Shown: positions 1 to 64,000 of the stretch, piece by piece
How the letters are laid out: every line of letters starts with the position of its first letter
Position numbering within the stretch: position 1 is the stretch's first letter
From: a virus
IMG/VR virus record: IMGVR_UViG_3300043436_004687
Coordinates: 197,099 to 261,098 of that record
Reading direction: 5' to 3' (one strand)
DNA: 64,000 nucleotides
The notes under the pieces: model-generated
Database searches by the model: none
Told to the model about the DNA's origin: nothing
Seen by the model: the letters and a program-made list of their open reading frames with translations, nothing else
Position numbers and translations under genes: made by a program

Positions 1-811
1 TACCATCTTGACTTGGGAAGACTAATTCTGGAACAATTTCTTTAACTTCTTGGGCAATAAAACCTATTCTAGTCGCATCACCACCATTTTGCCTATCTAT
101 CCAATTATAATAAACACCCCTTAATGCTAATACTTTATCTAAAGCTGAATCAATTGTTATTATATTTTCTTTTAATTTTTCATCACTTAATACGTCTACT
201 ATATAACCTTGAGCATTTATTGCTATATCAGTAGTTGAAGCCCCAGTGAATAATTGCCCTATCTTAGTGTATTTATTTATAATTAAATCTTCAGTTTCTA
301 ATTTACCATTAACCTTTAACCAAACGCCATCACCACTATAATCATTTGTGTTTGCTGAATAAGTATAAACTATTTCACTTATTGCGGTACCAGTAAATAA
401 GTTAGGTGAATATTCATTAAAATTTGTTATTTTAAATTCAAATGATGTTCCAGAATAATTTTGGTAAACTGTATTACCTATAATTGGATTTATTTGAGGG
501 TCATTCCCAACTAAATATGGTTCTACTATTTGTAATGTATTACTATTAGTCGTTGTAATCGTATTTAAATAAGTTTCAGATCCATTCATTTGAGGTAACC
601 CAAAAGAAAAATTAGTTGTTGTTAAATTACCACTAAAACTTGAAATAACATTTTCATACACCGCTGTTGTTGCGGAAGTAAAATAATCAGGACCGCCAGT
701 TAACCCACTATATTGTACCCCAAGATTTATCCCACCATTTAAATTTATAATAGTTTTTTCCTTTTGATTAATTTGTCTATTAGAAAAATCCAATTTAGTT
801 GTTAAACTCAT
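1..811 (-). CDS. Tail fibre protein with S74 chaperone domain, C-terminus cut by window edge
   Basis: About 270 residues are visible from an ATG at 811; the gene runs off the left edge. The first 200 residues are Gly/Thr/Asn/Ser-rich beta-type sequence typical of fibres. From about residue 209 comes the start of a peptidase S74 intramolecular chaperone domain: SDEKLKENI, then a GVYYNW stretch and GFIAQEVKEIVPELV, matching the family pattern in which the domain trimerises the fibre and then cuts itself off before the Ser of the SD pair. The rest of the domain lies outside the window. It is divergent from the plus-strand genes beginning at 870. Family assignment is firm; which fibre it is (long, short, receptor-binding) cannot be said. 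Confidence 0.85.
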   Translation of the reverse strand, partial: MSLTTKLDFSNRQINQKEKTIINLNGGINLGVQYSGLTGGPDYFTSATTAVYENVISSFSGNLTTTNFSFGLPQMNGSETYLNTITTTNSNTLQIVEPYLVGNDPQINPIIGNTVYQNYSGTSFEFKITNFNEYSPNLFTGTAISEIVYTYSANTNDYSGDGVWLKVNGKLETEDLIINKYTKIGQLFTGASTTDIAINAQGYIVDVLSDEKLKENIITIDSALDKVLALRGVYYNWIDRQNGGDATRIGFIAQEVKEIVPELVFPSQDG

Positions 812-869
812 ATAATGTTTTATTATAAATATTAATTAAAAAGTTATATTTATATATAAACTGATATTC
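812..869. promoter_or_regulatory. Divergent intergenic region with late-promoter-like motif on minus strand
   Basis: This 58-base AT-only stretch separates the fibre gene (minus) from the plus-strand genes. On the minus strand 832-817 reads ATATTTATAATAAAAC, one copy of the motif that recurs ahead of several virion genes in the window and that resembles the T4 late box TATAAATA. No host-type promoter was seen on the plus side. Confidence 0.35.
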
Positions 870-1352
870 ATGACAATAATAACAAAAAAAGAGCTTTTTA
901 AATATAATAAATCAAATAAGAAAAAATCTGTTGAGGAATTTGTTGATGTAGATGGTTCTTTTATAGAAGGTGATGAAATAGAAAATAGTGATAGTGAAAT
1001 AAAAGTACCTAATCAGCAGACTAGTGATGATTATGCTACCCAAGCAATACAACCTGATAGACCAATTGGTGGAATTTCTAATTACTCAACTAGAAGAATT
1101 GGGGAAAATAAAATTAAAAATTTAGTTTCAAAAATACTTGAAGCTGATTCTTCATTAGAAAATTTAACTATTGAAGAATTGTCAAAAACTAAATCTATTT
1201 CTGTTAATAAAGCTAAAGATTTAATTAACACCATTAGTAAGAATAATTTAAATGGTGCTGAAATAGGTGTTTTATTGTCTTATATATTAGAAAATATAAA
1301 TATTAAGTCAATACCAAGAAATTATATTAAGTTGATGAAAAATAAATTATAA
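870..1352 (+). CDS. Unknown 160-aa protein
   Basis: Not recognised. The N-terminal 60 residues are charged and low-complexity (EGDEIENSDSE); residues 70-160 form a predicted helical domain with Leu/Ile/Lys-rich segments (IKNLVSKILEADSSLENL, then SVNKAKDLINTISKN). It is the first gene of a plus-strand run of five small genes (870-3139) that ends at a strong terminator, separated from the next ATG by one base. The position next to a tail fibre suggests a virion or assembly role, but nothing in the sequence proves it. Confidence 0.7.
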   Translation: MTIITKKELFKYNKSNKKKSVEEFVDVDGSFIEGDEIENSDSEIKVPNQQTSDDYATQAIQPDRPIGGISNYSTRRIGENKIKNLVSKILEADSSLENLTIEELSKTKSISVNKAKDLINTISKNNLNGAEIGVLLSYILENINIKSIPRNYIKLMKNKL

Positions 1353-1353
1353 G

Positions 1354-1845
1354 ATGGCAAATTCTAAACTAGAAGGTAGGTATTTTACACCACCAGATGA
1401 AGTTATTGAGAAATTAACTTCTGCTATTTCAAAATATGATTTAGATTCTAGAATCAAAGGGTTTTCTAGAGCTAGAGGTATAGTTGATAAGAGTAGAGTT
1501 AGTTATGAACAAATGAAAGCCATAAAATCATATTTCGATAATTATAAAGGTGATAAAACTGATTCTGAATATAAACTAAATGGTGGTCATTCTATGAGTA
1601 AGTGGGTTAATGATGCTCTAAAAACTGGTCGTGATGTAATTGATAAAGTGAAAAGAGTTAGAATGGAGGCTGGTGAGGAAAATCAATTTAAAAAAACCCA
1701 TGATAAAGACAAATCGAAAAATCCAAGTAAGGTTGGAATGGTTAAAATTCATAAGGGTTCTAAAGCTAGGAATATAATGGCTAATGATACTATTTATGAA
1801 TCTGAAATTAAGACAATAAAATATTTAATAAATTATTTAAAATAA
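1354..1845 (+). CDS. Unknown basic 163-aa protein
   Basis: Not recognised. Lys/Arg-rich and mostly helical, with a stretch of many positive residues near 85-135 (KVKRVRM, KKTHDKDKSKN). The length, charge and lack of signal peptide would fit a nucleic-acid-binding or virion-internal protein; this is inference only. Starts one base after the previous stop and is followed after 7 bases by the next gene, so co-transcribed. Confidence 0.7.
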   Translation: MANSKLEGRYFTPPDEVIEKLTSAISKYDLDSRIKGFSRARGIVDKSRVSYEQMKAIKSYFDNYKGDKTDSEYKLNGGHSMSKWVNDALKTGRDVIDKVKRVRMEAGEENQFKKTHDKDKSKNPSKVGMVKIHKGSKARNIMANDTIYESEIKTIKYLINYLK

Positions 1846-1852
1846 AAGTATT

Positions 1853-2176
1853 ATGAGTGTACAAAGTAAATTAGAATTGATTGCAATTCAACAAAGAAAT
1901 ATATTACTACCTGTAAACAACTATAATGTAGGCGTAAGTAATAATTATAGTGAGACACATACCAGAGCATTAAGCGACCAAACAACCCCAATTAATGGTA
2001 AAGGTACTGGAGTGTTTTTAGATACAAATAATGGTGGTGGTTCTTTAGATGTAAATGGTGTACCACAAGCCGCTGGTTCTGGTAGATTAGCTAATTTAGC
2101 GGTCAATCAATATAATCAAAATAATGGTTATACTCACCCTAATACTTCTGGTAACATAGGTCAAGTTATAATTTAA
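1853..2176 (+). CDS. Unknown Asn/Gly-rich 107-aa protein, probably virion-associated
   Basis: The composition is dominated by Asn, Gly, Ser, Thr and Gln, with few charged residues and short glycine-rich segments (NGGGSLDVNG, GSGRLANLA). Such composition is usual for exposed virion proteins. No family was recognised. Lies in the five-gene plus-strand run 870-3139. Confidence 0.65.
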   Translation: MSVQSKLELIAIQQRNILLPVNNYNVGVSNNYSETHTRALSDQTTPINGKGTGVFLDTNNGGGSLDVNGVPQAAGSGRLANLAVNQYNQNNGYTHPNTSGNIGQVII

Positions 2177-2187
2177 TTTATTTTTTT

Positions 2188-2610
2188 ATGTTAAAACTTC
2201 ATAATTTTTATAAAACCATTATATTAGAAAGTGTAGATAGACAGAAAGTTATTGATGCTATAGATAAAAGATATAGGGTTAATATTGATTATATAGGTGA
2301 TTCGGAAACAACGCCTGGTAAAAGAACTATCGAAGTTTATGCGTTTGGTATATCTAAGGCTGGTAATTTAATTATAAGGGCTTATCAAGGTTTTGGTAAA
2401 ACCACTAGTGTAATCCCATCTTGGAAAACATTTAGATTGGATAGAATAGTAAATTGGACTCCTATTAACACTGTTAAGGGTATCTTTAACTCACCAATTT
2501 CAGATAGAGGCGAGGGAATTCCAAAATTTAACCCAAATGGTGATAGATCTATGGCAACTGTTTATAAAATAGTAAATTTTAATAATGATAAAATAAATAA
2601 TAATGGATAA
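2188..2610 (+). CDS. WYL-domain-like protein, 140 aa
   Basis: Residues about 18-90 follow the WYL-domain pattern: VIDAIDKRYRVNIDYIG, then RTIEVYAFGISKAGNLIIRAY, then WKTFRLDRI. In bacteria WYL domains bind ligands or nucleic acid in transcription regulators, often next to a winged helix; here no DNA-binding domain is attached. About 50 residues of disordered tail follow (FNPNGDRSMATVYK). Sits among small virion-type genes and overlaps the next ORF by 8 bases. Fold assignment is by pattern only. Confidence 0.5.
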   Translation: MLKLHNFYKTIILESVDRQKVIDAIDKRYRVNIDYIGDSETTPGKRTIEVYAFGISKAGNLIIRAYQGFGKTTSVIPSWKTFRLDRIVNWTPINTVKGIFNSPISDRGEGIPKFNPNGDRSMATVYKIVNFNNDKINNNG

Positions 2611-3139
2611 TGATAGACTAAATGCTATGTTAAGAGGCGCTAAAAATCTTATGAGTCATATTGATGAAAAAGGTGTCCCTGAGATTACAAATAAATTAAA
2701 TGAAGGTTATGGACACATCGATACTAGTGATGTTGTAGATTTACCCAATATAGATTTACCAACAAAAAATAAAGTAGTACCTTTGAAGAATTTAAACACA
2801 TCTAAAATGGATCCTAGAATTCTTGAATCTTTAAAAAAACAACCATCATTAACAGTAGATCCTAATGCAAGTTTAGGTGGTAGAATGATAGACCCTACTT
2901 TATTTAAAAAAAATCAAGTAAAACAACCAAACCAACAAAAACCTCTTGTTAATGAAAATGTTAAAATGTCAAATAATGGCTCAATTATGGTTAATCCAGA
3001 ACAATTGAAACAAATGGTTAAGGATTGTTTATTGGAATTTATGACCACGACATTTACAAAGAATTTAAGTGAAACGGTAATTAAAACCACAATAAAATCA
3101 TTGATATCCGAGGGTAAGATTACGGCAAAAACTAAATAA
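2603..3139 (+). CDS. Unknown 178-aa protein, last of the 870-3139 operon
   Basis: Starts 8 bases inside the preceding gene. Residues 1-110 are Pro/Asn-rich and probably disordered; residues 125-178 are helical (PEQLKQMVKDCLLEFMTTT, then TVIKTTIKSLISEGKI). The C-terminal pattern of amphipathic helix ending in a Lys-rich tail is common in phage internal or assembly proteins. No function can be assigned. A strong terminator follows directly. Confidence 0.65.
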   Translation: MDNDRLNAMLRGAKNLMSHIDEKGVPEITNKLNEGYGHIDTSDVVDLPNIDLPTKNKVVPLKNLNTSKMDPRILESLKKQPSLTVDPNASLGGRMIDPTLFKKNQVKQPNQQKPLVNENVKMSNNGSIMVNPEQLKQMVKDCLLEFMTTTFTKNLSETVIKTTIKSLISEGKITAKTK

Positions 3140-3142
3140 AAT

Positions 3143-3172
3143 AAAAACCACTTAAATATTTAAGTGGTTTTT
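3143..3172 (+). terminator. Rho-independent terminator after the 870-3139 operon
   Basis: Near-perfect palindrome AAAACCACTTAAATA / TATTTAAGTGGTTTT just after the stop at 3139, with A-rich left and T-rich right flanks. The symmetric flanks could let it work in both directions. Confidence 0.85.
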
Positions 3173-3220
3173 ATTTATTAATTTATTTTTTTGATTAAAT
3201 TTAATTAAATTATTTAATTG

Positions 3221-5713
3221 ATGGATAAAAAAAGAATAAAAATATTGGTTTTACCTAGCGATAGGTCTGGTGTTGGAAAATATAGATCTACTGCACCACA
3301 TTTACATTTAGAGAAAATGTTTCCTGATGAATTTTCGGTTGATATTGAGTATGAACCTCAATTAGATAACGATGAGTGGTTATCACAATATGATATTATA
3401 CATTATCATAGACAAATAGGTTCGTTTGAAACTACTAAAGATGTTTTAGATAGGTTAGATAGATTAAATATTATCTCAATAATGGATTTAGACGATTATT
3501 GGGCGCCTGGACCACATCACCCAGCTTATTTAACTATAAAATCACATGAAATTGATAAAAAAATTGTAAATAATCTTAGATTAGCTAAAAATATTACCAC
3601 TACAACCGATATATTTGCTAAAGAAATTAGTAAATTAAATAAAAATGTTTTCGTGTTACCTAATGCTATTGACCCTAATGAAAAACAATTTCAAATAACC
3701 CCAATTAAATCAAATAGAATTAGAGTGGGATATTTAGGTGGGAGTTGTTATGATGATAAGACTGAAATATTAACTGATAATGGTTTTAAATTATTTAAAG
3801 ATTTAGATAAAACTGAAAAAGTAGCAACTTTAAATCCAATTACAAATGAAATTGAATATCAACAACCACTTAATTATATAGCAGAACCTTACTCTGGTTT
3901 ATTAAATTGTGCTAAAACTAAATTTATTGATTATGCTGTCACACCTAACCATAATATGTATTGTTCGGAAGCTAAGGTATTAGGTCATAAAAAACTAAAT
4001 TTAAGTTTAATTAAATCTGAGGATATTCATGGTAAAAATTTCCACGTTAAAAGAGATGGGGTTTGGGTTGGTAAAGAAGAAAAGTTTTTTAAATTACCTA
4101 AATTAACTTTAAATAAAAACTTACCGAATTTACAAGAATTAATTGATTTAATCAATAAAGATGATTTAAATTTAATCAATAAAAACGAAGAATTATTTTT
4201 AAAATATAAAAATGTTGTTGGGCGTGGAATTTTTGGTAATAATAATGAAGAAAAGAGTTTAGAAATTAGATGCTCTGTTAAAGGTAAATACTATATATAC
4301 CCAAGACCGTATAATTTAAATAAATATGGTGAGGATAGATATTTGGACATGGATAAATGGTTAGAATTTTTTGGTTTTTGGATTGCAGAAGGTTGGACAA
4401 CCAAAAGTAAAAATTTAGAACAAGTTGGTGTTTGTCAATCAAAAGGTAATGAGTATTTATCTAGAATGTTTGATTTATTAACTGAAATGGGTTTCAATCC
4501 TAAATATACCAAAGATAAAAAACAAATACGAATTTTTGATAAACAAGTTTGGACTTATTTATCACAATTTGGTGGTGCACATGATAAACATATCCCTAAA
4601 TATATTTTTGATTTATCACCAAGACAAATAAAAATATTTTTTGATTGGTTTGTAAATGGGGATGGATCTCGTGACACTAGTTCTGGTAAATATTTAAAAA
4701 CAACTTGTTACTCTAGTTCTAAAAATTTAATAGATGGTTTACAAGAATTAGCTTTAAAAATGGGATTAGTCACAGGCTTTAAAAATAGGGGTAAAAGACA
4801 TTCTATTATTAGAGATAGATATATTACTAATGTAAAAGATTCGTTAGAATTAACAGTATCATCTAAAGGTAAGTATGTTCATACGACACCTTTAGTTCGT
4901 TCGGAAGAACAATTCACCAAACAATATGATGGTTTAGTTTATTGTGTGGAAGTCCCAAATCATATTTTATTGGTTAGAAGAAATGGTAAAATATTTTGGT
5001 GTGGAAATAGTCACAGAAAAGATCTTGAACTTTTAGGTCAAATGGTGTCTAAATTAAATAGTGAAAAATTATTAGATAAAATTCAATTTGTTGCTTGTGG
5101 TTTTGATACTAGAGGCGTTGTAACAACAATCGACCCTATTACCAAAAAAGAAATAGGTAGAAGAGATTCAACACCAATGGAAAGTGTTTGGATTGAATAT
5201 GAAAAAATATTTACAAATAATTATACTACAATTAGCCCAGAATATAAAGCTCATTTAATGAGTTTTAATAAAAATGAATTTGTTGGTATTGAAAATGAAC
5301 CATATAGAAGGGTTTGGACTAAAGATGTCAATGCTTATGCGAGTAATTATAATTTATTTGATATTTCATTAGCACCAATTGAATCTAATATTTTTAATGC
5401 AATGAAATCTAATTTAAAGGTAATTGAATCTGGTTTTTTTAAAAAACCTATTATAGCTTCTAATTATGGTCCATATAAAATTGATTTAATTGATGCTTTT
5501 GTTAAGGGTGGTACTTTTAATGAAAATGGTAATGGTTTTTTAGTTAATAATAACGATAAAGATTGGGTCAGATATATTAAGATGTTAGTTAATAACCCAG
5601 AAAAAATTGAATTATTAGGTAATAATTTATATAATACAGTCAAAGATTTATATTGTATGGATAATGTTACTAAAGATAGAAGAGAATTGTATAATAAATT
5701 ATTAAATAAATAA
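3221..5713 (+). CDS. GT-B type glycosyltransferase interrupted by an intein
   Basis: The host protein, without the intein, is about 409 residues and looks like a GT4-type glycosyltransferase: an N-terminal lobe (ILVLPSDRSGVGKYRST; IIHYHRQIG; ISIMDLDDYW; VFVLPNAID), then GYLGGS/SHRKDLELL, which is the usual start of the C-terminal lobe, and a donor-site region (YNLFDISLAPIESNIFN, GFFKKPIIASNYGP). An intein separates GGS from SHRKDL (separate entry). A TTG at 3218 precedes the ATG at 3221 in frame; the ATG is chosen. The sugar acceptor is unknown: virion glycoprotein, DNA base or host surface. It is one of eight glycosyltransferases in the window. The stop at 5713 is two bases before the next ATG. 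Confidence 0.88.
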   Translation: MDKKRIKILVLPSDRSGVGKYRSTAPHLHLEKMFPDEFSVDIEYEPQLDNDEWLSQYDIIHYHRQIGSFETTKDVLDRLDRLNIISIMDLDDYWAPGPHHPAYLTIKSHEIDKKIVNNLRLAKNITTTTDIFAKEISKLNKNVFVLPNAIDPNEKQFQITPIKSNRIRVGYLGGSCYDDKTEILTDNGFKLFKDLDKTEKVATLNPITNEIEYQQPLNYIAEPYSGLLNCAKTKFIDYAVTPNHNMYCSEAKVLGHKKLNLSLIKSEDIHGKNFHVKRDGVWVGKEEKFFKLPKLTLNKNLPNLQELIDLINKDDLNLINKNEELFLKYKNVVGRGIFGNNNEEKSLEIRCSVKGKYYIYPRPYNLNKYGEDRYLDMDKWLEFFGFWIAEGWTTKSKNLEQVGVCQSKGNEYLSRMFDLLTEMGFNPKYTKDKKQIRIFDKQVWTYLSQFGGAHDKHIPKYIFDLSPRQIKIFFDWFVNGDGSRDTSSGKYLKTTCYSSSKNLIDGLQELALKMGLVTGFKNRGKRHSIIRDRYITNVKDSLELTVSSKGKYVHTTPLVRSEEQFTKQYDGLVYCVEVPNHILLVRRNGKIFWCGNSHRKDLELLGQMVSKLNSEKLLDKIQFVACGFDTRGVVTTIDPITKKEIGRRDSTPMESVWIEYEKIFTNNYTTISPEYKAHLMSFNKNEFVGIENEPYRRVWTKDVNAYASNYNLFDISLAPIESNIFNAMKSNLKVIESGFFKKPIIASNYGPYKIDLIDAFVKGGTFNENGNGFLVNNNDKDWVRYIKMLVNNPEKIELLGNNLYNTVKDLYCMDNVTKDRRELYNKLLNK
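3746..5008 (+). mobile_element. Intein with LAGLIDADG endonuclease, 421 aa
   Basis: In-frame insert, residues 176-596 of the ATG-started precursor. Block A starts at Cys (CYDDKTEILTDNGFKLFKDL). Block B has the TxxH motif in AVTPNHNMYC. Two dodecapeptide motifs mark a LAGLIDADG/DOD endonuclease: FFGFWIAEGW and FFDWFVNGDGS. The C-terminal splicing blocks are VYCVEVPNHILLVRRNGKIFW and then CGN followed by Ser of the extein. So Cys1, TxxH, terminal Asn and Ser+1 are all present; the penultimate residue is Gly instead of the usual His. Splicing would give LGGSSHRKDLE. All blocks are intact, so it is probably active both in splicing and homing. Confidence 0.92.
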
Positions 5714-5715
5714 AA

Positions 5716-6261
5716 ATGCAAACAATAGCACAAAGATTAGCTAGTAAATTAAGGGTAATGTCAAAATCTGATTCTGACAAACTACTTGAAATTAGTGTAT
5801 TAGAATTACAAGCAAATACTAAGGAAGATTTTATTAATTTAGAGAATAAAATTAAAATCTTTAAATCTGGATTTTCTTTATCCGAAGAAGAATGGTTGTC
5901 TAATGATAAATTTGATGAAAGAATTTTAGAAAAAGAAACTAGTGATTCTTCAATGGTGGATTCTACAACAATTTATCGTAAAGGTGAAGTGTTAGATAAT
6001 GATTTTGATGTTTTGGAAGCTAATTTAGAGGATAGTTTAAATAAACTTAATAATTTAAAAGAATTGATTTATAAATCTGTGAATAAATTAAAAGAATTCC
6101 CAATATCACCAAATTCTAATGTTAGCAATACATGTGGTGAACCAGAATATGGACCAACAGATACTATTGGTAAATTAGGAACTAAATTTCAATGGTTAGA
6201 TAGTATTATTTGTGATTATCAACTTATTTCTAATCATTTAGTTAAAATAATTGGTGAATAA
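5716..6261 (+). CDS. Unknown 181-aa helical protein
   Basis: Not recognised. It is mainly helical with coiled-coil-like stretches at residues 20-50 and 95-125 (EANLEDSLNKLNNLKELIYKS). A conserved-looking segment near the C-terminus (CGEPEYGPTDTIGKLG) precedes a last helix. It starts 2 bases after the glycosyltransferase stop and is followed by the next gene with no gap, so it belongs to the same operon. Virion or baseplate role possible from context only. Confidence 0.7.
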   Translation: MQTIAQRLASKLRVMSKSDSDKLLEISVLELQANTKEDFINLENKIKIFKSGFSLSEEEWLSNDKFDERILEKETSDSSMVDSTTIYRKGEVLDNDFDVLEANLEDSLNKLNNLKELIYKSVNKLKEFPISPNSNVSNTCGEPEYGPTDTIGKLGTKFQWLDSIICDYQLISNHLVKIIGE

Positions 6262-6262
6262 T

Positions 6263-7060
6263 ATGAGAATCAATAAATTAAATGCAATTAAGAACAACCT
6301 AATTTTTAATTTCAAAGATACATTCATAAAAAATTATTATTCAAATAATAAACGCTTATTGACCAATAAACAGCAAATAGGTTTATGGTTTTTAAGTAGG
6401 TTTGATTGTTTATTAGCTTTATTTGGTTATAAACGTAAATATACAACCAAATCTTTAACTTCATTATATGAAATGAGTAATGATAATTTCTTTTTAAATG
6501 GTCAAAAGACTAGTAATTTGAAAAGTAATAGTTTTCATTATTTCTTAACTAAATTAATGAATAAATTATTTAGAAACAACTTTACCAACAACTTTATTTT
6601 AGAAAATAACTTAAGTGTAAATACAGCTCAAAACGGTGTTTTAAATGACAAAGAAATTGAATATTTTAATAAATCACAAGAAAGGATTTATAAAATATTT
6701 AACGATCCTTCATTAGAGACTAATGATAATTCAGCATTTCTAAATTTTTTTAATGACTATCGGGAATCGAAAAAAATAAAAGATGTTTTCAAAACACAAT
6801 CATTACCCAAATCTTTTGATAAATTTATTAAAATTAGTGTTGATAAAAGAAATGCTGAATTATCTAAATTACCATACTTTAGTGCTATGTTACCTTATTG
6901 GTTAGATAATAATGAATTAAGATTTTTCAGAATGGATTTAAAAATAGGATATAAAGATGAGTTTGAAAAAAAATATTTCGGCTTTACCAAAATTCCAACA
7001 AAAGAAGAATTAGATTTATTCCTAAAAGAAAATAAAACAATAGAATATGGACATAATTAA
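6263..7060 (+). CDS. Unknown 265-aa protein
   Basis: Not recognised. ATG at 6263 is preferred to an in-frame TTG at 6251 because it follows the previous stop. The protein is basic, rich in Asn, Lys and aromatic residues, without signal peptide. Segments such as QIGLWFLSRFDCLLALFGYK and YFSAMLPYWLDNNELRFFRM look like folded core. Its 3' end overlaps the tube-like gene at 7047 by 14 bases, suggesting translational coupling and a shared tail-assembly role. Confidence 0.65.
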   Translation: MRINKLNAIKNNLIFNFKDTFIKNYYSNNKRLLTNKQQIGLWFLSRFDCLLALFGYKRKYTTKSLTSLYEMSNDNFFLNGQKTSNLKSNSFHYFLTKLMNKLFRNNFTNNFILENNLSVNTAQNGVLNDKEIEYFNKSQERIYKIFNDPSLETNDNSAFLNFFNDYRESKKIKDVFKTQSLPKSFDKFIKISVDKRNAELSKLPYFSAMLPYWLDNNELRFFRMDLKIGYKDEFEKKYFGFTKIPTKEELDLFLKENKTIEYGHN

Positions 7061-7463
7061 AGAATCAATGAAAACAAATAGATGGCTATTGACTTTCCCT
7101 CCAGAATTAGGGTTTGGGAGAAGTTGGGTAACTAGAGTGGACACACCAAAATTAGTTATCAGTAAAAATCATAAAATAAAATGTAAAAAAATGAAAATTA
7201 TTTTGTATGATTCGATACACCCTTATAAACCAAGAAACATTTTAGATTGGATCCTTTTAAATGATGGAATTAAAGAAACTACTACTGACATTAAATTACA
7301 ACTTTTAGATCCTACTGGGGTTGTTGTTGTAAAATGGGATTTATTAGATTGTAAGTTAAAATCAGTTGATTTTGGTAGTTTTAACATTGGTGATAATTCT
7401 CCTGTTGAAATATCATTAACCATAAAACCAAAAGAAATTAAAATAAATAAGATTCAATTGTAA
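7047..7463 (+). CDS. gp19-like tail-tube-fold protein
   Basis: 138 residues. The arrangement TNRWLLTFPPELG near the N-terminus, central DWILLNDGIKETTTDI, and C-terminal LLDPTGVVVVKWDLLDCKLKSVDFGSFNIG followed by VEISLTIKP fits the beta-rich tube fold shared by T4 gp19 and baseplate tube-initiator proteins, where the C-terminal part reads as a polarity statement plus two strands. It could be the tube itself or a tube-initiator/baseplate protein. Family by pattern only; a structure prediction would decide. Confidence 0.45.
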   Translation: MDIIKESMKTNRWLLTFPPELGFGRSWVTRVDTPKLVISKNHKIKCKKMKIILYDSIHPYKPRNILDWILLNDGIKETTTDIKLQLLDPTGVVVVKWDLLDCKLKSVDFGSFNIGDNSPVEISLTIKPKEIKINKIQL

Positions 7464-7490
7464 AATATATTACAATATAAAAAATATGAT

Positions 7491-7712
7491 ATGAAAATAA
7501 ATTCTTATGAAGATATAACAAGTTTTGAAATAGCTTATGAATATTTAAATTTAAATCCTAGTGATTATAATTCTGTTGAGGGGAAATTAGAAATTATCAA
7601 TCAAGCTATGATTAGAGCAGGTGGTTTAGAAGAAACATTTGAAACAAATTTAAATGATAAGAAATTAAATGTCTTATTAAATAAAGCTAAAAAATCATTT
7701 TTAATTAAATAA
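7491..7712 (+). CDS. Small unknown 73-aa protein
   Basis: Acidic, helical, no recognised family (SFEIAYEYLNLNPSDYN; IINQAMIRAGGLEETF). It sits between the tube-like gene and the TGA-interrupted gene, with an AT-rich 27-base gap upstream. Confidence 0.55.
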   Translation: MKINSYEDITSFEIAYEYLNLNPSDYNSVEGKLEIINQAMIRAGGLEETFETNLNDKKLNVLLNKAKKSFLIK

Positions 7713-7720
7713 ATTATAAG

Positions 7721-8161
7721 ATGAAAGGAAAATATTTAATAACAACTGATTCTTGGTTTTATGCACCTAATGGAAAACAATATAGATGAGTATGGGGTGA
7801 GGTTGAAATATTAGGTGATAATATTTTAGGTATTAAAACAAATGCTAGAAGTGTAAATTGGTTTGCTAAGGTAGGTAGTGAAAGTAATCATATTATTATT
7901 GCTGGTTGTCAAATTCATTATGCTGTTAAAAGTAATAATAAACCAAATATGAATGAGGTTGAAGATTATTCATTAGAAAATGGTGAATTTAAACCATACA
8001 CTAGACCTTCTGTTATTTATATAGCAGAACCCACAAAAGATTATGAGACAATAGAACAACAAAATAAACTAATTTCTTTAATTCAAGAACAAGGTTTTAA
8101 AAAAGTTGGTGATATTGAAAATCGTGGTAAATTTATTTACTTAACTGGGATTAAAATTTAA
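7721..8161 (+). pseudogene. Gene interrupted by in-frame TGA at 7787
   Basis: An ATG at 7721, placed 8 bases after the preceding stop, opens a frame that reads KGKYLITTDSWFYAPNGKQYR, hits TGA at 7787-7789, and then stays open in the same frame to 8161 (VWGEVEILGDNILGIKTNA ... AGCQIHYAVK ... FIYLTGIKI). Read through, the protein would be 146 residues of well-formed alpha/beta sequence. The downstream part also has an internal ATG at 7949 that could give a 70-aa fragment. TGA is a regular stop elsewhere here, so this is a nonsense mutation, a read-through site or a sequencing error, not a recoded genome. Function unknown. Confidence 0.75.
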
Positions 8162-8165
8162 AAAT

Positions 8166-9128
8166 ATGTTAAAAGATTTAAAAGTAATTAAAAGAGAAGA
8201 AATTAAAAATATTTTATTTGAAAAAGATAATGTAATTTATTGTGGAAAATCTAAAGATTTTATTACTAAAGAATATGTTATTATAAAAGGTGAAATTTTT
8301 TTATATTTAGAAAGAATTTTTAAAAATAATCTTATCGGTAAAGAAATTATTTATTTTAGTTTCGCTTCTAAAACAAATTTTAATTTATATTCAACTATTG
8401 TATATTTTAGAAATGGTGAATTTAATAAAATAAAACAACAATTTAAATTTGGTAATGAGATAATAATACTTAAAGACCGTGTTAAAGGTAATGTTGATCA
8501 ATTTGTCTATCGTTCCCAAATTAAAAAATCTTTGAAATGTAAAAAATGTGTGCAATATAATATGTTGAAATTTACTTTATGGGAAAAGATGGTGTATAGT
8601 TATTTTAAAAATACATTATCCGAATTTACTTTTTCTTATTTTTATAAGAATTATGAAGAAGAACTTAAGAATTATGAAGAAAAAAATAAAAAATGTGATT
8701 GTGTTAATAAAAAATATGAAATTAATAACATTTTAAATAGATTTATTGAAAGGGGTTATAAAAATAATAAATTAATTTATAAATGTAGTAGGTTTTATGG
8801 ATATCTGGATAATGGTTGGTGTAAAATTTTTGATAGGGGTAAAGTTATTGCGTTTTTATCAGACCATAAAATAAATTATTTTGATTTAAAAAGCGGTCTG
8901 TTTGTTAAAAGAAATAAAGAGGGTAAATTAATTTCAATAACTAAAAATGGTGAATGTCTTCTTAAAATTAAAAGATATGGTGGTAAAATAATAGAATATT
9001 GGGATTATATGGGAAATATTTATTATAAAAAAGTGTTTAAAAATCCATGTCAATTAGATGGTGAGGAAATATTTAAACTAAACTGCTTAGATTTAAACTT
9101 AAAATCTTTAATTGATAATGATATTTAA
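8166..9128 (+). CDS. Unknown 320-aa protein with Cys pairs
   Basis: Not recognised. Lys/Asn/Tyr-rich. A CKKC pair near residue 120 and a CDC pair near residue 177 could bind zinc across a helical insert (YEEELKNYEEKNKK). The C-terminal third repeats short Gly/Tyr strands (GYLDNGWCKIF, NYFDLKSGLFVKR, NGECLLKIKRYGG, YWDYMGNIYYKK), reminiscent of MORN-like repeats. Four bases separate it from the preceding gene. Role unknown. Confidence 0.6.
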   Translation: MLKDLKVIKREEIKNILFEKDNVIYCGKSKDFITKEYVIIKGEIFLYLERIFKNNLIGKEIIYFSFASKTNFNLYSTIVYFRNGEFNKIKQQFKFGNEIIILKDRVKGNVDQFVYRSQIKKSLKCKKCVQYNMLKFTLWEKMVYSYFKNTLSEFTFSYFYKNYEEELKNYEEKNKKCDCVNKKYEINNILNRFIERGYKNNKLIYKCSRFYGYLDNGWCKIFDRGKVIAFLSDHKINYFDLKSGLFVKRNKEGKLISITKNGECLLKIKRYGGKIIEYWDYMGNIYYKKVFKNPCQLDGEEIFKLNCLDLNLKSLIDNDI

Positions 9129-9140
9129 TAGTATTTTTTA

Positions 9141-9171
9141 TTGCAACATTATACATTAAAATTTATATTTG
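9141..9171 (+). promoter_or_regulatory. Bacteroidota-type promoter
   Basis: TTG at 9141-9143, 20 bases, then TATATTTG at 9164-9171, the known TTTG / TAnnTTTG arrangement of the primary Bacteroidota sigma factor. Lies in the gap before the HD-domain gene at 9191. The following bases GCAACATAAAAATA are repeated at the promoter near 11420. Confidence 0.75.
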
Positions 9172-9190
9172 CAACATAAAAATAAATACT

Positions 9191-9781
9191 ATGTTACTTT
9201 CAAAAGAAAAGATATTAAAAAACGCAAAGAAATACTTTGAAACCGCTGAAACATATAAGTTTAGTTCAGAAGAATTAACAAATTTTCTTGGACAATCTTT
9301 TATGATGGCCCCAGCATCAACATCAACAAACTTACACAATTGTTTTGAGGGTGGTTTAATAGACCATACTCTAAGAGTGGCTGCTTATGCTATTAAATTA
9401 AATGAAAACCTACCAGAAGCTTTAAAACAATCAAAAGAATCGTTGATAAAGGTTTCTTGTTTACATTCAATAGGTAAAGCACATTTATACAAACCTAATC
9501 CTTCTGATTGGCATAAACAAAACTTAGGTGAGTTATATATATTCAATAAAGATGTTATTAGTATGTCAGTAGGTGAAAGATCTGCTTATTACGCATTATC
9601 ATATGGAATACATTTAACTGAAATAGAATATCAAGCAATCATAGGTCATTCTAAAGATGTTTCAGATGCACAAAATAAATGGTATTCGCATACTTTAAGT
9701 GTCTTATTAAGACAAGCAATTGAATTGGCCATAATTGAAGAGAAAAATAATTTTAAAAATAAAATATTAAAAAATGAATAG
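9191..9781 (+). CDS. HD-domain-like protein with altered HD dyad
   Basis: 196 residues. GGLIDHTLRVAAYA (about 55-68) and LIKVSCLHSIGKA (about 86-98) match the HD phosphohydrolase superfamily, which normally reads H...HD with metal-binding residues. Here the dyad is His-Ser (LHSIGK). Later GHSKDV supplies another His. The catalytic Asp replacement suggests reduced or altered metal chemistry, or a binding role only. First gene behind the promoter at 9141; overlaps the next small gene. Likely a nucleotide-metabolism or signalling function from the neighbouring dUTPase. Confidence 0.65.
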   Translation: MLLSKEKILKNAKKYFETAETYKFSSEELTNFLGQSFMMAPASTSTNLHNCFEGGLIDHTLRVAAYAIKLNENLPEALKQSKESLIKVSCLHSIGKAHLYKPNPSDWHKQNLGELYIFNKDVISMSVGERSAYYALSYGIHLTEIEYQAIIGHSKDVSDAQNKWYSHTLSVLLRQAIELAIIEEKNNFKNKILKNE

Positions 9782-9926
9782 ATACGAATATTTAGTTGCT
9801 AATAATATGACCATAGAGCAATTAAATGGTATGGGGTCATTAGGTTGGGAATTAGTTTCTGTTGTAAATTTCCCAGGTGCAAGAATGGAAAGATATTACT
9901 TTAAAAAATTATTAAAAATAAAATAA
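9774..9926 (+). CDS. Small 50-aa protein, DUF4177-like
   Basis: ATG at 9774 overlaps the end of the HD gene (ATGAATAG). The product reads NRYEYLVANNMTIEQLNGMG, then SLGWELVSVVNFPG and ERYYFKK. The pattern of a first strand YEYLV, helix ending LN.LGS.GWELV and a final strand with YYFKR is that of small DUF4177-type proteins common in phages and bacteria. Role unknown. Five bases later comes dut. Confidence 0.65.
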   Translation: MNRYEYLVANNMTIEQLNGMGSLGWELVSVVNFPGARMERYYFKKLLKIK

Positions 9927-9931
9927 TAAAT

Positions 9932-10372
9932 ATGCAATTAAATTTAAAAAATGAATCCACTAACCCTAATCCAGAATATACAACCGATGGTGCTTCTGGG
10001 TTTGATATCAGATGTAGCGAAGATGGTGTCCTTAAATCTGGTGAAATAAAAGCAATTTCAACTGGTTTATTTTTCGAATTACCAACTGGGTTTGAAATCC
10101 AAGTACGTTCTAGAAGTGGGTTAGCAGTTAAATCTGGTGTAGTTGTTTTGAACTCACCAGGCACTATCGACGAAGATTTTTTAGGGGAAGTAAAACTAAT
10201 AATGATTAATCATAGTAAAGTTGATTTTGAATATAAATACGGTGATAGACTTGCTCAAGGAGTTGTAGCTTCAGTTACTGCAAAAACTAAAGTAAATTTT
10301 AATGAAGTGAAAGAATTTACAAAAGAAACTGAACGTGGAAATAACGGATTTGGATCAACTGGTATAAATTAA
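9932..10372 (+). CDS. dut: dUTP diphosphatase (trimeric type)
   Basis: 146 residues, full length for the family. All five conserved motifs are visible: DGASGFDIRC (I), RSRSGLAVK (II), NSPGTIDEDFLGEVKLIMIN (III), YGDRLAQGVV (IV) and RGNNGFGSTG (V, the C-terminal arm that closes over the substrate). It hydrolyses dUTP to dUMP, keeping uracil out of phage DNA and feeding dTMP synthesis. The stop touches the ATG of the next gene, so both are translated as a pair. Confidence 0.96.
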   Translation: MQLNLKNESTNPNPEYTTDGASGFDIRCSEDGVLKSGEIKAISTGLFFELPTGFEIQVRSRSGLAVKSGVVVLNSPGTIDEDFLGEVKLIMINHSKVDFEYKYGDRLAQGVVASVTAKTKVNFNEVKEFTKETERGNNGFGSTGIN

Positions 10373-11395
10373 ATGATAAAGCAAAATAAAATAGGGCTTG
10401 AAAGTAGAAGTCAAGCAAATCCATTTAGAGAAGATGGGTTTTTACCATTAATTACTTCTAATATGTTCAGTGTAGTTGGGTTAGAAAACTACCAAACATT
10501 TCTAGATAATAAAATTAATGTAGCTTTGCCAAGAGGTAATGAATATGTTAAAGATAAAAATGTTTGGAACAGTCTATCGATAAATGATTTTGAGGAAAAA
10601 TATAATAACCCTAATGTTGATTGGCTTGAAGATTTTTATGCTAACATTTTAATTGATTGTGCCAATGGGAATAACCCTAGATTACATTTGATAATTAAAA
10701 AAGCTAAAGAAATTTATGGTAACAGAATTAAAATTATGTCTGGTAATATTTCTAGTGTTGAAGCATTTATTGAATTAGCAAAATCTGGTTGTGATTATAT
10801 TAGAGTTGGTGTAGGTGGTTCTAATTCTTGTAACACTAGTCGCAATACTGGTGTTGGACAAACTAATTTAGGTAAATTAATTAAACAGTGTGACCAAGCT
10901 AGAGAAGAATTATATATTATTAGGGATGTTAAAATAGTTGCTGATGGTATTTCAAGTTATGTTTCATTGTGTGAAAAAAAATATGGTTATTTGGACAATG
11001 GTTATGCTGCTATAAATAAATTATTATATAATGGTGCTGATTTAGTAATGATTGGTAAATTATTTGCACAATGTGAAGAAAGTAGTGGTGAGAAAAAACA
11101 TTCTGGTAAGATAAAAATAAATCATAATTCTCAATTAGCTTACCTTGTAGACCCAAATTCATCTTTATTAGTTAAATATCAAGGTATGAGCACCAAAGAA
11201 GCTCAAGGTAATTATAATATTAATTTAAAACATTCTGAGGGAAACACATCTTGGGTTGAGGTTAAGTGGAAATTAAGTGAATGGTTAAATGGTTCAATAG
11301 TTGATAGTGATTATTTACCAGGTTTTACAAATTGTCTTAAAAGTGCTATGAGTTATGTTGGTGCTAAGCATTTAAATGATTTTTTTAAAAAATAG
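10373..11395 (+). CDS. IMP dehydrogenase / GMP reductase family protein
   Basis: 340 residues, TIM-barrel type. Recognisable are LPLITSNMFSVVG at the N-terminus, IKIMSGNISSVEAFIELAKSGCDYIRVGVG, the active-site loop SCNTSRNTGVG (compare CTTRxxTGVG of GMP reductase and IMPDH), VKIVADGISSY, and GADLVMIGKLFAQCEES. The CBS insertion of IMPDH is absent, which favours GMP reductase or a compact IMPDH. Both would shift host purine pools; the neighbouring dUTPase supports a nucleotide role. Which of the two reactions it performs cannot be told from sequence alone. Confidence 0.85.
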   Translation: MIKQNKIGLESRSQANPFREDGFLPLITSNMFSVVGLENYQTFLDNKINVALPRGNEYVKDKNVWNSLSINDFEEKYNNPNVDWLEDFYANILIDCANGNNPRLHLIIKKAKEIYGNRIKIMSGNISSVEAFIELAKSGCDYIRVGVGGSNSCNTSRNTGVGQTNLGKLIKQCDQAREELYIIRDVKIVADGISSYVSLCEKKYGYLDNGYAAINKLLYNGADLVMIGKLFAQCEESSGEKKHSGKIKINHNSQLAYLVDPNSSLLVKYQGMSTKEAQGNYNINLKHSEGNTSWVEVKWKLSEWLNGSIVDSDYLPGFTNCLKSAMSYVGAKHLNDFFKK

Positions 11396-11396
11396 G

Positions 11397-11427
11397 TTTG
11401 ATTTATAAAAAATATAAACTATATTTG
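11397..11427 (+). promoter_or_regulatory. Bacteroidota-type promoter
   Basis: TTTG at 11397-11400, 19 bases, TATATTTG at 11420-11427. It begins inside the three-base gap after the previous stop. The promoter occupies the region that an in-frame TTG start at 11398 would use, so the true start of the next gene is the ATG at 11449. Confidence 0.78.
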
Positions 11428-11448
11428 CAACATAAAAATATAAAAAAT

Positions 11449-11967
11449 ATGGAAATTACAATTACAGAAGCATTAAGGTTAAAAAGTGATTTATCAAAAA
11501 TAGTTAACACCTTAAAAAATAAAATTAGGTACTCTTCTTTTGGTGATAATTTTGAGGATGATCAGAAAACATCTAAAGATGAGGATAAATTTGTTGATGT
11601 TGAGACATTATTAATCACTTCATTGAGTTATTCAGAAGAGTTGAATAATTCTTTATCTGACTACAATAAAGATAAACAAGTTGATAAATTGGTGAGAAAA
11701 ATGCAAAACGCTAAACTTTTACTTGAAGTTTATGAATCTTCTTTATCAAAAACAAAGGCTACTTCTCAAACAACCTTTGTAAATCTTGGCACTTCAAGAC
11801 AATCAGTTGTACATAAATTTGTACCCACTGTAACATCAAAAGAAATAAAAACTAGAATATCACTTACTAAAGATTTGGTCAGACAATACCAATCTAAAGT
11901 TGAAGAGTTAAATCAAGGTAAATTAACCTTATCCTTCAATTATGATAATATTGAAGAATTAAATTAA
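11449..11967 (+). CDS. DIP1984/septicolysin-like helical protein
   Basis: 172 residues from ATG 11449, which lies about 22 bases after the promoter box. ITEALRLKSDLSKIVNTLKNKI at the N-terminus, then a long helical body and, near the end, VPTVTSKEIKTRISLTKDLVRQYQSKVEELN. The order of a first helix with EALRLK.DL...L, a middle LL....YSEELN and a final K..VPTV segment is that of the DIP1984 family (function unknown, named septicolysin in databases). Weak but consistent resemblance. Monocistronic: followed by a non-coding region. Confidence 0.5.
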   Translation: MEITITEALRLKSDLSKIVNTLKNKIRYSSFGDNFEDDQKTSKDEDKFVDVETLLITSLSYSEELNNSLSDYNKDKQVDKLVRKMQNAKLLLEVYESSLSKTKATSQTTFVNLGTSRQSVVHKFVPTVTSKEIKTRISLTKDLVRQYQSKVEELNQGKLTLSFNYDNIEELN

Positions 11968-11989
11968 AAGTATTATATCTTAAGTTAGT

Positions 11990-12280
11990 ATAAAAACTGT
12001 CGGTGGTTTCATCGAATAGGGTTCAAATTCACTGAATTATTTGATATTTTATTATTTGTTAGAAAACAAATTTCAAGGCAACTATATACATAAATTATGT
12101 AAATTTAAATTTAAGGGTAGTAGAGGATTGATGTTAAAAAGCCTTAATCACCAAACACACGTAAAACTATGTAAAATTGTAATCATGTAAAATTGTTTGA
12201 AGCGGAAAAGCTTATTTAATTTAGAAAACTTAGGGTATTTTATAAAACCACATAAAAATTAATTTTTATGTGGTTTTTTG
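11990..12280 (+). ncRNA. Candidate structured non-coding RNA
   Basis: About 290 bases without a plausible reading frame, higher in G than neighbouring gaps, ending at a strong terminator. Visible elements: a perfect hairpin ATTTGTT-AGAA-AACAAAT near 12053, a small hairpin ACATAA-ATTATG near 12090, GATT.../AATC around 12127-12150, a duplicated ATGTAAAATTGT unit near 12173 and 12187, and AAGC-GGAAAA-GCTT near 12200. The upstream gene already ends at 11967 and nothing follows before the terminator, so the transcript seems to be the product. It does not match tmRNA, RNase P or group I intron landmarks that I looked for. Boundaries are approximate. Confidence 0.5.
12244..12279 (+). terminator. Rho-independent terminator
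   Basis: Perfect stem AAAACCACATAAAAATT / AATTTTTATGTGGTTTT with a run of T. It closes the non-coding region at 11990-12280 and insulates the glycan cassette downstream. Confidence 0.88.
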
Positions 12281-12326
12281 TTGATTATTAAGTATTAAAT
12301 GCTTATATTATAAAAAATATAAATTA

Positions 12327-13823
12327 ATGATTACAATAATTTGTTCGTCACAACATAATCTTGATTCTTTTAAAGAACATATAATAAACTTATCGGGGTT
12401 ACAAAAAAATGAAATACAATTTTTAGGTTATCTTAATAATGGTGAATTTTCTTTATCTGAAATTTATAATAAGGGTATTATAGAATCAACGAATGATTAT
12501 TTAGTTTGTGTTCATGATGACATCAGATTAGAAAAAAATTGGGGTGTTAAATTATTAAAAGATTTTAATGATAACCCAGGTTTTTCAATAATTGGTAAAG
12601 CTGGTTCTTGTTATTTCCCAGAAAGTGGTATATTTTGGGAGCGAATGCAATATACAATGGTCGGGCAGGTTTATCACCACCCTAAAGATGGGAAAAAATT
12701 CTTATCTAAATATTCCCCTAAATTACCTTTTTTAGTTCCAGTAGTTACCATTGATGGTTTATTTATAGCCTTCAATAAAAGAAAAATAAAATATAATTTT
12801 GATGAAACATTGAAGGGGTTTCATTTTTATGATCATGGTTTTTGTCTACCCAATTATTTAAGTGGTGTTAAAATAGGTGTAACATCTTCATTTGAAATTA
12901 CTCATAACTCATTGGGTAAACCTAATGAAACTTTTTTTGAAACTAAAGAAAAATTTGTTGATAAATATAAGGGCCTTTTACCTTTAGATTTAAAACCAAA
13001 TAGTGTTTATTATAATGAGGTTAAAAATAAGGTTAGAAATTCTGGTAAGGTGGCGGTGATCATCCCAACTAAAGGTAACCTTGAATTATTATTTCAATGT
13101 GTTGATTCATTCTTTTTGAATTGTGATTCTAACACTTTTGATATTATTATAGCTGATACTGGTTCAACTAAAAAAGAATTATTAGAAATTAAGGAGCGAT
13201 ATAGTAATAGGGTAAATCTAGTTGAATACAATTATTATAACTTTGCTAAAATTAATAATGATGTGGTCAAAAATTTAGATTGTCAATATGAATATTTATT
13301 ATTTTGTAATAATGATATAAAATTGTTAAATGATGTAGTGTCTGGTATGCTTAAAGTTTTTAAAGAAAATAAAAAAGCTGGTACCGTTGGTTGTAGATTA
13401 CATTTCAAAGACAATACCATCCAACATGATGGAGTATTTTCTGTTATACATAAAGAAAAAAGAAGTTTTAATGTATCACATATAAATTTAAATAATTATT
13501 ATAATTATAAATTAGGTTTAAATGAGGTGATTGGTTCTACAGCTGCTTTATTAATGATTAGGAAAAATACATTTATCAATGCTGGTATGTTTAATGAAAA
13601 TTATAATGAATGTTTCGAAGATGTGGAATTGAATATGAAATTAGTTACTATGGGTTATAAAAATTATTGTCATAGTGATTTAGTTGCATATCATTATGAG
13701 TCTCAAACTAGGAACCAAGATGTAAATAAAAACGATAAGTTAATGAGGGATTATAATGAAAATCTTTTACCATTCTTCAATCAAAATATCAATAAATTAA
13801 AAGAAAAAACAATATTTATATAA
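12327..13823 (+). CDS. Two-domain GT-A glycosyltransferase
   Basis: 498 residues with two glycosyltransferase-like halves. Residues 1-225: TIICSSQHNLDSF, DYLVCVHDDIRLEKNW (DxD-like), VVTIDGLFIAFNK, an N-terminal GT2-like domain. Residues 240-480: VAVIIPTKGNLELLFQCVDSF, DIIIADTGST, YNFAKINND, YLLFCNNDIKLL, QHDGVFSV, GSTAALLMIRK, CFEDVELNMKL; this is a classic GT2 fold of the rhamnosyltransferase type. It opens a five-gene cassette with overlapping starts and stops (13823 is shared with the next gene). Acceptor unknown. Confidence 0.88.
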   Translation: MITIICSSQHNLDSFKEHIINLSGLQKNEIQFLGYLNNGEFSLSEIYNKGIIESTNDYLVCVHDDIRLEKNWGVKLLKDFNDNPGFSIIGKAGSCYFPESGIFWERMQYTMVGQVYHHPKDGKKFLSKYSPKLPFLVPVVTIDGLFIAFNKRKIKYNFDETLKGFHFYDHGFCLPNYLSGVKIGVTSSFEITHNSLGKPNETFFETKEKFVDKYKGLLPLDLKPNSVYYNEVKNKVRNSGKVAVIIPTKGNLELLFQCVDSFFLNCDSNTFDIIIADTGSTKKELLEIKERYSNRVNLVEYNYYNFAKINNDVVKNLDCQYEYLLFCNNDIKLLNDVVSGMLKVFKENKKAGTVGCRLHFKDNTIQHDGVFSVIHKEKRSFNVSHINLNNYYNYKLGLNEVIGSTAALLMIRKNTFINAGMFNENYNECFEDVELNMKLVTMGYKNYCHSDLVAYHYESQTRNQDVNKNDKLMRDYNENLLPFFNQNINKLKEKTIFI

Positions 13824-14605
13824 TGGTTTTAGGTGTAAGTTACAATGTGTTTGATGGTATTGAATTATTAACTAAATCAATTAAAAGTATTCGAAGTTCA
13901 GTTGATTATATATCAGTTATATATCAAAATACTTCTAATTTTGGTAATGAGATAAGTGAGAATAATTTAGATTTATTTTTAAAATTAAAAAAAGATAAGT
14001 TAATAGATGATTATTTAGAATATAAGCCTAATATTAAATTACAGCCTCATCAAAATGAAGTTAATAAACGGAATTATGGTTTAGCAATGTCTGAAGCTAA
14101 TGGTTGTACTCATCATATGTCAATGGATACTGATGAATTTTATGATGAAGTTGAATTTAACAATGTGAAAAAAATAATAATTGAGGGTGATTATGATTCA
14201 TCTGCTTGTCAAATGATGACTTATTATAAATCAGGTGATTTTGCATTGTCACCAAGTGAAGAGTATTTTGTCCCGTTTATAGTTAAGTTAGGTATTGATG
14301 TAAGATATGATATGAATAATCAATTTCCAGTTTTAGTAGATTCAACTAGAAAAGTTAACGGTAAAAAATGTTTATTGTTAGATAGACAAACCATTCAAAT
14401 GCATCACATGTCTTATGTTAGAAACAATCTATATTTAAAATTAAATAATTCTTCGGCTAGATGTAATTTTAAAGATATTGACTACATAGTTGATTATTTC
14501 GATAAATGGTCATTCCCTAATAAAGCGTTAATGGGTGGTTTACCAAATTGGTTTAGTGATATTGTAAAAGTTGAAAATAAATTTAATATTAATGAGCGAA
14601 ATTAA
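13823..14605 (+). CDS. GT2-like glycosyltransferase
   Basis: 260 residues. VLGVSYNVFDGIELLTKSIKSIRSSVDYISVIYQN at the start, NKRNYGLAMSEANGCTHHMSMDTDEFYD in the middle with the DTD metal/nucleotide-sugar motif. Typical for glycosyltransferases that use a GT-A fold. ATG overlaps the previous stop by one base (TAATG). The 3' end overlaps the next gene by 14 bases. Confidence 0.82.
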   Translation: MVLGVSYNVFDGIELLTKSIKSIRSSVDYISVIYQNTSNFGNEISENNLDLFLKLKKDKLIDDYLEYKPNIKLQPHQNEVNKRNYGLAMSEANGCTHHMSMDTDEFYDEVEFNNVKKIIIEGDYDSSACQMMTYYKSGDFALSPSEEYFVPFIVKLGIDVRYDMNNQFPVLVDSTRKVNGKKCLLLDRQTIQMHHMSYVRNNLYLKLNNSSARCNFKDIDYIVDYFDKWSFPNKALMGGLPNWFSDIVKVENKFNINERN

Positions 14606-15236
14606 TGTAGATGTTATAATATTATCTGATATTAAAACGAGTGATTTGACTTTACAATCAATAAAAACTTTAAAAGAGTCTGAAACTAATATTAATTTTA
14701 ATATAGTTGTCATAGAAAATTCAACACATTATTATTCTGGTGTAACAAATTTAAAATTAAATTTGGAATTCAATTATAATATGTTTATGAATCTTGGGGC
14801 TAAAGCAACTAATAGTGATTATATTGTATTTGCAAATAACGATTTAATCTTCAATAAGAAGTGGTTTTCTGAGTTATTAAAGTATGATTTTGATTGTATG
14901 TCACCAAGATGTCCAGTTGATGTGAGACAACAGAATATAAATATGGATTTTATTAGTGGTTATCAAGTTGGAAATGTTTTTAGCGGTTGGTGTTTTGTTT
15001 TAAAAAGAAAAATATGGGAACAAATAAATGGTTTAGATGAAGATTTTAAATTCTGGTATGCTGATAATGCTACAATAGAACAATTAAAAACTATAAATGT
15101 CGTCCCTTATTTAATTACCAACTCAATAGTAGAACATTTAGGGAGCAGAACGTTAACAAAAGAAACTAAAGAATTACAACATCATCTTACGGGTGAACAA
15201 AGCAGAATTTTTTATGAAAAATATGGAAGAAAATAA
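14592..15236 (+). CDS. GT2-like glycosyltransferase
   Basis: 214 residues from ATG 14592 (an in-frame TTG at 14571 is less likely). VDVIILSDIKTSDLTLQSIKTL, FNIVVIENST, DYIVFANNDLIF and GWCFVLKRKIWEQINGLDEDFKFWYADNATIEQL show a compact GT-A glycosyltransferase. It has the NND in place of DxD, as in several GT2 enzymes. Central member of the cassette; the next gene starts 23 bases before its stop. Confidence 0.82.
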   Translation: MSEINVDVIILSDIKTSDLTLQSIKTLKESETNINFNIVVIENSTHYYSGVTNLKLNLEFNYNMFMNLGAKATNSDYIVFANNDLIFNKKWFSELLKYDFDCMSPRCPVDVRQQNINMDFISGYQVGNVFSGWCFVLKRKIWEQINGLDEDFKFWYADNATIEQLKTINVVPYLITNSIVEHLGSRTLTKETKELQHHLTGEQSRIFYEKYGRK

Positions 15237-15843
15237 CTTTATTCACCCAACTTCAATAGTTGAAGATAATGTAATATTAGGTAAAAATAATTATATAGGG
15301 CCATTTTGTCTTATTAAAAGTGGTACTATAATTGGGGATAACAATAGATTTGAGGCTTATGTTTCTATTGGAACTAATCCAGAACACAAAGAATTTTTTA
15401 CTGGAAGTGACTATTCGGTGACTATAAATAATAATAATACTTTTAGAGAATTTGTTACAGTTAATTCAGGATCTGTTAAAGACACTCTAATAGGTAATAA
15501 TTGTATTTTATTAAGAAATTCACATGTTGGTCATGATTGTATTTTAGAAGATGGTGTTACTTTATCTTGTAACGTATTAGTTGGTGGACATTCTTTAATT
15601 AAACAAGGGGTTAATATGGGTTTAGGTTCTATTTGTCACCAATATTCTATTTTAGGTGATTATTCTATGATAGGTATGGGTGGTATTGTTACCAAATCAA
15701 GTAATATTAAACCTGGTTTTATTTATGTTGGTAATCCTTGTAAAGTTTTAAAGGTAAATGAAATTGGTCTTAAACGAAATAACATTGATGTTAATAAATG
15801 GGAAATGTTATCTAAAAAATACGAAGAATTATGTTTGAAATAG
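15214..15843 (+). CDS. LpxA-like left-handed beta-helix acyltransferase
   Basis: 209 residues from ATG 15214; an ATG at 15223 is an alternative. Hexapeptide repeats fill residues 8-180 (IHPTSIVEDNVILGKNNYIG and so on). Residues diagnostic for LpxA are kept: SHVGHDC with the catalytic His (about 107), GGHS, ICHQYSILG and the late GLKRNN. LpxA transfers an acyl chain to UDP-GlcNAc in lipid A synthesis; here, inside a phage glycosyltransferase cassette and lacking about 50 C-terminal residues, it more likely acylates or acetylates a sugar nucleotide or glycan. Substrate is not determinable. Confidence 0.85.
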   Translation: MKNMEENNFIHPTSIVEDNVILGKNNYIGPFCLIKSGTIIGDNNRFEAYVSIGTNPEHKEFFTGSDYSVTINNNNTFREFVTVNSGSVKDTLIGNNCILLRNSHVGHDCILEDGVTLSCNVLVGGHSLIKQGVNMGLGSICHQYSILGDYSMIGMGGIVTKSSNIKPGFIYVGNPCKVLKVNEIGLKRNNIDVNKWEMLSKKYEELCLK

Positions 15844-16454
15844 GTATAGTAGTGCCTTGTTGGGGAAGGCCTCTCAGAACCAGACGAATTATAGAAGCTA
15901 TTTTAAATCAAAATATAAATAATTGGGAAGCTTTTGTTATAGGGGACGGTTGCCCATTATTCCAAAAAATGATAGATTCTGGGGAAGCTAATATTTATAT
16001 TGAGAAAGCTGAAATAAATGGAAATAAATTGCATTTATTTAACTTAGATAGAAATTATGGTGGTTTTGGTTATAAAATAGTGGACTATGCTATTGAAAAT
16101 TCAAAATCCAAATATTTTATTTTTGCTGGTAATGATGACATTTTACTTGAAAATCATTTTGAGCATTATCTAAGTGAAGTTGATGATTTTGATATGATAG
16201 CTTACCCCACATTTGTAGGTCCTACTAAATCAATTAGATACCCTAAATTAGAATGTAGCAGTGTCGGGCATTCTGAAATAATAATTAAAACTGAATTAAT
16301 TAAAGATTATAAACATTCTTCAAATTATGGGCATGATTGGAATTTTATTGAGTTCATATTAAATAAAACTAACAAAATTAAAATATCAAATAACACAAAT
16401 TATACTTATATAGTTACTCATATTCCAGGAATAACTATTGACATAATAGATTAA
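15831..16454 (+). CDS. GT-A glycosyltransferase
   Basis: 207 residues: IGIVVPCWGRPLRTRRIIEAIL, WEAFVIGDGCPLF, NYGGFGYKIVDYAI, KYFIFAGNDDILLENHF (GNDD at the DxD position). A small GT2-like enzyme. Starts 13 bases before the end of the acyltransferase gene and is the last gene of the cassette 12327-16454. A 13-base gap precedes the following virion-type gene. Confidence 0.85.
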   Translation: MFEIGIVVPCWGRPLRTRRIIEAILNQNINNWEAFVIGDGCPLFQKMIDSGEANIYIEKAEINGNKLHLFNLDRNYGGFGYKIVDYAIENSKSKYFIFAGNDDILLENHFEHYLSEVDDFDMIAYPTFVGPTKSIRYPKLECSSVGHSEIIIKTELIKDYKHSSNYGHDWNFIEFILNKTNKIKISNNTNYTYIVTHIPGITIDIID

Positions 16455-16467
16455 AAATAAATAAATT

Positions 16468-17337
16468 ATGATTTCAGATTGGCTTAAAAGAAAATTAGCA
16501 ATGGTTGCATTGGCAACAGCAAATGTAGAAAAAAATGCATTTAATAATCAAGGTAATATGCTTTCAGATGGTATAGGGCACCAAAGATTAAAAACAACTG
16601 ATTCTTTATCGGAAGCTTTAAAACGTGGTGAAGTTACTGCTGAAGTTGAAGCATTAAGATGGCGCATGTACAAGATAATTGATCATCTAGACGGTAGAAA
16701 AACCAATATAATTGGAACTGAATTAGATGAAAATGGTGATGAGAGGTATATTACTGAAACTGTTGCTAAACGTAAACCTAATATGAGACAATATATGGTA
16801 GATCCTTACGATAGTTATCCTTTGGAAATTATCGTGGTAAATGATAAAACTGTTATGGGGATTACTGAAGCTAATCAGAAATTAGAAGATCAAACCATTA
16901 TGGTAAATAGAAGTAATTTAAATAAGGTGGATATTGAATATTCTACCACTAAAATGTGTGTTAGAGATATTGGTGGAGGTCAAAAATTATTAGAATTTTA
17001 TATTTCTCAATACCCAAACGAATTTGATAGAAAAACTAGGTTGATGATTTCTGAATTAGAAAGATGTTCCAATGGTTTTAAATCAAATATTTTAGATATT
17101 GATGGGGTTGGTTTTCAAAGTGTGAATTCAACTATTGGTGTTTCTCCTAATTTATTATATGAATATGAAATTTTAGGTTTTGATAAAATTGTTAAATTTA
17201 ATGGGCATTATATTGTTAAATTTAAAGCTAATGTTATTGTTGATGGTGAAAACATATTTGAGAAATACAGAGTTGAAAGTCTTGATCAAAAATATAATGA
17301 AAATTTAAGTAAAAAAAATACTGATTATTATTTATAA
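16468..17337 (+). CDS. Unknown 289-aa protein
   Basis: Not recognised. No signal peptide; N-terminus SDWLKRKLAMVALATANVEKNAFNNQ is helical, then a conserved-looking region (SEALKRGEVTAEVEALRWRMYKII) and beta-rich C-terminal half with an IMVNRSNLNKVDIEYSTTKM segment. A structured RNA with a terminator follows the stop codon. Possibly a virion protein; this is context only. Confidence 0.65.
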   Translation: MISDWLKRKLAMVALATANVEKNAFNNQGNMLSDGIGHQRLKTTDSLSEALKRGEVTAEVEALRWRMYKIIDHLDGRKTNIIGTELDENGDERYITETVAKRKPNMRQYMVDPYDSYPLEIIVVNDKTVMGITEANQKLEDQTIMVNRSNLNKVDIEYSTTKMCVRDIGGGQKLLEFYISQYPNEFDRKTRLMISELERCSNGFKSNILDIDGVGFQSVNSTIGVSPNLLYEYEILGFDKIVKFNGHYIVKFKANVIVDGENIFEKYRVESLDQKYNENLSKKNTDYYL

Positions 17338-17344
17338 ATTTGGT

Positions 17345-17464
17345 TACAGACGTGTAAATCGTAAGATTAGGAATTTATTTTAAATTATATCTTCGGATTA
17401 AAATAAGCTAACTAAGGAAATCGTAAGTTCCATTAAACTCACAATATTATTGTGAGTTTTTTTT
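17345..17464 (+). ncRNA. Candidate structured RNA with three tetraloop hairpins
   Basis: Just after the stop at 17337: AATC-GTAA-GATT (17357-17368), a 9-bp stem TTATTTTAA (17375-17383) with TTAAAATAA (17398-17406) whose loop holds C-TTCG-G, then GGAA plus C-GTAA-G plus TTCC (17416-17431), and a terminator. GNRA and UUCG tetraloops are unusually stable and rarely occur together by chance in such AT-rich DNA. ATCGTAAG is present twice. It could be a small RNA processed from the 3' end of the upstream transcript. Family unknown. Confidence 0.55.
17435..17464 (+). terminator. Rho-independent terminator
   Basis: AAACTCACAATA / TATTGTGAGTTT stem followed by a run of T. Separates the 16468 gene and its RNA tail from phoH. 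Confidence 0.88.
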
Positions 17465-17534
17465 ATTTATTAAACATTTACATTTTTATGTTAATAATTA
17501 AATTGAAGTTATATAACAGAATTTAATTTTTAAT

Positions 17535-18698
17535 ATGATTAAAAAGAAAACTGCTGCAACATCTGCAACAAAAACAGCAAGTTCATCCAGAACAACAAAA
17601 ACTAAGGAAAGTTCTGATTTGACTAAATCAAAATCTACTCAAGTTTCTATTAACACGGTTTTAAAGTCTAAAGTAAGATTTAAATTTAGGACCATTAAAC
17701 AAAGGGAGTTTTCAGATCTTATTGATGATAAAGAAATAGTCGTAGCTTATGGTCCAGCTGGAACTGGAAAAAGTCTTATCTCAATTGCCAAGGGTCTTGA
17801 ATTATTACAAGCTGACGATTCTAAATATAAACAATTAATTATTGTTAAACCAGCTGTAGAAGCTGAGGAATCATTAGGGTTTTTAAAGGGTTCTTTAGAA
17901 GAAAAAATGGAACCTCATATTGCTTCTTCTATGGATATTGTTGATAAATTAGTAAGCGAACCAACAAGAATTAATTTAGTTGATGCTAAAATTATTAGAG
18001 TTGAACCACTTTCTTTCATAAGAGGTAAAACTTTTAGCGATTCTGTGTTAGTGTTCGAAGAAAGTCAAAATGTTTCCCCAAATCAAATGAAAACAATATT
18101 AACTAGAATAGGTGAAAATAGTAAATATATTATTTCTGGGGATTTAGACCAGTCAGATAAATATAGAAATGTTAAGGAGAGTGGTTTATATGATTTAATT
18201 CAAAGACATAAAAATATTGAAGAAATTGGTTTTTTTGAATTTGGTGAGGGGGATATAGTAAGAAACCCTTTAATTACTAAAATTCTTAAAAATTATGAAA
18301 AAGTTGATACTAAAATTAACAAAAAAGAATTGTTAATTGAAGATGAATTATTAGAAAAAAGAGTACAAAAAAGAATTGATGAATCAAAAATAATTAAAAC
18401 TAAACCAATTATTATCAAGGAAAATGTTCTTGGTGGTGGGAAAAAAGATAATAAATTATTAAATAGCGAGTATACTGCTATTGATATGAATGGTAATGTT
18501 TATAGTAAAAAAACAATGGGCAGGGCTGTAAGTGATTATAATGAAAAACTAAATGAAGAGGTTTTAACTAAAACTAATGGTGTATTAAAACACGATCCTT
18601 TATCTAATAGGGAAAAATTAAATGAAGAAATTGTTTTAAAATCTGATACTAAAGGTTCAAATTGGCTTACAAAATTATTTACAACTAAAAATAAATAG
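17535..18698 (+). CDS. phoH: PhoH-like ATPase
   Basis: 387 residues. Residues 1-45 are Thr/Ser/Lys-rich. The P-loop ATPase core follows: YGPAGTGKSLISIAKG (Walker A, about 73-88), QLIIVKPAVEAEESLGFLKGSLEEKMEPH, SFIRGKTF, SVLVFEESQNV (Walker B), IISGDLDQSD. Very similar in order to PhoH proteins of myoviruses. The exact role in phages is not established; RNA-related or phosphate-starvation functions have been proposed. A Lys-rich tail of about 130 residues extends beyond the core. Followed after 12 bases by the next gene. Confidence 0.9.
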   Translation: MIKKKTAATSATKTASSSRTTKTKESSDLTKSKSTQVSINTVLKSKVRFKFRTIKQREFSDLIDDKEIVVAYGPAGTGKSLISIAKGLELLQADDSKYKQLIIVKPAVEAEESLGFLKGSLEEKMEPHIASSMDIVDKLVSEPTRINLVDAKIIRVEPLSFIRGKTFSDSVLVFEESQNVSPNQMKTILTRIGENSKYIISGDLDQSDKYRNVKESGLYDLIQRHKNIEEIGFFEFGEGDIVRNPLITKILKNYEKVDTKINKKELLIEDELLEKRVQKRIDESKIIKTKPIIIKENVLGGGKKDNKLLNSEYTAIDMNGNVYSKKTMGRAVSDYNEKLNEEVLTKTNGVLKHDPLSNREKLNEEIVLKSDTKGSNWLTKLFTTKNK

Positions 18699-18710
18699 TT
18701 ATATTAAATT

Positions 18711-19304
18711 ATGGCGGTAATAGGAATAACAATTGATGAAGTTTTAAGAGATTTTTTAGGTCAATTCGCTACTATGTATGATAGATATATTTCTGAATTT
18801 TATCTAGAAGATTCACCAGTGACAAATTTCAATCAATTAGATGAAGTTTTTAAATTTAATTCTATTGATGAAATGAATTATTTTTTATATGTTGAACATT
18901 CTTTAGAAGTTTTTGGTACTGCCAAACCTTCTTATCCAGATGTTATTGTGGATTTTAATGAATTTTTAACAGATATTGTTGATGAGGGTGAACATGAAAT
19001 AATAATTTTATCCAAAGAAGTTGAAAATAGTATTCAAGCAACATTATTTTTCTTATCTAAATTAGGTTGTAAAGCGACTCATATAAGATTTGTTAAAAAT
19101 TATGAAAATATGTGGGATTATGCAGATATCATAGTAACAGCAAATCCAAATACTCTACTTTCAAAACCAAGTGAAAAAGTATCAATTAAAGTTGATAGTA
19201 CTTATAACAATAATGTAGGGTCAGATTACAAAATTAAAAAACTTTCAGATTTTACTAAATCTGAAAAATTACAAAAAGAAATTTTAAATAGAGAATATGA
19301 GTAA
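18711..19304 (+). CDS. HAD-like protein, nucleophile apparently lost
   Basis: 197 residues. IGITIDEVLRDFLGQF at the N-terminus resembles HAD motif I (DxDGVLxD) of 5'-nucleotidases, but the first Asp is replaced (TID). EHEIIILSKEVENS fits motif II and DYADIIVTANPNTLLSKP followed by VSIKVDSTYN fits the late region. So a HAD fold of the NT5C type that may not catalyse the usual phosphotransfer. Overlaps the next gene by 8 bases. Confidence 0.55.
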   Translation: MAVIGITIDEVLRDFLGQFATMYDRYISEFYLEDSPVTNFNQLDEVFKFNSIDEMNYFLYVEHSLEVFGTAKPSYPDVIVDFNEFLTDIVDEGEHEIIILSKEVENSIQATLFFLSKLGCKATHIRFVKNYENMWDYADIIVTANPNTLLSKPSEKVSIKVDSTYNNNVGSDYKIKKLSDFTKSEKLQKEILNREYE

Positions 19305-19674
19305 TTTATTAAATATTGGAGGTCAAAATTATTTTATTGATTTTCAATCAGCTGAAAAACTACTTACAAGTGGTAGTACATTTAAGGGTGGTAAGGTTGA
19401 AGATAAAGAAACAACCGAAACATTTGATTCAGATGGCAAATTAATTGGGAAAGTAGTTATAACTAAAGAAACTCTTAGAGGTAAAGAAGTTGATATGTTT
19501 AGATATGAAACTATTAAAGATATGATGGATATTATTTTTTCTGATGATGATGAAGAAGATCCAGCTGTCAAAGTAAATAAAAAGAAGTTAGATTCCCAAC
19601 CAATGAGTTTTAAAATAGCTTTTAACACATTACTCGAATATGGGGTATTAAATATAGCAGAAGATGAAGAATAA
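19297..19674 (+). CDS. Unknown acidic 125-aa protein
   Basis: Two beta-rich stretches (LLNIGGQNYFIDFQSAEKLLTS; KLIGKVVITKETLRG) then an acidic loop (FSDDDEEDPAVK) and a helix. No family recognised. Overlaps HAD-like gene upstream and glycosyltransferase downstream, thus translationally linked. Confidence 0.65.
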   Translation: MSNLLNIGGQNYFIDFQSAEKLLTSGSTFKGGKVEDKETTETFDSDGKLIGKVVITKETLRGKEVDMFRYETIKDMMDIIFSDDDEEDPAVKVNKKKLDSQPMSFKIAFNTLLEYGVLNIAEDEE

Positions 19675-20737
19675 TATGGAAAAAAATGAACAAATAAAAT
19701 CAGTTATCAATCAACTTGATAATAAAGAATTCGGAATGTACTTTTTTGTGCATGACACATTAGGCAACCCAACAGCTGGTATTGCCAATATATATGAACA
19801 TGTAAAGGTTTTAAATGACTTAGGTTATAAAGCAAGTATTTTACATGAAAAAAATGATTATAAGGGTGTTGCTACTTGGTTAGGTGATGAATATATGAAA
19901 TTACCTCACGTATCGATTGAAAGTCAACAATTAAAAGTAGTTTCTTCTGATTTTATATTCATACCAGAAATTTTCTCAACATTAATGGATCAGATTAAAG
20001 AGTTTCCTTGTAAAAAAGTAGTTATTTCTCAAAGTTATTCATATGCATTAGAATTATTACCAATAGGTAAAAGTTGGGTTGATTTTGGTTTCAAAGATGT
20101 CATAACGACTAGTGACGTGCAAGCAGATTATCTTAAAACCTTATTCCCAAGTCTAAATGCTAAGGTTATACCAGTATCTATACCAGAATATTTTTCACCA
20201 AGTAAAGAGATTCCAAAACCAATTGTTGCAATTCATACTAGAGATCAAGCAGATACATTAAGAATAATTAAATCCTTCTATTTACAATTCCCACAATATA
20301 AATGGGTTACATTTAGAGATTTAAGGGGGTTACCAAGAAAAGAATTTGCTGAAGAACTTAAAAATAGTGCAGTTGCTGTTTGGGTGGATGATGCTTCTGG
20401 TTTTGGAACTTTTCCTTTAGAAGCTATTGAATGTAATGTTCCAGTTATAGGTAAACTACCAACTTTAATTCCAGAATACATATTAAATGGTGAAAACATT
20501 AGGGAAAATGGGGTTTGGACTAACAACACTTTATTAATTCCAGAGTTAATTGCTGAATTCATGAGATTATGGTTTGAGGATTCGTTGCCAAGTGTTTTAT
20601 TTGATGAAATGAAATTAAGTAAAGGTCAATATCAAGAAGGTATGCAAGTTGTTAAAATTAGTGAAGTTTATTCTTCATTAATTCAAGAAAGAAAAAATGA
20701 ATTTTTACTTATGTTAAATAACGATAAAGATGAGTAA
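19664..20737 (+). CDS. GT-B (GT4-like) glycosyltransferase
   Basis: 357 residues from ATG 19664; a second ATG at 19676 is possible. MYFFVHDTLGNPTAGIANIYEHVKVLNDLGYKASIL (N-lobe), then IHTRDQADTLRIIKSF, and the donor-binding signature SGFGTFPLEAIECNVPVIGKLP with the Glu of the EX7E-like motif. Acceptor unknown. It overlaps the genes on both sides (11 and 8 bases). Confidence 0.82.
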   Translation: MKNNMEKNEQIKSVINQLDNKEFGMYFFVHDTLGNPTAGIANIYEHVKVLNDLGYKASILHEKNDYKGVATWLGDEYMKLPHVSIESQQLKVVSSDFIFIPEIFSTLMDQIKEFPCKKVVISQSYSYALELLPIGKSWVDFGFKDVITTSDVQADYLKTLFPSLNAKVIPVSIPEYFSPSKEIPKPIVAIHTRDQADTLRIIKSFYLQFPQYKWVTFRDLRGLPRKEFAEELKNSAVAVWVDDASGFGTFPLEAIECNVPVIGKLPTLIPEYILNGENIRENGVWTNNTLLIPELIAEFMRLWFEDSLPSVLFDEMKLSKGQYQEGMQVVKISEVYSSLIQERKNEFLLMLNNDKDE

Positions 20738-21134
20738 AAAAGTATTTCTAGGTGGTACCACCAATAATTCTGATTGGAGGGATAAATTAATTAAAAAATT
20801 AAAAGTTGATTATTTTAATCCAGTTGTTAAAGATTGGGATGAAAAAGCTCAAAAAGAAGAGATAAAACAAAGGAAAGAATGTGATTTTGTTTTATATGTA
20901 ATCACCCCTAAAATGGAAGGTGTGTATAGCATTTTTGAGGTTGCCGATGATAGTAACAAAAGACCAGAAAAAACAATATTTTGTTATTTGTTGGAAGATG
21001 GTGATAAAACATTTTCAAAACACCAAATAAAATCTTTAGATATGGTTGGTGAAGGTGTTAAAGAAAATGGTGGTAAATGGTTTAAATCATTAAATGAAAT
21101 TAGTGATTTCCTTAATTTTAATAAAAATTTATAA
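20730..21134 (+). CDS. Nucleoside 2-deoxyribosyltransferase-like protein
   Basis: 134 residues. KKVFLGGTTNNSDWRDKLIKKL, DYFNPVVKDWDEKA, KECDFVLYVITPKMEGVYSIFEVADDS follow the domain related to nucleoside 2-deoxyribosyltransferases (Nuc_deoxyrib_tr_2): first strand with GGT, WR at the helix start, conserved CDFVLY strand and the Glu in a helix that acts as nucleophile in the enzymes. In phages it may salvage nucleosides or cleave NAD-like molecules. Role here is inferred. Confidence 0.7.
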   Translation: MSKKVFLGGTTNNSDWRDKLIKKLKVDYFNPVVKDWDEKAQKEEIKQRKECDFVLYVITPKMEGVYSIFEVADDSNKRPEKTIFCYLLEDGDKTFSKHQIKSLDMVGEGVKENGGKWFKSLNEISDFLNFNKNL

Positions 21135-21142
21135 ATAAAAAA

Positions 21143-21931
21143 ATGAGTAAACAAATAGAAAATAATTCTCAGATATCGGTTATAATTCCAGTACATTTAT
21201 TAGATGAAAGTACAAAAAAATTATTTGATGTTGCCATCGAAAGTGTAAAATCGCAAACGGAATTACCAAAAGAAATTTTAGTAGTTGGACCAAAAGAAGT
21301 TTTAGATTTTGTTGGTAAAGATAATGATGGTTTTAGATTCGTTTTAAATGAAGGTAAAACTGATTTTGCATCACAAATAAATTTAGGTGTTGAAAAATGT
21401 GAGACTGAATGGTTTTGTATTTTAGAAATGGATGATGAGTTAGCACCTACTTGGTTATCTAATGTTAATAAATATAAATCAAAATATTTAGATGTTGATT
21501 CATTTTTACCTATCATAGTAAATCGAGAATTCGAAACTAATGCTTTTGTTGGATTTGATAATGAGGCGGTATGGGCCGCTGAATTTTCAACTGAATTGGG
21601 TTTAATTGATCATAATTGTTTATTAGCTTATCAAGCTTTTAATTTAGATGGTATGGTTATGAAAAAAGATGTGTTTATCTCTAACGGTGGTTTAAAACCA
21701 TCAATGAAATTAACTTTTATATATGAGTTTTTACTTAGAATTACATATTTTTCATCTACTGTTATGGTAATACCTAAATTTGGTTATAGACATATGAATT
21801 CTAGAGTTGGTTCATTGTTTAATACTTATAAAAACACTTTAAGTTTAGATGAACAAAGATGGTGGCTTTCATTAGCTAAAAAAGAATATTTTCACACTAA
21901 AGACAGAGGGATTACATATGAAAAAAATTAA
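21143..21931 (+). CDS. GT2-like glycosyltransferase
   Basis: 262 residues. QISVIIPVHLLDESTKKLFDVAIESVKSQ, KEILVVGPKEVLDF, FASQINLGVEKCETEWFCILEMDDEL (MDDE at the DxD site), then FNLDGMVMKKDVF. A GT-A enzyme. Sits in the same plus-strand run as the previous GT and the deoxyribosyltransferase-like gene, followed directly by the sigma factor. Confidence 0.85.
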   Translation: MSKQIENNSQISVIIPVHLLDESTKKLFDVAIESVKSQTELPKEILVVGPKEVLDFVGKDNDGFRFVLNEGKTDFASQINLGVEKCETEWFCILEMDDELAPTWLSNVNKYKSKYLDVDSFLPIIVNREFETNAFVGFDNEAVWAAEFSTELGLIDHNCLLAYQAFNLDGMVMKKDVFISNGGLKPSMKLTFIYEFLLRITYFSSTVMVIPKFGYRHMNSRVGSLFNTYKNTLSLDEQRWWLSLAKKEYFHTKDRGITYEKN

Positions 21932-21937
21932 TAACCT

Positions 21938-22696
21938 ATGTCAGATGAAACTCAAAAAAGAGGTAGAAAACCAAAAACAAAACCATATTTTGGTGAAGAA
22001 CAAGAAGAAGCTGTAAAACAATTTCTTTTAACTGAAGATATTAATGAAAAAAATTTAATTTATAAAACTTTTTTAGAAAAACCCATAAAAAAAATGGCCG
22101 ATTCTATAATTAGGACTTATAAATTATATAGAGAAGGATTTACATTTGAAGAGGTTAGAGACGATGCTATATCATATTTAATTTGGAAATCAGATAATTT
22201 TGATCCATTAAAGGGTCATAAAGCTTACTCATATTATGGGACCATAATTAGACATTATGTTTTAGGTTTAATTCAAAAAGATAAAAAAGAATTGCATAAA
22301 ACAGCTTCATTTGAAGATTATTTCCCTAGTATCGAAGAACGTAGTGATTTGATTTATTATTTGGATGATAGTGAATACCATCAAGAGGATTTAATCAAAG
22401 ACGTTTCAATTAAAATCAAGGAAGAGTTAGAAGCTATTCACCCACTTAAAAGGAAATTAACCGAAAATGAAATTAAAGTTGGAAATGCTTTGATTGCTTT
22501 ATTAGATAATTGGGAAAAGGTGTTTGAAGAAATGGAAGAAATTCAAAGTGGTGTTAAATACAATAAAAATCTATTTTTAGCTACTATTAGAGATTATACT
22601 AATTTGAATACTAAAGATATTAGGATTAGCATCCAAAGATTTAAATCACTTTACTTTATATTTAAGAAAGATAAAATAAATAGTGGGATTTTATAA
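21938..22696 (+). CDS. gp55-like late-transcription sigma factor
   Basis: 252 residues. After a basic N-terminus (KRGRKPKTKP), NLIYKTFLEKPIKKMADSIIRTYKLYREGFTFEEVRDDAISYLI and FDPLKGHKAYSYYGTIIRHYVLGLIQKDKKEL align with sigma region 2 as seen in T4 gp55-type factors, where it recognises the TATAAATA late box. C-terminal half is helical without a region 4, also as in gp55. It should direct host polymerase to virion genes; candidate late boxes exist in this window. Terminator overlaps its stop. Confidence 0.82.
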   Translation: MSDETQKRGRKPKTKPYFGEEQEEAVKQFLLTEDINEKNLIYKTFLEKPIKKMADSIIRTYKLYREGFTFEEVRDDAISYLIWKSDNFDPLKGHKAYSYYGTIIRHYVLGLIQKDKKELHKTASFEDYFPSIEERSDLIYYLDDSEYHQEDLIKDVSIKIKEELEAIHPLKRKLTENEIKVGNALIALLDNWEKVFEEMEEIQSGVKYNKNLFLATIRDYTNLNTKDIRISIQRFKSLYFIFKKDKINSGIL

Positions 22697-22713
22697 TTTA
22701 TAAAATCCCACTA
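22680..22713 (+). terminator. Terminator overlapping the sigma-factor stop codon
   Basis: ATAGTGGGATTTTATA / TATAAAATCCCACTAT palindrome; left arm encodes the last residues of the sigma factor. T-run is short, so strength is uncertain; symmetric sequence could act both ways. Confidence 0.65.
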
Positions 22714-22737
22714 TTTATAGTTATAAACAATATAATT

Positions 22738-23136
22738 ATGTCAACCCCAAAACCAATAAATAGAAAAAGAAAACAAGTCATTAAATTAAATAATGTAGAA
22801 AGCCTACAAGGTTTAATGCAAGAAACTTACAATGATGCTGTTGGTCAAATATTCCAATTACAAAATTCAATTACTGAAATAGGTTTAAGTGTTAAACCAG
22901 AAGATGTTGATGATGTTACTAAGATTGCCAGGGAAAAATCTGGTATGTTAAAATTAAAAGACTCTGCCATTAGAATTAAATTAGAAGTTGGTAAGATAAT
23001 GGTTGATTTAATAAAACATGATGGGAATATTGAAAACTCGGAATTAGTTAATATCAGTAACACAGCGGCACCAACCACTGATGATTTAGACTTAATTAGA
23101 CAATATATAAAAGATTCTGCAAAAACACCTGAATAA
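22738..23136 (+). CDS. Unknown 132-aa helical protein
   Basis: Basic N-terminus (PKPINRKRKQVIKL), then about 80 helical residues (LQGLMQETYNDAVGQIFQLQN; KLKDSAIRIKLEVGKIMVDLI) and a flexible tail. Size and helical, basic-start layout would fit a small terminase subunit, but there is no decisive motif, and the large subunit lies 18 kb away on the other strand. TAATG overlap with the next gene. Confidence 0.6.
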   Translation: MSTPKPINRKRKQVIKLNNVESLQGLMQETYNDAVGQIFQLQNSITEIGLSVKPEDVDDVTKIAREKSGMLKLKDSAIRIKLEVGKIMVDLIKHDGNIENSELVNISNTAAPTTDDLDLIRQYIKDSAKTPE

Positions 23137-24557
23137 TGAGTATAGTTGACCAAAAAAAGAAAGTTTTTGGTGATATTGCTGCACTTAGATCTTTATCTGA
23201 GGGGTTACCTAAAATTAATCTCTCAAATTCTTTTCCATCTATCAATAATAAGACGGATAGTATGGAGTTTTTGATTGATTTATTAAAATCAATTGTTGGG
23301 TTTGATTCATTAAAGAACGTTATTATAAAAACAATAACTTATAATCTAGATGTGATTGAAACTGATGTAAAAAAAACATTGAAGAAAGAATTAAATAAAT
23401 TAATATCTTGTGGTGTAAATCCCACCATACCAAATTTATTATTATATACTTCTAATGGTATCAATTTAGAACTTAGGAAAATTGATTATCTCAGTCTAAT
23501 GTTAACAGAACCAACATCTAAATCTGGTTCTTTACTATATGATGATATTTCCTCTGGTATAAATAGTAGTGATTTTAACACATTTCTTTATTATTTAATT
23601 CAAAATTCAGGTAGCGAGATAAATTGGAGTGGTAACCAAAATAATGATATATTAACATTAAAGTTTAATCAATATGGGGTAAATAACAACACTTTAAACA
23701 TAAAGGCTAGTCCTTATTATTCAAATAATAAAAAATTAACTGATTTAAATAACGATTATATTGATAGTATAGATTTATTCGATTCAAATAAAATAATAAA
23801 TAATATTATAGATTCCCTATTTGGTACAATATCTTTAGATGTTAAAAAAACTAAAAGACAATTACAAAATGAAATTGAGGTTGAAAATATTATCAATAAA
23901 ATAATAAATTCGGATGAAACTAAAAGCATTAATGATGATTTTTTCTCATTTTCAAATAATGAAATAAAAAATATTGAATCTTTGGTTGATAACAAGAAAA
24001 GAGGTGTTAGTATTGTGGAGAGTACTAATAAAATCGAAACAATTATCCCAATAGAGAATTTAATTACATTAAATGAAAATGTTAGTACTGCCACAACTGT
24101 TAATCAAAAATCAATTATTTTTGATGAGGGCTTAAATGATTTAGCTAATAAATATAGTGAAAGCGTTGAAACTAATGATGCTTACACTGTGAAATTAAAT
24201 TTTATTGATTTAATGATTAAGAATTTAATTTCTTCAATAGTTAAGTTAATGCTATCACCAAAATTAATTACTATTCTTTCTATAAATCACTCCATAGTGT
24301 ATGGCGATTCTTTTGTTGATGTTTTAGATTTCATGAAAAAAAATAAAAATTTTATAAGATCAATAGTTAGTAGTGTTAGAGATTCAATAATAAGTTTATT
24401 ATTGAAAGAAAGTTTAAAGGAAATTAATAATTTAGTTAGTAAAAATATAATTGATGTTGAAATTGAAAAATTAAAATTAAAAAAAGAACAAATAAGTGGT
24501 CTTATTGGTCTTGATTTAGAAATTAATAAACTAATAAACAATATAAATACATTATAA
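23136..24557 (+). CDS. Unknown 473-aa virion-type protein
   Basis: Not recognised. Ser/Asn/Ile-rich, mostly helical with beta-rich insert (LTLKFNQYGVNNNTLNIKASPYYS). Hydrophobic helices in the C-terminal third (NFIDLMIKNLISSIVKLMLSPKLI; IRSIVSSVRDSIISLLL) and a terminal coiled-coil like segment. Located in an overlapping block ending with the gp5-like hub, so a baseplate or tail assembly component is plausible. Confidence 0.65.
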   Translation: MSIVDQKKKVFGDIAALRSLSEGLPKINLSNSFPSINNKTDSMEFLIDLLKSIVGFDSLKNVIIKTITYNLDVIETDVKKTLKKELNKLISCGVNPTIPNLLLYTSNGINLELRKIDYLSLMLTEPTSKSGSLLYDDISSGINSSDFNTFLYYLIQNSGSEINWSGNQNNDILTLKFNQYGVNNNTLNIKASPYYSNNKKLTDLNNDYIDSIDLFDSNKIINNIIDSLFGTISLDVKKTKRQLQNEIEVENIINKIINSDETKSINDDFFSFSNNEIKNIESLVDNKKRGVSIVESTNKIETIIPIENLITLNENVSTATTVNQKSIIFDEGLNDLANKYSESVETNDAYTVKLNFIDLMIKNLISSIVKLMLSPKLITILSINHSIVYGDSFVDVLDFMKKNKNFIRSIVSSVRDSIISLLLKESLKEINNLVSKNIIDVEIEKLKLKKEQISGLIGLDLEINKLINNINTL

Positions 24558-24982
24558 TGGAAAGACAAAATAAATTAGATAAAAATAGCGTATCTTCAAT
24601 TTCCAATATATTGAAAATAATACAATCAGCTTTTAATGTTAATAAAAAACCTTTAAAACCAATTTCACCCCAATTAATTTTAACTGGTGGTAATTTAAAA
24701 ACTGGTTTGAGTCCTAAACAAATAGCGGCTAAAATAATTTCTAGGCAAGCCGAAGCTGGTGCTCCAGTAGGTGATTTATATTCTAAGAGTAATAATATAA
24801 CAGAAGCTATGTATGCTATAATGGTTGAGGAAATAATAAGTGCAATAATGCTTAATGGTAAAATAGAAATTGTTATTCCCCCAGGTGTTGAAGTAATTAC
24901 TTATGGGGCTAATTCAGGTGGTCCAGTTGTTAGTCAAGGTGCAACAACAAATGTAGCTAGTGGTTGGGGGGTGATTAGATAA
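24557..24982 (+). CDS. Unknown 141-aa virion-type protein
   Basis: Starts at a TAATG overlap with the preceding gene. Helical middle (SPKQIAAKIISRQAEAGAPVG; EAMYAIMVEEIISAIMLNGKIEI) and Gly/Ser/Val-rich end (GANSGGPVVSQGATTNVASG). Layout is like small tail or baseplate proteins; no family recognised. Confidence 0.6.
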   Translation: MERQNKLDKNSVSSISNILKIIQSAFNVNKKPLKPISPQLILTGGNLKTGLSPKQIAAKIISRQAEAGAPVGDLYSKSNNITEAMYAIMVEEIISAIMLNGKIEIVIPPGVEVITYGANSGGPVVSQGATTNVASGWGVIR

Positions 24983-24984
24983 AT

Positions 24985-25161
24985 ATGGAAAATTTAGAAA
25001 ATAAAACAACGCATGAATTAACATCATACCTTTTACAATTGAAACAAGAACATGAGAAAGTAAAGAGGGATATGATATTATCGTATGATATTATGGAAAA
25101 GATTGAAAAAGATTTTTTATTAGTTAGTTCTATTATAAGTAAAAGGATGCATAATGAATAA
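24985..25161 (+). CDS. Small 58-aa coiled-coil protein
   Basis: ATG at 24985, two bases after the previous stop, TAA overlapping the next ATG region by 8 bases. Product is strongly helical with heptad-like Leu spacing (HELTSYLLQLKQEHEKVKRD). Too short for standard ORF calls but framed by tight junctions on both sides, which supports it. Function unknown. Confidence 0.65.
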   Translation: MENLENKTTHELTSYLLQLKQEHEKVKRDMILSYDIMEKIEKDFLLVSSIISKRMHNE

Positions 25162-26089
25162 TAAATATAATTTTAAAGATACTAGTATTTTTAATGGTAA
25201 AACAACAAATAAATTAAATACTAATTTTTTTGTTGGTGTTGTGGTTTCAAATGATGATAAATCAGATGCTAACAGAATAAGGGTTAGGGTTAGGGGTGTT
25301 GATGATCATTTATCGGATAATGAATTACCATTTTGTTTCCCCATGCAAACTAAGTTTTTTTCTATTACCCCAAAAATTGATGAGGTTGTTTTTATTATAG
25401 TACCATCATCTGAATTTATGCATGTTGATAGAGTGTATTTTGGGCCAGTAATTTCACAACCACAAATGCTGTTAAAAGATACGTTTATAAATGGATCAAC
25501 AAATAGCCTTGACCGTGGATTTTCCCAACAAAGAGTTGCACCATCGACAATACCAGAGAATAAAGGTGTGTTCCCCAATAAAGAAGATGTTTCGATACAA
25601 GGTAGGGATAATGCTGATATAATTTTAAAATCTAAAGAAGTATTACTAAGGGCTGGTAAATTTGAATTAAACACTAAACCTGGAGAAATTCCTAAATTTA
25701 ATTTTGATTCACCAAGTTATATTCAGATTAAGAATAATGTTGTTTTAAATAAAAAAGAAAAGGTAATTGAAAAGGGCGGAGTCATAAATGTTGTTTCAAA
25801 TAAAATAAATCTTTTAACACATAAAAATGGTTCTCCAAAATTTGGGTTAAATGATCCAGAAAGTATGATAAGTGCAAGTGAAATGGAAAAAATATTAGCC
25901 GAGGCACACCCAATGGTGTTTGGTGATTTGTTAGTATCTTATTTGAAATTATTAAGAAATGCTTTTATTGGTCATGTTCACCCATATAATGGTCTTACGG
26001 CAGAGGATTTGTCAGGTAAAAATGATGTTGATAAATATTTAGAATTCGATTTAAATTCAATTTTATCTAGTAATATAAAAATAAATTGA
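25154..26089 (+). CDS. Baseplate hub protein with gp5/VgrG-type OB fold
   Basis: 311 residues. FFVGVVVSNDDKSDANRIRVRVRG near residue 25-50 and following LPFCFPMQTKFF, VVFIIVPSSEF, RVYFGPVISQP match the N-terminal OB fold of T4 gp5, which plugs the tube at the tip. The lysozyme domain of T4 gp5 is missing. The middle (ADIILKSKEVLLRAGKFEL; GGVINVVSNKINLLTHK) is beta-repeat like, as in the needle part; the end is a helical stretch with HVHPYNG. Ends with TGA, one of many genuine TGA stops. Confidence 0.72.
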   Translation: MNNKYNFKDTSIFNGKTTNKLNTNFFVGVVVSNDDKSDANRIRVRVRGVDDHLSDNELPFCFPMQTKFFSITPKIDEVVFIIVPSSEFMHVDRVYFGPVISQPQMLLKDTFINGSTNSLDRGFSQQRVAPSTIPENKGVFPNKEDVSIQGRDNADIILKSKEVLLRAGKFELNTKPGEIPKFNFDSPSYIQIKNNVVLNKKEKVIEKGGVINVVSNKINLLTHKNGSPKFGLNDPESMISASEMEKILAEAHPMVFGDLLVSYLKLLRNAFIGHVHPYNGLTAEDLSGKNDVDKYLEFDLNSILSSNIKIN

Positions 26090-26108
26090 TGGGAGATAAT
26101 AAACGTGG

Positions 26109-26124
26109 ATATTTATAAATAAAT
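26109..26124 (+). promoter_or_regulatory. Late-promoter-like motif
   Basis: ATATTTATAAATAAAT containing the exact T4 late box TATAAATA at 26114-26121, in the 41-base gap before the next virion gene. The box lies only 9 bases before the ATG, so the transcript leader would be very short; a role in translation is the alternative. Confidence 0.45.
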
Positions 26125-26130
26125 AATTAA

Positions 26131-27510
26131 ATGGTTTTAAAAACTTATTTTACTAGAAATAATACAATTATTTCAAATCAAATTACAAATACTGGTCAAA
26201 ACCCAGTTACCGAATTATTTTATGGTTCTCCAGATAGTCAATTATACAGTAGATTCTTATTTCAATTTGATACAACTAGGTTAGAAGAATTTATTAATAA
26301 AGGAATGTTCCCAGATTTGTCTAAGTTTAAACATACTTTAAAAATGACAAATACTGGTTCTTTTGATGCTTCTCTTATGGGTGCAACAACATTTAATAAT
26401 AAAGAAAGAAGTTCTTCATTTGATTTAAACCTTTTTAAGTTAAATCAATCATGGGATGAGGGTGTTGGTTATGATTACTATAAAATGACTTATGTTAACC
26501 AACCAGCTACTATTTCTACGTCACCATCAAATTGGTTTGAATGTAAAACAAATGATGGTTGGGATATTTTAGGTGCCATTTCTGGTTCGCCAATAGCAAC
26601 ACAACATTTTGAACATGGGAATGAAAATGTAAATATGGATATCACACCAATAGTTAACTCATTTTTGACTGGGGTTACAAACAATGGTTTTTGTTTAAGT
26701 TATCCAGAAAGTTTAGAATTAACAATTAGAGATGATTCACAATATGTTGGTTTTTTTACTAGACATTCTCAGACTTTTTATGAACCTTATGTTGAATCTG
26801 TATATGGTGATAGAATTTTAGATAATAGAATCAATTTCTATTTAAATAAAAATAATAAATTATATCTTTACGTTAATGTTGGTGGTAAACCAACTAATTT
26901 GGATTTTTTACCTATTGTAAACGTCTATAATGATAATAATGATATGATACTATCAACAACTGGAAATAGTTCATCACAAGGCGTTTATTATATTGATATA
27001 AACATACCAGAAGATAGTCAAAATGATTGCACAATGTATACCGATATTTGGTCTAATTTATATGTTAATGGAAATCACTTAAATGATATTGAAATGGATT
27101 TTTCTGTAAAAACAGAAGGATATTACAACTTAGGTTCCGATGTAAATGATAATCAAGATTATAAAGTGAGTGTATTAGGAATAAAATTTGGTGAGAAAAT
27201 AAAAAGAGGTGATATAAGAAAAGTTATTGTTAACGCTAAAGTTCCATATACTACAAATACAATATTACCATTAGAAGATATTGAATATAGATTATATGTA
27301 AAAGAAGGTTTCAACCAACTAACTGTAATAGATTACCAACCAATGAATCTCTCAAAAAATCAAAATTATTTTTTACTGGATACTCTTTCACTATTACCCA
27401 ATACATATTATCTTGATATTAGATATAGCAATGATTATGAAGTAAAGGTGTTAGAAAATGTTCTTAGTTTTAATATTGCTAGTGAAGTTAATTTTAGATA
27501 TTCACAATAA
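26131..27510 (+). CDS. Virion structural protein, DNRLRE-like N-terminal half
   Basis: 459 residues, beta-rich, no signal peptide. In the first half the order YSRFLFQFD, FDLNLFKLNQSWDEGVGYD, NWFECKTNDGWD, NVNMDITPIVNSFLTG and NGFCLSYPESLEL resembles DNRLRE-type beta domains of surface proteins. The second half has Ig-like strands. Likely an exposed tail, baseplate or fibre-associated protein. Followed by a host-type promoter at 27515. Confidence 0.65.
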   Translation: MVLKTYFTRNNTIISNQITNTGQNPVTELFYGSPDSQLYSRFLFQFDTTRLEEFINKGMFPDLSKFKHTLKMTNTGSFDASLMGATTFNNKERSSSFDLNLFKLNQSWDEGVGYDYYKMTYVNQPATISTSPSNWFECKTNDGWDILGAISGSPIATQHFEHGNENVNMDITPIVNSFLTGVTNNGFCLSYPESLELTIRDDSQYVGFFTRHSQTFYEPYVESVYGDRILDNRINFYLNKNNKLYLYVNVGGKPTNLDFLPIVNVYNDNNDMILSTTGNSSSQGVYYIDINIPEDSQNDCTMYTDIWSNLYVNGNHLNDIEMDFSVKTEGYYNLGSDVNDNQDYKVSVLGIKFGEKIKRGDIRKVIVNAKVPYTTNTILPLEDIEYRLYVKEGFNQLTVIDYQPMNLSKNQNYFLLDTLSLLPNTYYLDIRYSNDYEVKVLENVLSFNIASEVNFRYSQ

Positions 27511-27514
27511 TTTG

Positions 27515-27545
27515 TTGTAACGTATCATATTACTGTTTATATTTG
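27515..27545 (+). promoter_or_regulatory. Bacteroidota-type promoter
   Basis: TTG at 27515-27517, 20 bases, TATATTTG at 27538-27545. Fourteen bases before the small Cys-rich gene at 27559 and likely also reads through the tRNA at 27808. Confidence 0.68.
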
Positions 27546-27558
27546 CAAAAAGATATAA

Positions 27559-27774
27559 ATGGAAGATATAGTAAAAATTAAAGGTTGTTATCATACTTGT
27601 CCTTTTTTCAGTAATAATCAAGATGGTATGTATTGTGGTCATTCTTATTTTGAAAATAAAGAAGCGTATTCAAATTTTATTATTAATCATGATAATTCAA
27701 AAAATGGTAAAATACCTTTAGAATGTCCATTAAGAAATGAATCAATTACAATTAAATATGAATTAAATATTTAA
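27559..27774 (+). CDS. Small Cys/His-rich protein, 71 aa
   Basis: GCYHTCPFF, MYCGHSYF, NHDNSKNGKIPLECPLRN: four Cys and three His in a spacing typical for a small zinc-binding fold. The C-terminal ECPL is also found as SCPL in the minus-strand protein at 60044, so both may belong to one family. Role unknown. Directly upstream of the tRNA. Confidence 0.65.
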   Translation: MEDIVKIKGCYHTCPFFSNNQDGMYCGHSYFENKEAYSNFIINHDNSKNGKIPLECPLRNESITIKYELNI

Positions 27775-27807
27775 TAAAAAATATAATTAGTTATATTTAT
27801 AATATAT

Positions 27808-27878
27808 TGCGGTTTAGTGTAATTGGTAACATAACGGGCTCATAACCCGAAGTCGAGGTTCGAGTCCTCAATCCGCTA
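27808..27878 (+). tRNA. tRNA-Met (CAT), initiator-like
   Basis: Folds as a tRNA: U8, D arm GTGT/ACAT with AATTGGTA loop, anticodon arm CGGG-CTCATAA-CCCG with CAT at 27841-27843, T loop TTCGAGT. The anticodon stem has the three consecutive G-C pairs that mark initiator tRNAs, and position 1-72 is an unpaired T-T, again initiator-like. The 11-24 pair is T-A, which is elongator-like. A T-T mismatch also occurs at 6-67. CCA is not encoded. Could be an initiator, an elongator or, with lysidine, an Ile tRNA. Confidence 0.85.
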
Positions 27879-27991
27879 CAAATCAAGGTTAATACCGAAT
27901 TGGCATTGAGCATTAAAAAGCTTTAGAATTATCTTTAATGGTAATAAAAATGTTAGTTCAAAATAATAACAATTATTTAAATTAATTAAAA
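27879..27991 (+). other. Spacer after tRNA with one hairpin
   Basis: 113 bases without a gene. A hairpin CATTAAAAAG / CTTTAATG lies around 27912-27937. It may be the 3' trailer of the tRNA transcript or leader of the 27992 gene. No second tRNA was found here. Confidence 0.35.
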
Positions 27992-28819
27992 ATGAATCTA
28001 AATTATGCCGCATCTAATAAGATGCCAGAAGCTTTTGTTGCAATAAACAAAAGCAGAATTAAATCGTATGATAATATACGACCAGAAACTTTAGTGTCTT
28101 ATCTATCAGATAAAACCGAATTTCAATTAGAATTGTTCAATCCAACTCAAGAAACAATTTTAGCAAAAATAAAAATAGATAATAAAAATATTTCACAAGG
28201 TGGTCTAATATTAAAACCTGGTGAAAGAATTTTTTTAGAACGTTATCTCGATATCCCTAATAAATTTTTATTTGAAACTTATGAAGTTGAGGGTGATAAT
28301 TCACAAGTTCAGGAAGCAATAAAAAATAATGGTGGTATATTAGTAGAATTTTTTAAGGAACAATATATTAATTCTAATTTTAATCATTTACCTTGGAAAA
28401 ATAATGGGTTTAATCCAATAGCACCTTATTATCAACCCTATAACACTAATGATTATTATTACAATAACACAACTAATTTTAATGTTTCTGACAATTATAA
28501 CCTTACATCAAATTTAAATGCATCTGTGGGGTTTTCCAACCAATCTAATGACCTTAATTCAAGAAGATTAGTTAAAAGCAAAAAAACTATTGAGACTGGT
28601 AAGATAGAAGTAGGTGGTAGTTCTAATCAAAATTTTAAATCTGTTGACAAAGAATTTAGTTTTTTTTCGTTCCATAAAGTAAATTTAAGAATATTACCCT
28701 TATCACATAAAATTTCGGATACTTCTGAAGTAGTTAAGGTTGCAAAGTACTGCACGTCTTGTGGGTATAAAGTTCACTATAAGGATAAATATTGTGGGCA
28801 ATGTGGTAATAAACTATAA
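27992..28819 (+). CDS. Virion-type protein with C-terminal zinc ribbon
   Basis: 275 residues. Residues 1-115 form a beta-rich domain (FVAINKSRIKSYDN; ERIFLERYLDIPNKFLFETY), 120-190 are Asn/Tyr-rich and disordered (YYQPYNTNDYYYNNTTN), and residues 250-275 are a zinc ribbon: YCTSCGYKVHYKDKYCGQCG (CxxC, 13 residues, CxxC). Such a ribbon on a structural-looking protein could act as nucleic-acid or partner clamp. Last plus-strand gene before the convergent terminator. Confidence 0.7.
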   Translation: MNLNYAASNKMPEAFVAINKSRIKSYDNIRPETLVSYLSDKTEFQLELFNPTQETILAKIKIDNKNISQGGLILKPGERIFLERYLDIPNKFLFETYEVEGDNSQVQEAIKNNGGILVEFFKEQYINSNFNHLPWKNNGFNPIAPYYQPYNTNDYYYNNTTNFNVSDNYNLTSNLNASVGFSNQSNDLNSRRLVKSKKTIETGKIEVGGSSNQNFKSVDKEFSFFSFHKVNLRILPLSHKISDTSEVVKVAKYCTSCGYKVHYKDKYCGQCGNKL

Positions 28820-28857
28820 TGTTCTAAATTACAAATAAAATATAAACCTTGATATGT

Positions 28858-28885
28858 AAAATGGGATCTAAATTAGATCCCATTT
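28858..28885. terminator. Bidirectional terminator between convergent operons
   Basis: Palindrome AAATGGGATCTAA / TTAGATCCCATTT with A and T flanks. It ends the plus-strand run and, on the other strand, overlaps the stop of the 28884-29516 gene. Confidence 0.82.
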
Positions 28886-29516
28886 ATATTTTAAATAATT
28901 TAGACAAGTCTTTTAATACCCAATTAGGAATGTCATCTTCTGGTAAATTATCATTAGTTACCGAACCCTTAACCCATTCTGCAATATCACTTATTTCATT
29001 AAAATCAAAACCTAATTCTTTATCTATTTTTTTATTTAAATCTAAAAACTCTGGTTTGGTTTTAAATTCAGACCAAGTTTTACTTTGACCATTTTTAATG
29101 ACCCCCATTAAAAAAGACTTAATGATGGGATTTTTAATATTCTCAATAACATTTAAGTTTAAATGTCTGTTTTTGCTTTCTTGATGTTTATTATAATCAA
29201 AATTAAAATGTTTGTCTAACTTATCTCTCATTTTAACGCCATCTGGAGTTAATGAAGATCTTTCTAAATTTTCATAACCATAAATCCCAGCAAGATGTTT
29301 CATTATCATTTGCCCATATCCAAAACCTTTAATTTTAGTTTCTATGTTATCAATGTAAACTTTATTATCATATTTTGAAAAATCAGCATATGCTAATAAT
29401 TCATCTCCCTTGGTGAGGTAAATTACCATATAATCTTGACCTTTATAATGATCTTTCGATTCAATATTAAAAGTGAGTTTATCTTCTAATGCTTCTATTA
29501 ATAGTTTTCTAATCAT
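28884..29516 (-). CDS. GNAT-like protein, 210 aa
   Basis: The N-terminal half suggests a GNAT acyltransferase: LLAYADFSKYDNKVYIDNIETKIKGFGYGQMIMKHLAGIYGYENLE has the strand-loop-helix with a shortened acetyl-CoA loop (KGFGYG). The C-terminal half is helical (PIIKSFLMGVIKNGQ; WVLKDLSKLFKI). Start overlaps the stop of the upstream gene (ATGA), so translation is coupled. Substrate unknown; may modify a host or phage protein. Confidence 0.5.
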   Translation of the reverse strand: MIRKLLIEALEDKLTFNIESKDHYKGQDYMVIYLTKGDELLAYADFSKYDNKVYIDNIETKIKGFGYGQMIMKHLAGIYGYENLERSSLTPDGVKMRDKLDKHFNFDYNKHQESKNRHLNLNVIENIKNPIIKSFLMGVIKNGQSKTWSEFKTKPEFLDLNKKIDKELGFDFNEISDIAEWVKGSVTNDNLPEDDIPNWVLKDLSKLFKI

Positions 29517-30556
29517 GAATAATAACTATCATAAACTTCTCCTGTTAATCCGAAATCTATTATCACCAAATCATCTTCACCATTCCTTTTCACTATACCG
29601 TAACTATTCAATTTACCAAAATCTCCAGGTCCATTACCAACATTCGATATAAAATCCATTATTAAACTTGTAAAATGATTCTCATTCAAATATTCAACTA
29701 ACTCTTTAGGTTGCCTATATAAGATTTGTTTACCCTTCTGATTACTCCAAAAATTAGATAAATATTCATACATATCCTTAATTTTACATTCAGCCAATCT
29801 TTCAAAATCACTATTATTGACTTTTTTAGCTAATTCCATTTCTACCCATAAAAATTCTGGGTGAAAATCAAATATCTTAGCTAATAAGTTATTGAAGTAA
29901 GTATGTTGCCCATAATCAGCTTCAACTTCATTTTGTGCCAATCCCTTTTTATTCTTAGCTAATTTTAAAACTTTTTCATCATCTATTTTATAAACAATTC
30001 TAGAACTACCAGAAGAAATTCTAGTTAATTCTCTTTCACAATAATCAATTCTTTGGTTAAATGTGGTTAAACTTTTAAAATGTTCCATGTTAAAAGATTT
30101 TGGATAATCTTCAATTAAAACATTTTCATTTATATTTTTTTCGTGGTAAACAAAAGCGGTTATCTCATCTAAACCATTTAATATTGCATTGCTTATCCTA
30201 TGATGCCCATCAATGATAAAATAAAATTGATTATATTTAACTAATTCAGCGTTGGTATTAACATCTACCTTATCAGTTGATTTAAGGTTGTCTACTGCAA
30301 CATTTAATTGTGTTGGTACAATTAGTTTAACATTAACAGTTTCTTTCTTAAAACCTTTGCTATTGCGTTTTTCAATATCTTCAAAAGCATTTTTAGTTAT
30401 CTTTAATATGGTTTCAATATCTGGGACCTCATTAAAGAATATTTTATCTGTTGGTATTTTAGGGTAAGTAGATTTATTAGCTAATTTTAAAGCATTTAAA
30501 TCTTTCTTCGTTAAAACCTCATTTATTAATGAGTTATATATTTTACTTAACTTCAT
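29513..30556 (-). CDS. ParB-like / protein-kinase-like fusion
   Basis: 347 residues. Residues 72-140 resemble a ParB/sulfiredoxin-type domain: VNVKLIVPTQL, then FYFIIDGHHRISNAILNGLDEITAFVY with the DGHHR signature (116-120). Residues 175-347 resemble a kinase lobe: ISSGSSRIVYKIDDEKVLKLAKN (Gly loop and Lys), AQNEVEA (Glu), LWVEMELAKKV (hinge) and IIDFGLT (DFG, 334-336). No clear HRD catalytic loop was seen, so activity is doubtful. Ends with TGA in an ATGA overlap with the GNAT-like gene. Similar domains are known in phages; the fusion and the coupled GNAT suggest a host- or virion-modification role. Confidence 0.65.
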   Translation of the reverse strand: MKLSKIYNSLINEVLTKKDLNALKLANKSTYPKIPTDKIFFNEVPDIETILKITKNAFEDIEKRNSKGFKKETVNVKLIVPTQLNVAVDNLKSTDKVDVNTNAELVKYNQFYFIIDGHHRISNAILNGLDEITAFVYHEKNINENVLIEDYPKSFNMEHFKSLTTFNQRIDYCERELTRISSGSSRIVYKIDDEKVLKLAKNKKGLAQNEVEADYGQHTYFNNLLAKIFDFHPEFLWVEMELAKKVNNSDFERLAECKIKDMYEYLSNFWSNQKGKQILYRQPKELVEYLNENHFTSLIMDFISNVGNGPGDFGKLNSYGIVKRNGEDDLVIIDFGLTGEVYDSYYS

Positions 30557-30579
30557 TTTATCTATATAATAATAAATAT

Positions 30580-32274
30580 CTAATTTTCTAAATTTAATTC
30601 AAATTTAAATAACCCACAATCCCATATTCTATCAAAACCTAATTCTATCATTAATTCCTTTTCAGTCTTGTTAAAATCTAAATCTGGGTATCTTTTTCTC
30701 AAAGCATTTTTCCCAAAACCAAATTTATGTAGTCTTTTGGATCTAGAAATGTTACTTTTAAAATATTTATAATCTGGTAATAAAGTTTTATTCAAACTAA
30801 ACCCTAATTTTGTATACATATTATCATTTTTATCTAAGACCCATCTAACATCGCCAAAGCTAATTATTTTATTGGGTTTATAATTATTTATAAAATATTT
30901 TAATAATTTACCAGCAATCCCAACCACTTTATAATTTGTGTTTGTTGCAAATCTAGTTAAATCATAATGATTTTTATTATTTTTTAGATTAACCATACTC
31001 CTTTTATTATCAAAACTCATTACAGCAACTAATTCATCATTATAAATGGCTCCTAAATTTATATTAGAATTACTTTTCCCTTGGATATGATACAATTCTA
31101 AAAATATGTTTTTAGTTTCGTTATCAATTTCAATAATTTCACATTTTCTAGCACCAATTATTTTTGAATTATTTTTATTTATTAAATGTGATATTTTATT
31201 TAGAACCAATCCTTTGTTTTTAATCCATTCATCCTCAAATATGTGTATTAATTTATACCCATTTTCATTCATTAGTTTCGTTTTATTCAAATGGAAATTT
31301 TTATCTTTACCCATTCTCTCAGTATGGTAATACAATCCATTAAATTCAATTCCTAATTTATGTTCTGGTAACAAAATATCAATCTCAATTCCATTTAATA
31401 ATTTTTTATCATTGATATTTATTTCGCAACCTAAATTAATTAAATATTCTTGAATAGTTTCTTGTGCTTTGGAAGTGAATTTATGTTCATGGTTTTTAAG
31501 ATTTTTATTATAACTATCTTGTAATTTTTTTCTACAACTATTGGAAACCATTTTACTGGAAGGATATCTTAACTTATATTCCATTACTCCAATATTATGT
31601 GTTTTTAAATGTTTGGTGTTTAAAAATTTCATTTTATAGCCACATATTTCACAAATTACATTATCTTCTTTAAGTGAATTTAATTTTTTATATTTGGGGT
31701 GAAATTTAATATCTTCTGGGAAGATATTCAAATAATCTATTATACTTACATTGTGGTTATTTTTCAAATGTACTTCAAAACAACCAGTTTTATTAGTTAG
31801 ATCTAAAGTTTCCCAATTACATAACTTACATTTTCTAGTTTCTTTTTTATCTATTTCGATTATGTCAATATATTCCTCATACCATTTTTTTCCGTGGGTA
31901 TATTCATATCTTTTTTTCGCATAAGTTGTTTTTGGATAATCAATATCACCATATGTTTTTAAAATATGGTCGGTTAAAATACCTTTTTCATTATTAATAT
32001 CTTTGAATGTTATATCAGTTTTTTTACATTTTGCAATTAATTGTTTATCTTTTGATGAATAAACAATCATCCTAAATTCCTCAATTTCTTTGCTATTTAA
32101 ACCTCTATTAGCACCAGGTATTTTTATTTCTACATTATTTTTAAGTAAAATATTTTTAATTCTTAATAAACCTAATTTATGTTCCTTTGATATTATACTT
32201 TGTCTTTTTTTATCTTCAGTATATTTTTTTACTATTTCTTTTTCTTCTTCTAGTGTTACTGTTCTTCCTATCAT
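30580..32274 (-). CDS. Free-standing EDxHD-type homing endonuclease with zinc fingers
   Basis: 564 residues from ATG 32274 (IGRTVTLEEEKE), preferred to an upstream start. Order: an N-terminal helix-turn-helix-like region, two C2H2/CxxC fingers (CKLCNWET ... HLKNNH and CEICGYK ... HLKTH), then a Vsr-like nuclease core EIDILLPEHKLGIEFNGLYYH, FHLNKTKLMNENGYKLIHIFEDEW, and a C-terminal domain with FGDVRWVLDKNDNMYTKLGF. This is the PD-(D/E)XK-derived EDxHD family to which several phage homing enzymes belong. Inserted between the capsid terminator and the ParB/kinase gene; own operon end at 30580. Confidence 0.78.
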   Translation of the reverse strand: MIGRTVTLEEEKEIVKKYTEDKKRQSIISKEHKLGLLRIKNILLKNNVEIKIPGANRGLNSKEIEEFRMIVYSSKDKQLIAKCKKTDITFKDINNEKGILTDHILKTYGDIDYPKTTYAKKRYEYTHGKKWYEEYIDIIEIDKKETRKCKLCNWETLDLTNKTGCFEVHLKNNHNVSIIDYLNIFPEDIKFHPKYKKLNSLKEDNVICEICGYKMKFLNTKHLKTHNIGVMEYKLRYPSSKMVSNSCRKKLQDSYNKNLKNHEHKFTSKAQETIQEYLINLGCEININDKKLLNGIEIDILLPEHKLGIEFNGLYYHTERMGKDKNFHLNKTKLMNENGYKLIHIFEDEWIKNKGLVLNKISHLINKNNSKIIGARKCEIIEIDNETKNIFLELYHIQGKSNSNINLGAIYNDELVAVMSFDNKRSMVNLKNNKNHYDLTRFATNTNYKVVGIAGKLLKYFINNYKPNKIISFGDVRWVLDKNDNMYTKLGFSLNKTLLPDYKYFKSNISRSKRLHKFGFGKNALRKRYPDLDFNKTEKELMIELGFDRIWDCGLFKFELNLEN

Positions 32275-32364
32275 AATTATTAATTTGTACAAATATATTG
32301 ATAATTACTTTATAATCCTAATTAATTATATTAATTTTTTGGAAGATAAGGGTAGCCATAAATA

Positions 32365-32393
32365 AAAATGCGATAACTTAGTTATCGCATTTT
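32365..32393 (-). terminator. Terminator of the capsid gene
   Basis: AAAATGCGATAAC / GTTATCGCATTTT palindrome, 24 bases after the capsid stop codon on the minus strand. Confidence 0.88.
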
Positions 32394-32416
32394 AAATCAA
32401 TTATTTATAAATATTA

Positions 32417-34171
32417 TTATCTTAATTCTTTCAAATCAAAAGTAACAATACCATCTACATTTACAACACCATAGAATCTATTATTAACCAATTTACTTGC
32501 GTAACGTGTCATAATACCTTTAACATTTGAGAAATTCATGAAATTTGTCATTGTTGGAGTTAATTGTAAAGGAACGTAAGGAGCATAGATATAACCAGTA
32601 TCTAATAAAGATTTACCTTTATGACCTATAATCATTGATCCCGCAGGAGAATAAGGGTCAGAGTATACTTGGTATCTACCAGCTAATGAACCTACTTTTT
32701 CAATACCCATGTTAAATGTATCTTGCTCAGCAGATGCATCACTTACGTGGAAGTATTCTAAGTCATTGAAGATAGCTGCGATTTCAGAAGAAACTACAAG
32801 GAAGTTTGCACCACCTCTAAGAGTTGACTTGTGAATTTGAGCAGAAATCTGATTTACTTTAGTAATTAAAGTTTGATTCCAGTCTTTTTGAGTATAAGCA
32901 TTACTAGCTTGAGCAGTCTTTCTCCAACCATTGTAATCCCATCTCAATTGCCAAGCAGCACCTTTTCTAAGGTCTTTAAGAACCTCTCTATCAATTTCAG
33001 CAGCAACTTGTTCTGACAACATAGCTGTCAATTCTGCTTCTGCATCGATATTATGGAAAGCACTAACGTCTTGAGCAAGCTCTGGAGACCATGTAGCTCT
33101 TAATTTTCTTTCAACAACTGATACAACAATATCTTCTAATTTGAAAGACACTTCACCCATTTCAGATTCATTCTCAAGTGTTGCGTATCTTGCCCAAGAT
33201 GCTACGAATGTAGTATTTGAAGCAGTGAATGCAGATGCACCGATATAACCGTCATAAGTTTGAGTACCGTTAGCAGCAGATGGTTGAGATAAATCTAAAT
33301 CTAAATACATTACACCATTAGCATCACAAATATCGTCGTATTGAACAAGTCCTTTACCGTATTTTTGAGTTACTACTCTAAATGGTACTTCAGCATTAGC
33401 CGCTACAAGAACATTTCCATTTGGATCTGTGATGTTAGCACCACCATTTTTAACTATTTTCAAAGAAGCTAAGAAAGCTTCTGAATCCATTTCATTACCA
33501 TCTGGACCAGTCAATCTACCTTTATTAGTAGAAGAGAAACCTTCAACGGCAATCATTACGTTTCTTACTGTACCATCAGTAGATGCTTTCAATGTAACCC
33601 CAGCAGCGCTAGTAAAAGTACCATCAGTACCTAAAGCTACTGGTTTAGCAGTACCAGCTACAATTGTGATTTCACCTTTTGATTGGTCAAATAAACCATC
33701 ATTATAATAAATATCGTAAAGATTTTTAGCGTTGAATGTAGTTGTAGTACATGCACTTGATACACAATCTGGCAATGCTCTAGACATTGAAGTATGTGAT
33801 TGAGTTACATTTCCTGAACCGTCAGTTCCAGCTACTCTATTAGATATTACTGGAACGAAGAAGAACATTTTACCAATAGGCATGTTCATCGCTTGTACTG
33901 ATACAATTTCATTAGCCAATAATTTAGAGAAAACTCTACGTACAATTGGGAATACAACAGTCTCAAAAGAACCTGAACTATCAGCAGTTGTTGATTCGTT
34001 CATCAAGAAAGACGCTTGATTCTCAAAAATTTGTGCAATGTTTTCTTTTACGTGACCTTTAAGACCATCTAAGAATCCTAAGCTATCCCATCTGTTTTGA
34101 ACAGCTTCACGGATAGTTTTATTGTGATTATAGGCAATATTACCTACTTGACCACTAGTTAATAAACTCAT
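32417..34171 (-). CDS. Major capsid protein, gp23-like
   Basis: 584 residues. N-terminus SLLTSGQVGNIAYNHNKTIREAVQNRW, then NIAQIFENQASFLMNES and FETVVFPIVRRVFSKLLANEIVSVQAMNMPIGKMFFFVPVIS match T4 gp23, whose N-terminal peptide is removed by the prohead protease. Later YATLENESEMGEVSFKLEDIVVSVVERKLRATWSPELAQDV and the conserved end region with YVPLQLTPTMTNF complete the HK97-type fold with an insertion (about 150-330, Gly/Thr-rich). Preceded by scaffold gene with 18-base gap, in the T4 order 21-22-23. Confidence 0.93.
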   Translation of the reverse strand: MSLLTSGQVGNIAYNHNKTIREAVQNRWDSLGFLDGLKGHVKENIAQIFENQASFLMNESTTADSSGSFETVVFPIVRRVFSKLLANEIVSVQAMNMPIGKMFFFVPVISNRVAGTDGSGNVTQSHTSMSRALPDCVSSACTTTTFNAKNLYDIYYNDGLFDQSKGEITIVAGTAKPVALGTDGTFTSAAGVTLKASTDGTVRNVMIAVEGFSSTNKGRLTGPDGNEMDSEAFLASLKIVKNGGANITDPNGNVLVAANAEVPFRVVTQKYGKGLVQYDDICDANGVMYLDLDLSQPSAANGTQTYDGYIGASAFTASNTTFVASWARYATLENESEMGEVSFKLEDIVVSVVERKLRATWSPELAQDVSAFHNIDAEAELTAMLSEQVAAEIDREVLKDLRKGAAWQLRWDYNGWRKTAQASNAYTQKDWNQTLITKVNQISAQIHKSTLRGGANFLVVSSEIAAIFNDLEYFHVSDASAEQDTFNMGIEKVGSLAGRYQVYSDPYSPAGSMIIGHKGKSLLDTGYIYAPYVPLQLTPTMTNFMNFSNVKGIMTRYASKLVNNRFYGVVNVDGIVTFDLKELR

Positions 34172-34189
34172 ATTAATTTGTTTTAGTTT

Positions 34190-35656
34190 TTAGTTGTTAG
34201 AACGATTTTCCATCTTATTAATAAGATCTTTATATCGTGATAATTCTGGACTTACATAAGCAGTAGATTCATTTAAATGACTTGTTGAACTGGCTGATGC
34301 TTCCTTATTTATTTTATTTTCTACTGCTTCTTTAATTGGGGTCTTGCTACCTAATTCTTTACCAATAGATTTGTATAGTGCTTTTGATTCTTCAATTGTT
34401 TTAGCTTCATTATCAAAACGCTCTAATATGTTTAATTTTTCTGTTGATGTTGTAGAATTCTCTAAAAATAATTTAGTTGCATAAGTTAAATTTTGGTTGA
34501 ATACAACAGTTTCACCTAACGCATGTCTAAATTTTGATAAAGCTTTTTTAAATTCTTCTATCAAATCATCTTTCTTTTTTGTTTCAGCTAATAAATCAAT
34601 ATATCTTTGATTAGCTTCATCAACTGATTTTGCACCAGGGCCTTTAATCGGTGTTGCTTTACCAGGAACTCTTCTTGCTTGAGCATTCCCAACTGGAATA
34701 CTTTCTTCAATAGCTTCTTCCTCATCATCACTTTCACCCATTACCATTGGACCTTCTGCTTTTGCATGTGGTGTTTTATTAGGAAATGCAGTCTCAACAT
34801 CTTTTTCAACATCTGTACTTTCAGGTGCTTTAGTACCCTCAATATCTCCTGTTTCCATAGAAGTGTTTTGTAATTCCTTATCATGACCTTTACCTCTAAC
34901 TATATCTTCGGCAAGTTCATCATCATCACTCATTGCAATTTCAAATACAATACTTTCACCTAATTCATCATCATCATCTTCTTCTGAATCCAAATCTAAC
35001 TCAGTTGAGTCATCTTCAATTGGAGTTTCATCATCTAAATCTGCTTCAACCTCAGTTGAATCAGCATCTAATCCACCAACTTCTGCATCTAAATCAGATG
35101 CTGCAACCGTAGGTGCCGCTGGTAAAATTGGTGCAACTGTAGGTGCTCCTTCCCCAAATTTAACATTATATTCAGAACCGCTAATAGGATCTTTAATTTT
35201 TACCTCATTTGGTGAAACAACTTCAATTTCATCGTTATTTGCTAATTTTTTGTAAACAGATATCACATTTTCATCAGACTCACCAGTTAAATCAAATTCA
35301 TAGTCTTCACTACCTTCTGCATCATAGTCCTCGCTACCTTCTGCATCTAAATCTAACTCACCAGCTTCTGCATCTAAATCATCTGCTGGTAATTCATTGT
35401 TTACTGAATCATCAGTTGCACCTAAATCGTCAACTTCTGTTTCATCACCAATTTCTGTTTCGTCATCAACTTCTGTTTCATCTTCAACATCAGTCTCGTC
35501 ATACATGTCTTCATTAATAGACTCTTTCACTACACTTTCAATTTCTTCTCTAGCTACGCTACGAAGTATTTCTTTTGTGTTTGTTGATATAGCTTCTTGG
35601 ATTAACTCATAATCCGCCATTGCTTCTTCAACTATCGACTTTTTTGTTTCGGTCAT
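34190..35656 (-). CDS. Acidic prohead scaffold protein (gp22-like position)
   Basis: 488 residues. Residues 1-50 are helical; 50-130 consist of Asp/Glu repeats (DETEVDDETEIGDETEV and DAEGSEDYDAEGSEDYE); a small domain (NDEIEVVSPNEVKIKDPISG) and another acidic part follow; residues 345-470 are helical with LAETKKKDDLIEEFKKALSK and a Ser/Thr-rich end. Located between protease and capsid genes, it takes the place of T4 gp22, the core scaffold that is degraded by the protease. Assignment is by position and composition. Confidence 0.72.
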   Translation of the reverse strand: MTETKKSIVEEAMADYELIQEAISTNTKEILRSVAREEIESVVKESINEDMYDETDVEDETEVDDETEIGDETEVDDLGATDDSVNNELPADDLDAEAGELDLDAEGSEDYDAEGSEDYEFDLTGESDENVISVYKKLANNDEIEVVSPNEVKIKDPISGSEYNVKFGEGAPTVAPILPAAPTVAASDLDAEVGGLDADSTEVEADLDDETPIEDDSTELDLDSEEDDDDELGESIVFEIAMSDDDELAEDIVRGKGHDKELQNTSMETGDIEGTKAPESTDVEKDVETAFPNKTPHAKAEGPMVMGESDDEEEAIEESIPVGNAQARRVPGKATPIKGPGAKSVDEANQRYIDLLAETKKKDDLIEEFKKALSKFRHALGETVVFNQNLTYATKLFLENSTTSTEKLNILERFDNEAKTIEESKALYKSIGKELGSKTPIKEAVENKINKEASASSTSHLNESTAYVSPELSRYKDLINKMENRSNN

Positions 35657-35698
35657 TTTATTATATTTGTTTTTATTTTATTTTTAAGAAAACCTCTA

Positions 35699-35713
35699 TT
35701 TCCTAATAAATAT
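35699..35713 (-). promoter_or_regulatory. Late-promoter-like motif before the scaffold gene
   Basis: Minus strand reads ATATTTATTAGGAAA, shared base for base with the copy at 36493-36507 before the protease gene. 43 bases upstream of the scaffold ATG. Confidence 0.45.
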
Positions 35714-35755
35714 GTTATTATTTATAAAAAAACTTTATTTTTTAAAAAAATATTT

Positions 35756-36484
35756 TTAATTGATTAAAAAATTATTTAATTTATCAATTAATAATGATTT
35801 TTGTTTAACCTCTGATTCCATAAATGGAGTTGCTTCTTGTTGATTTGAAAACATATATGAACCAGGTGTACTAGGACTAGTAACAATATCCCAACAAATT
35901 AGCTCAAAATCTTCTTGTACCATTAATTTACCGTTTCTTTCATCTAAAGAACCAACACCCCTTGAAGAAACCCCAACTCTTATCCCTTTTCTTAAATAAT
36001 TGGCTATCCTATCTCCTTCACATGATATAATACCTAAATTTATAAATCCTGGGCTCATTATAATTTCTATTTCCCCAACAAGTGTCTGACCCTCCCACCA
36101 AATTTTTTTGATTTCGTGTGAAATTCTAGTGTTTGATATGATACTAGAATCTGGGTGATCTGATTCACCTAATGCACTTCTGGCTTCAATTAATTTTTGA
36201 TAATTGTTAGCTTCACGCATTAAAATATGTTTTGGGTATATTCGACCATTTTTATTAACCACATCATATTTTTGTAGAATAACAAATAATACTAACGGTT
36301 CTACCATTACTTTTCCAACAGATGCTGCGTTTTCACCTAACTTCTGTATTTCACTAATAAATGGTTTATTTCGCAAGTCGTGCGGATCTATAAATCCAGA
36401 ATCACTTTCAATTAAAATACCATAACCAGTTTCATTCTTTTTTAAATATTTTAAACCAGAATTATATTTTTCGTTAATCGACAT
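35756..36484 (-). CDS. Prohead core protease, gp21-like
   Basis: 242 residues. NKNGRIYPKHILMREANNYQKLIEARSALGESDHPDSSI carries the catalytic His in GESDHPD; IRVGVSSRGVGSLDE carries the catalytic Ser region; DFELICWDIVTSPSTPGSY follows as in T4 gp21. This serine protease cuts scaffold and capsid N-termini during head maturation. Gap to the scaffold start is 99 bases with a late motif. Confidence 0.9.
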   Translation of the reverse strand: MSINEKYNSGLKYLKKNETGYGILIESDSGFIDPHDLRNKPFISEIQKLGENAASVGKVMVEPLVLFVILQKYDVVNKNGRIYPKHILMREANNYQKLIEARSALGESDHPDSSIISNTRISHEIKKIWWEGQTLVGEIEIIMSPGFINLGIISCEGDRIANYLRKGIRVGVSSRGVGSLDERNGKLMVQEDFELICWDIVTSPSTPGSYMFSNQQEATPFMESEVKQKSLLIDKLNNFLIN

Positions 36485-36492
36485 ATATTTAC

Positions 36493-36507
36493 TTTCCTAA
36501 TAAATAT
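36493..36507 (-). promoter_or_regulatory. Late-promoter-like motif before the protease gene
   Basis: ATATTTATTAGGAAA on the minus strand, nine bases from the protease ATG, identical over 15 bases to the motif before the scaffold gene. Confidence 0.45.
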
Positions 36508-36520
36508 AATTTTAAAATAA

Positions 36521-36551
36521 AAAAACCCTAATCATGGTAGATTAGGGTTTA
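36521..36551 (-). terminator. Terminator between 36607 gene and prohead protease
   Basis: AAACCCTAATC-ATGGTA-GATTAGGGTTT stem, T-rich on the minus strand. It splits the head module, so the protease needs its own promoter, consistent with the late motif at 36493. Confidence 0.82.
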
Positions 36552-36606
36552 TTTAATTAAAGCACATATAACGCTTGCAATTAAAAATAACACAAAAATT
36601 ATTTTT

Positions 36607-37065
36607 TTAGTCTTTAGTTTTATGGAATTTGAAGTATTGGTTTTTGTTGAATATTTCATTTATTAAGTCTTTTATTATTTCAGTCAATTCTAATTTCATA
36701 AATTCTGAATCGATTAAATTGTTATTAATTTGAAATAAGGTTATTTGACAATTCATAAAACTTCTTCTAACAGAAGAAATGCCAGATTCTCTAATATCCA
36801 AATCTACTATAGTCAAATCATTATAAAATTCATTTTGATTAAGATTATTAAATAAATTACTTCTAATCGATTTATCTAATTTTCTAATTATCTGACCATA
36901 ATTGAAATCTGAATCATAATTTAATACTTCTAACCAAGAATTCATTTTTATGTACACAGCAACTGGGTTTTTCGCATCCACGGTGCCAATTGAAGTTGTA
37001 AAACTTTTAGAAATTTCTAATTTAATTTCTTTACCTCTAGCAATTTTATTCATATTTATTTTCAT
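36607..37065 (-). CDS. Unknown 152-aa protein in head module
   Basis: Not recognised. NPVAVYIKMNSWLEVLNYDSDFNYGQIIRKLDKSIRS and YNDLTIVDLDIRESGISSVRRSFMNCQITLF give an alpha/beta layout reminiscent of small tail-terminator or neck proteins; the position between portal and protease suggests head or neck assembly. Confidence 0.6.
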   Translation of the reverse strand: MKINMNKIARGKEIKLEISKSFTTSIGTVDAKNPVAVYIKMNSWLEVLNYDSDFNYGQIIRKLDKSIRSNLFNNLNQNEFYNDLTIVDLDIRESGISSVRRSFMNCQITLFQINNNLIDSEFMKLELTEIIKDLINEIFNKNQYFKFHKTKD

Positions 37066-37105
37066 TTATTACAATATAAGTAAAAATAAAATAGAAGTCA
37101 AATAT

Positions 37106-37609
37106 TTAATGGCTAAATTGTTTAAAATTTGAAAGAATTTTTTGAGTTATTCTTGGTTTTTTTAATAATTCCTTATTTGGTGTAATGATACAATATAAAT
37201 AACTTTCTTCTTTGGCCACTAAATAATGTTTTTGGTTTTTATTTATTGTGAACGTTTGCCCAGCTTTAAATAATTCACCAGTAATTTTGTTTAAAATAGT
37301 TCCCTTTATAACCCTATTTAACTCATATTCATTTTTATGCTCATGAGGTAATATGAAACCATCTTTTTTGTAGACAGCTAATAGTGAAGAATAGTCTTTA
37401 TTTAAATCTAAACCTAAGACACTAACACCACTACCTAATTTTTCTGGTAAATCAGACCATTTATTTGAAATAAATAACAATTCTGGGATTGTTACGTCTG
37501 GAAAATTATCTGAAAAATTAATTAACTTTGTTTTTATACTATCCAAAGAATTTTTAGCTAGTATGAAAGTGTCGTTTTTGTAGTTAAAAATTTTACTAAA
37601 TAAACTCAT
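37106..37609 (-). CDS. Cupin-domain protein
   Basis: 167 residues; residues 85-150 are a cupin barrel: YKKDGFILPHEHKNEYELNRVIKGTILNKITGELFKAGQTFTINKNQKHYLVAKEESYLYCII, here split for reading, with HEH as first metal site (plus E of NEYE) and H of QKHY as second. N-terminal 60 residues are helical. Cupins have many roles; in the head module it could be a structural or sugar-binding barrel. Not an obvious T4 head gene. Confidence 0.65.
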   Translation of the reverse strand: MSLFSKIFNYKNDTFILAKNSLDSIKTKLINFSDNFPDVTIPELLFISNKWSDLPEKLGSGVSVLGLDLNKDYSSLLAVYKKDGFILPHEHKNEYELNRVIKGTILNKITGELFKAGQTFTINKNQKHYLVAKEESYLYCIITPNKELLKKPRITQKILSNFKQFSH

Positions 37610-37617
37610 TTTAATAG

Positions 37618-37911
37618 CTATTGTTTTTTTATGTTATTATAAAAATAAGATTTAATTTCGTTTAATGATGAAATTATCTGTTGTTTAGTTGCTTTATCGT
37701 CTTCATCCATTTTGCCAGCTTTTACTTCCCAAAGAGTTGTTATTTTAATAACTTCTTTGGATAACAAATCTTTATCGGCCTCGGCTTTAACCAATCTTTT
37801 GGCTAACCACCAAACAATAATACCCATTACAACCACTACTGGCGCTTGTTCTAATAACCAAGGGCCTATATCAATATTAGGTGTTGTATTTGTAGTTAAA
37901 AAATTAATCAT
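37618..37911 (-). CDS. Single-pass membrane protein, 97 aa
   Basis: One transmembrane helix at residues 22-42 (APVVVVMGIIVWWLAKRL) after a short outside-like N-terminus, followed by a charged helical C-terminus (KAEADKDLLSKEVIK; QQIISSLNEIKSYF). The layout is that of small holin or spanin-like or head-to-membrane proteins. Starts inside the 3' end of the upstream gene. Confidence 0.6.
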   Translation of the reverse strand: MINFLTTNTTPNIDIGPWLLEQAPVVVVMGIIVWWLAKRLVKAEADKDLLSKEVIKITTLWEVKAGKMDEDDKATKQQIISSLNEIKSYFYNNIKKQ

Positions 37912-38677
37912 GGAATGCTTTTTTTAATTCTATTAATTTTGAAATATTAGTTTTAAAAGTTTCTTCTACATATTCAATTCCTAATAAACTTTCTTTTACA
38001 TTTAATAATGTTTCTTTTTCAAGTAAATTATCATTACCAATTAACTTTTTATTAACTAATTCGGTACATTCATTTTTTAAATTAACTAATATTTCTTTTT
38101 TCTTTTCTAAATTTGATTCAAATATTGTTTTTAGAATTTTTTTTTCATAATCGTTAAGATTACTATATTTTTCGTTGAATTTTTCCACCATTAAATTCCC
38201 TATAAAACTATTTGGTGGTATTGATTCATTTAAACTAGACTTATTTATTAAATTTGTTTTGTTATACTTGACAATATTACTTAAAGATTCAACAATAGAA
38301 TCAACATTTTTATTTCTAAAAATAAGGGTTGTTATATCATCGTGTAAATCACTTCTATTATAATCACTTTCAACTAAATTGATTTTGTATTTAGAAAGAA
38401 TTGATTTTAATTTTTTATTCTCATTAACAATTTCTTTTTTTGAAAAATTATTTAAAAGATTTATATTCTCTTTAATAAATTCAGAAGCTTTAAATTCATC
38501 AATTTCATTTTTATTTTCAATATTATAATAAACATTAAATTGTGTTTTTAAAATATTACTTTCTTTTAAAGTTTTTAAAAATTCTTTGTAAATGTTTTTA
38601 TGTTCACTAGTTTTATTACTTATATCTTCAACCAGTAAATTATTGAATGTAGTCTTCAATCTTCCAAAATTTTGCAT
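37904..38677 (-). CDS. Unknown 257-aa helical protein after the portal gene
   Basis: Mostly helical, Lys/Asn/Leu-rich, with several coiled-coil segments (EIVNENKKLKSILSKYKINLVESDY; DYEKKILKTIFESNLEKKKEILVNLKNE). A virion or core protein similar in position to T4 gp67/gp68, which lie between portal and protease; no sequence similarity claimed. Confidence 0.6.
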   Translation of the reverse strand: MQNFGRLKTTFNNLLVEDISNKTSEHKNIYKEFLKTLKESNILKTQFNVYYNIENKNEIDEFKASEFIKENINLLNNFSKKEIVNENKKLKSILSKYKINLVESDYNRSDLHDDITTLIFRNKNVDSIVESLSNIVKYNKTNLINKSSLNESIPPNSFIGNLMVEKFNEKYSNLNDYEKKILKTIFESNLEKKKEILVNLKNECTELVNKKLIGNDNLLEKETLLNVKESLLGIEYVEETFKTNISKLIELKKAFHD

Positions 38678-38682
38678 ATTTA

Positions 38683-38700
38683 CTTTTTATAAATAAATAT
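38683..38700 (-). promoter_or_regulatory. Late-promoter-like motif between portal and 37904 gene
   Basis: Minus strand ATATTTATTTATAAAAAG, five bases from the ATG of the downstream gene. Member of the motif group listed in the findings. Confidence 0.35.
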
Positions 38701-38711
38701 GCGAAATTTAT

Positions 38712-40751
38712 TTATAAATTAAGTTTTTCATCAATTTCATTTATCATTTTATTTATAGAATCATTAATTTTTAAATTTTTGTCAAATATCTTAACAGGTT
38801 TTATGTTTTTAACTGATTTTTTATTAAATGATTCCATCAACTTATTTTCATAAATTTGTTGATATTTGTTAACTTTTTTTGTTTGTTTATTTATCAATAA
38901 TTCTTTTCTTTCAGTAAGTATGTTTTCTATTTTTTTGATACTTTCAACTGGAAATTCTTTATCAATTTCTTTTGAGGTGTCCTCCATATCAGCTTCGGTA
39001 TTATCATCCTCTAAATTAGCATCGCTTTCTTCATCACCAAACCCATCCTCATTATTAGTTTCATCGCTATTTTCTAAATCAGTTTCATCTTCATCACCAA
39101 AATCTAAATCAGTATCACCGAATCCGCCCCCACCGAATCCACCTCCACTACCTGATGGTCCACCATCTTCTCCACCATCTTCTGGTACAACACCACCTTC
39201 TTTAGCGGCATCCATATCACCATATATTTTATCTACTTTATCATAAAGACCTGTATGTTTAATTACATTTGCGGTGTTTTCTAATTCAGCGGCAGCGGCT
39301 TTTTCCATTCTTTGTTCTAATAACATTTGTCTAATATCATCATCAGAACGACCAAGTATTTCTTTTTGTGCTTGTGTCATAGACATTGCACCATAACCAT
39401 TTCCAGCATCGCTAACAGCATCTTTATACAGAGAAATTTTAGTTTGCATGTGCTCAACTTTAAGCATTTCGGCTTGTGTTGATGGATTATTTAATGTTAA
39501 TGTGAAATTATCTAAATCATCTTCAAATCCTAATAAATATAAATGAATTATTGCGATTTTATTTAATTCTTGAATAATAGCTTGTTGTATTTTATTTATT
39601 GTTCTAGAAAAACGAATATCTTGTAATGCTAAATTTTTACCATCACCTGTTGCATCATCAAAATTTAAAAATGATTTTGGGGTTCTTAATGCGGTAAATA
39701 ATTTTTTCTGTAAATGTTCAATATCTTCGACAACACCTAAATTTGTTGAACCAGGTAACGTATCAATTGGATTTGGTGCATTATCACCTCTGACTGGAAC
39801 GAAATAATCTTCTGTGTTATTAGCGACATTATAGCGCATATCCATTTGACCAGTTTGTGGATCGATTAAGGGTTTTTTCTTAAATCTAGCGGCAATCTTA
39901 TCCATAAATGGTGCAACATCAGCCTCATCTATATTACCAACATTTATTTTAAATACTTTTCTTTCTCCAGCCCTTGTTAACCTATCAATTAACATTGCAT
40001 CTTCAGCCATACATAACATTCTATGTATTTTTCTAACTTTCTCTAATATGCTAACCCCATAAGGTAATTTTCTATCATCACCTAACAACCTAAAATGCGC
40101 TATTTGCCAAGTTCTGTATTCAATATTCTTACCTTTCCAAATAAATTTAGTTTCGTTTTCTTTTAAATTTAAATTATTGAAATTATATAAATCACCCTCT
40201 TTTCTTTCTATTTCATAATTAGGTAATTGTCTACACCCTAAAACACCTCTTTTATCATCAATATTTAATAACACAAAATTATCACCATATTTAGTTAAAT
40301 TTCTTCCCCACATAGGCAAACTAGTGTGTAAATCTAATCTATTAATAAATAAATCCTTTAGAATTGATTTTACCCTCTTACTACTAGAGTATATATTTAT
40401 CATTTCCCCATTACCATTTAATGTTGAAATTTCTTCGGAAAATATGTCAAGAGTTGCTGCAATTTCTGGGTAAAATTCCATAGCTTCAAAATCTGAATAG
40501 GAGCCTATTCTACTGTTTTCGTTGAATAAAGCTTTTTGGTACATCTCATTATCAACTTTTTGCCAAGTGTTGGCTAGGTATTTATTTTGAAGTGCTTGTT
40601 TTTTAGCAAGTTCAAATTCTTCTTTAGATTGTGTTCTTAATATTTCCTTATTATCTAATTTATAATTATTAGTAACGTTATTAGGTAAGTTTACACCATC
40701 TTTCGTAAAAATATCACTTAACTTATTAAATATTGTTTTTTTTTCAGACAT
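38712..40751 (-). CDS. Portal protein, gp20-like
   Basis: 679 residues. SYSDFEAMEFYPEIAATLDIFSEE, PMWGRNLTKYGDNFVLL, WQIAHFRLLGDDRKLPYGVSILEKVRKIHRMLCMAEDAMLIDRL and RTPKSFLNFDD are typical of T4 gp20-like portals. Residues 525-610 form an acidic Gly-rich insert (GGGFGGGGFGD, EDETDLENSDE) before a helical C-terminus with KKIENILTERKELLINKQTKK. That acidic tail is longer than in T4 gp20 and may contact scaffold. The dodecamer forms the DNA gate of the head. Confidence 0.93.
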   Translation of the reverse strand: MSEKKTIFNKLSDIFTKDGVNLPNNVTNNYKLDNKEILRTQSKEEFELAKKQALQNKYLANTWQKVDNEMYQKALFNENSRIGSYSDFEAMEFYPEIAATLDIFSEEISTLNGNGEMINIYSSSKRVKSILKDLFINRLDLHTSLPMWGRNLTKYGDNFVLLNIDDKRGVLGCRQLPNYEIERKEGDLYNFNNLNLKENETKFIWKGKNIEYRTWQIAHFRLLGDDRKLPYGVSILEKVRKIHRMLCMAEDAMLIDRLTRAGERKVFKINVGNIDEADVAPFMDKIAARFKKKPLIDPQTGQMDMRYNVANNTEDYFVPVRGDNAPNPIDTLPGSTNLGVVEDIEHLQKKLFTALRTPKSFLNFDDATGDGKNLALQDIRFSRTINKIQQAIIQELNKIAIIHLYLLGFEDDLDNFTLTLNNPSTQAEMLKVEHMQTKISLYKDAVSDAGNGYGAMSMTQAQKEILGRSDDDIRQMLLEQRMEKAAAAELENTANVIKHTGLYDKVDKIYGDMDAAKEGGVVPEDGGEDGGPSGSGGGFGGGGFGDTDLDFGDEDETDLENSDETNNEDGFGDEESDANLEDDNTEADMEDTSKEIDKEFPVESIKKIENILTERKELLINKQTKKVNKYQQIYENKLMESFNKKSVKNIKPVKIFDKNLKINDSINKMINEIDEKLNL

Positions 40752-40805
40752 TATTTTATATTATTTCTTTTATTTAATATAACCTTTTTATTGTTTTAAT
40801 AAAGA

Positions 40806-41042
40806 TTATTGGACATATCCACATTCAACATAAGCAAATCTATGTTCTTCACCATTTATTATTTGAAAATCATAAACATATGTCGTTTGATAATCCTCCC
40901 CTTGTGAGAATGGTTTTGCCTTACAACCAGTTGGTAAACCAGTTGTATAATGGGTCATTTTTTTTATTATGTTAGTCTCTGGTGACCATTTATATAAAAA
41001 ACCAGTGTATGGTTTTCTTGTAAATACTTGTTTTTCTTTCAT
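40806..41042 (-). CDS. Small 78-aa protein between terminase and portal
   Basis: VFTRKPYTGFLYKWSPETNIIKKM and DYQTTYVYDFQIINGEEHRFAYVECGYV suggest a small beta fold. No family recognised. A late-like motif (TATTTATAAAAATG) surrounds its start. Confidence 0.6.
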   Translation of the reverse strand: MKEKQVFTRKPYTGFLYKWSPETNIIKKMTHYTTGLPTGCKAKPFSQGEDYQTTYVYDFQIINGEEHRFAYVECGYVQ

Positions 41043-41053
41043 TTTTATAAATA

Positions 41054-42820
41054 TTATCTCATACTAGCAAAAAGCCAACTATAATTATTATTAGGGTCTT
41101 GAGTATTTTGGGTTACATATCTTGGAACATTATTATATTCGTTCATTAATTTCCCACCAACAGAATTAGTTTGTAATTCATTTCCACTAGTTAATCCCCA
41201 AGCATTTAACATGGCTTTGGTTTGATTTGCGGCTTTTTTAAGTTTTTTGAAAGAATTTTCTAATACCCATAAAGCCATACCAAGACACATTAATAAATCG
41301 TCATGGTAACCCTCCATGTGATCTGGTCTACCATTTTTATAAATGAATGTTTTCATTTCAGCAGTCATTGCTTTGGATTTTATTTTTATTCCTTCTGTCC
41401 TTACCATTATTTCTAAATTAGAAATTAGTTGTAATCTAACACCAGTCATGCAAAAACCAGCCACCTTTCCGTTAGGGTCCGAAACATCCCCCTCAACTAA
41501 TTGAACATTAGCATTGCTAGAAGATTTATCATAATGCATATTAGGACAACCAAGTTCAATTAATTTTAGAACAGTTGTCAAACCAACACCAATGTTATCG
41601 ACAACAACATATGCATTGTATTTAATTCCGTATTCTTTAATTATATTAGCAAATAAATCTGGTTGTATTTTACCCTGATATTCAGCAACTTCTTCCATTG
41701 TCGTAAAATCAATAATAACAAATGCTGAACTATCACTACCATCGCCCCTAGATACATCCGCAGCCAAAATATATTCATGTCCCTCAATCGGTAATTCCCA
41801 AACTTTAACTAATCCAGAATTACCATCAAACCATGTTTTATCTATAAATTTAGGATCTTCAACATATTTCCTATTTTGGTTATCAATATCTTCATCATCA
41901 ATTACATTACCCCCAGAACCTAAAAATGAAACGTCTAACTCTTGTGCAATTCTCCTTTTATCATTATTCATACCCTTACACATACTCACGTACCAAGATG
42001 ATGTCGGTTTATAACCCAATTTAATCATCTTTTCATAAGACTCATAAGTAAATTCAATTTCTTCAATAGGTTCTTGATCCTTCATCAACCATTTCAAATC
42101 TTTATTATATCTAGGATCTTGATACCATTTCATTTCAATTATATTATATTCATTTTCACCTTTTATTGATTGTTCGTATGTCTTATAATATAAACCATCA
42201 AAACCATTTGGTGTACTAATTAAAATGGCTTTCCCTCCAGTACTTAAACTGGTAATTGCATTACCATATAAAATGGCTCCATTGTCAACAAAAGCTGCCT
42301 CATCAAAAATTAAATAAGTTGGTGCATATCCACGTAGTGCATCAACAGAAGTTGCCACTGCAATTATTGTTGTCCCATTAGGTAATATTATTTCTATTTG
42401 AGAATCTTTAATAAAAATAGATTTTTTTTCTTTTTCTGGTGTGCCATAGTATTCAGCCCCCCAAACCCATCTTGGTAATTGAGCAATAAAATCTTTAATA
42501 CCCTTTAAAAATTTTTTAGCTAATGTTAATTTATTTGCAATAACCACAATAATTTCTGGGTTTTCTTTACTTGCAAAACTACCTTTTATTGCCATGTATG
42601 CTTGGGTTGTTGTAGAAATACCAGCTTGTCTTGGTTTGGTGATTAAATTAAATCTAAACTTTTCGAAACAATTTATAATTTCAGCTTGTTTTTTGAATAA
42701 TTTAAAAGGAACAAACCCTTCCTGAGTTTTATCAAAAGTTCGTAAATAGTTAATAATCGCATATTTTGGATCCATTAAACATTTAGCATATTCTTTAAGA
42801 ATTTCAGAATGTGTTAGCAT
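41054..42820 (-). CDS. Terminase large subunit, gp17-like
   Basis: 588 residues. ATPase: ITKPRQAGISTTTQAYMA (Walker A-like, about 59-77), PTYLIFDEAAFVDNG (Walker B), ILISTPNGFDGLYYKTY (motif III). Nuclease: ILAADVSRGDGSDSSAFVIID (first Asp), YVVVDNIGVGLTTVL (second Asp) and GYHDDLLMCLGMALW (third). These are all the motifs expected of a packaging motor that pumps DNA and cuts it at the portal. Terminator sits upstream of the gene, so it begins its own transcription unit. Confidence 0.95.
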   Translation of the reverse strand: MLTHSEILKEYAKCLMDPKYAIINYLRTFDKTQEGFVPFKLFKKQAEIINCFEKFRFNLITKPRQAGISTTTQAYMAIKGSFASKENPEIIVVIANKLTLAKKFLKGIKDFIAQLPRWVWGAEYYGTPEKEKKSIFIKDSQIEIILPNGTTIIAVATSVDALRGYAPTYLIFDEAAFVDNGAILYGNAITSLSTGGKAILISTPNGFDGLYYKTYEQSIKGENEYNIIEMKWYQDPRYNKDLKWLMKDQEPIEEIEFTYESYEKMIKLGYKPTSSWYVSMCKGMNNDKRRIAQELDVSFLGSGGNVIDDEDIDNQNRKYVEDPKFIDKTWFDGNSGLVKVWELPIEGHEYILAADVSRGDGSDSSAFVIIDFTTMEEVAEYQGKIQPDLFANIIKEYGIKYNAYVVVDNIGVGLTTVLKLIELGCPNMHYDKSSSNANVQLVEGDVSDPNGKVAGFCMTGVRLQLISNLEIMVRTEGIKIKSKAMTAEMKTFIYKNGRPDHMEGYHDDLLMCLGMALWVLENSFKKLKKAANQTKAMLNAWGLTSGNELQTNSVGGKLMNEYNNVPRYVTQNTQDPNNNYSWLFASMR

Positions 42821-42860
42821 GAGGTTTTTATTAATAAATAGAAGATAGTGAATAAAAACA

Positions 42861-42895
42861 AAAAAGCCGTTACAAATATTTGTAACGGCTTTTTT
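42861..42895 (-). terminator. Terminator upstream of terminase
   Basis: AAAAAGCCGTTACAAATA / TATTTGTAACGGCTTTTT, a long near-perfect stem with flanking A and T runs. It closes the transcript of the 42910-47xxx genes. Confidence 0.9.
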
Positions 42896-42909
42896 CTAAC
42901 CAATTAGTT

Positions 42910-44106
42910 TTATTCCCAATCTAATGTATCTATATCGTCAATGTTTAATGAATCTTCATCACTATATTCATTTAAACTAAAATTTAAATCATCATTTATT
43001 ATATCTTTCTTTATTCTATCACTAAGATTCATTATTATTTTTTTACCTTCTTTAGTCCCAGCCATAATCTCCCTCATAGATAAATTAAATTCTTTTACTG
43101 GTAGGGAAACTATTTCTTGGAAAATATGATGTTTTAAATGAAAATCAGCTGGTTCAATCATTTCAGTAAATTGTTCCCAAATTGGTGGTCCTAATCTTAT
43201 ATCCCATGTTTCAGCTGCAATAAAATCGGCTTTCCCTAAAACATATTCACTTAATTTTAAATCTTTAGGTAATCCATGAGAAGCTAATAATTCCATAGCC
43301 CCTTTAACCAGTTCATGAATTAAAACTGGTAAAGTCATTGCCTGAGCATGTAACTTAGGTTTATCGTTTTCATTTTTAGGGAATTCTACTTTAATAATCC
43401 CACCAGCATGTTTAGGTTCTGAATCATCAACAACTAAATATGCGTAATCAGCAGCGGTCATTAGTTTTGAATATAATTGAGGTAACTTGTGATTAATATT
43501 CATTAATTCATCTTGAATTAAATGAAACATATGATTTGTTTTCATTGAAGCACCTTGAATCATTGTATTTATGAAACGTCTTTTATAAACTTCATCATTA
43601 GCGTTTTCAATACTAGCGTGATTATCAAAATCCATTTCTTCAATAGTTACTGGGGACGGGTTTTTTTTAATTCCTTCAATGTCGATATCTGTGGTTAATT
43701 CTGCAACTATCTCAACATCATCTTCAGACATATCGAATTCATGTCTAACTAAGTTTATTGCTAAATCTTCTAATTTTTTTTTATTTTTTACTTCGTTTTT
43801 TATACAATCATAAATTAAATTTACTGTATTATCTCGAAGTTCATCCATATCTATATTATCAAGTTCATGAACTCTTTTATAGTTCTTTAAAACATCTAAA
43901 AAACGCCTAGAAATCATCTTTTCTTCAAAATGCGTTTCATCACTAGCTGGAAATATTGGATGGTTCCCTAAAGAATGATTTCGTTTTCTTAATTGAATAG
44001 ATAAATTAGGGTGTATTCTTTCAGAATGTCCTGAATCATAATTTATTCTACCTTCATTAATTTTTAAATGAAGTGCTCTTTTAGCTAATTCTTTAAATTT
44101 ATCCAT
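42910..44106 (-). CDS. Unknown 398-aa protein of the packaging/head region
   Basis: Not recognised. Two regions look folded: residues 90-200 (FLDVLKNYKRVHELDNIDMDELRDNTVNLIYDCI) and 255-360 (ADYAYLVVDDSEP; LPVLIHELVKGAMELLASHGLP). HELVK resembles a metalloprotease HExxH but lacks the second His, so protease activity is not claimed. Acidic tail of about 25 residues. The upstream ORF overlaps it by 8 bases. Likely virion or assembly factor. Confidence 0.65.
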   Translation of the reverse strand: MDKFKELAKRALHLKINEGRINYDSGHSERIHPNLSIQLRKRNHSLGNHPIFPASDETHFEEKMISRRFLDVLKNYKRVHELDNIDMDELRDNTVNLIYDCIKNEVKNKKKLEDLAINLVRHEFDMSEDDVEIVAELTTDIDIEGIKKNPSPVTIEEMDFDNHASIENANDEVYKRRFINTMIQGASMKTNHMFHLIQDELMNINHKLPQLYSKLMTAADYAYLVVDDSEPKHAGGIIKVEFPKNENDKPKLHAQAMTLPVLIHELVKGAMELLASHGLPKDLKLSEYVLGKADFIAAETWDIRLGPPIWEQFTEMIEPADFHLKHHIFQEIVSLPVKEFNLSMREIMAGTKEGKKIIMNLSDRIKKDIINDDLNFSLNEYSDEDSLNIDDIDTLDWE

Positions 44107-44974
44107 TTTTTATTTTAATAAATTCTTCTAACTTTTTTTTACTTATAATTGGTTTAACTGTTTCGTTCATTTTTTTTGATAATTCTTCCCAATCTTGTTC
44201 AGTTAACTCTTCCTCATTTGTTTTAACGCAATTATTTACTCTCTTCCCATTATCAATTTTAGTACCAACTTTTTTATAACCAGCCCAACATTTTTTTTCG
44301 TTTAAAGAATCGCCATTTAAATCTTCTAAATTTAAATCATATTCATTTAAAACTTCTTCAATTTTTGAGATTGGTGTGGTTTCTTTATATTTAAAATATA
44401 AATTTAAAATACTCTCTTTCAGATCGATATTAAAATTACCAGCCTTTTGTGCTAATTTATGTAATTCATTTAAATCAAATGTTTTTTCCTCGTTTGGAGT
44501 TTCATTTATATCATTAGTTTGAAGTGAATTATTTTTATGTTTTTTTAAAGCAGCTGTATACAATCTTTTTATTAATTTTAAATAAGGTATACCATCAAAC
44601 TCCATATTTCTTTTTAATATGGTCTCACTTTCAATATCATTTTTATAAACACTTTTCGATTTTACTAATAACGAACCATTTTTATATAAAATCGGATAAT
44701 AAATATAAGGTTCTTCCCAGGTACTTGATTTATCAATTACAGGTATTGGATCTCCATCGGAATCAATTGCTGAGGTGATTAATTGATTTAAATCAAGTAC
44801 AAATTTTTCTATCTTAGGATTATTTTTCGCTGGTGCTTCGTTTATTTCAGCCTCATCGACAACCTTAACTATATCGTCTTTTTTTAATTTTGGTAAAAGA
44901 GCATCAACGTTTTTAGCGTTTGCCATGAACTTCGCTTCTAAGATAGCTTTTATAAATGTTTTTTTTGTATTCAT
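44099..44974 (-). CDS. Unknown 291-aa protein with CWxGYKKVGTK motif
   Basis: Mostly helical. Near residue 230 is KKCWAGYKKVGTKIDNGKRVNNCV, a Cys-flanked motif that I know as a recurrent C-terminal element in several T4-like virion and prohead proteins of marine phages, of unknown function. Starts with a helical segment (FIKAILEAKFMANAKNVDALL). Together with 42910 and 45370 it forms a block of unknown virion genes. Confidence 0.62.
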   Translation of the reverse strand: MNTKKTFIKAILEAKFMANAKNVDALLPKLKKDDIVKVVDEAEINEAPAKNNPKIEKFVLDLNQLITSAIDSDGDPIPVIDKSSTWEEPYIYYPILYKNGSLLVKSKSVYKNDIESETILKRNMEFDGIPYLKLIKRLYTAALKKHKNNSLQTNDINETPNEEKTFDLNELHKLAQKAGNFNIDLKESILNLYFKYKETTPISKIEEVLNEYDLNLEDLNGDSLNEKKCWAGYKKVGTKIDNGKRVNNCVKTNEEELTEQDWEELSKKMNETVKPIISKKKLEEFIKIKNG

Positions 44975-44975
44975 T

Positions 44976-45368
44976 TTATTTTTTATATTTTAATGTTAAG
45001 TCTCTTTCATATAATAAATTATTAACTTGTTCCATAGTAACCCCAAAATGAATTATTAATCTATGTTCTGGGTAAGTAGTATGTGAACTTATATCTTCAT
45101 ATACTAAAGGTATTATCCCATCAATAGCATCCCAAAGACAAAAACAACTACTATCTTGCGCAAATAAAAAATCAATATCAGTTTCAAGTGTCCCAATTTT
45201 TTTTATGAAATTTTTATATGGCGGTTCAGGTCTACCACATGAAGGAATAGCGTCCCAATCTTCACCATCAACATCTTTTTTAACGTCTGAAAATATGAAT
45301 TCCAAAATATTCTCACCATTATAATTTACACCAAGATTGTTAACATATATTAAATATAACTCATCCAT
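44976..45368 (-). CDS. Unknown 130-aa protein
   Basis: A compact alpha/beta protein: ELYLIYVNNLGVNYNGENILEFIFSD, EDWDAIPSCGRPEPPYKNFIKKIG, FLFAQDSSCFCLWDAIDGIIPLVYED. The conserved-looking SCGRPEPP and SSCFCLWDAIDG segments suggest a family with a folded core. Not recognised. One base separates it from the long frameshifted gene upstream. Confidence 0.65.
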   Translation of the reverse strand: MDELYLIYVNNLGVNYNGENILEFIFSDVKKDVDGEDWDAIPSCGRPEPPYKNFIKKIGTLETDIDFLFAQDSSCFCLWDAIDGIIPLVYEDISSHTTYPEHRLIIHFGVTMEQVNNLLYERDLTLKYKK

Positions 45369-45369
45369 A

Positions 45370-46847
45370 TTAATTTTGGGCTTTTGGTTCTGGGTTAGGC
45401 CTTGGGCTTATTTTCCAAGGTTTTTGTCTCCTAGTAGGAACAATATTTGGTGTTGTGGTTGGTTTAGTTATTGGTTGTACTGTTGTTTCTTCAGTAGCAA
45501 TTTCATTAATTCTTTTCATAATAATTGATTTAAAACTATTTTCTGCAAATATAGTTTTATTTTCTTTTATATTCAAATTATTTAACTTTTTATTTTCACT
45601 ATCATCAACCCCTAATTTAGCATCAACAAACACTTGTTTATGATCTTTTGGTAAGATATTAATACCACCATTTGGCCAGCAACCAGATGGGTTAACCGAC
45701 TCTTTACCCGTTTCATGTATTACATTTTCTTCTGTTGGTTGTTCATTACCATCTTCCGTTTCTTCTCCATTTATCGAATCGCCAAAATCATCATTTTTAG
45801 GTGTGTCATTCGAACCAGAAGTTTCAACTTTTTTTATAATATCGTTTTGATCTTCTTCCGACATATCAGCAGTATGTGTAGCCGAAATAACCGAATTAAT
45901 TGCAAATTTTTCTAATTCTAAATCTGCATTACCTTGTTTTTCAGTATAATCTCTAATTGTTTGACCTAGTTTCCCAGAAAGTTGTTGAATGTATTTCACT
46001 GGGTCGCTATCAATATCAGCATCTACACCAGCATCAAATGGTTCTTTATCAAATGGTAAATTATCGGCTTCTTTTTCAGGTTCTTGAGTTGGGTTTTCAT
46101 CATTTAAACCTTCAAAACCATCTGATTGGTTATCAATAGGTGGTTCTTCATTTTTATTTTGATTATCTAACTTTAATTTATATTTAACTTCAGTTAAACT
46201 TTTTTTTTTAAATTATCAATTAAAATATTTTTTTCTGATTCTGATAGAGACTCGATTAACGTTTTAAATTGTTTGTTTCTCAATTCATTTTCACTAATAG
46301 CATTTATAGCTTTAGTTATCTTTAATCTATTATTTTGAATATAATTTTCAACTACGGGTTCATCTACTAACATTTTATCAATTGCTTTATCAGTCTCTGA
46401 CATTTCAACTTCATCAATATTTTCATCTTCCTCTTCTTGATCTTCTTCAGCTCTATAGCTATGATACTCTATTAAATTATCATTTTCCAGTATATTTGTT
46501 GAATTGGTTTTTCCTAAAGATTCCGCTAAACTAATAAACATTAAATTTAAACCTTTAGAGGCTTTTGAATAAGTAGGATATACTTTTTCTCTATAATTAG
46601 CCAAACCCCCAATATAATTAAAATCACTTTCATTTATATTGTTAACCTTATCAGTAGTTTTAATAAAATATTCGTGTTTTTCTCTTACGATACCATAAAT
46701 CTTACCATCTGGACCACGTTTAGTTAACTCAACGGCTGATTTATTAAGCTTATTCTCGCTAATAGTAGTTACACCCATTAAAGATTTAGTTCTCTCTAAT
46801 AATTCATAACCTTTTAAGGTATTTGGATTTATATTATTTCTTTGCAT
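45370..46847 (-). CDS. Long virion/prohead-type protein read by a -1 frameshift at an A10 run
   Basis: Frame one (46847-46194, 217 aa, ending in LKKKV) contains KRGPDGKIYGIVREKHEYFIKTTDKVN and FNYIGGLANYREKVYPTYSKASKGL. The second frame is open from 46212 to 45370 but has no ATG, GTG or TTG before 45999. It starts with KKKSLTEVKYKLKL and includes DPVKYIQQLSGKLGQTIRDY and LEKFAINSVISATHTADMSEEDQNDII. Joining both at the A run (46200-46209) gives about 493 residues of continuous domain order as in homologous phage proteins. The Asp/Glu-rich linker (about 130-190) and SGCWPNGG-like element suggest a prohead/virion role. Confidence 0.7.
46200..46209 (-). promoter_or_regulatory. Slippery A10 site for -1 frameshift
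   Basis: Coding strand reads TTT-A10-GTTTAA: frame one uses TTA AAA AAA AAA GTT TAA, the -1 frame reads AAA AAA AAA AGT TTA ACT. A AAA AAA G is among the best known slippery sequences. Alternatives are polymerase slippage during transcription or a one-base assembly error. Confidence 0.55.
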
Positions 46848-46860
46848 ATTTAAAATTTAA

Positions 46861-47121
46861 TTAATCATTTAAAAAGGGTAAACCAGTTTTTATATCTATT
46901 GGTCCACTACCAGAATAAAATATTCTGCTACCAACTAAAAATACATTGTTAGGTGAGGCAGAAGTACATGAGGTTACTAAAATATCTAATTTCATAGGTG
47001 GAACAATAGTTATTGTTGTACCATTCAAAGTAACAGAAGTACTAGTGCTAGTAAAAATTTGATTATAAGTAAAAGCTGAAAAATTAGCTACTGATAAACT
47101 ATGGATTACATTTCCCATCAT
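46861..47121 (-). CDS. Small beta-rich 86-aa protein
   Basis: VTLNGTTITIVPPMKLDILVTSCTSASPNNVFLVGSRIFYSGSGP: a string of short beta strands with Gly/Ser/Thr turns, typical of small head-decoration or tail proteins. Two adjacent ATGs; either may start. Late-like motif 3 bases upstream (TATTTATCAATAAAATATG). Confidence 0.62.
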   Translation of the reverse strand: MMGNVIHSLSVANFSAFTYNQIFTSTSTSVTLNGTTITIVPPMKLDILVTSCTSASPNNVFLVGSRIFYSGSGPIDIKTGLPFLND

Positions 47122-47144
47122 ATTTTATTGATAAATATATTGAT

Positions 47145-47483
47145 TTAAGATAAAAACCAAATATAATACACTAATGCACCAACTAATCCTGACAAAGTAC
47201 TAACAATAATATCTTTATTAGATTCAAAAACTTCATTTTCAGTTTTATTAGCTCCAAAAAAAACTCCTTGACACCATTCCCATGCAAATGATAACCAAAG
47301 TACTGTAAATGTTGATACAAAAATTTTAAACCATCCTGGAACACCATCAAAAGTAGGGTTAAAAAGCCAAAATGATATAATCCCTAATATTATTCCTATT
47401 GGGATATGTAAATGCCATTTATTACCAATTATTTTACTTAATGAAGTGAAATCAGTTAAAATTGAAATTAATATTTTTTTCAT
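47145..47483 (-). CDS. Three-helix membrane protein, 112 aa
   Basis: Three transmembrane helices: residues 25-42 (HIPIGIILGIISFWLF), 53-73 (FKIFVSTFTVLWLSFAWEW) and 92-111 (VSTLSGLVGALVYYIWFL). AWEWCQG and the Asp-rich loop before the last helix look like a conserved site rather than a pure holin; yet a holin-like role cannot be excluded. Preceded by a motif containing TATAAATA on the minus strand. Confidence 0.65.
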   Translation of the reverse strand: MKKILISILTDFTSLSKIIGNKWHLHIPIGIILGIISFWLFNPTFDGVPGWFKIFVSTFTVLWLSFAWEWCQGVFFGANKTENEVFESNKDIIVSTLSGLVGALVYYIWFLS

Positions 47484-47487
47484 GTTC

Positions 47488-47502
47488 TTTATTTATAAAT
47501 AT
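47488..47502 (-). promoter_or_regulatory. Late-promoter-like motif
   Basis: Minus strand ATATTTATAAATAAA with TATAAATA at 47497-47490, six bases before the ATG at 47483. Confidence 0.4.
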
Positions 47503-47966
47503 TCAAAATTTATTATAAATGAAAAATCTTTTGGTGCTTTAGTGATTCCACCAAAATAAGGGTTTAGTTTATATCTCAAACAAGACCATTTTGAAGTTCT
47601 GGTAAAATATCTAACTATTTCATTAAAATTTACTTTATAATACCCATTTAAAATTTCTATTTTAAAATCATATTTTAAATTCTCTTCAATAAAATCAATT
47701 GGTATAATACTTCTAATCTTATTAGAGTAAATTATTACAACTATTTCTATTTTCCCCTTTTCTAAACTCCAACGCCAACCTAATCTAATGGAATCTTGGT
47801 GGTGAAAAAAATTATCCGAAAGACCAATTAATTTATTAGAGTCTTTTTGTTTTTCTATATGATAATAAAAATCACCAATAAATTCTACATTTCCACTAAT
47901 TTGTTTTTTCATTGTAAAACTTGGGAAATTAAATGACTTATGGTTGTTTTTTTTAATTTTTATCAT
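47493..47966 (-). CDS. Unknown 157-aa protein
   Basis: Beta-rich: IRLGWRWSLEKGKIEIVVIIYSNKI, then YKVNFNEIVRYFT and a C-terminal YKLNPYFGGITKAPKDFSFIINFEY. The PYFGG..AP end is found in small jelly-roll-like proteins; I do not know their function. Start is coupled to the upstream stop (ATGA). Confidence 0.6.
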   Translation of the reverse strand: MIKIKKNNHKSFNFPSFTMKKQISGNVEFIGDFYYHIEKQKDSNKLIGLSDNFFHHQDSIRLGWRWSLEKGKIEIVVIIYSNKIRSIIPIDFIEENLKYDFKIEILNGYYKVNFNEIVRYFTRTSKWSCLRYKLNPYFGGITKAPKDFSFIINFEYL

Positions 47967-48190
47967 TTTCTGAGATCCAAATATATCACTCCAAGACTAA
48001 TTAACCCCAAACCTATTATTACCAATGGTTCACCAAAAGAAATTGTGATTAAAAGTAATAACGCCAATAACAAATATTTAGAAATAATAAATATTATTGA
48101 GGGTAAATCAATTTTTATTAATTTTGTTACAAAAAAAGATAAAATTAATATTGATAATAAAATAAATAAAGTTAATTTAATAGTTTCCAT
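47963..48190 (-). CDS. Small membrane protein, 75 aa
   Basis: Almost wholly hydrophobic with two or three transmembrane helices (LTLFILLSILILSFFV; YLLLALLLLITISFG; LVIIGLGLISLGVIYL). Ends with TGA overlapping the next start. Role unknown; membrane-linked phage function such as superinfection control or lysis timing is possible. Confidence 0.6.
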   Translation of the reverse strand: METIKLTLFILLSILILSFFVTKLIKIDLPSIIFIISKYLLLALLLLITISFGEPLVIIGLGLISLGVIYLDLRK

Positions 48191-48223
48191 AAATTGGTTT
48201 AATTATAAATATAACTATTCTAA

Positions 48224-48655
48224 CTAATTACCTTTTATTTCAAAGTATTTATTAATTATTTCTTGTAGTGTTTTTACTTGATGTTCTTCTAGGTTTGTAT
48301 ATTCCTTATGAAAATAAGTCATAGTATCCATTTGTTTTATCATCAATTGAGTAATCCCTTTTAAAGCATTTTCTTTTACTTTATTTATTTCTTCTTTTAT
48401 TAAATTAGTATCAGCGTTTTCTAACTTAATAAAAGAATACGGTTTAATATATTGAATAAAAGCCTTCCCAACACTTTCAGCCATTTCAAATTTAAGATAG
48501 TCAGTTTTTTTAACGTTTGGGTAGTCATAATTTCCACCATTTGTGAAAATTATATTAAGTTTATTAGTTTCTTTATCATATGTTGATGATAAAATCATTG
48601 AAGATTTATAAAGTACTTTAATTACATCTTCTTGTTCATTTCTAGTAATAATCAT
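48224..48655 (-). CDS. KTSC-domain protein
   Basis: 143 residues from ATG 48655, chosen because the ORF start farther upstream lies inside its promoter. Residues 20-70 are a KTSC domain (LNIIFTNGGNYDYPNVKKTDYLKFEMAESVGKAFIQYIKPYSF), a small fold of unclear function often next to RNA or DNA enzymes. A helical tail with coiled-coil potential follows (LKGITQLMIKQMDTMTYFHKEY). Driven by the leftward promoter at 48686-48715. Confidence 0.75.
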   Translation of the reverse strand: MIITRNEQEDVIKVLYKSSMILSSTYDKETNKLNIIFTNGGNYDYPNVKKTDYLKFEMAESVGKAFIQYIKPYSFIKLENADTNLIKEEINKVKENALKGITQLMIKQMDTMTYFHKEYTNLEEHQVKTLQEIINKYFEIKGN

Positions 48656-48685
48656 TTTGTAAGTATTTGATTTTAAATTATATTT

Positions 48686-48715
48686 CAAATATAAACAAAA
48701 TAATAATAAAAACAA
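48686..48715 (-). promoter_or_regulatory. Leftward Bacteroidota-type promoter
   Basis: On the minus strand TTG (48715-48713), 19 bases, TATATTTG (48693-48686), 31 bases before the KTSC ATG. Its -33 box almost touches that of the rightward promoter (CAA-G-TTG). Confidence 0.72.
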
Positions 48716-48716
48716 G

Positions 48717-48747
48717 TTGTTTATTAAAATTATTTTTAATATCTTTG
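48717..48747 (+). promoter_or_regulatory. Rightward Bacteroidota-type promoter
   Basis: TTG at 48717-48719, 20 bases, TATCTTTG at 48740-48747, 27 bases before the clpC-like ATG. Forms a back-to-back pair with the leftward promoter. Confidence 0.75.
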
Positions 48748-48773
48748 CCTTATAATTATTAATATAAGGGTTA

Positions 48774-51251
48774 ATGTATATGAATAAAGAAACTTCGATA
48801 AAAGTAAACTCAATAATGGAGTTAGCATTTGATGAGGCACATAATTATTACGATTCTCAATTGCGTGTAGAACATTTGTTAATGGGTGTATTGATTGATA
48901 ATGATAATGAATGTATAAAATGCTTAAAAAAAATGTCAATTGATACTGAGAATTTATATAATGAAATAAGTCAATATTTAAACACAATTAATATTTCACC
49001 TAAAATAGTTAAAATAAAAAAGGTTCCCCCGACTGAGGAAACCACTAAATTGTTACGTGGTGTTGAAATTGAATCAAATAAAATGAATAGTGAAAAAGTT
49101 GAAATTGAACATTTTTTCCTTTCAATGTTGTTAGTAGATTGTGAGGCAACTAAAATATTAAATAAAATAAATGTAAATTATAATAATTTTAAAAAAACGC
49201 TTATGGCATTATCAGAACTAGAAGAAGAGGAAGGTGTAAATAATCTTAGAAACAGCTCAGCCAAATATAAAGGGAAGGCTAATAGTTCTACAACACCAGT
49301 TTTAGATGGTTTTTGTAGGGATATAACTAAATTGGCTTCGGAGGGTAAAATTGATGAAGTTATTGGTAGAGAAAAAGAAATTAAAAGAATTACTCAAATA
49401 TTAAGTAGAAAAACCAAAAAAAATGCAATATTAGTTGGTCTTGCTGGAGTTGGTAAAAGTGCCGTTGTTGAGGGTCTCGCATTAATGATTTCAAATAAAA
49501 CAGCACCTAGAGTGTTATTGGATAAAAAAATATATACATTAGATATCAATTCAATTGTTGCTGGAACTAAATATCGTGGTCAATTTGAAGAAAGAATGAA
49601 ATTAATTGTGGATGAAGCTAAAGAAAACCCAGAAATAATTTTATTTATTGATGAAATTCATACAATTGTTGGTAGTGGAAATTCTTCTGGAGGGTTGGAC
49701 GTTTCAAATATACTTAAACCAGCTTTAGCTAGAGGTGAGTTGCAAATTATTGGTGCAACTACTTTAGATGAGTATAGAGAAAATATAGAAAAAGATAAAG
49801 CTTTATCAAGAAGATTCCAACAAGTTATGATTGAAGAACCTAATTTTGAGGAAACAATAATAATATTAAATAATATTAAAGAAAAATTTGAACAATATCA
49901 CAAGGTCCAATATTCAGAAGAGGTAATATTAGAATGTGTCAGATTGGCTGATAGGTATATCAATGATAGGGCAATGCCAGATAAAGCAATTGATATTTTA
50001 GATGAAGTTGGTGCTGCAACTAATGTTAGTTTAGAAGTACCAAAAGAAATTGTTTTATTGGAGGAAGAAATAAAACAATTGGATTTAAAAAAATTGGAAA
50101 TTGTACAAAAACAATTATATGAACAAGCAACAACTCTAAGAGACAATCAGAGAGATAAAACTGATAAATTAGAAAAATTAAAAACTAATTGGTTAAATAA
50201 ATTAAAAAATGAAAAAACACCGATAACCGTTGAAATGATTTGTGATGTTGTTTCTATGATGACTGGGATACCAGTTTCAAAAACCAATAGTGAAGAAAAT
50301 AAAAAACTTTCTAATATGGAAAGTAATTTGAATAAAATAGTTATAGGTCAAGAAAATGCAATTTCTAAAATTACTAAAGCTGTTAGGAGAAGCAAAGCTA
50401 GGATCAAACAAAATACAAAACCTTCAACCTTTATTTTTTTAGGTTCTACTGGAACTGGAAAAAGTATGTTAGCAAAAGAATTAGCTAAAATGGTTTATGG
50501 TGGTGTTGATAATATGATTAGATTTGATATGTCTGAATTTATGGAGAAACATACCATATCTAAACTAATCGGTTCTCCAGCTGGTTATGTCGGTTATGAA
50601 GAAGGTGGTAAATTAACTGAAGCTGTAAAGAATAAACCATATTCTGTGGTGTTATTTGATGAAATTGAAAAGGCCCATCCAGATATATTTAACATTCTAT
50701 TACAAGTTTTAGATGAAGGTAGATTAACTGACAGTCTTGGTAAAACAGTTGATTTTAAAAATACTATAATAATATTAACTTCTAATGTAGGTGTTGCTGA
50801 ATTATCTAGTTTTGGTAGTGGTGTTGGTTTTAAAACTGGTTCTTCTGTTTTAATGGAAGAAGAAAACAAAAAAGCTTTTTTAGAAAAAGCTTTAAAGAAA
50901 AAGTTTGCCCCAGAATTTTTAAATAGGATTGATGAAGTAATAGTGTTCAATTCCCTAAGTGAGGTTAATATTCAAAATATAATTTCAAATGAAATTAATG
51001 AACTTTCAAATGGGTTATTAGAATCTGGTTATAATTTAAAAATAAGTAAATCAGCTTTAGAATTTATAGGTAAAGAAGGGTATCATCAAGAATATGGTGC
51101 TAGACCATTAAAAAGAGCAATTCAAAGATTAGTAGAGGATCCAATTACTGATGAATTACTAGATGAAAAAATTAGTAAAGGTGATACCATTAAAGTAAGT
51201 TTTGATAAAACCAATAATAAAATAGTAGTTTCAATTGAAAAGTGTAATTAA
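48774..51251 (+). CDS. clpC-like: ClpC-like AAA+ unfoldase with ClpP-binding loop
   Basis: 825 residues (ATG 48774; 48780 possible), full Clp length. N-domain repeats at 12-60 and 80-130 (ELAFDEAHNYYDSQLRVEHLLMG). AAA1: VGLAGVGKSAVVEG (Walker A, 221-), LFIDEIHTIVG (Walker B). AAA2: LGSTGTGKSMLAKEL (557-), VVLFDEIEKAHPD, LTSNVG, FLNRIDEVIVF (sensor). Between AAA2 segments is GSGVGFKTG, with VGF at 684-686, the tripeptide that docks into ClpP. Class I Hsp100 of the ClpC type. No clpP is in the window, so it would use host ClpP to redirect proteolysis. Overlaps the CHC2 gene. Confidence 0.93.
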   Translation: MYMNKETSIKVNSIMELAFDEAHNYYDSQLRVEHLLMGVLIDNDNECIKCLKKMSIDTENLYNEISQYLNTINISPKIVKIKKVPPTEETTKLLRGVEIESNKMNSEKVEIEHFFLSMLLVDCEATKILNKINVNYNNFKKTLMALSELEEEEGVNNLRNSSAKYKGKANSSTTPVLDGFCRDITKLASEGKIDEVIGREKEIKRITQILSRKTKKNAILVGLAGVGKSAVVEGLALMISNKTAPRVLLDKKIYTLDINSIVAGTKYRGQFEERMKLIVDEAKENPEIILFIDEIHTIVGSGNSSGGLDVSNILKPALARGELQIIGATTLDEYRENIEKDKALSRRFQQVMIEEPNFEETIIILNNIKEKFEQYHKVQYSEEVILECVRLADRYINDRAMPDKAIDILDEVGAATNVSLEVPKEIVLLEEEIKQLDLKKLEIVQKQLYEQATTLRDNQRDKTDKLEKLKTNWLNKLKNEKTPITVEMICDVVSMMTGIPVSKTNSEENKKLSNMESNLNKIVIGQENAISKITKAVRRSKARIKQNTKPSTFIFLGSTGTGKSMLAKELAKMVYGGVDNMIRFDMSEFMEKHTISKLIGSPAGYVGYEEGGKLTEAVKNKPYSVVLFDEIEKAHPDIFNILLQVLDEGRLTDSLGKTVDFKNTIIILTSNVGVAELSSFGSGVGFKTGSSVLMEEENKKAFLEKALKKKFAPEFLNRIDEVIVFNSLSEVNIQNIISNEINELSNGLLESGYNLKISKSALEFIGKEGYHQEYGARPLKRAIQRLVEDPITDELLDEKISKGDTIKVSFDKTNNKIVVSIEKCN

Positions 51252-51735
51252 TGAACTTTATTTAGATGAAGTTAAATTTAGGAGAGAGTATAAAAGACAT
51301 TTAATAAATCAATTTAGAAGAAGGAAAAAATTTGTTAAACTAAAAAAATCAATTGAAGTATTTTCGCAAGAAGATATAAATAAAATTTTATTTGGTACAA
51401 CTCTTTCAGAAGTTATAGGAAGGTACACTCATTTAACTCCAACCAAAAATGGTAATTATTATGGTAGATGTCCTTTTTGTAGAGATTTGGGGATGAATAA
51501 AAGATCATTTAGGGTTTCTAATTTAAAAAATAGGTGGAAATGTTTTGGTTGTGGGGATGGGGGTTGTTTTACAGTTGGTTTTATAAAGAAATATTATAAT
51601 ATCGCTTTTGATAAAGCCTTAAGATTCATAAACAATGAGATTACAATTAAAAAAATAAAGTTAGAAAGCATTGCCGTGGTAAGGTCACGTTTGAAGGCCA
51701 ATAGAGGGAGTGAAGATAATGGATTACCATTTTAG
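51235..51735 (+). CDS. CHC2 zinc-finger protein, truncated primase-like
   Basis: 166 residues. Residues 60-125 are a DnaG-type zinc-binding domain: EVIGRYTHLTPTKNGNYYGRCPFC and NRWKCFGCGDGGCFTVGFIKKYYNIAF. The Toprim catalytic core is missing. The only start in frame before the domain is TTG 51235, inside the clpC-like 3' end; there is no ATG or GTG, so initiation is unclear. It may be a primase accessory zinc subunit working with a separate catalytic protein, or a regulator. Confidence 0.8.
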   Translation: MKSVINELYLDEVKFRREYKRHLINQFRRRKKFVKLKKSIEVFSQEDINKILFGTTLSEVIGRYTHLTPTKNGNYYGRCPFCRDLGMNKRSFRVSNLKNRWKCFGCGDGGCFTVGFIKKYYNIAFDKALRFINNEITIKKIKLESIAVVRSRLKANRGSEDNGLPF

Positions 51736-51782
51736 TAATTCCCATAAATAAACAATTGATTTAACCACTAGATTGTTTTGTA

Positions 51783-51817
51783 AACCCATTAATTTAATTA
51801 TTAGTGGGTTATTTTTA
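51783..51817 (+). terminator. Terminator after the CHC2 gene
   Basis: AACCCATTAAT / ATTAGTGGGTT stem with one G-T pair, then T-rich. Ends the rightward clpC-CHC2 unit. Confidence 0.78.
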
Positions 51818-51839
51818 TCTAATATATTATAGAAACAAC

Positions 51840-51871
51840 AAAACTCCTTATTAAATTTAATAAGGAGTTTT
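51840..51871. terminator. Bidirectional terminator between convergent units
   Basis: Perfect palindrome AAAACTCCTTATTAAA / TTTAATAAGGAGTTTT, right between the plus CHC2 unit and the minus 51893 gene. Confidence 0.88.
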
Positions 51872-51892
51872 AATAATTTAATTAAGATTTAA

Positions 51893-52060
51893 TTATTTTG
51901 ATTTCTGAATTTTAGCTTCAAGAATTGCTTTAGCCTTTTCTCTATTTTCTTGGATCCATTTCTTTTTCTCCAATGGTAATTGCGCAGCTACTGCTTCTTT
52001 AACTATATTATCAATTAAATCAACTAATTCACTTTCTGCTAATTTTACAACTTTTGACAT
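51893..52060 (-). CDS. Small helical 55-aa protein
   Basis: ATG at 52060 to TAA at 51893. The product is one long amphipathic helix pair (AESELVDLIDNIVKEAVAAQL; KKWIQENREKAKAILEAKIQ) with strongly charged end. Below usual ORF length cut-off, but the codon pattern, the terminator 20 bases after it and a late-like motif upstream (52085-52071, ATATTTATAATAAAA) support it. Function unknown; small internal head or core protein possible. Confidence 0.7.
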   Translation of the reverse strand: MSKVVKLAESELVDLIDNIVKEAVAAQLPLEKKKWIQENREKAKAILEAKIQKSK

Positions 52061-52106
52061 ATTAAATATATTTTATTATAAATATGTTGTTATTTAGTAA
52101 AAGTTC

Positions 52107-52820
52107 TCATATATTAACTAATTCATTCAATAAATCTTCATTATGAATGTTATATTTCTCTAAAAGGTTTTTTATTTTAAGTTTTTTAGTTGCTTCAGTC
52201 AAATCTTTTGGGCAAAGTAATTTAAATTCTGTGCTTTTACTATTAAATAATTTCCTATATTTTGTATCAATAGCTTCCCAAAGTTCATTGTATTTAAATT
52301 CTTTAGAAAGTTTTATTATGTCACTCAAAACATAATTCATTGATTCATAATTATAAATTTTACCAGTTGATGCTATCTGTATTCCATAATCTAATATTCT
52401 TAGAGAATGGAATATTGATTTTAAACCAGCGTTCAAATCATAATCACCTAAAACAATTATTTTTTTCTTTCCCTTTACCCAGGAGTTTGAAGAAATTGTT
52501 GAAATGCTAGTTCTAAGTTTTGTTTTATCTAAATTAAAGTTAAAAAGTTTTATTTTATCTTTAACAATAATTATATCCTTGGCTTTTAAAAACAAACATT
52601 CTAGTGTTTGGATTTCATGAATATCAATTAAACTTTGAAATTGTTCAATTGTGTAGCAATGTATGTTAATGTCATGGGTTTCAAAATATTCTTTAGCAAT
52701 AATTATAAAATCTTCATCAGAATCTTCGTTAGCTGTGTTGTAAACAATCGAACCAAAACGATAAATACATCTTACATTGTCATCATCAATATATTTCTCA
52801 ATTAAAAAATTTTTAGTCAT
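52107..52820 (-). CDS. Minimal nucleotidyltransferase-like protein B
   Basis: 237 residues. IYRFGSIVYNTANEDSDEDFIIIAKE near the N-terminus has the pol-beta superfamily pattern GS (helix) then SDxD for metals. C-terminal half is helical (SLRILDYGIQIAST). Its start is 8 bases inside the 3' end of a second nucleotidyltransferase gene, so the two are expressed together. Similar to YcgL/RlaP-type proteins that may modify RNA ends; substrate unknown. Confidence 0.7.
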   Translation of the reverse strand: MTKNFLIEKYIDDDNVRCIYRFGSIVYNTANEDSDEDFIIIAKEYFETHDINIHCYTIEQFQSLIDIHEIQTLECLFLKAKDIIIVKDKIKLFNFNLDKTKLRTSISTISSNSWVKGKKKIIVLGDYDLNAGLKSIFHSLRILDYGIQIASTGKIYNYESMNYVLSDIIKLSKEFKYNELWEAIDTKYRKLFNSKSTEFKLLCPKDLTEATKKLKIKNLLEKYNIHNEDLLNELVNI

Positions 52821-53502
52821 ATTTAAATTCAGTTATGTGGTTACTATTAACCATAATTTGTACTAAATCATTATTTTCAATGAATTGTGGGTAAAGAGTT
52901 ATTTCTCTAGAATTTAAAATTTCATTTAATTTAGTTCTCAATTCTAATTCTCTAGCAATTAAAGATTCTTTACTTGGAAGATAACAACCATTATAGTTAT
53001 TATTTAATAGTTTAATGCCATCAATTGTAGGTAACTCCCCATTCATTAGTTTTTCAGCCATATACAAGCTACGTAACGCATGAAATTTCTTTTTATCAAG
53101 ATTACCATGTAATTTCAAATCTCTCTTTGCTACGCCCAGATATGCTTTTATTATTTTATATGTAGAACATAAAAATAAGGGGTTTTCAAATTCACCGCTT
53201 AATAATACAATATCAGCGATCATTCCACCATCACCTGAAAATAAATTTTGGTAAAATTGTTTGTTAGTCATCCATACATATTGACTATTGTTTATTTTAT
53301 CATCATATTGCCAAGAATGTATGTTTGGTAAATATATTGCTAGTGTTACAAATTCGCTATAAAAATCGTCTTTAATTACTCTAACGTAATCAAAATCAGA
53401 ATTTTTTGTGGATATGCCATGTAATTTAGAACCGAAAACATATTCTTTATATTCTAATTTTGAGAGACATTCATGCTGTTCTTTTGAAATTTTTACATTC
53501 AT
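52813..53502 (-). CDS. Minimal nucleotidyltransferase-like protein A
   Basis: 229 residues. YVFGSKLHGISTKNSDFDYVRVIKDD (about 21-45) again gives GSxxxG..T..SDxD of the pol-beta superfamily. Then WQYDDKINNSQYVWMTNKQFYQNLF and a helical region with LHGNLDKKKFHALRSLYMAEKL, which is like the RlaP/YcgL family. A -10-like CAAAGATA (minus TATCTTTG, 53536-53529) lies upstream but no good -33 box was seen. Confidence 0.75.
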   Translation of the reverse strand: MNVKISKEQHECLSKLEYKEYVFGSKLHGISTKNSDFDYVRVIKDDFYSEFVTLAIYLPNIHSWQYDDKINNSQYVWMTNKQFYQNLFSGDGGMIADIVLLSGEFENPLFLCSTYKIIKAYLGVAKRDLKLHGNLDKKKFHALRSLYMAEKLMNGELPTIDGIKLLNNNYNGCYLPSKESLIARELELRTKLNEILNSREITLYPQFIENNDLVQIMVNSNHITEFKYD

Positions 53503-53596
53503 AATTTTTATGTGTGCTTTTTATTTTACAAAGATAATAAAAAAATATGGATAAAATAATATTTTTTTATATATTTATTTATAAAATGTATTAACA
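53503..53596. promoter_or_regulatory. Divergent AT-rich spacer with weak promoter boxes
   Basis: TATCTTTG on the minus strand at 53536-53529 points to the nucleotidyltransferase pair; the -33 element is not evident. On the plus strand ATATTTATTTATAAAATG precedes the RHH gene. Confidence 0.35.
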
Positions 53597-53749
53597 ATGG
53601 ATAAACAAGAAAAAAGGATTATTATTAGAATTGATGGGAAAACCAAAGAACAATATATTGTTCTTTGCGATAAAACCCATATGACGATTTCAAGTAGATT
53701 AAAATATTTGATGAAAATGGATATTGATAATAAATTAACATTTAAATAA
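53597..53749 (+). CDS. Ribbon-helix-helix (CopG/Arc-type) protein, 50 aa
   Basis: ATG at 53597, TAA at 53747. EKRIIIRIDGKTKEQYIVLCDKTHMTISSRLKYLMKMD has the strand RIIIRID, a first helix and TISSRLKYLMK as second helix: the RHH DNA-binding fold. One base separates it from the HNH gene, so the two are co-expressed. It may repress the HNH gene or be part of the same mobile unit. Confidence 0.72.
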   Translation: MDKQEKRIIIRIDGKTKEQYIVLCDKTHMTISSRLKYLMKMDIDNKLTFK

Positions 53750-53750
53750 T

Positions 53751-54455
53751 ATGGAAGAAAAGATTTGCACTAAATGTTCCAAGAAAAAAGAATTAAATTT
53801 GTTTGTTATTAATAATAAATTAAAATCTGGCTTCACATCTCGATGTAAAGAATGTACTTCAAAATATAAAAAAGAATATGCAATTAAAAATAAAAATAAA
53901 ATAATTGAAAAGAAAAAAGAATACTATTTAAAAAATAATGATTTAATTAAAGAAAAAAGAATCATTTATTTAAAAAATAATAAAAATAAAATAGCAAAAA
54001 CAACAAAAATATATTATGAGAATAATAAAGAAAAAATAATAAAATATCAAAAAAAATATAAATTAGAAAATAAAATTAAAAGAAGTTTTAATGAAAAAAA
54101 TAGGTTAAATGTTGATCCATTATATAAATTAAAAACTTTATCTAGAAAAATTATTGGTAAATCTTTAAAAAATAATGGATTTAAAAAAATGTCGAGAACA
54201 CATGAAATTTTAGGTTGTTCTTATGAAGAATTTAAATTATATTTAGAATCAAAATTTGAATCTTGGATGAATTGGGAAAATTATGGTAACCCAAAAGATG
54301 GTATATTAGAATTGAATAAAACATGGGATATTGATCATATAATTCCATTAGCTTCAGCTAAAACAGAAGAAGATGTTATGGAACTTAATAATTTTAATAA
54401 TCTTCAACCATTATGTAGTTATACTAATCGTTTTATAAAAAAAGATTTTTATTAA
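53751..54455 (+). CDS. HNH homing endonuclease
   Basis: 234 residues. N-terminal zinc knuckle CTKCSKKKELNLF ... SRCKECTSKYKKEY, then a very Lys-rich helical region with repeated YYxxN units (60-115), and a C-terminal HNH core KTWDIDHIIPLASAKTEEDVMELNNFNNLQPLCSYTNRFI (DH, N, N). Free-standing phage homing endonuclease of the HNH type. Its orientation opposes all neighbours and its end runs 23 bases into the 54433 gene, which suggests late insertion. Confidence 0.88.
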   Translation: MEEKICTKCSKKKELNLFVINNKLKSGFTSRCKECTSKYKKEYAIKNKNKIIEKKKEYYLKNNDLIKEKRIIYLKNNKNKIAKTTKIYYENNKEKIIKYQKKYKLENKIKRSFNEKNRLNVDPLYKLKTLSRKIIGKSLKNNGFKKMSRTHEILGCSYEEFKLYLESKFESWMNWENYGNPKDGILELNKTWDIDHIIPLASAKTEEDVMELNNFNNLQPLCSYTNRFIKKDFY

Positions 54456-54675
54456 ATTGAGATTGAACGAAATAAAATATCTCTAAATTCCCATTTTGTG
54501 TAATACTCTTTTTTCCCTCTGGGAAGAATTTACCGTTTACTCTCATTCTAAATCTTTTAGCATCTGAAAAAGAAACATTAGTCTCAAAAAGTGATTTTTC
54601 AAATAATTCAACTTTATTCTTTTTGCCTTGAATATTGAGCAACATAGTCATTATTGGTTTTCTTTTCTCCCCCAT
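54433..54675 (-). CDS. Unknown 80-aa protein, overlapped by HNH gene
   Basis: FRMRVNGKFFPEGKKSITQNGNLEIFYFVQ suggests a small beta fold. Its last 23 bases are shared, on the other strand, with the HNH gene. The C-terminal residues NKNLFL may therefore have been altered by the insertion. Confidence 0.55.
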   Translation of the reverse strand: MGEKRKPIMTMLLNIQGKKNKVELFEKSLFETNVSFSDAKRFRMRVNGKFFPEGKKSITQNGNLEIFYFVQSQFNKNLFL

Positions 54676-54728
54676 TTTATTGGTTTAACAAGTTTTATGT
54701 TATAGCAGCCATAGAGAAAGCAGCTGAA

Positions 54729-55139
54729 TTAATTTTCTTTACAAATTAGAATTTTATTAAATTTACTATTGTTATTTTTTGTTGGTAATTTTAATAAGTA
54801 ATCAACTAAAACTTTATTGGTTGGATAATTTGTGTTTTTCGGGTAACCATCAGTTTCTCTTTCTTTTGCAAATTCAAACCAATAGTAGTCTTTAAAAATA
54901 CCTACAATTGATTCACACCTACCTTCACCCCAATAGTCTTGGGAATGCATATGTAATTGAGGTAAAGAATCTCTAAAAGCATATTTTCGTTTTCTTCTTC
55001 GTTCTCTTTTACCATCTAAAAACCACTCCCAGGATAAGTCCTCATAATTAATTTCTAATAATTCGAAAATTCCCTTTTTATACATTAATTTTAAAAGTCT
55101 TTTCTCCTCTTTTAAATGTTTTTTAATATATTTTTTCAT
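54729..55139 (-). CDS. Unknown basic 136-aa protein
   Basis: Starts with KKYIKKHLKEEKRLLKLMYKKG, and has an RERRRKRKY stretch near residue 45. DYWGEGRCESIVGIFKDYYWFEFAKERETDGYP looks folded. Not recognised. Part of the minus-strand run of small accessory genes from 62208 to 54729. Confidence 0.6.
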   Translation of the reverse strand: MKKYIKKHLKEEKRLLKLMYKKGIFELLEINYEDLSWEWFLDGKRERRRKRKYAFRDSLPQLHMHSQDYWGEGRCESIVGIFKDYYWFEFAKERETDGYPKNTNYPTNKVLVDYLLKLPTKNNNSKFNKILICKEN

Positions 55140-55141
55140 AA

Positions 55142-55579
55142 TTAGTTTCTTTCGTGAACTGTATGTTTATCACCACATGTTAGACATATGCAATTATTTA
55201 AATCTTGGTATGTTTCAATATCTTCTAAAACATAACCAGCTAATGTTTGAGTAAAATTTTTATCATCACCACATTTTGGACAATGTTTATGCTTTTCCTC
55301 ATATTGTTTCATTTTTTGATTATAATTCTTTAAACTTTCTGAATCATGTTCTTTAATTAAAAATGGTGCATAAACTAAACCTGAGTCAACGTCTTTAGTT
55401 TTTACTCCATAATATTTCAATTTATGGTTGAAGATTAATTCATGATTTCTAATTTTATTAATTTCTTTATCTCTACCAAAGTATTTTTTTGGTATTTTAA
55501 AAGAACGGAGCAATTTTTCTAATTTTGAATTAATATAATTAGAAAATTCTTTGTGGTTATCTAAATTTGATTTATTCAT
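55142..55579 (-). CDS. Unknown 145-aa protein with zinc ribbon
   Basis: EEKHKHCPKCGDDKNFTQTLAGYV and LNNCICLTCGDKHTVHERN give CxxC...CxxC at residues 97-135, a zinc ribbon. The N-terminal 60 residues are helical and basic. Role unknown; one of several ribbon proteins in this cluster. Confidence 0.65.
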   Translation of the reverse strand: MNKSNLDNHKEFSNYINSKLEKLLRSFKIPKKYFGRDKEINKIRNHELIFNHKLKYYGVKTKDVDSGLVYAPFLIKEHDSESLKNYNQKMKQYEEKHKHCPKCGDDKNFTQTLAGYVLEDIETYQDLNNCICLTCGDKHTVHERN

Positions 55580-55778
55580 TTTCCTTTAATTTACGAGCCT
55601 CAACCAACTCATCATATATATTTGCAATCATTTTAGGGGTGTCCGCTTTATCATAAGCCATTGCTTCACCACCATATAATATGAAAAATTTACTAATTTT
55701 AAATAAATGGAAAATAATTCCAATAATATTTAACCCTAAGAAAAATGGTAATGCTAATATTCTTTTTACGTATTTCAT
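55572..55778 (-). CDS. Small membrane protein, 68 aa
   Basis: One hydrophobic helix at residues 6-26 (RILALPFFLGLNIIGIIFHLF) then a helical charged end (PKMIANIYDELVEARKLKE). ATG is coupled to the upstream stop (ATGA), and its stop overlaps the next start by 8 bases. Confidence 0.6.
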   Translation of the reverse strand: MKYVKRILALPFFLGLNIIGIIFHLFKISKFFILYGGEAMAYDKADTPKMIANIYDELVEARKLKENE

Positions 55779-56008
55779 AAATAATCTTTTTTAATTTTAT
55801 TATCATTTCTTCCATGCAATTCATCCAATCTATTTTGATGATTGGATGCAAAATATACTTTATTATATTGTTCTATAGAATCAAACGTTCCACCATATCC
55901 AATAGTCACCTCACCTTCATAATCACAAAAGCAACAAGCACCACCCTCATCATATTCACCATTATCATTTTGACAAAATGGGCAAGGTTTATATTTTAAA
56001 TGTCCCAT
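55775..56008 (-). CDS. Small Lar-like zinc ribbon, 77 aa
   Basis: KYKPCPFCQNDNGEYDEGGACCFCDYEGEV: CPFC and CCFCDYEG resemble the Lar/restriction-alleviation-type ribbons and other phage zinc ribbons that begin KPCPFCG. No data on activity. TGA stop in an ATGA junction. Starts inside the 3' end of the 55996 gene. Confidence 0.65.
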   Translation of the reverse strand: MGHLKYKPCPFCQNDNGEYDEGGACCFCDYEGEVTIGYGGTFDSIEQYNKVYFASNHQNRLDELHGRNDNKIKKDYL

Positions 56009-56355
56009 GGGAAAGTATTATTTGGTTCAAAATCACATTCTTTGGGCATAGGTTCATTATAATCATCACCTAATTCAAAAGCATTTTTCTTTGCTTCGTT
56101 TTTAGGTGTATATAGAAAGTGTTTCTTATACTCACAATAAAGTAAATTCACTTTTCGTTCACTCTCCGAACCATCATAATGATCATAATAAACGCTAGTT
56201 TCTTTTTTAATTAACATTGGGCAACTATAACAAGGTCTAAAGTTAATTGGGTTTCTTAAACATAACGATTCGTGATTTTCCATAGCATGTTTACGCTTTA
56301 GTTCTTTTTTACAAAAGTCACATTTATATAGTGTTATATTTTCTTTAATTTTCAT
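55996..56355 (-). CDS. Protein with C2H2 finger and CxxC, 119 aa
   Basis: YKCDFCKKELKRKHAMENHESLCL is a classic C2H2-type finger; RPCYSCPMLIKKE then LLYCEYKKHF add further metal ligands; KECDFEPN near the end. Probably zinc-binding, nucleic-acid or protein contact. Starts coupled to the lipoprotein gene upstream (ATGA). Confidence 0.65.
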   Translation of the reverse strand: MKIKENITLYKCDFCKKELKRKHAMENHESLCLRNPINFRPCYSCPMLIKKETSVYYDHYDGSESERKVNLLYCEYKKHFLYTPKNEAKKNAFELGDDYNEPMPKECDFEPNNTFPWDI

Positions 56356-56636
56356 TTAGTAGATTGTTCTTGTACTTTGATAATATTTAAAGGTGCTGAG
56401 GTTTCAATCAATGGTTCCAATATTTGATAAGAACCTCTTTTTCTAACGTAATATATTACATTAGAACCCCTATAAGAATTGACTTTTGGTTCATCAAAAA
56501 ATTCTTTAACCGCACTTAAAGTATCGCATCTATCTGGATAATGAACTTCATATTCAATATAGTATAATGTAGTTGGATCATCCCCACCAATACAACTATA
56601 AAATGTTAACAATACTAATAATAATATTTTTTTCAT
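56352..56636 (-). CDS. Predicted lipoprotein, 94 aa
   Basis: KKILLLVLLTFYSC at the N-terminus is a signal peptide with a lipobox-like end (TFYSC, Cys 15), followed by Ile-Gly-Gly-Asp. The mature part (YIEYEVHYPDRCDTLSAVKEFF; NVIYYVRKRGSYQIL) is a small beta-rich domain. Phage lipoproteins include spanin subunits and superinfection-exclusion factors. Either fits; no decisive motif. Confidence 0.7.
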   Translation of the reverse strand: MKKILLLVLLTFYSCIGGDDPTTLYYIEYEVHYPDRCDTLSAVKEFFDEPKVNSYRGSNVIYYVRKRGSYQILEPLIETSAPLNIIKVQEQSTK

Positions 56637-56640
56637 ATTT

Positions 56641-57060
56641 TTATTTATTTAATAATTTAAATTTATTTAAAACTTCATATATAATTCTTTCAATTTCATT
56701 ATAATCTGGAACTTTATAACTAACGCTTTCAGCAAAATAATAATTTCCAGTAAGATATGCTCCGCAAGTTTCCGCAACCCATCTTTCAGGTTTTTTCTCT
56801 TCAATATAGGGATAATTATAGGCAATACATAATTCTCTATACTTATTTTCTTTCTCAACTAATTTCCAATGATTATCACTAATCATTAATATTTCATTAT
56901 AATACTGTGGTTTTATTTCATCAATAAGAGTAAATTTTAATTGACCTAGATGAGTCATATAGAGTTTATCTTCACCATTACAAAAATGTGAAAGAGAAAT
57001 AAAAGAACAATTTAAACTTTCTTTAGCAATTCTTTTAATTTCAGAACTTATATTAAACAT
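56641..57060 (-). CDS. Unknown 139-aa protein
   Basis: Helical N-terminus (SSEIKRIAKESLNCSFISL), then YMTHLGQLKFTLIDEIKPQYYNEIL and RWVAETCGAYLTGNYYFAESVSY. Not recognised. Member of the small-gene cluster with close spacing on both sides. Confidence 0.6.
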   Translation of the reverse strand: MFNISSEIKRIAKESLNCSFISLSHFCNGEDKLYMTHLGQLKFTLIDEIKPQYYNEILMISDNHWKLVEKENKYRELCIAYNYPYIEEKKPERWVAETCGAYLTGNYYFAESVSYKVPDYNEIERIIYEVLNKFKLLNK

Positions 57061-57064
57061 ATTT

Positions 57065-57301
57065 TTATTTTAAAGTTTTCATGTTATTTAAAAAGTACGT
57101 ATTCCAATCATTAATACTAATTGAATAATCATTAAAATCACCAAATGGTGAAAAACTATTACAATTAATACAGCAAATTCCATTTAAAAATGGGGTGATT
57201 TTATCGCACAAAATACAATATTCTTCACAATATTGTATGGGTTGACAAATTATAATTTCCTCACCCACTTTATAAGGATTTGAAAATATATTCCTAATCA
57301 T
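57065..57301 (-). CDS. Small Cys-rich protein, 78 aa
   Basis: ICQPIQYCEEYCILCDKITPFLNGICCINCNSFSPFG holds seven Cys within 30 residues, probably one or two zinc sites (CxxxC/CxxC). The rest is short and hydrophilic. Role unknown. Confidence 0.6.
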   Translation of the reverse strand: MIRNIFSNPYKVGEEIIICQPIQYCEEYCILCDKITPFLNGICCINCNSFSPFGDFNDYSISINDWNTYFLNNMKTLK

Positions 57302-57508
57302 TTAATAACCTATTTTAGCCAAATTAATTTCATTCTCAATGGCATTTCTTATTTTTTCTTCATAAACCATAGTAAACCCAACTCTACAACAGAAAGGAGT
57401 TTCTGAATTACATTCTTCTTGACCATCATTCATTTCTTTACATGCACCATAAATCATAAATTTATCCGCAATTTCATTCAAAACATCGTCTAAGGTTTCT
57501 ATTTGCAT
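57302..57508 (-). CDS. Small Cys-rich protein, 68 aa
   Basis: DKFMIYGACKEMNDGQEECNSETPFCCRVGFTMVYEEKIRNAI: four or five Cys in the middle between helical ends. Starts within 6 bases of the next upstream gene's stop. Role unknown. Confidence 0.58.
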   Translation of the reverse strand: MQIETLDDVLNEIADKFMIYGACKEMNDGQEECNSETPFCCRVGFTMVYEEKIRNAIENEINLAKIGY

Positions 57509-57513
57509 AATTT

Positions 57514-57699
57514 TTATTTATTCATTTGTCTTTTATAAATCCAAACTGTATCAATTTTATTGTCTTTTATAATTAATTTATATTGAGGTGTTACCTTATA
57601 ATCACTTGTTATTTCATTCCAAGGATATATTGAAATAATTAATGTTGTAGCTAACATTCCCAATGAGAAACTTAAAAAATAATCTCCTAATTTATTCAT
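57514..57699 (-). CDS. Small membrane-anchored protein, 61 aa
   Basis: One transmembrane helix at residues 7-26 (YFLSFSLGMLATTLIISIY) and a short outer part with beta strands (QYKLIIKDNKIDTVWIYKR). Function unknown. Confidence 0.55.
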   Translation of the reverse strand: MNKLGDYFLSFSLGMLATTLIISIYPWNEITSDYKVTPQYKLIIKDNKIDTVWIYKRQMNK

Positions 57700-57714
57700 A
57701 ATTTTTAATATTTT

Positions 57715-57969
57715 TTATATTCTTAAGTAATTTGATTTTTCTGTATAAAAATTTTCCGCATCTTGAAGATCCACAAATTGACCAAGAACTTCAAAACCAC
57801 AAGAAATTTCTTCTTTCCATTCATTTTTATAAGTATAAAATCTACCTACAACGAATGGTAAATTACAATTATTTGTCTTCGAGATTTCATTCCAAATATT
57901 TAGATTAAAAACACCTATTCTTATTCCAAATCTGTAAATGGAATATATAGCTTCTATATTTTTACTCAT
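57715..57969 (-). CDS. Unknown 84-aa protein
   Basis: ATG at 57969 is used; a longer start would overlap the upstream membrane gene. NIEAIYSIYRFGIRIGVFNLNIW and CNLPFVVGRFYTYKNEWKEEIS, then LGQFVDLQDAENFYTEKSN. A small alpha/beta fold, not recognised. Confidence 0.55.
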   Translation of the reverse strand: MSKNIEAIYSIYRFGIRIGVFNLNIWNEISKTNNCNLPFVVGRFYTYKNEWKEEISCGFEVLGQFVDLQDAENFYTEKSNYLRI

Positions 57970-57970
57970 T

Positions 57971-58228
57971 TTATTCTTTTTTATTTTTACAAGATTTATG
58001 ATGAAAATAATCTTTAACTCCAATGTATAACGTCAACAACCCAATAATACCCCAGATAATATTAAAAATAGGATTATGTAGCAATTCTTCAATAAAAGAA
58101 TGGTTTTCACAACTATGTTCATTAGCCATTGAAATTAAAAGAATTGATTGTATGAATTGAATAATATGGAATGATGAGTGAATAATATTCACAATCCCTA
58201 ATGATATAAATGCAATGTGTTTTCTCAT
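57971..58228 (-). CDS. Small membrane protein with two helices, 85 aa
   Basis: Transmembrane helices at 4-33 (HIAFISLGIVNIIHSSFHIIQFIQSILLIS) and 54-75 (FNIIWGIIGLLTLYIGV), with a loop with CENH and a tail with HHKSC. Role unknown. Confidence 0.58.
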   Translation of the reverse strand: MRKHIAFISLGIVNIIHSSFHIIQFIQSILLISMANEHSCENHSFIEELLHNPIFNIIWGIIGLLTLYIGVKDYFHHKSCKNKKE

Positions 58229-58237
58229 ATTTTAATT

Positions 58238-58472
58238 TTATTTAATTATATAAATTGGTGATTTTTCTGTTTCTATTAACTCTTTAATATGCGTTTGTTG
58301 ATTATTGTTCATATCTATTAATTGTTCAATAATCAAATAAGGGTCAACATCGTTTAACAAACAATGTATTACATTATTAAAAATGGGGTTTGTATTATAC
58401 AACTCATGACCATTTTTAAATTTGTTTATTAATTCTTCTTTTTTTCGATAATTCTCTTTTCATATAGTCCAT
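58238..58472 (-). pseudogene. Small gene with a one-base frameshift at an A7 run
   Basis: ATG at 58472 overlaps the upstream stop (TAATG), as is usual here. The frame reads DYMKRELSKK and then goes out of phase at GAAAAAAAG; with one A removed it continues EELINKFKNGHELYNTN, PIFNNVIHCLLNDVDPYLIIEQ, LIDMNNNQQTHIKELI to TAA at 58238, about 77 residues. The second part is clearly coding in composition and has no start of its own. A real mutation or an assembly insertion of one A. Confidence 0.65.
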
Positions 58473-58978
58473 TATCTAATACAAAATAAATGATATAATC
58501 TGTCTTGTGTTTTAATATCTTGGTATCTAAATTCAACATCTGGTTGCCATTCAATGTCATCACTATCCTCATTAATTTTGTAAACAAATTTGTTTACATG
58601 AGTAAACATAATTCTACAAGAATCTAAATCTCTTTCATTTTTCTCTAGAGCTAATAAAATTAAATCAATTGTAATTGGTTTACCAAGCATAATAAATTTA
58701 GCTTCATCATCAATAATTTCTTGTAAATTAACATTCTCTTTACCCCAACCACAATCAATAATACCATCAACAAAAAAATCATCATAATCCCCAGTATCTG
58801 CAATTTGATTCCCACCATAAACACTTGTGATTAAACCATTTACCCATTCAAAATTGTCTTTAAAAATTTCTTTTTTTATTTTAAAATTGTACCCCTCTAC
58901 TGGTTCTTCAGTTATATTTGGGTAAATTAAATTATTGATTGTAATTTGTAATTTTTCTTCTTTATTTAACACTTCCAT
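58472..58978 (-). CDS. Unknown 168-aa protein
   Basis: Acidic alpha/beta protein (FEWVNGLITSVYGGNQIADTGDYDDFFVDGIIDCGWGKENVNLQE; KFIMLGKPITIDLILLALEKN). The LGKPITIDLILLALEK segment occurs in many small phage proteins I have seen, with no known function. Overlaps the upstream gene by 17 bases. Confidence 0.62.
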   Translation of the reverse strand: MEVLNKEEKLQITINNLIYPNITEEPVEGYNFKIKKEIFKDNFEWVNGLITSVYGGNQIADTGDYDDFFVDGIIDCGWGKENVNLQEIIDDEAKFIMLGKPITIDLILLALEKNERDLDSCRIMFTHVNKFVYKINEDSDDIEWQPDVEFRYQDIKTQDRLYHLFCIR

Positions 58979-59261
58979 TTATTTTTATATTAAATTCTAT
59001 TTGTTCTCTTAAATCATCGTCTTTAGTTCTTTCTCTTGCAGTATATTGTAAAACAACACACATTCTAAATCCATACCAGGGGTCTGGAACCATTTCAAAT
59101 GTCTCTTGGTTAAAAATTTCAACACTTGGTAAATAAAAATTATTTTTTTCTAGATAATTTTTAAATGAATCCACTACTTCTTTTTCAACTTCAAGAAAAT
59201 GTGAAAATTTTTTATTTAGGAATTTATAATGAGGTATTTCAACCACAGTTTCAAATTGCAT
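58962..59261 (-). CDS. Unknown 99-aa protein
   Basis: VVEIPHYKFLNKKFSHFLEVEKEVVDSFKNYLEKNNFYLPSVEIFNQ followed by WYGFRMCVVLQYTARERTKDDDLREQIEF: helix plus beta hairpin layout. Not recognised. Overlapping start and stop with its neighbours. Confidence 0.58.
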   Translation of the reverse strand: MQFETVVEIPHYKFLNKKFSHFLEVEKEVVDSFKNYLEKNNFYLPSVEIFNQETFEMVPDPWYGFRMCVVLQYTARERTKDDDLREQIEFNIKINGSVK

Positions 59262-59262
59262 A

Positions 59263-59544
59263 TTATAAATGATTTAAATTACCAATAATTTTATTTTCAA
59301 ATATAATATTATTATGTTTATCCACCATATTTAATTCACGTAAATTCATTATTTCGTTAGTTATTGGTAATGGTTTGTAAGGTAATAATTCATTATTAAA
59401 TCTATTTAATAATTCTAGATAGACTGACCCTATATTATTAAAGCATTTAAATATTTTATCAAACCAAATAATGTTAGATAAATGTTGATGGTCAATTTCA
59501 CTTATTAATTTAATTTCCCCAGTTTCCGAGTGCCATTTTTTCAT
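59263..59544 (-). CDS. Unknown 93-aa protein
   Basis: ATG at 59544 is preferred over a TTG at 59568. EIDHQHLSNIIWFDKIFKCFNNIGSVYLELLNRFNNELLPYKPLPITNEI is helical. Not recognised. Confidence 0.58.
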   Translation of the reverse strand: MKKWHSETGEIKLISEIDHQHLSNIIWFDKIFKCFNNIGSVYLELLNRFNNELLPYKPLPITNEIMNLRELNMVDKHNNIIFENKIIGNLNHL

Positions 59545-59555
59545 TTTATTTATTT

Positions 59556-59810
59556 TTAAATTAAACAACTACCTTTCAATGCATAAATAATGGCATCTCT
59601 CATTGTATGTAATTCCTGATAAGTCTCAACATCTTTCATACCACTTTTTAAATCATATACCTCAATATCAAACCCAATTAAATGGTTATATTTAGTACCC
59701 CCATAAAAAGCTTGTATTTCAATTTCCTTACCTTTGTAAGTGGCGATAAATTGCTCGTTTGAATTTATTTTTATGTTCCTATCTTGTATTACTTTACCAG
59801 CTATTTTCAT
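59556..59810 (-). CDS. Unknown 84-aa protein
   Basis: IKINSNEQFIATYKGKEIEIQAFYGGTKYNHLIGFDIEVYDLKSG: repeated short beta strands, then helix with TMRDAIIYALKGSC. ATGA coupled to the upstream gene. Role unknown. Confidence 0.58.
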   Translation of the reverse strand: MKIAGKVIQDRNIKINSNEQFIATYKGKEIEIQAFYGGTKYNHLIGFDIEVYDLKSGMKDVETYQELHTMRDAIIYALKGSCLI

Positions 59811-60040
59811 AATTTTACTTTTTCAATTCCTAAATAAAAATTTTTAAATTCATTTATATTAAATAATCTGACAGCAAAGAAAATACTACCATCTCCTTCT
59901 GAATGTAAATAAGCGTCAAAAAAACCTCCTTTATCAAATAATAGTATATTATCACCATTAAATAAACAAGGAATTTCATCATAAACACTTTTACCAAAAT
60001 AACCACTTTCTAAGATAAATTTTTCAGTTAAATTTTCCAT
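59807..60040 (-). CDS. Unknown 77-aa protein
   Basis: FILESGYFGKSVYDEIPCLFNGDNILLFDKGGFFDAYLHSEGDGSIFFAVRLFN: beta-rich small protein. Stop is TGA in an ATGA junction. Role unknown. Confidence 0.58.
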   Translation of the reverse strand: MENLTEKFILESGYFGKSVYDEIPCLFNGDNILLFDKGGFFDAYLHSEGDGSIFFAVRLFNINEFKNFYLGIEKVKL

Positions 60041-60043
60041 AAA

Positions 60044-60253
60044 TTAATTATTATAAGTTTCTAAAGGGCAAGAATCGGGTATATCTAACCTATTACTTCC
60101 AGCTGTATGATCTAAATCTAATAAAAATGGTGTAAAATCTTTATTATCGTCTCCATAATCACAGATAAACGCAGTTGTATGACCTTCACCCTTTAATTTT
60201 ACGCAATACTTACATTGATAACAACTATCTATTATATTTTCTATTTTTTTCAT
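60044..60253 (-). CDS. Small Cys-rich zinc-binding-type protein, 69 aa
   Basis: DSCYQCKYCVKLKGEGHTTAFICDYG, then IPDSCPLETYNN. Cys pattern CxxCxxC...C...C and the SCPL end are similar to the plus-strand protein at 27559 (PLECPLRN). Probably a small metal-binding family. Role unknown. Confidence 0.62.
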   Translation of the reverse strand: MKKIENIIDSCYQCKYCVKLKGEGHTTAFICDYGDDNKDFTPFLLDLDHTAGSNRLDIPDSCPLETYNN

Positions 60254-60483
60254 AAATTTATAGTTTTTAAATTTTCAATGTCTGCAATAAATTGACCTTT
60301 TTTAACTAACATTTCACCCAAATCATGTGTGATTTGTGCTAATAATAAACCATCTTTATTACCCATATCTTTTTCAGTTATTTTTATGTGTCTATTAAGA
60401 TGTGTTAAACTCTCATTCAAACTAATTAATTTTTTATCAATGAGTTGATTTAACAATTCTTTTTGTCTTCTATTTAATTCCAT
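60250..60483 (-). CDS. Small helical protein, 77 aa
   Basis: RRQKELLNQLIDKKLISLNESLTHLNRHIKITEKDMGN and LLLAQITHDLGEMLVKKGQFIADIENLKTI: heptad-like helices, coiled coil. First gene after a possible promoter box at 60503-60510. Role unknown. Confidence 0.58.
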   Translation of the reverse strand: MELNRRQKELLNQLIDKKLISLNESLTHLNRHIKITEKDMGNKDGLLLAQITHDLGEMLVKKGQFIADIENLKTINL

Positions 60484-60502
60484 AATTATTAGTTTTAAAA
60501 GA

Positions 60503-60510
60503 CAAAGATA
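60503..60510 (-). promoter_or_regulatory. Possible -7 box before the small-gene run
   Basis: Minus strand TATCTTTG within the 57-base gap between 60483 and 60541. A TTG at the usual distance is absent, so weaker than other promoters listed. Confidence 0.35.
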
Positions 60511-60540
60511 TAAATTTAATAATTAATAACCTAATATTTT

Positions 60541-61977
60541 TTAATTAAATTTAATACTAGGTAATAATTTTTTTAATTTTTCATAATTCTCCCCACCAAC
60601 ATCTTCTTTATCTACACTAAAAAATTCTAATTTACCTCCATTGGATTTATCTAAATATTTAATATTTTCTGATATTTCCTTTATCTTATTACCCTTTAAA
60701 TTTATACAGATTAAACTTTTACATTCACCTAAATAATCGGGTAGTATTTCTATTAAATTATTGGGTAATGAAAGAGTTTCTAACTCTTTTAATTTACTTA
60801 TAGATGGGTGTAATTCTTTCATTTTGCAATTCATTATATAAATTATAGAAACATCTTTAAATCGACTTATATCTGGTAATTTTGGTATAATACAATCTCT
60901 AAAAGGTAGGCTTTGAATCAAATCATCTAAAACATCAAACATTCCTTCTGGAAAACCAAAATTATTTAAATAATCAACAAATTTATTTTTTATGTTTTTA
61001 TTTGTTTTATTCAGATCTTTGGCCATCCTTATCAATTCATTATAAAAATAATTTGATAAGATTTCTGATTTTTCAAATACTTTATCATACAGTGATTTTT
61101 CCTCTTTATCAGTCCTATCCATTATCTGATTGGATGGGAAATGTAATTGCCACAATTTAAGATTTTTACCTAAAAATGTTTCATTATCAATTATAATATA
61201 TAATTTTGATTTTTTCCCATTAGGTTCTAATTGTTCGGTATAAGTTTTAAACATTCCGTTGGGTTTACCTTCCCTTAATTCAGCAGTGCACCAATTGGTT
61301 AATTTACCAAATATGAGACTTGCATGTACAGTTAAAGGAATAAACACTGTAAAGTTTTTATCTCTTGCTGGAATTTCAGCTTGTTTAGAATTTACAAATG
61401 TTAATAATTGTTTTTCTAATTCAGAAACATCTCTTTCAATAAAAGGGTCAACAACATTATATAATTGTTCTAAATTTTTATATTGGTTGATATTTGTTGG
61501 GTCTGTTATGTTTAATAATTTTGAATTATTTTCGCATAAATCTTTAAATAGTTTTTTTCTTTTATTGGCTTCAAATATTTTAAAATGTTCATGGGCTGAA
61601 GGTAAATCCTCATTGATAAATCTTTTTGCTTCGTCTATTTTTCCTGATTTAATAAGCCTAACAAATACTTCTAATAACCATTGAAGATAAATTTTATTTT
61701 TTGTTGGATCCGCTTGAACCATAGATATAAAAGTATCTTCATGAATTTTTATTGTTGTTTTAAAACTAATGGTGTCTTTACCTTCATAATTAGATCGCTT
61801 TTTAACTGTTTTAGTCATTAAAAAATAATCAGATATGGAACTCTCTATGACATTAGAATCAACCCAATTATTAATTTCGTCTCGCAATATTTGATATTCT
61901 ACATCTTCAATTACATTATATTGTTCAGCTAAATAAGCAATTCTATTTACACCTATATCTTCCTTTTCTTTACTCAT
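60541..61977 (-). CDS. WCTA-type protein with C-terminal leucine-rich repeats
   Basis: 478 residues. Middle region: FTVFIPLTVHASLIFGKLTNWCTAELREGKPNGMFKTY and KLYIIIDNETFLGKNLKLWQLHFPSNQIMDRTDKEE, a pattern (WCTA, LYIIID, QLHF..NQ.MD) that I know from several phage proteins of unknown function. Residues 380-460 carry LRR-like units: FKDVSIIYIMNCKMKELHPSISKL, KELETLSLPNNLIEILPDYLG, KSLICINLKGNKIKEI. LRRs are rare in phages and are protein-binding scaffolds; attached to this domain they suggest host-protein targeting. Confidence 0.75.
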   Translation of the reverse strand: MSKEKEDIGVNRIAYLAEQYNVIEDVEYQILRDEINNWVDSNVIESSISDYFLMTKTVKKRSNYEGKDTISFKTTIKIHEDTFISMVQADPTKNKIYLQWLLEVFVRLIKSGKIDEAKRFINEDLPSAHEHFKIFEANKRKKLFKDLCENNSKLLNITDPTNINQYKNLEQLYNVVDPFIERDVSELEKQLLTFVNSKQAEIPARDKNFTVFIPLTVHASLIFGKLTNWCTAELREGKPNGMFKTYTEQLEPNGKKSKLYIIIDNETFLGKNLKLWQLHFPSNQIMDRTDKEEKSLYDKVFEKSEILSNYFYNELIRMAKDLNKTNKNIKNKFVDYLNNFGFPEGMFDVLDDLIQSLPFRDCIIPKLPDISRFKDVSIIYIMNCKMKELHPSISKLKELETLSLPNNLIEILPDYLGECKSLICINLKGNKIKEISENIKYLDKSNGGKLEFFSVDKEDVGGENYEKLKKLLPSIKFN

Positions 61978-62208
61978 TATAATCTAGTGCTTCTAATATC
62001 TGATGTTTATTTAATTTAAATTTATTTATATTTACTCCATTAAAATTGAATGAATTATTTGGTGGTAGGATGTATTTTAAGTCTGGTGATAAATTACAAA
62101 TAACCCACTCATCTGTTTGAAAGTATCTAACTTTTGCTTTATTTTGGTGGGGTATAAATTGTAAATAAAAATAATAAATTTCACCCCTTAAGGTTTTTTA
62201 ATTCTCAT
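61970..62208 (-). pseudogene. Gene with a one-base frameshift at an A6 run
   Basis: ATG at 62208 forms an ATGA junction with the upstream stop and reads RIKKP then TAA. With one more A in the run (about 62192-62198) it continues TLRGEIYYFYLQFIPHQNK, AKVRYFQTDEWVICNLSPDL and KYILPPNNSFNFNGVNINKF to TAA at 61970, about 79 residues, overlapping the LRR gene start by 8 bases. The open part has no own start codon. Real mutation or missing base in the assembly. Confidence 0.62.
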
Positions 62209-62414
62209 TGTATTTCAATTAAATCTTTCGGAATATCAAACCAATTTGAATATTTAAAATGTTTAATCTGATGGTTACCAATAGATCCATCTTTAAATTT
62301 TACAATTCTACCATCAAAAACCCTATCGGTTCCAACATAATTTCTAAATAACCAACGTGGATTATCAGATGGTTTAATAATCCTAATTTTAACATATTCA
62401 AACATTTGCCACAT
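62205..62414 (-). CDS. Unknown 69-aa protein
   Basis: MFEYVKIRIIKPSDNPRWLFRNYVGTDRVFDGRIVKFKDGSIGNHQIKHF: beta-rich and basic, SH3-like layout possible. TGA stop coupled to the following ATG, ATG overlapping the upstream gene by 17 bases. Role unknown. Confidence 0.58.
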   Translation of the reverse strand: MWQMFEYVKIRIIKPSDNPRWLFRNYVGTDRVFDGRIVKFKDGSIGNHQIKHFKYSNWFDIPKDLIEIQ

Positions 62415-62907
62415 CTAATTTTATCCCAATAGATTGAAATAATTCAACAAATTTTTCTACATTCATCGGGAATGATGTTTTATATGCTCTTCTTGGGGAT
62501 GGATAATTATCTTTTATAAAATCCCACTCCCTAAATTCCTTACTATAAAATAATTCCCCAACAAACTTACCATTTTCAGTAACGTCCCAAGCATAGTCTA
62601 CACCAGGGGAATTGCAAGGTTTATGATTAATATTTTTAAATATGTTAGATAAATTATTTGGGGAGAATTCAGTGGCAAGATTTATTTCTTTTAATGAGCT
62701 ATAACTTTTAAAAAAACCGTTTGTAAATCTTACATCAATAGTACTCCAATCTTGCGTTGGTGGCCACCAATCATTTTCTCTAGTTGCTGGAGCTAAATCC
62801 CTACTATGATGTTTTTCTTCAGCACTTTCTATTTCTAATTGAACTATTACTTTAGCATCAGTCTTAACATTGACTAATTTTCCTTTTAATAAATTTGTGA
62901 TTTCCAT
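62398..62907 (-). CDS. Unknown 169-aa protein
   Basis: ATG at 62907 is chosen because an upstream ATG (62952) lies inside the promoter. ITNLLKGKLVNVKTDAKVIVQLEIESAEEKHHSRDL, NDWWPPTQDWSTIDVRFTNGFFKSYSSLKEIN, GVDYAWDVTENGKFVGELFYSKEFREWDFIKDNYPSPRRAYKTSF. Trp-rich alpha/beta protein, not recognised. First gene under the repeat-bearing promoter. Confidence 0.62.
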   Translation of the reverse strand: MEITNLLKGKLVNVKTDAKVIVQLEIESAEEKHHSRDLAPATRENDWWPPTQDWSTIDVRFTNGFFKSYSSLKEINLATEFSPNNLSNIFKNINHKPCNSPGVDYAWDVTENGKFVGELFYSKEFREWDFIKDNYPSPRRAYKTSFPMNVEKFVELFQSIGIKLDVANV

Positions 62908-62976
62908 TATTGCGTTTTTTTCTATTATTGCGTTTTTTCTGCAAATATACATTTATTGCGTTTTTTTCGCAATAAT
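62906..62976 (-). repeat. Three direct copies and one inverted copy of TTATTGCG around a promoter
   Basis: On the plus strand ATTATTGCGTTTTTTTCT (62906-62923), ATTATTGCGTTTTTTCT (62924-62940) and TTATTGCGTTTTTTTC (62953-62968), and CGCAATAA (62968-62975), so the third unit also forms an inverted repeat with a T7 spacer. The copies flank both promoter boxes, as operator sites often do. Repeats 1 and 2 would lie in the mRNA leader. Confidence 0.6.
62942..62972 (-). promoter_or_regulatory. Leftward Bacteroidota-type promoter with operator-like repeats
   Basis: On the minus strand TTG (62972-62970), 20 bases, TATATTTG (62949-62942). It should drive the 62398 gene and perhaps the run of small genes down to 60.5 kb. 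Confidence 0.72.
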
Positions 62977-62989
62977 GCAATTTTTATTT

Positions 62990-64000
62990 TTAAGAAAACG
63001 GTGTTTCATCAACATTTTCTTCCTCTGTCTCATTGTTCATTGCATCACCAATAAGTGCACCCATTATGTTACCACCCACCGTTGCCCCCAATAAAGGGTC
63101 ATCAGTTATGTAACTAATAGCCATAGATTCTACAAACCCATCATCTTCACACACTTCTCTTTCTTTAAAATAATTTTTAACATAAGATTCATCTTTTTTA
63201 TTAGATATGAATAATCCATTTTCATCACGCTTGGTGATACTTTTAGCTTTAGAAGTAAAGTCCTGAATTCTTTTAAGGTATTGACGTTTCTTCAAATCAC
63301 CATGCCAAATATGGTATAAGTCACCCTTAACAAATCCTATTTTACCTTTTACTACATCATAAAATTCTTTACTCCATTTATTGACTTCATCAATATTATC
63401 TGTAAATGATTTGGTGATACAATTGTGAGGTATTTGACCAGCAGAAGCATGTGCAATTATATGATCAGCACCACCAATTAAAGCTCTATCATATAATGGT
63501 ACTTGTTTTAAGATTTCACGCCTTGCGCCCCAAGCAAATCCTACGTGTCCATGGTTATTATAATTATCATCTTTCCATAAACTTGTTGTGGAAAAATTAG
63601 CACAAAAGCTACGCCAAACTTTATTGTTTCGTAAATTAGGTAAATGAGTTAAATGTAATGGTTCCATATTAAATGATGGTTTAATTTCATTTTCATCTAA
63701 GTGGACACAATACTCAAATGGTTGGATAATGTTATTATTTTTCAATGATTTTACACCCTCTGTTAACCAATTTAAGTTGTTAAATAAAACATCAGCATCA
63801 ACCCAAAAAATGTATTTATATTTTTTAGGTAAATTATTGATAATGTTATTTAATAAAGTTTCCTTATGCCAAAGTAAATTTTCGGTGTAAATTCTTTTTA
63901 TATTTTCATTTTCATCAAGCTGCGGTTCAGTATTACCAATAACACACTCTATAATAGAATGATTAAGATGTTTTATACTTTCATACCAGATTTTAAATGC
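62990..64000 (-). CDS. Glycosyltransferase, N-terminus cut by window edge
   Basis: 336 residues visible in one frame from 64000 to the stop at 62990; the start is outside. KYKYIFWVDADVLFNNLNWL carries the DxD site, then FCANFSTTSLWKDD, GHVGFAWGARREILKQVPLYDRALIGGADHIIAHASAGQ, and a helical region with DVVKGKIGFVKGDLYHIWHGDLKKRQYLKRI; this is a GT-A enzyme of a type seen in phages. The C-terminal tail ends in a glycine-rich DPLLGATVGGNIMGALIGDAMN stretch then an acidic end, which may be a glycine-zipper contact. Acceptor unknown. Confidence 0.82.
   Translation of the reverse strand, partial: AFKIWYESIKHLNHSIIECVIGNTEPQLDENENIKRIYTENLLWHKETLLNNIINNLPKKYKYIFWVDADVLFNNLNWLTEGVKSLKNNNIIQPFEYCVHLDENEIKPSFNMEPLHLTHLPNLRNNKVWRSFCANFSTTSLWKDDNYNNHGHVGFAWGARREILKQVPLYDRALIGGADHIIAHASAGQIPHNCITKSFTDNIDEVNKWSKEFYDVVKGKIGFVKGDLYHIWHGDLKKRQYLKRIQDFTSKAKSITKRDENGLFISNKKDESYVKNYFKEREVCEDDGFVESMAISYITDDPLLGATVGGNIMGALIGDAMNNETEEENVDETPFS

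Follow-up and report, generated by a model that had tools for sequence, protein, structure and literature searches.

What occupies the middle of a glycosyltransferase gene in a phage genome, and is the occupant still mobile? The DNA analysed here (the window) is a 64,000-nucleotide stretch corresponding to positions 197,099–261,098 of a 339,635-base virus record. The record carries T4-type major capsid, portal and terminase proteins as well as several other glycosyltransferases, and the host genome is that of a T4-like jumbo phage, i.e., a very large virus of bacteria. The T4-type genes were located in the window as follows:

32417–34171, minus strand: T4-type capsid
38712–40751, minus strand: T4-type portal
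41054–42820, minus strand: T4-type terminase

Other predicted glycosyltransferases (12327–13823, 15831–16454 and 19664–20737) and PhoH (17535–18698) were found in the 9191–24982 segment of the window, and a single tRNA gene, tRNA-Met (CAT), was present at 27808–27879.

The gene of interest is an uninterrupted 831-codon frame on the plus strand (3218–5713) when counted from TTG 3218. ATG 3221 is the likelier start, and the joined extein counted from this codon comprises 409 residues. The frame is divided as follows:

3218–3745, plus strand: N-extein of the glycosyltransferase, ending in RVGYLGGS (phrog_7162 glycosyltransferase, E 3e-16)
3743–3745, plus strand: Ser codon at −1
3746–5008, plus strand: intein, 421 residues, Cys1 to Asn421
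3746–4075, plus strand: N-terminal splicing (Hint) part with blocks A and B (model pLDDT ca. 97)
3746–3748, plus strand: nucleophile Cys1 of block A, invariant in 39/39 relatives
3941–3952, plus strand: block B TxxH, T66-P-N-H69, with both T66 and H69 conserved throughout (39/39 relatives)
4100–4312, plus strand: low-confidence stretch, intein residues ca. 119–189 (pLDDT 44–59)
4313–4885, plus strand: LAGLIDADG homing endonuclease domain (PF14528; PI-PkoII profile match; Foldseek matches to I-DmoI and PI-SceI)
4361–4393, plus strand: LAGLIDADG motif 1, LEFFGFWIAEG, with catalytic acid E215 (E or D in 38/39 relatives)
4625–4666, plus strand: LAGLIDADG motif 2, QIKIFFDWFVNGDG, with catalytic acid D306 (D in 38/39 relatives)
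4898–5008, plus strand: C-terminal splicing part with blocks F and G, ending in YCVEVPNHILLVRRNGKIFWCGN and including H406
5003–5008, plus strand: penultimate Gly420 and terminal Asn421
5009–5011, plus strand: Ser codon at +1
5009–5713, plus strand: C-extein from Ser+1 (SHRKDLE) through the stop codon (phrog_7162, E 5e-16)

Almost certainly, the insert is an intein that has kept its LAGLIDADG homing endonuclease intact, and its host is a GT4-like GT-B glycosyltransferase encoded by a T4-like jumbo phage. Positions 3746–5008 encode exactly 421 in-frame residues (CYDDKTEIL...FWCGN) followed by SHRKDLE. A sequence-only reading had placed a full-length intein with a LAGLIDADG endonuclease here; these limits proved exact to the base, and Pfam, PHROG, tblastn and the predicted fold were in agreement. 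Cys1, TxxH, both LAGLIDADG motifs, the terminal Asn, Ser+1 and the open frame, all named in that reading, were likewise confirmed. Together with a Hint fold and restoration of the host protein upon removal, these are the traits of a class-1-type intein, and those of a homing endonuclease were found in the two LAGLIDADG helices with acidic residues and in a patchy, horizontally moving distribution. The insert matched Pfam LAGLIDADG_3 (PF14528) above the curated cut-off, its sequence profile retrieved PI-PkoII (2cw7; E 8.5e-17), and both of its ends matched PHROG families with intein-bearing members (thymidylate synthase, RNR and PhoH). In the AlphaFold model of the intein (pLDDT 87.6), the best Foldseek matches in the PDB were PI-PkoII, TliVMA and PI-SceI (E down to 2e-15), with I-DmoI matching the middle part. 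The low-confidence stretch was longer in the window allele than in aligned relatives. The GC content of the insert was 26.4%, compared with 26.5% for the window. Two other readings of the DNA were rejected: an RNA intron in the window or in its relative L001 (no Rfam intron match; the window frame is open throughout) and matches of the C-terminal part to TATA-binding proteins, which were weak and attributable to chance.

A penultimate His is common among class-1-type inteins; it is not universal, so it is not strictly defining. The window intein lacks this His, and Gly, which the sequence-only reading had singled out at this position, was indeed present; it was no peculiarity, being shared by 37 of the 39 aligned intein relatives. 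A special meaning of this residue was therefore discarded, and Gly is the normal state of the clade rather than a defect. The block-F His was retained in 34/39 relatives, and the residue following the terminal Asn (Ser+1 in the window) was S, T or C across the relatives.

Compared with PI-PkoII (2cw7), TliVMA (7qsu/7qss) and PI-SceI (1vde), the window intein shares a Hint domain split by a LAGLIDADG endonuclease with two motifs as well as Cys1, TxxH and the C-terminal Asn, but it is only 10%–15% identical to them, has Gly where they have the penultimate His and resides in a glycosyltransferase, whereas their hosts are a DNA polymerase or ATPase. Phage inteins of the same type, found in Corynebacterium phage P1201 thymidylate synthase, in nucleotidyltransferases of Mycobacterium phages and in phage terminases and RNR, matched both ends of the window intein (29%–33% identity, 69%–79% cover). 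These occupy other host genes and insertion sites, and the glycosyltransferase-site inteins form a separate clade. Thus, the intein itself is of a known kind, and the glycosyltransferase is an unusual host gene. No report of an intein in a phage glycosyltransferase was found in an incomplete coverage of the literature consisting mostly of titles and abstracts, and no priority is claimed.

From these features, we infer the following course. An 830-residue precursor would be translated, and Cys1 would undergo an N–S acyl shift aided by T66 and H69 of block B. Attack by Ser+1 would then yield a branched ester, and cyclisation of Asn421 would release the intein; because the penultimate residue is Gly, this step might be aided by H406 of block F or by another group. 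A final O–N shift would join YLGGS to SHRKDLE, producing the 409-residue enzyme. The freed intein, folded around the two LAGLIDADG helices, would cut the GGSSH site in intein-free copies of the gene carried by co-infecting phages, and the intein would spread when the break is repaired from the occupied allele.

The intein-free state was directly observable. An IMG/VR search with the joined extein matched 176 stretches, and the best 80 of these (49%–64% identical) all encode the enzyme continuously across the site without an insert, as does the 735-kb phage LR756501. Since these relatives are continuous at this position, the 421 residues are an insert, and the position is a real empty/occupied site. 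The same comparison upheld the expectation that joining the exteins restores a normal host sequence. In nearly all relatives, the empty junction read [IFV]GWLGGS↓SHLxDL (e.g., WLGGS↓SHLKDLE; arrow, insertion point), and the empty-site DNA at the insertion point was GGTGGTAGT↓AGTCAC.

The sequence-only reading had also raised the question of whether other inteins use this site, and many did. By tblastn, an insert sharing 50% identity was detected in the same place in a virus of 362 kb. A profile of two alleles matched 121 viral stretches, of which 80 were retained, and 12 stretches in prokaryote genomes, mostly archaeal. Among the 80 of 121 matches, ca. 24 viral loci had an intein in the same enzyme with an identical junction, Cys1 and GN↓S, a frequency that is biased because the loci were retrieved with an intein query. 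The tree set included 17 other distinct same-site alleles, which were patchily distributed. Same-site alleles in other large-phage contigs (L084–L102, L104, L105, L137 and L156) occupy the same gene and codon junction, and their inteins are 33%–60% identical to that of the window. The window allele is longer (421 residues) than the other full-length same-site alleles (351–383 residues) and, unlike it, some of these relatives lack the endonuclease motifs or the whole domain. The alleles at the glycosyltransferase site thus range from full-length through endonuclease-decayed to a 141-residue mini-intein. Three members of the clade constitute a natural decay series:

L156, 4001–4423: mini-intein, 141 residues, same clade and site
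L137, 4001–4948: intein with decayed LAGLIDADG motifs, same clade and site
L116, 4001–4984: intein with decayed LAGLIDADG motifs, same clade, in a remote glycosyltransferase family

All glycosyltransferase-site inteins, including those in the remote family, formed one clade (SH-aLRT 100) apart from inteins of other genes. On the extein tree, no fewer than 14 changes were needed to account for presence and absence; the trees were quick ones in which many forks are unresolved and some branches are long. Divergence of host gene and intein was discordant: L085 had the most divergent extein (42%–48% identical to the main group) but a typical intein (67%–71%), and L102 showed the reverse (63%–76% and 46%–52%, respectively). 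This discordance and the repeated transfer into one site are best explained by homing. In L116–L118 and L126, the same intein clade was found at the homologous position of the remote family (junction WHGSY↓THKSDF). The L116 enzyme aligned over its full length with the window's family (hhalign probability 98.5%), and this alignment paired the junctions WLGGS↓SHLKD and WHGSY↓THKSD. These sequence comparisons suggest that the clade jumped between paralogous sites of two glycosyltransferase families.

The Ser codons flanking the insertion were AGY in 9/18 (−1) and 8/18 (+1) occupied alleles and in 9/58 and 7/58 empty alleles, respectively; this enrichment (P ca. 0.005–0.008, without kinship correction) might mean that TCN codons escape cleavage, or might instead reflect kinship or co-conversion.

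Whether the window allele itself still homes is a separate matter. In five close allele pairs, dN/dS was ca. 0.1, alike in the splicing part and the endonuclease part (the ratio was read from close alleles, the pair formed by the window and L084 being too diverged for it), and this indicates that both domains are under purifying selection. The window allele keeps the two LAGLIDADG catalytic acids, and its endonuclease is probably active, judging from these residues. It is unlikely, but worth weighing, that the intein remains competent for splicing with an endonuclease that no longer homes, and that it is passed on vertically as a neutral passenger. Such a history would agree with the nearly equal divergence of the window intein and extein from their relatives (62/60 with L084), with the window's placement in the extein tree, which is unresolved, and with the decayed and mini versions at the site (L137, L116 and L156). 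The retained catalytic acids and the low dN/dS of the endonuclease part in close alleles run counter to it, and the intein/extein discordance elsewhere in the clade points to transfer. Homing by an intact endonuclease is the preferred reading.

The nature of the host enzyme bears on what the insertion does to it. Against curated glycosyltransferase profiles, the extein scored below the cut-off for PF00534 and PF13692, and it matched phrog_7162 (glycosyltransferase) with E 1e-34, the N half aligning to profile positions 28–146 and the C half to 174–308. The AlphaFold model of an intein-free relative (L004; pLDDT 89.6) had a two-lobe fold, and its best Foldseek matches in the PDB were GT-B enzymes, including the GT4-type MshA, PimA and BshA (E down to 7e-13). 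This model supports assignment of the host enzyme to GT-B glycosyltransferases resembling GT4 transferases. In the model, the insertion point lies between the strand at 164–169 and the helix at 175, in a glycine-rich loop that follows the opening strand of the predicted C-terminal Rossmann lobe. G170, G171, S172, S173, H174 and D177 were invariant among 34 aligned relatives, and the junction flanks are among the most conserved residues of the family. The earlier description of the site as a conserved lobe junction therefore held for its conservation but not for its position, which is this loop rather than the inter-lobe linker. By analogy with GT4 enzymes, the split loop would presumably contact the sugar nucleotide. 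Because the insertion splits this conserved loop, the precursor is probably inactive before splicing.

An inactive precursor, along with the conditional splicing known for other inteins, would also suit a regulated switch through which the phage gains from delayed glycosyltransferase activity, e.g., under a redox or temperature signal; this reading is highly improbable, as the patchy presence and absence in close relatives argues against a needed function and no signal is indicated by the sequence. A non-splicing enzyme in which the 421 residues form an additional, ordinary domain can be virtually dismissed despite the continuous open frame, as such a domain was looked for and is absent in the best 80 of 176 relatives, would split the loop after the first C-terminal-lobe strand and would have to carry a full set of intein junction residues and an intein fold.

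The intein with its homing endonuclease was not the only element associated with this gene in relatives. L092 and L102 carry a second, unrelated classical intein of 377 residues (CIVGDSLIS...HN↓S) at K↓SQLKVIE in the C-terminal lobe, and these enzymes would need two splicing events; the corresponding site in the window glycosyltransferase (K↓SNLKVIE) is empty. In L001, which shares the window's intein, an ORF containing a NUMOD3 motif interrupts the start of the glycosyltransferase immediately after codon 19. A 5′ cassette of this kind was found in 20 viral loci, 13 of them distinct, in relatives only:

L001, 4925–6020: 5′ cassette
L178, L179, L181–L184, L186, L188, L191, L193, L195 and L196: 5′ cassette

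The cassette consists, in order, of ATG, a recoded N-terminus ending in TPVSRKIKVLVVPSDRTGV[S/G], a stop, a gap of 2–6 nt, a landing codon and YFRS in any frame. The take-off codon is AGC, AGT, GGT or GGC, and the stop is TGA or TAA; take-off and landing codons agree in the first two bases in 13/13 and in the amino acid in 12/13. The recoded stretch folds into a hairpin whose end lies immediately upstream of the take-off codon, with 94% of cells paired and 18 double-change cells, compared with 6.1 in shuffles and far below in slid controls. Folding z values were −3.4 to −6.3 in three cassette examples and −1.2 at the window's own 5′ end, and no cassette hairpin was found when looked for in the window genome. 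The stop was not an artefact of the search pattern, since of the 45 matches returned by a rescan without it, 25 lay in unrelated DNA and the other 20 were the same loci as before, each with a stop and with codons matched in their first two bases. An endonuclease ORF (full, partial or remnant) lies directly upstream of the cassette in 8/13, and an older copy of the gene start precedes the endonuclease ORF in four of the 13 loci. No second gene start was seen in the remaining loci within the stretch examined, and RNA-intron splicing is therefore unlikely to rescue them. Reinitiation past the stop is also unlikely, as the first ATG in the downstream frame of L001 lies ca. 55 codons further on.

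In T4 gene 60, ribosomes bypass a gap of 50 nt between matched codons; the take-off codon is followed by a stop, and a stem-loop and a homing endonuclease lie on the 5′ side (PMC5009743). The matched codons, stop, 5′ stem-loop and upstream homing endonuclease of this gene 60/mobA cassette recur in the cassette of the relatives, which differs in its 2–6 nt gap, host gene and NUMOD3-type endonuclease. By this analogy, we lean slightly towards regarding the cassette as a short ribosomal bypass of the T4 gene 60 type. If so, six or more distinct relatives (L084, L087, L088, L090, L093 and L096) would have to combine a ribosomal hop on the mRNA with splicing of the resulting protein to obtain a single enzyme. 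On balance, the jumbo-phage gene may well have taken in three unrelated elements, each at a conserved site of its own, namely the window's intein, the HN-type intein in the C-terminal lobe and the homing cassette at codon 19 with its 2–6 nt bypass.

Reading of the sequence indicated further apparent inteins elsewhere in the virus record, outside the window:

G000:C1, 146550–148186, minus strand (L222 and L223): probable split RNR intein, C-part NNVLVHN↓C and N-part NL↓CCLGGETN
G000:C1, 118459–118824, minus strand (L224): apparent C-terminal intein part at the start of a gp46/SbcC-like ORF, YYSNGIVSHN↓TTFSVD

A separate ORF resembling GIY-YIG endonucleases lies between the halves of the former, and the ribonucleotide reductase intein is probably split in the manner of metagenomic ‘fractured genes’. 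The gp46/SbcC-like ORF apparently carries an intein ending in VSHN↓TTFSVDSVKFLFFGK at the P-loop.

These findings extend the range of phage proteins occupied by inteins to a glycosyltransferase. The series of empty, full-length, decayed and mini states at one site allows the homing cycle to be tested directly within a single gene family, and the penultimate-Gly intein clade could be useful in splicing applications. The locus as a whole is of greater interest than this one intein. The cassette, if real, would be a second phage case of a homing endonuclease tied to the bypassing of ribosomes, here across a much shorter gap.
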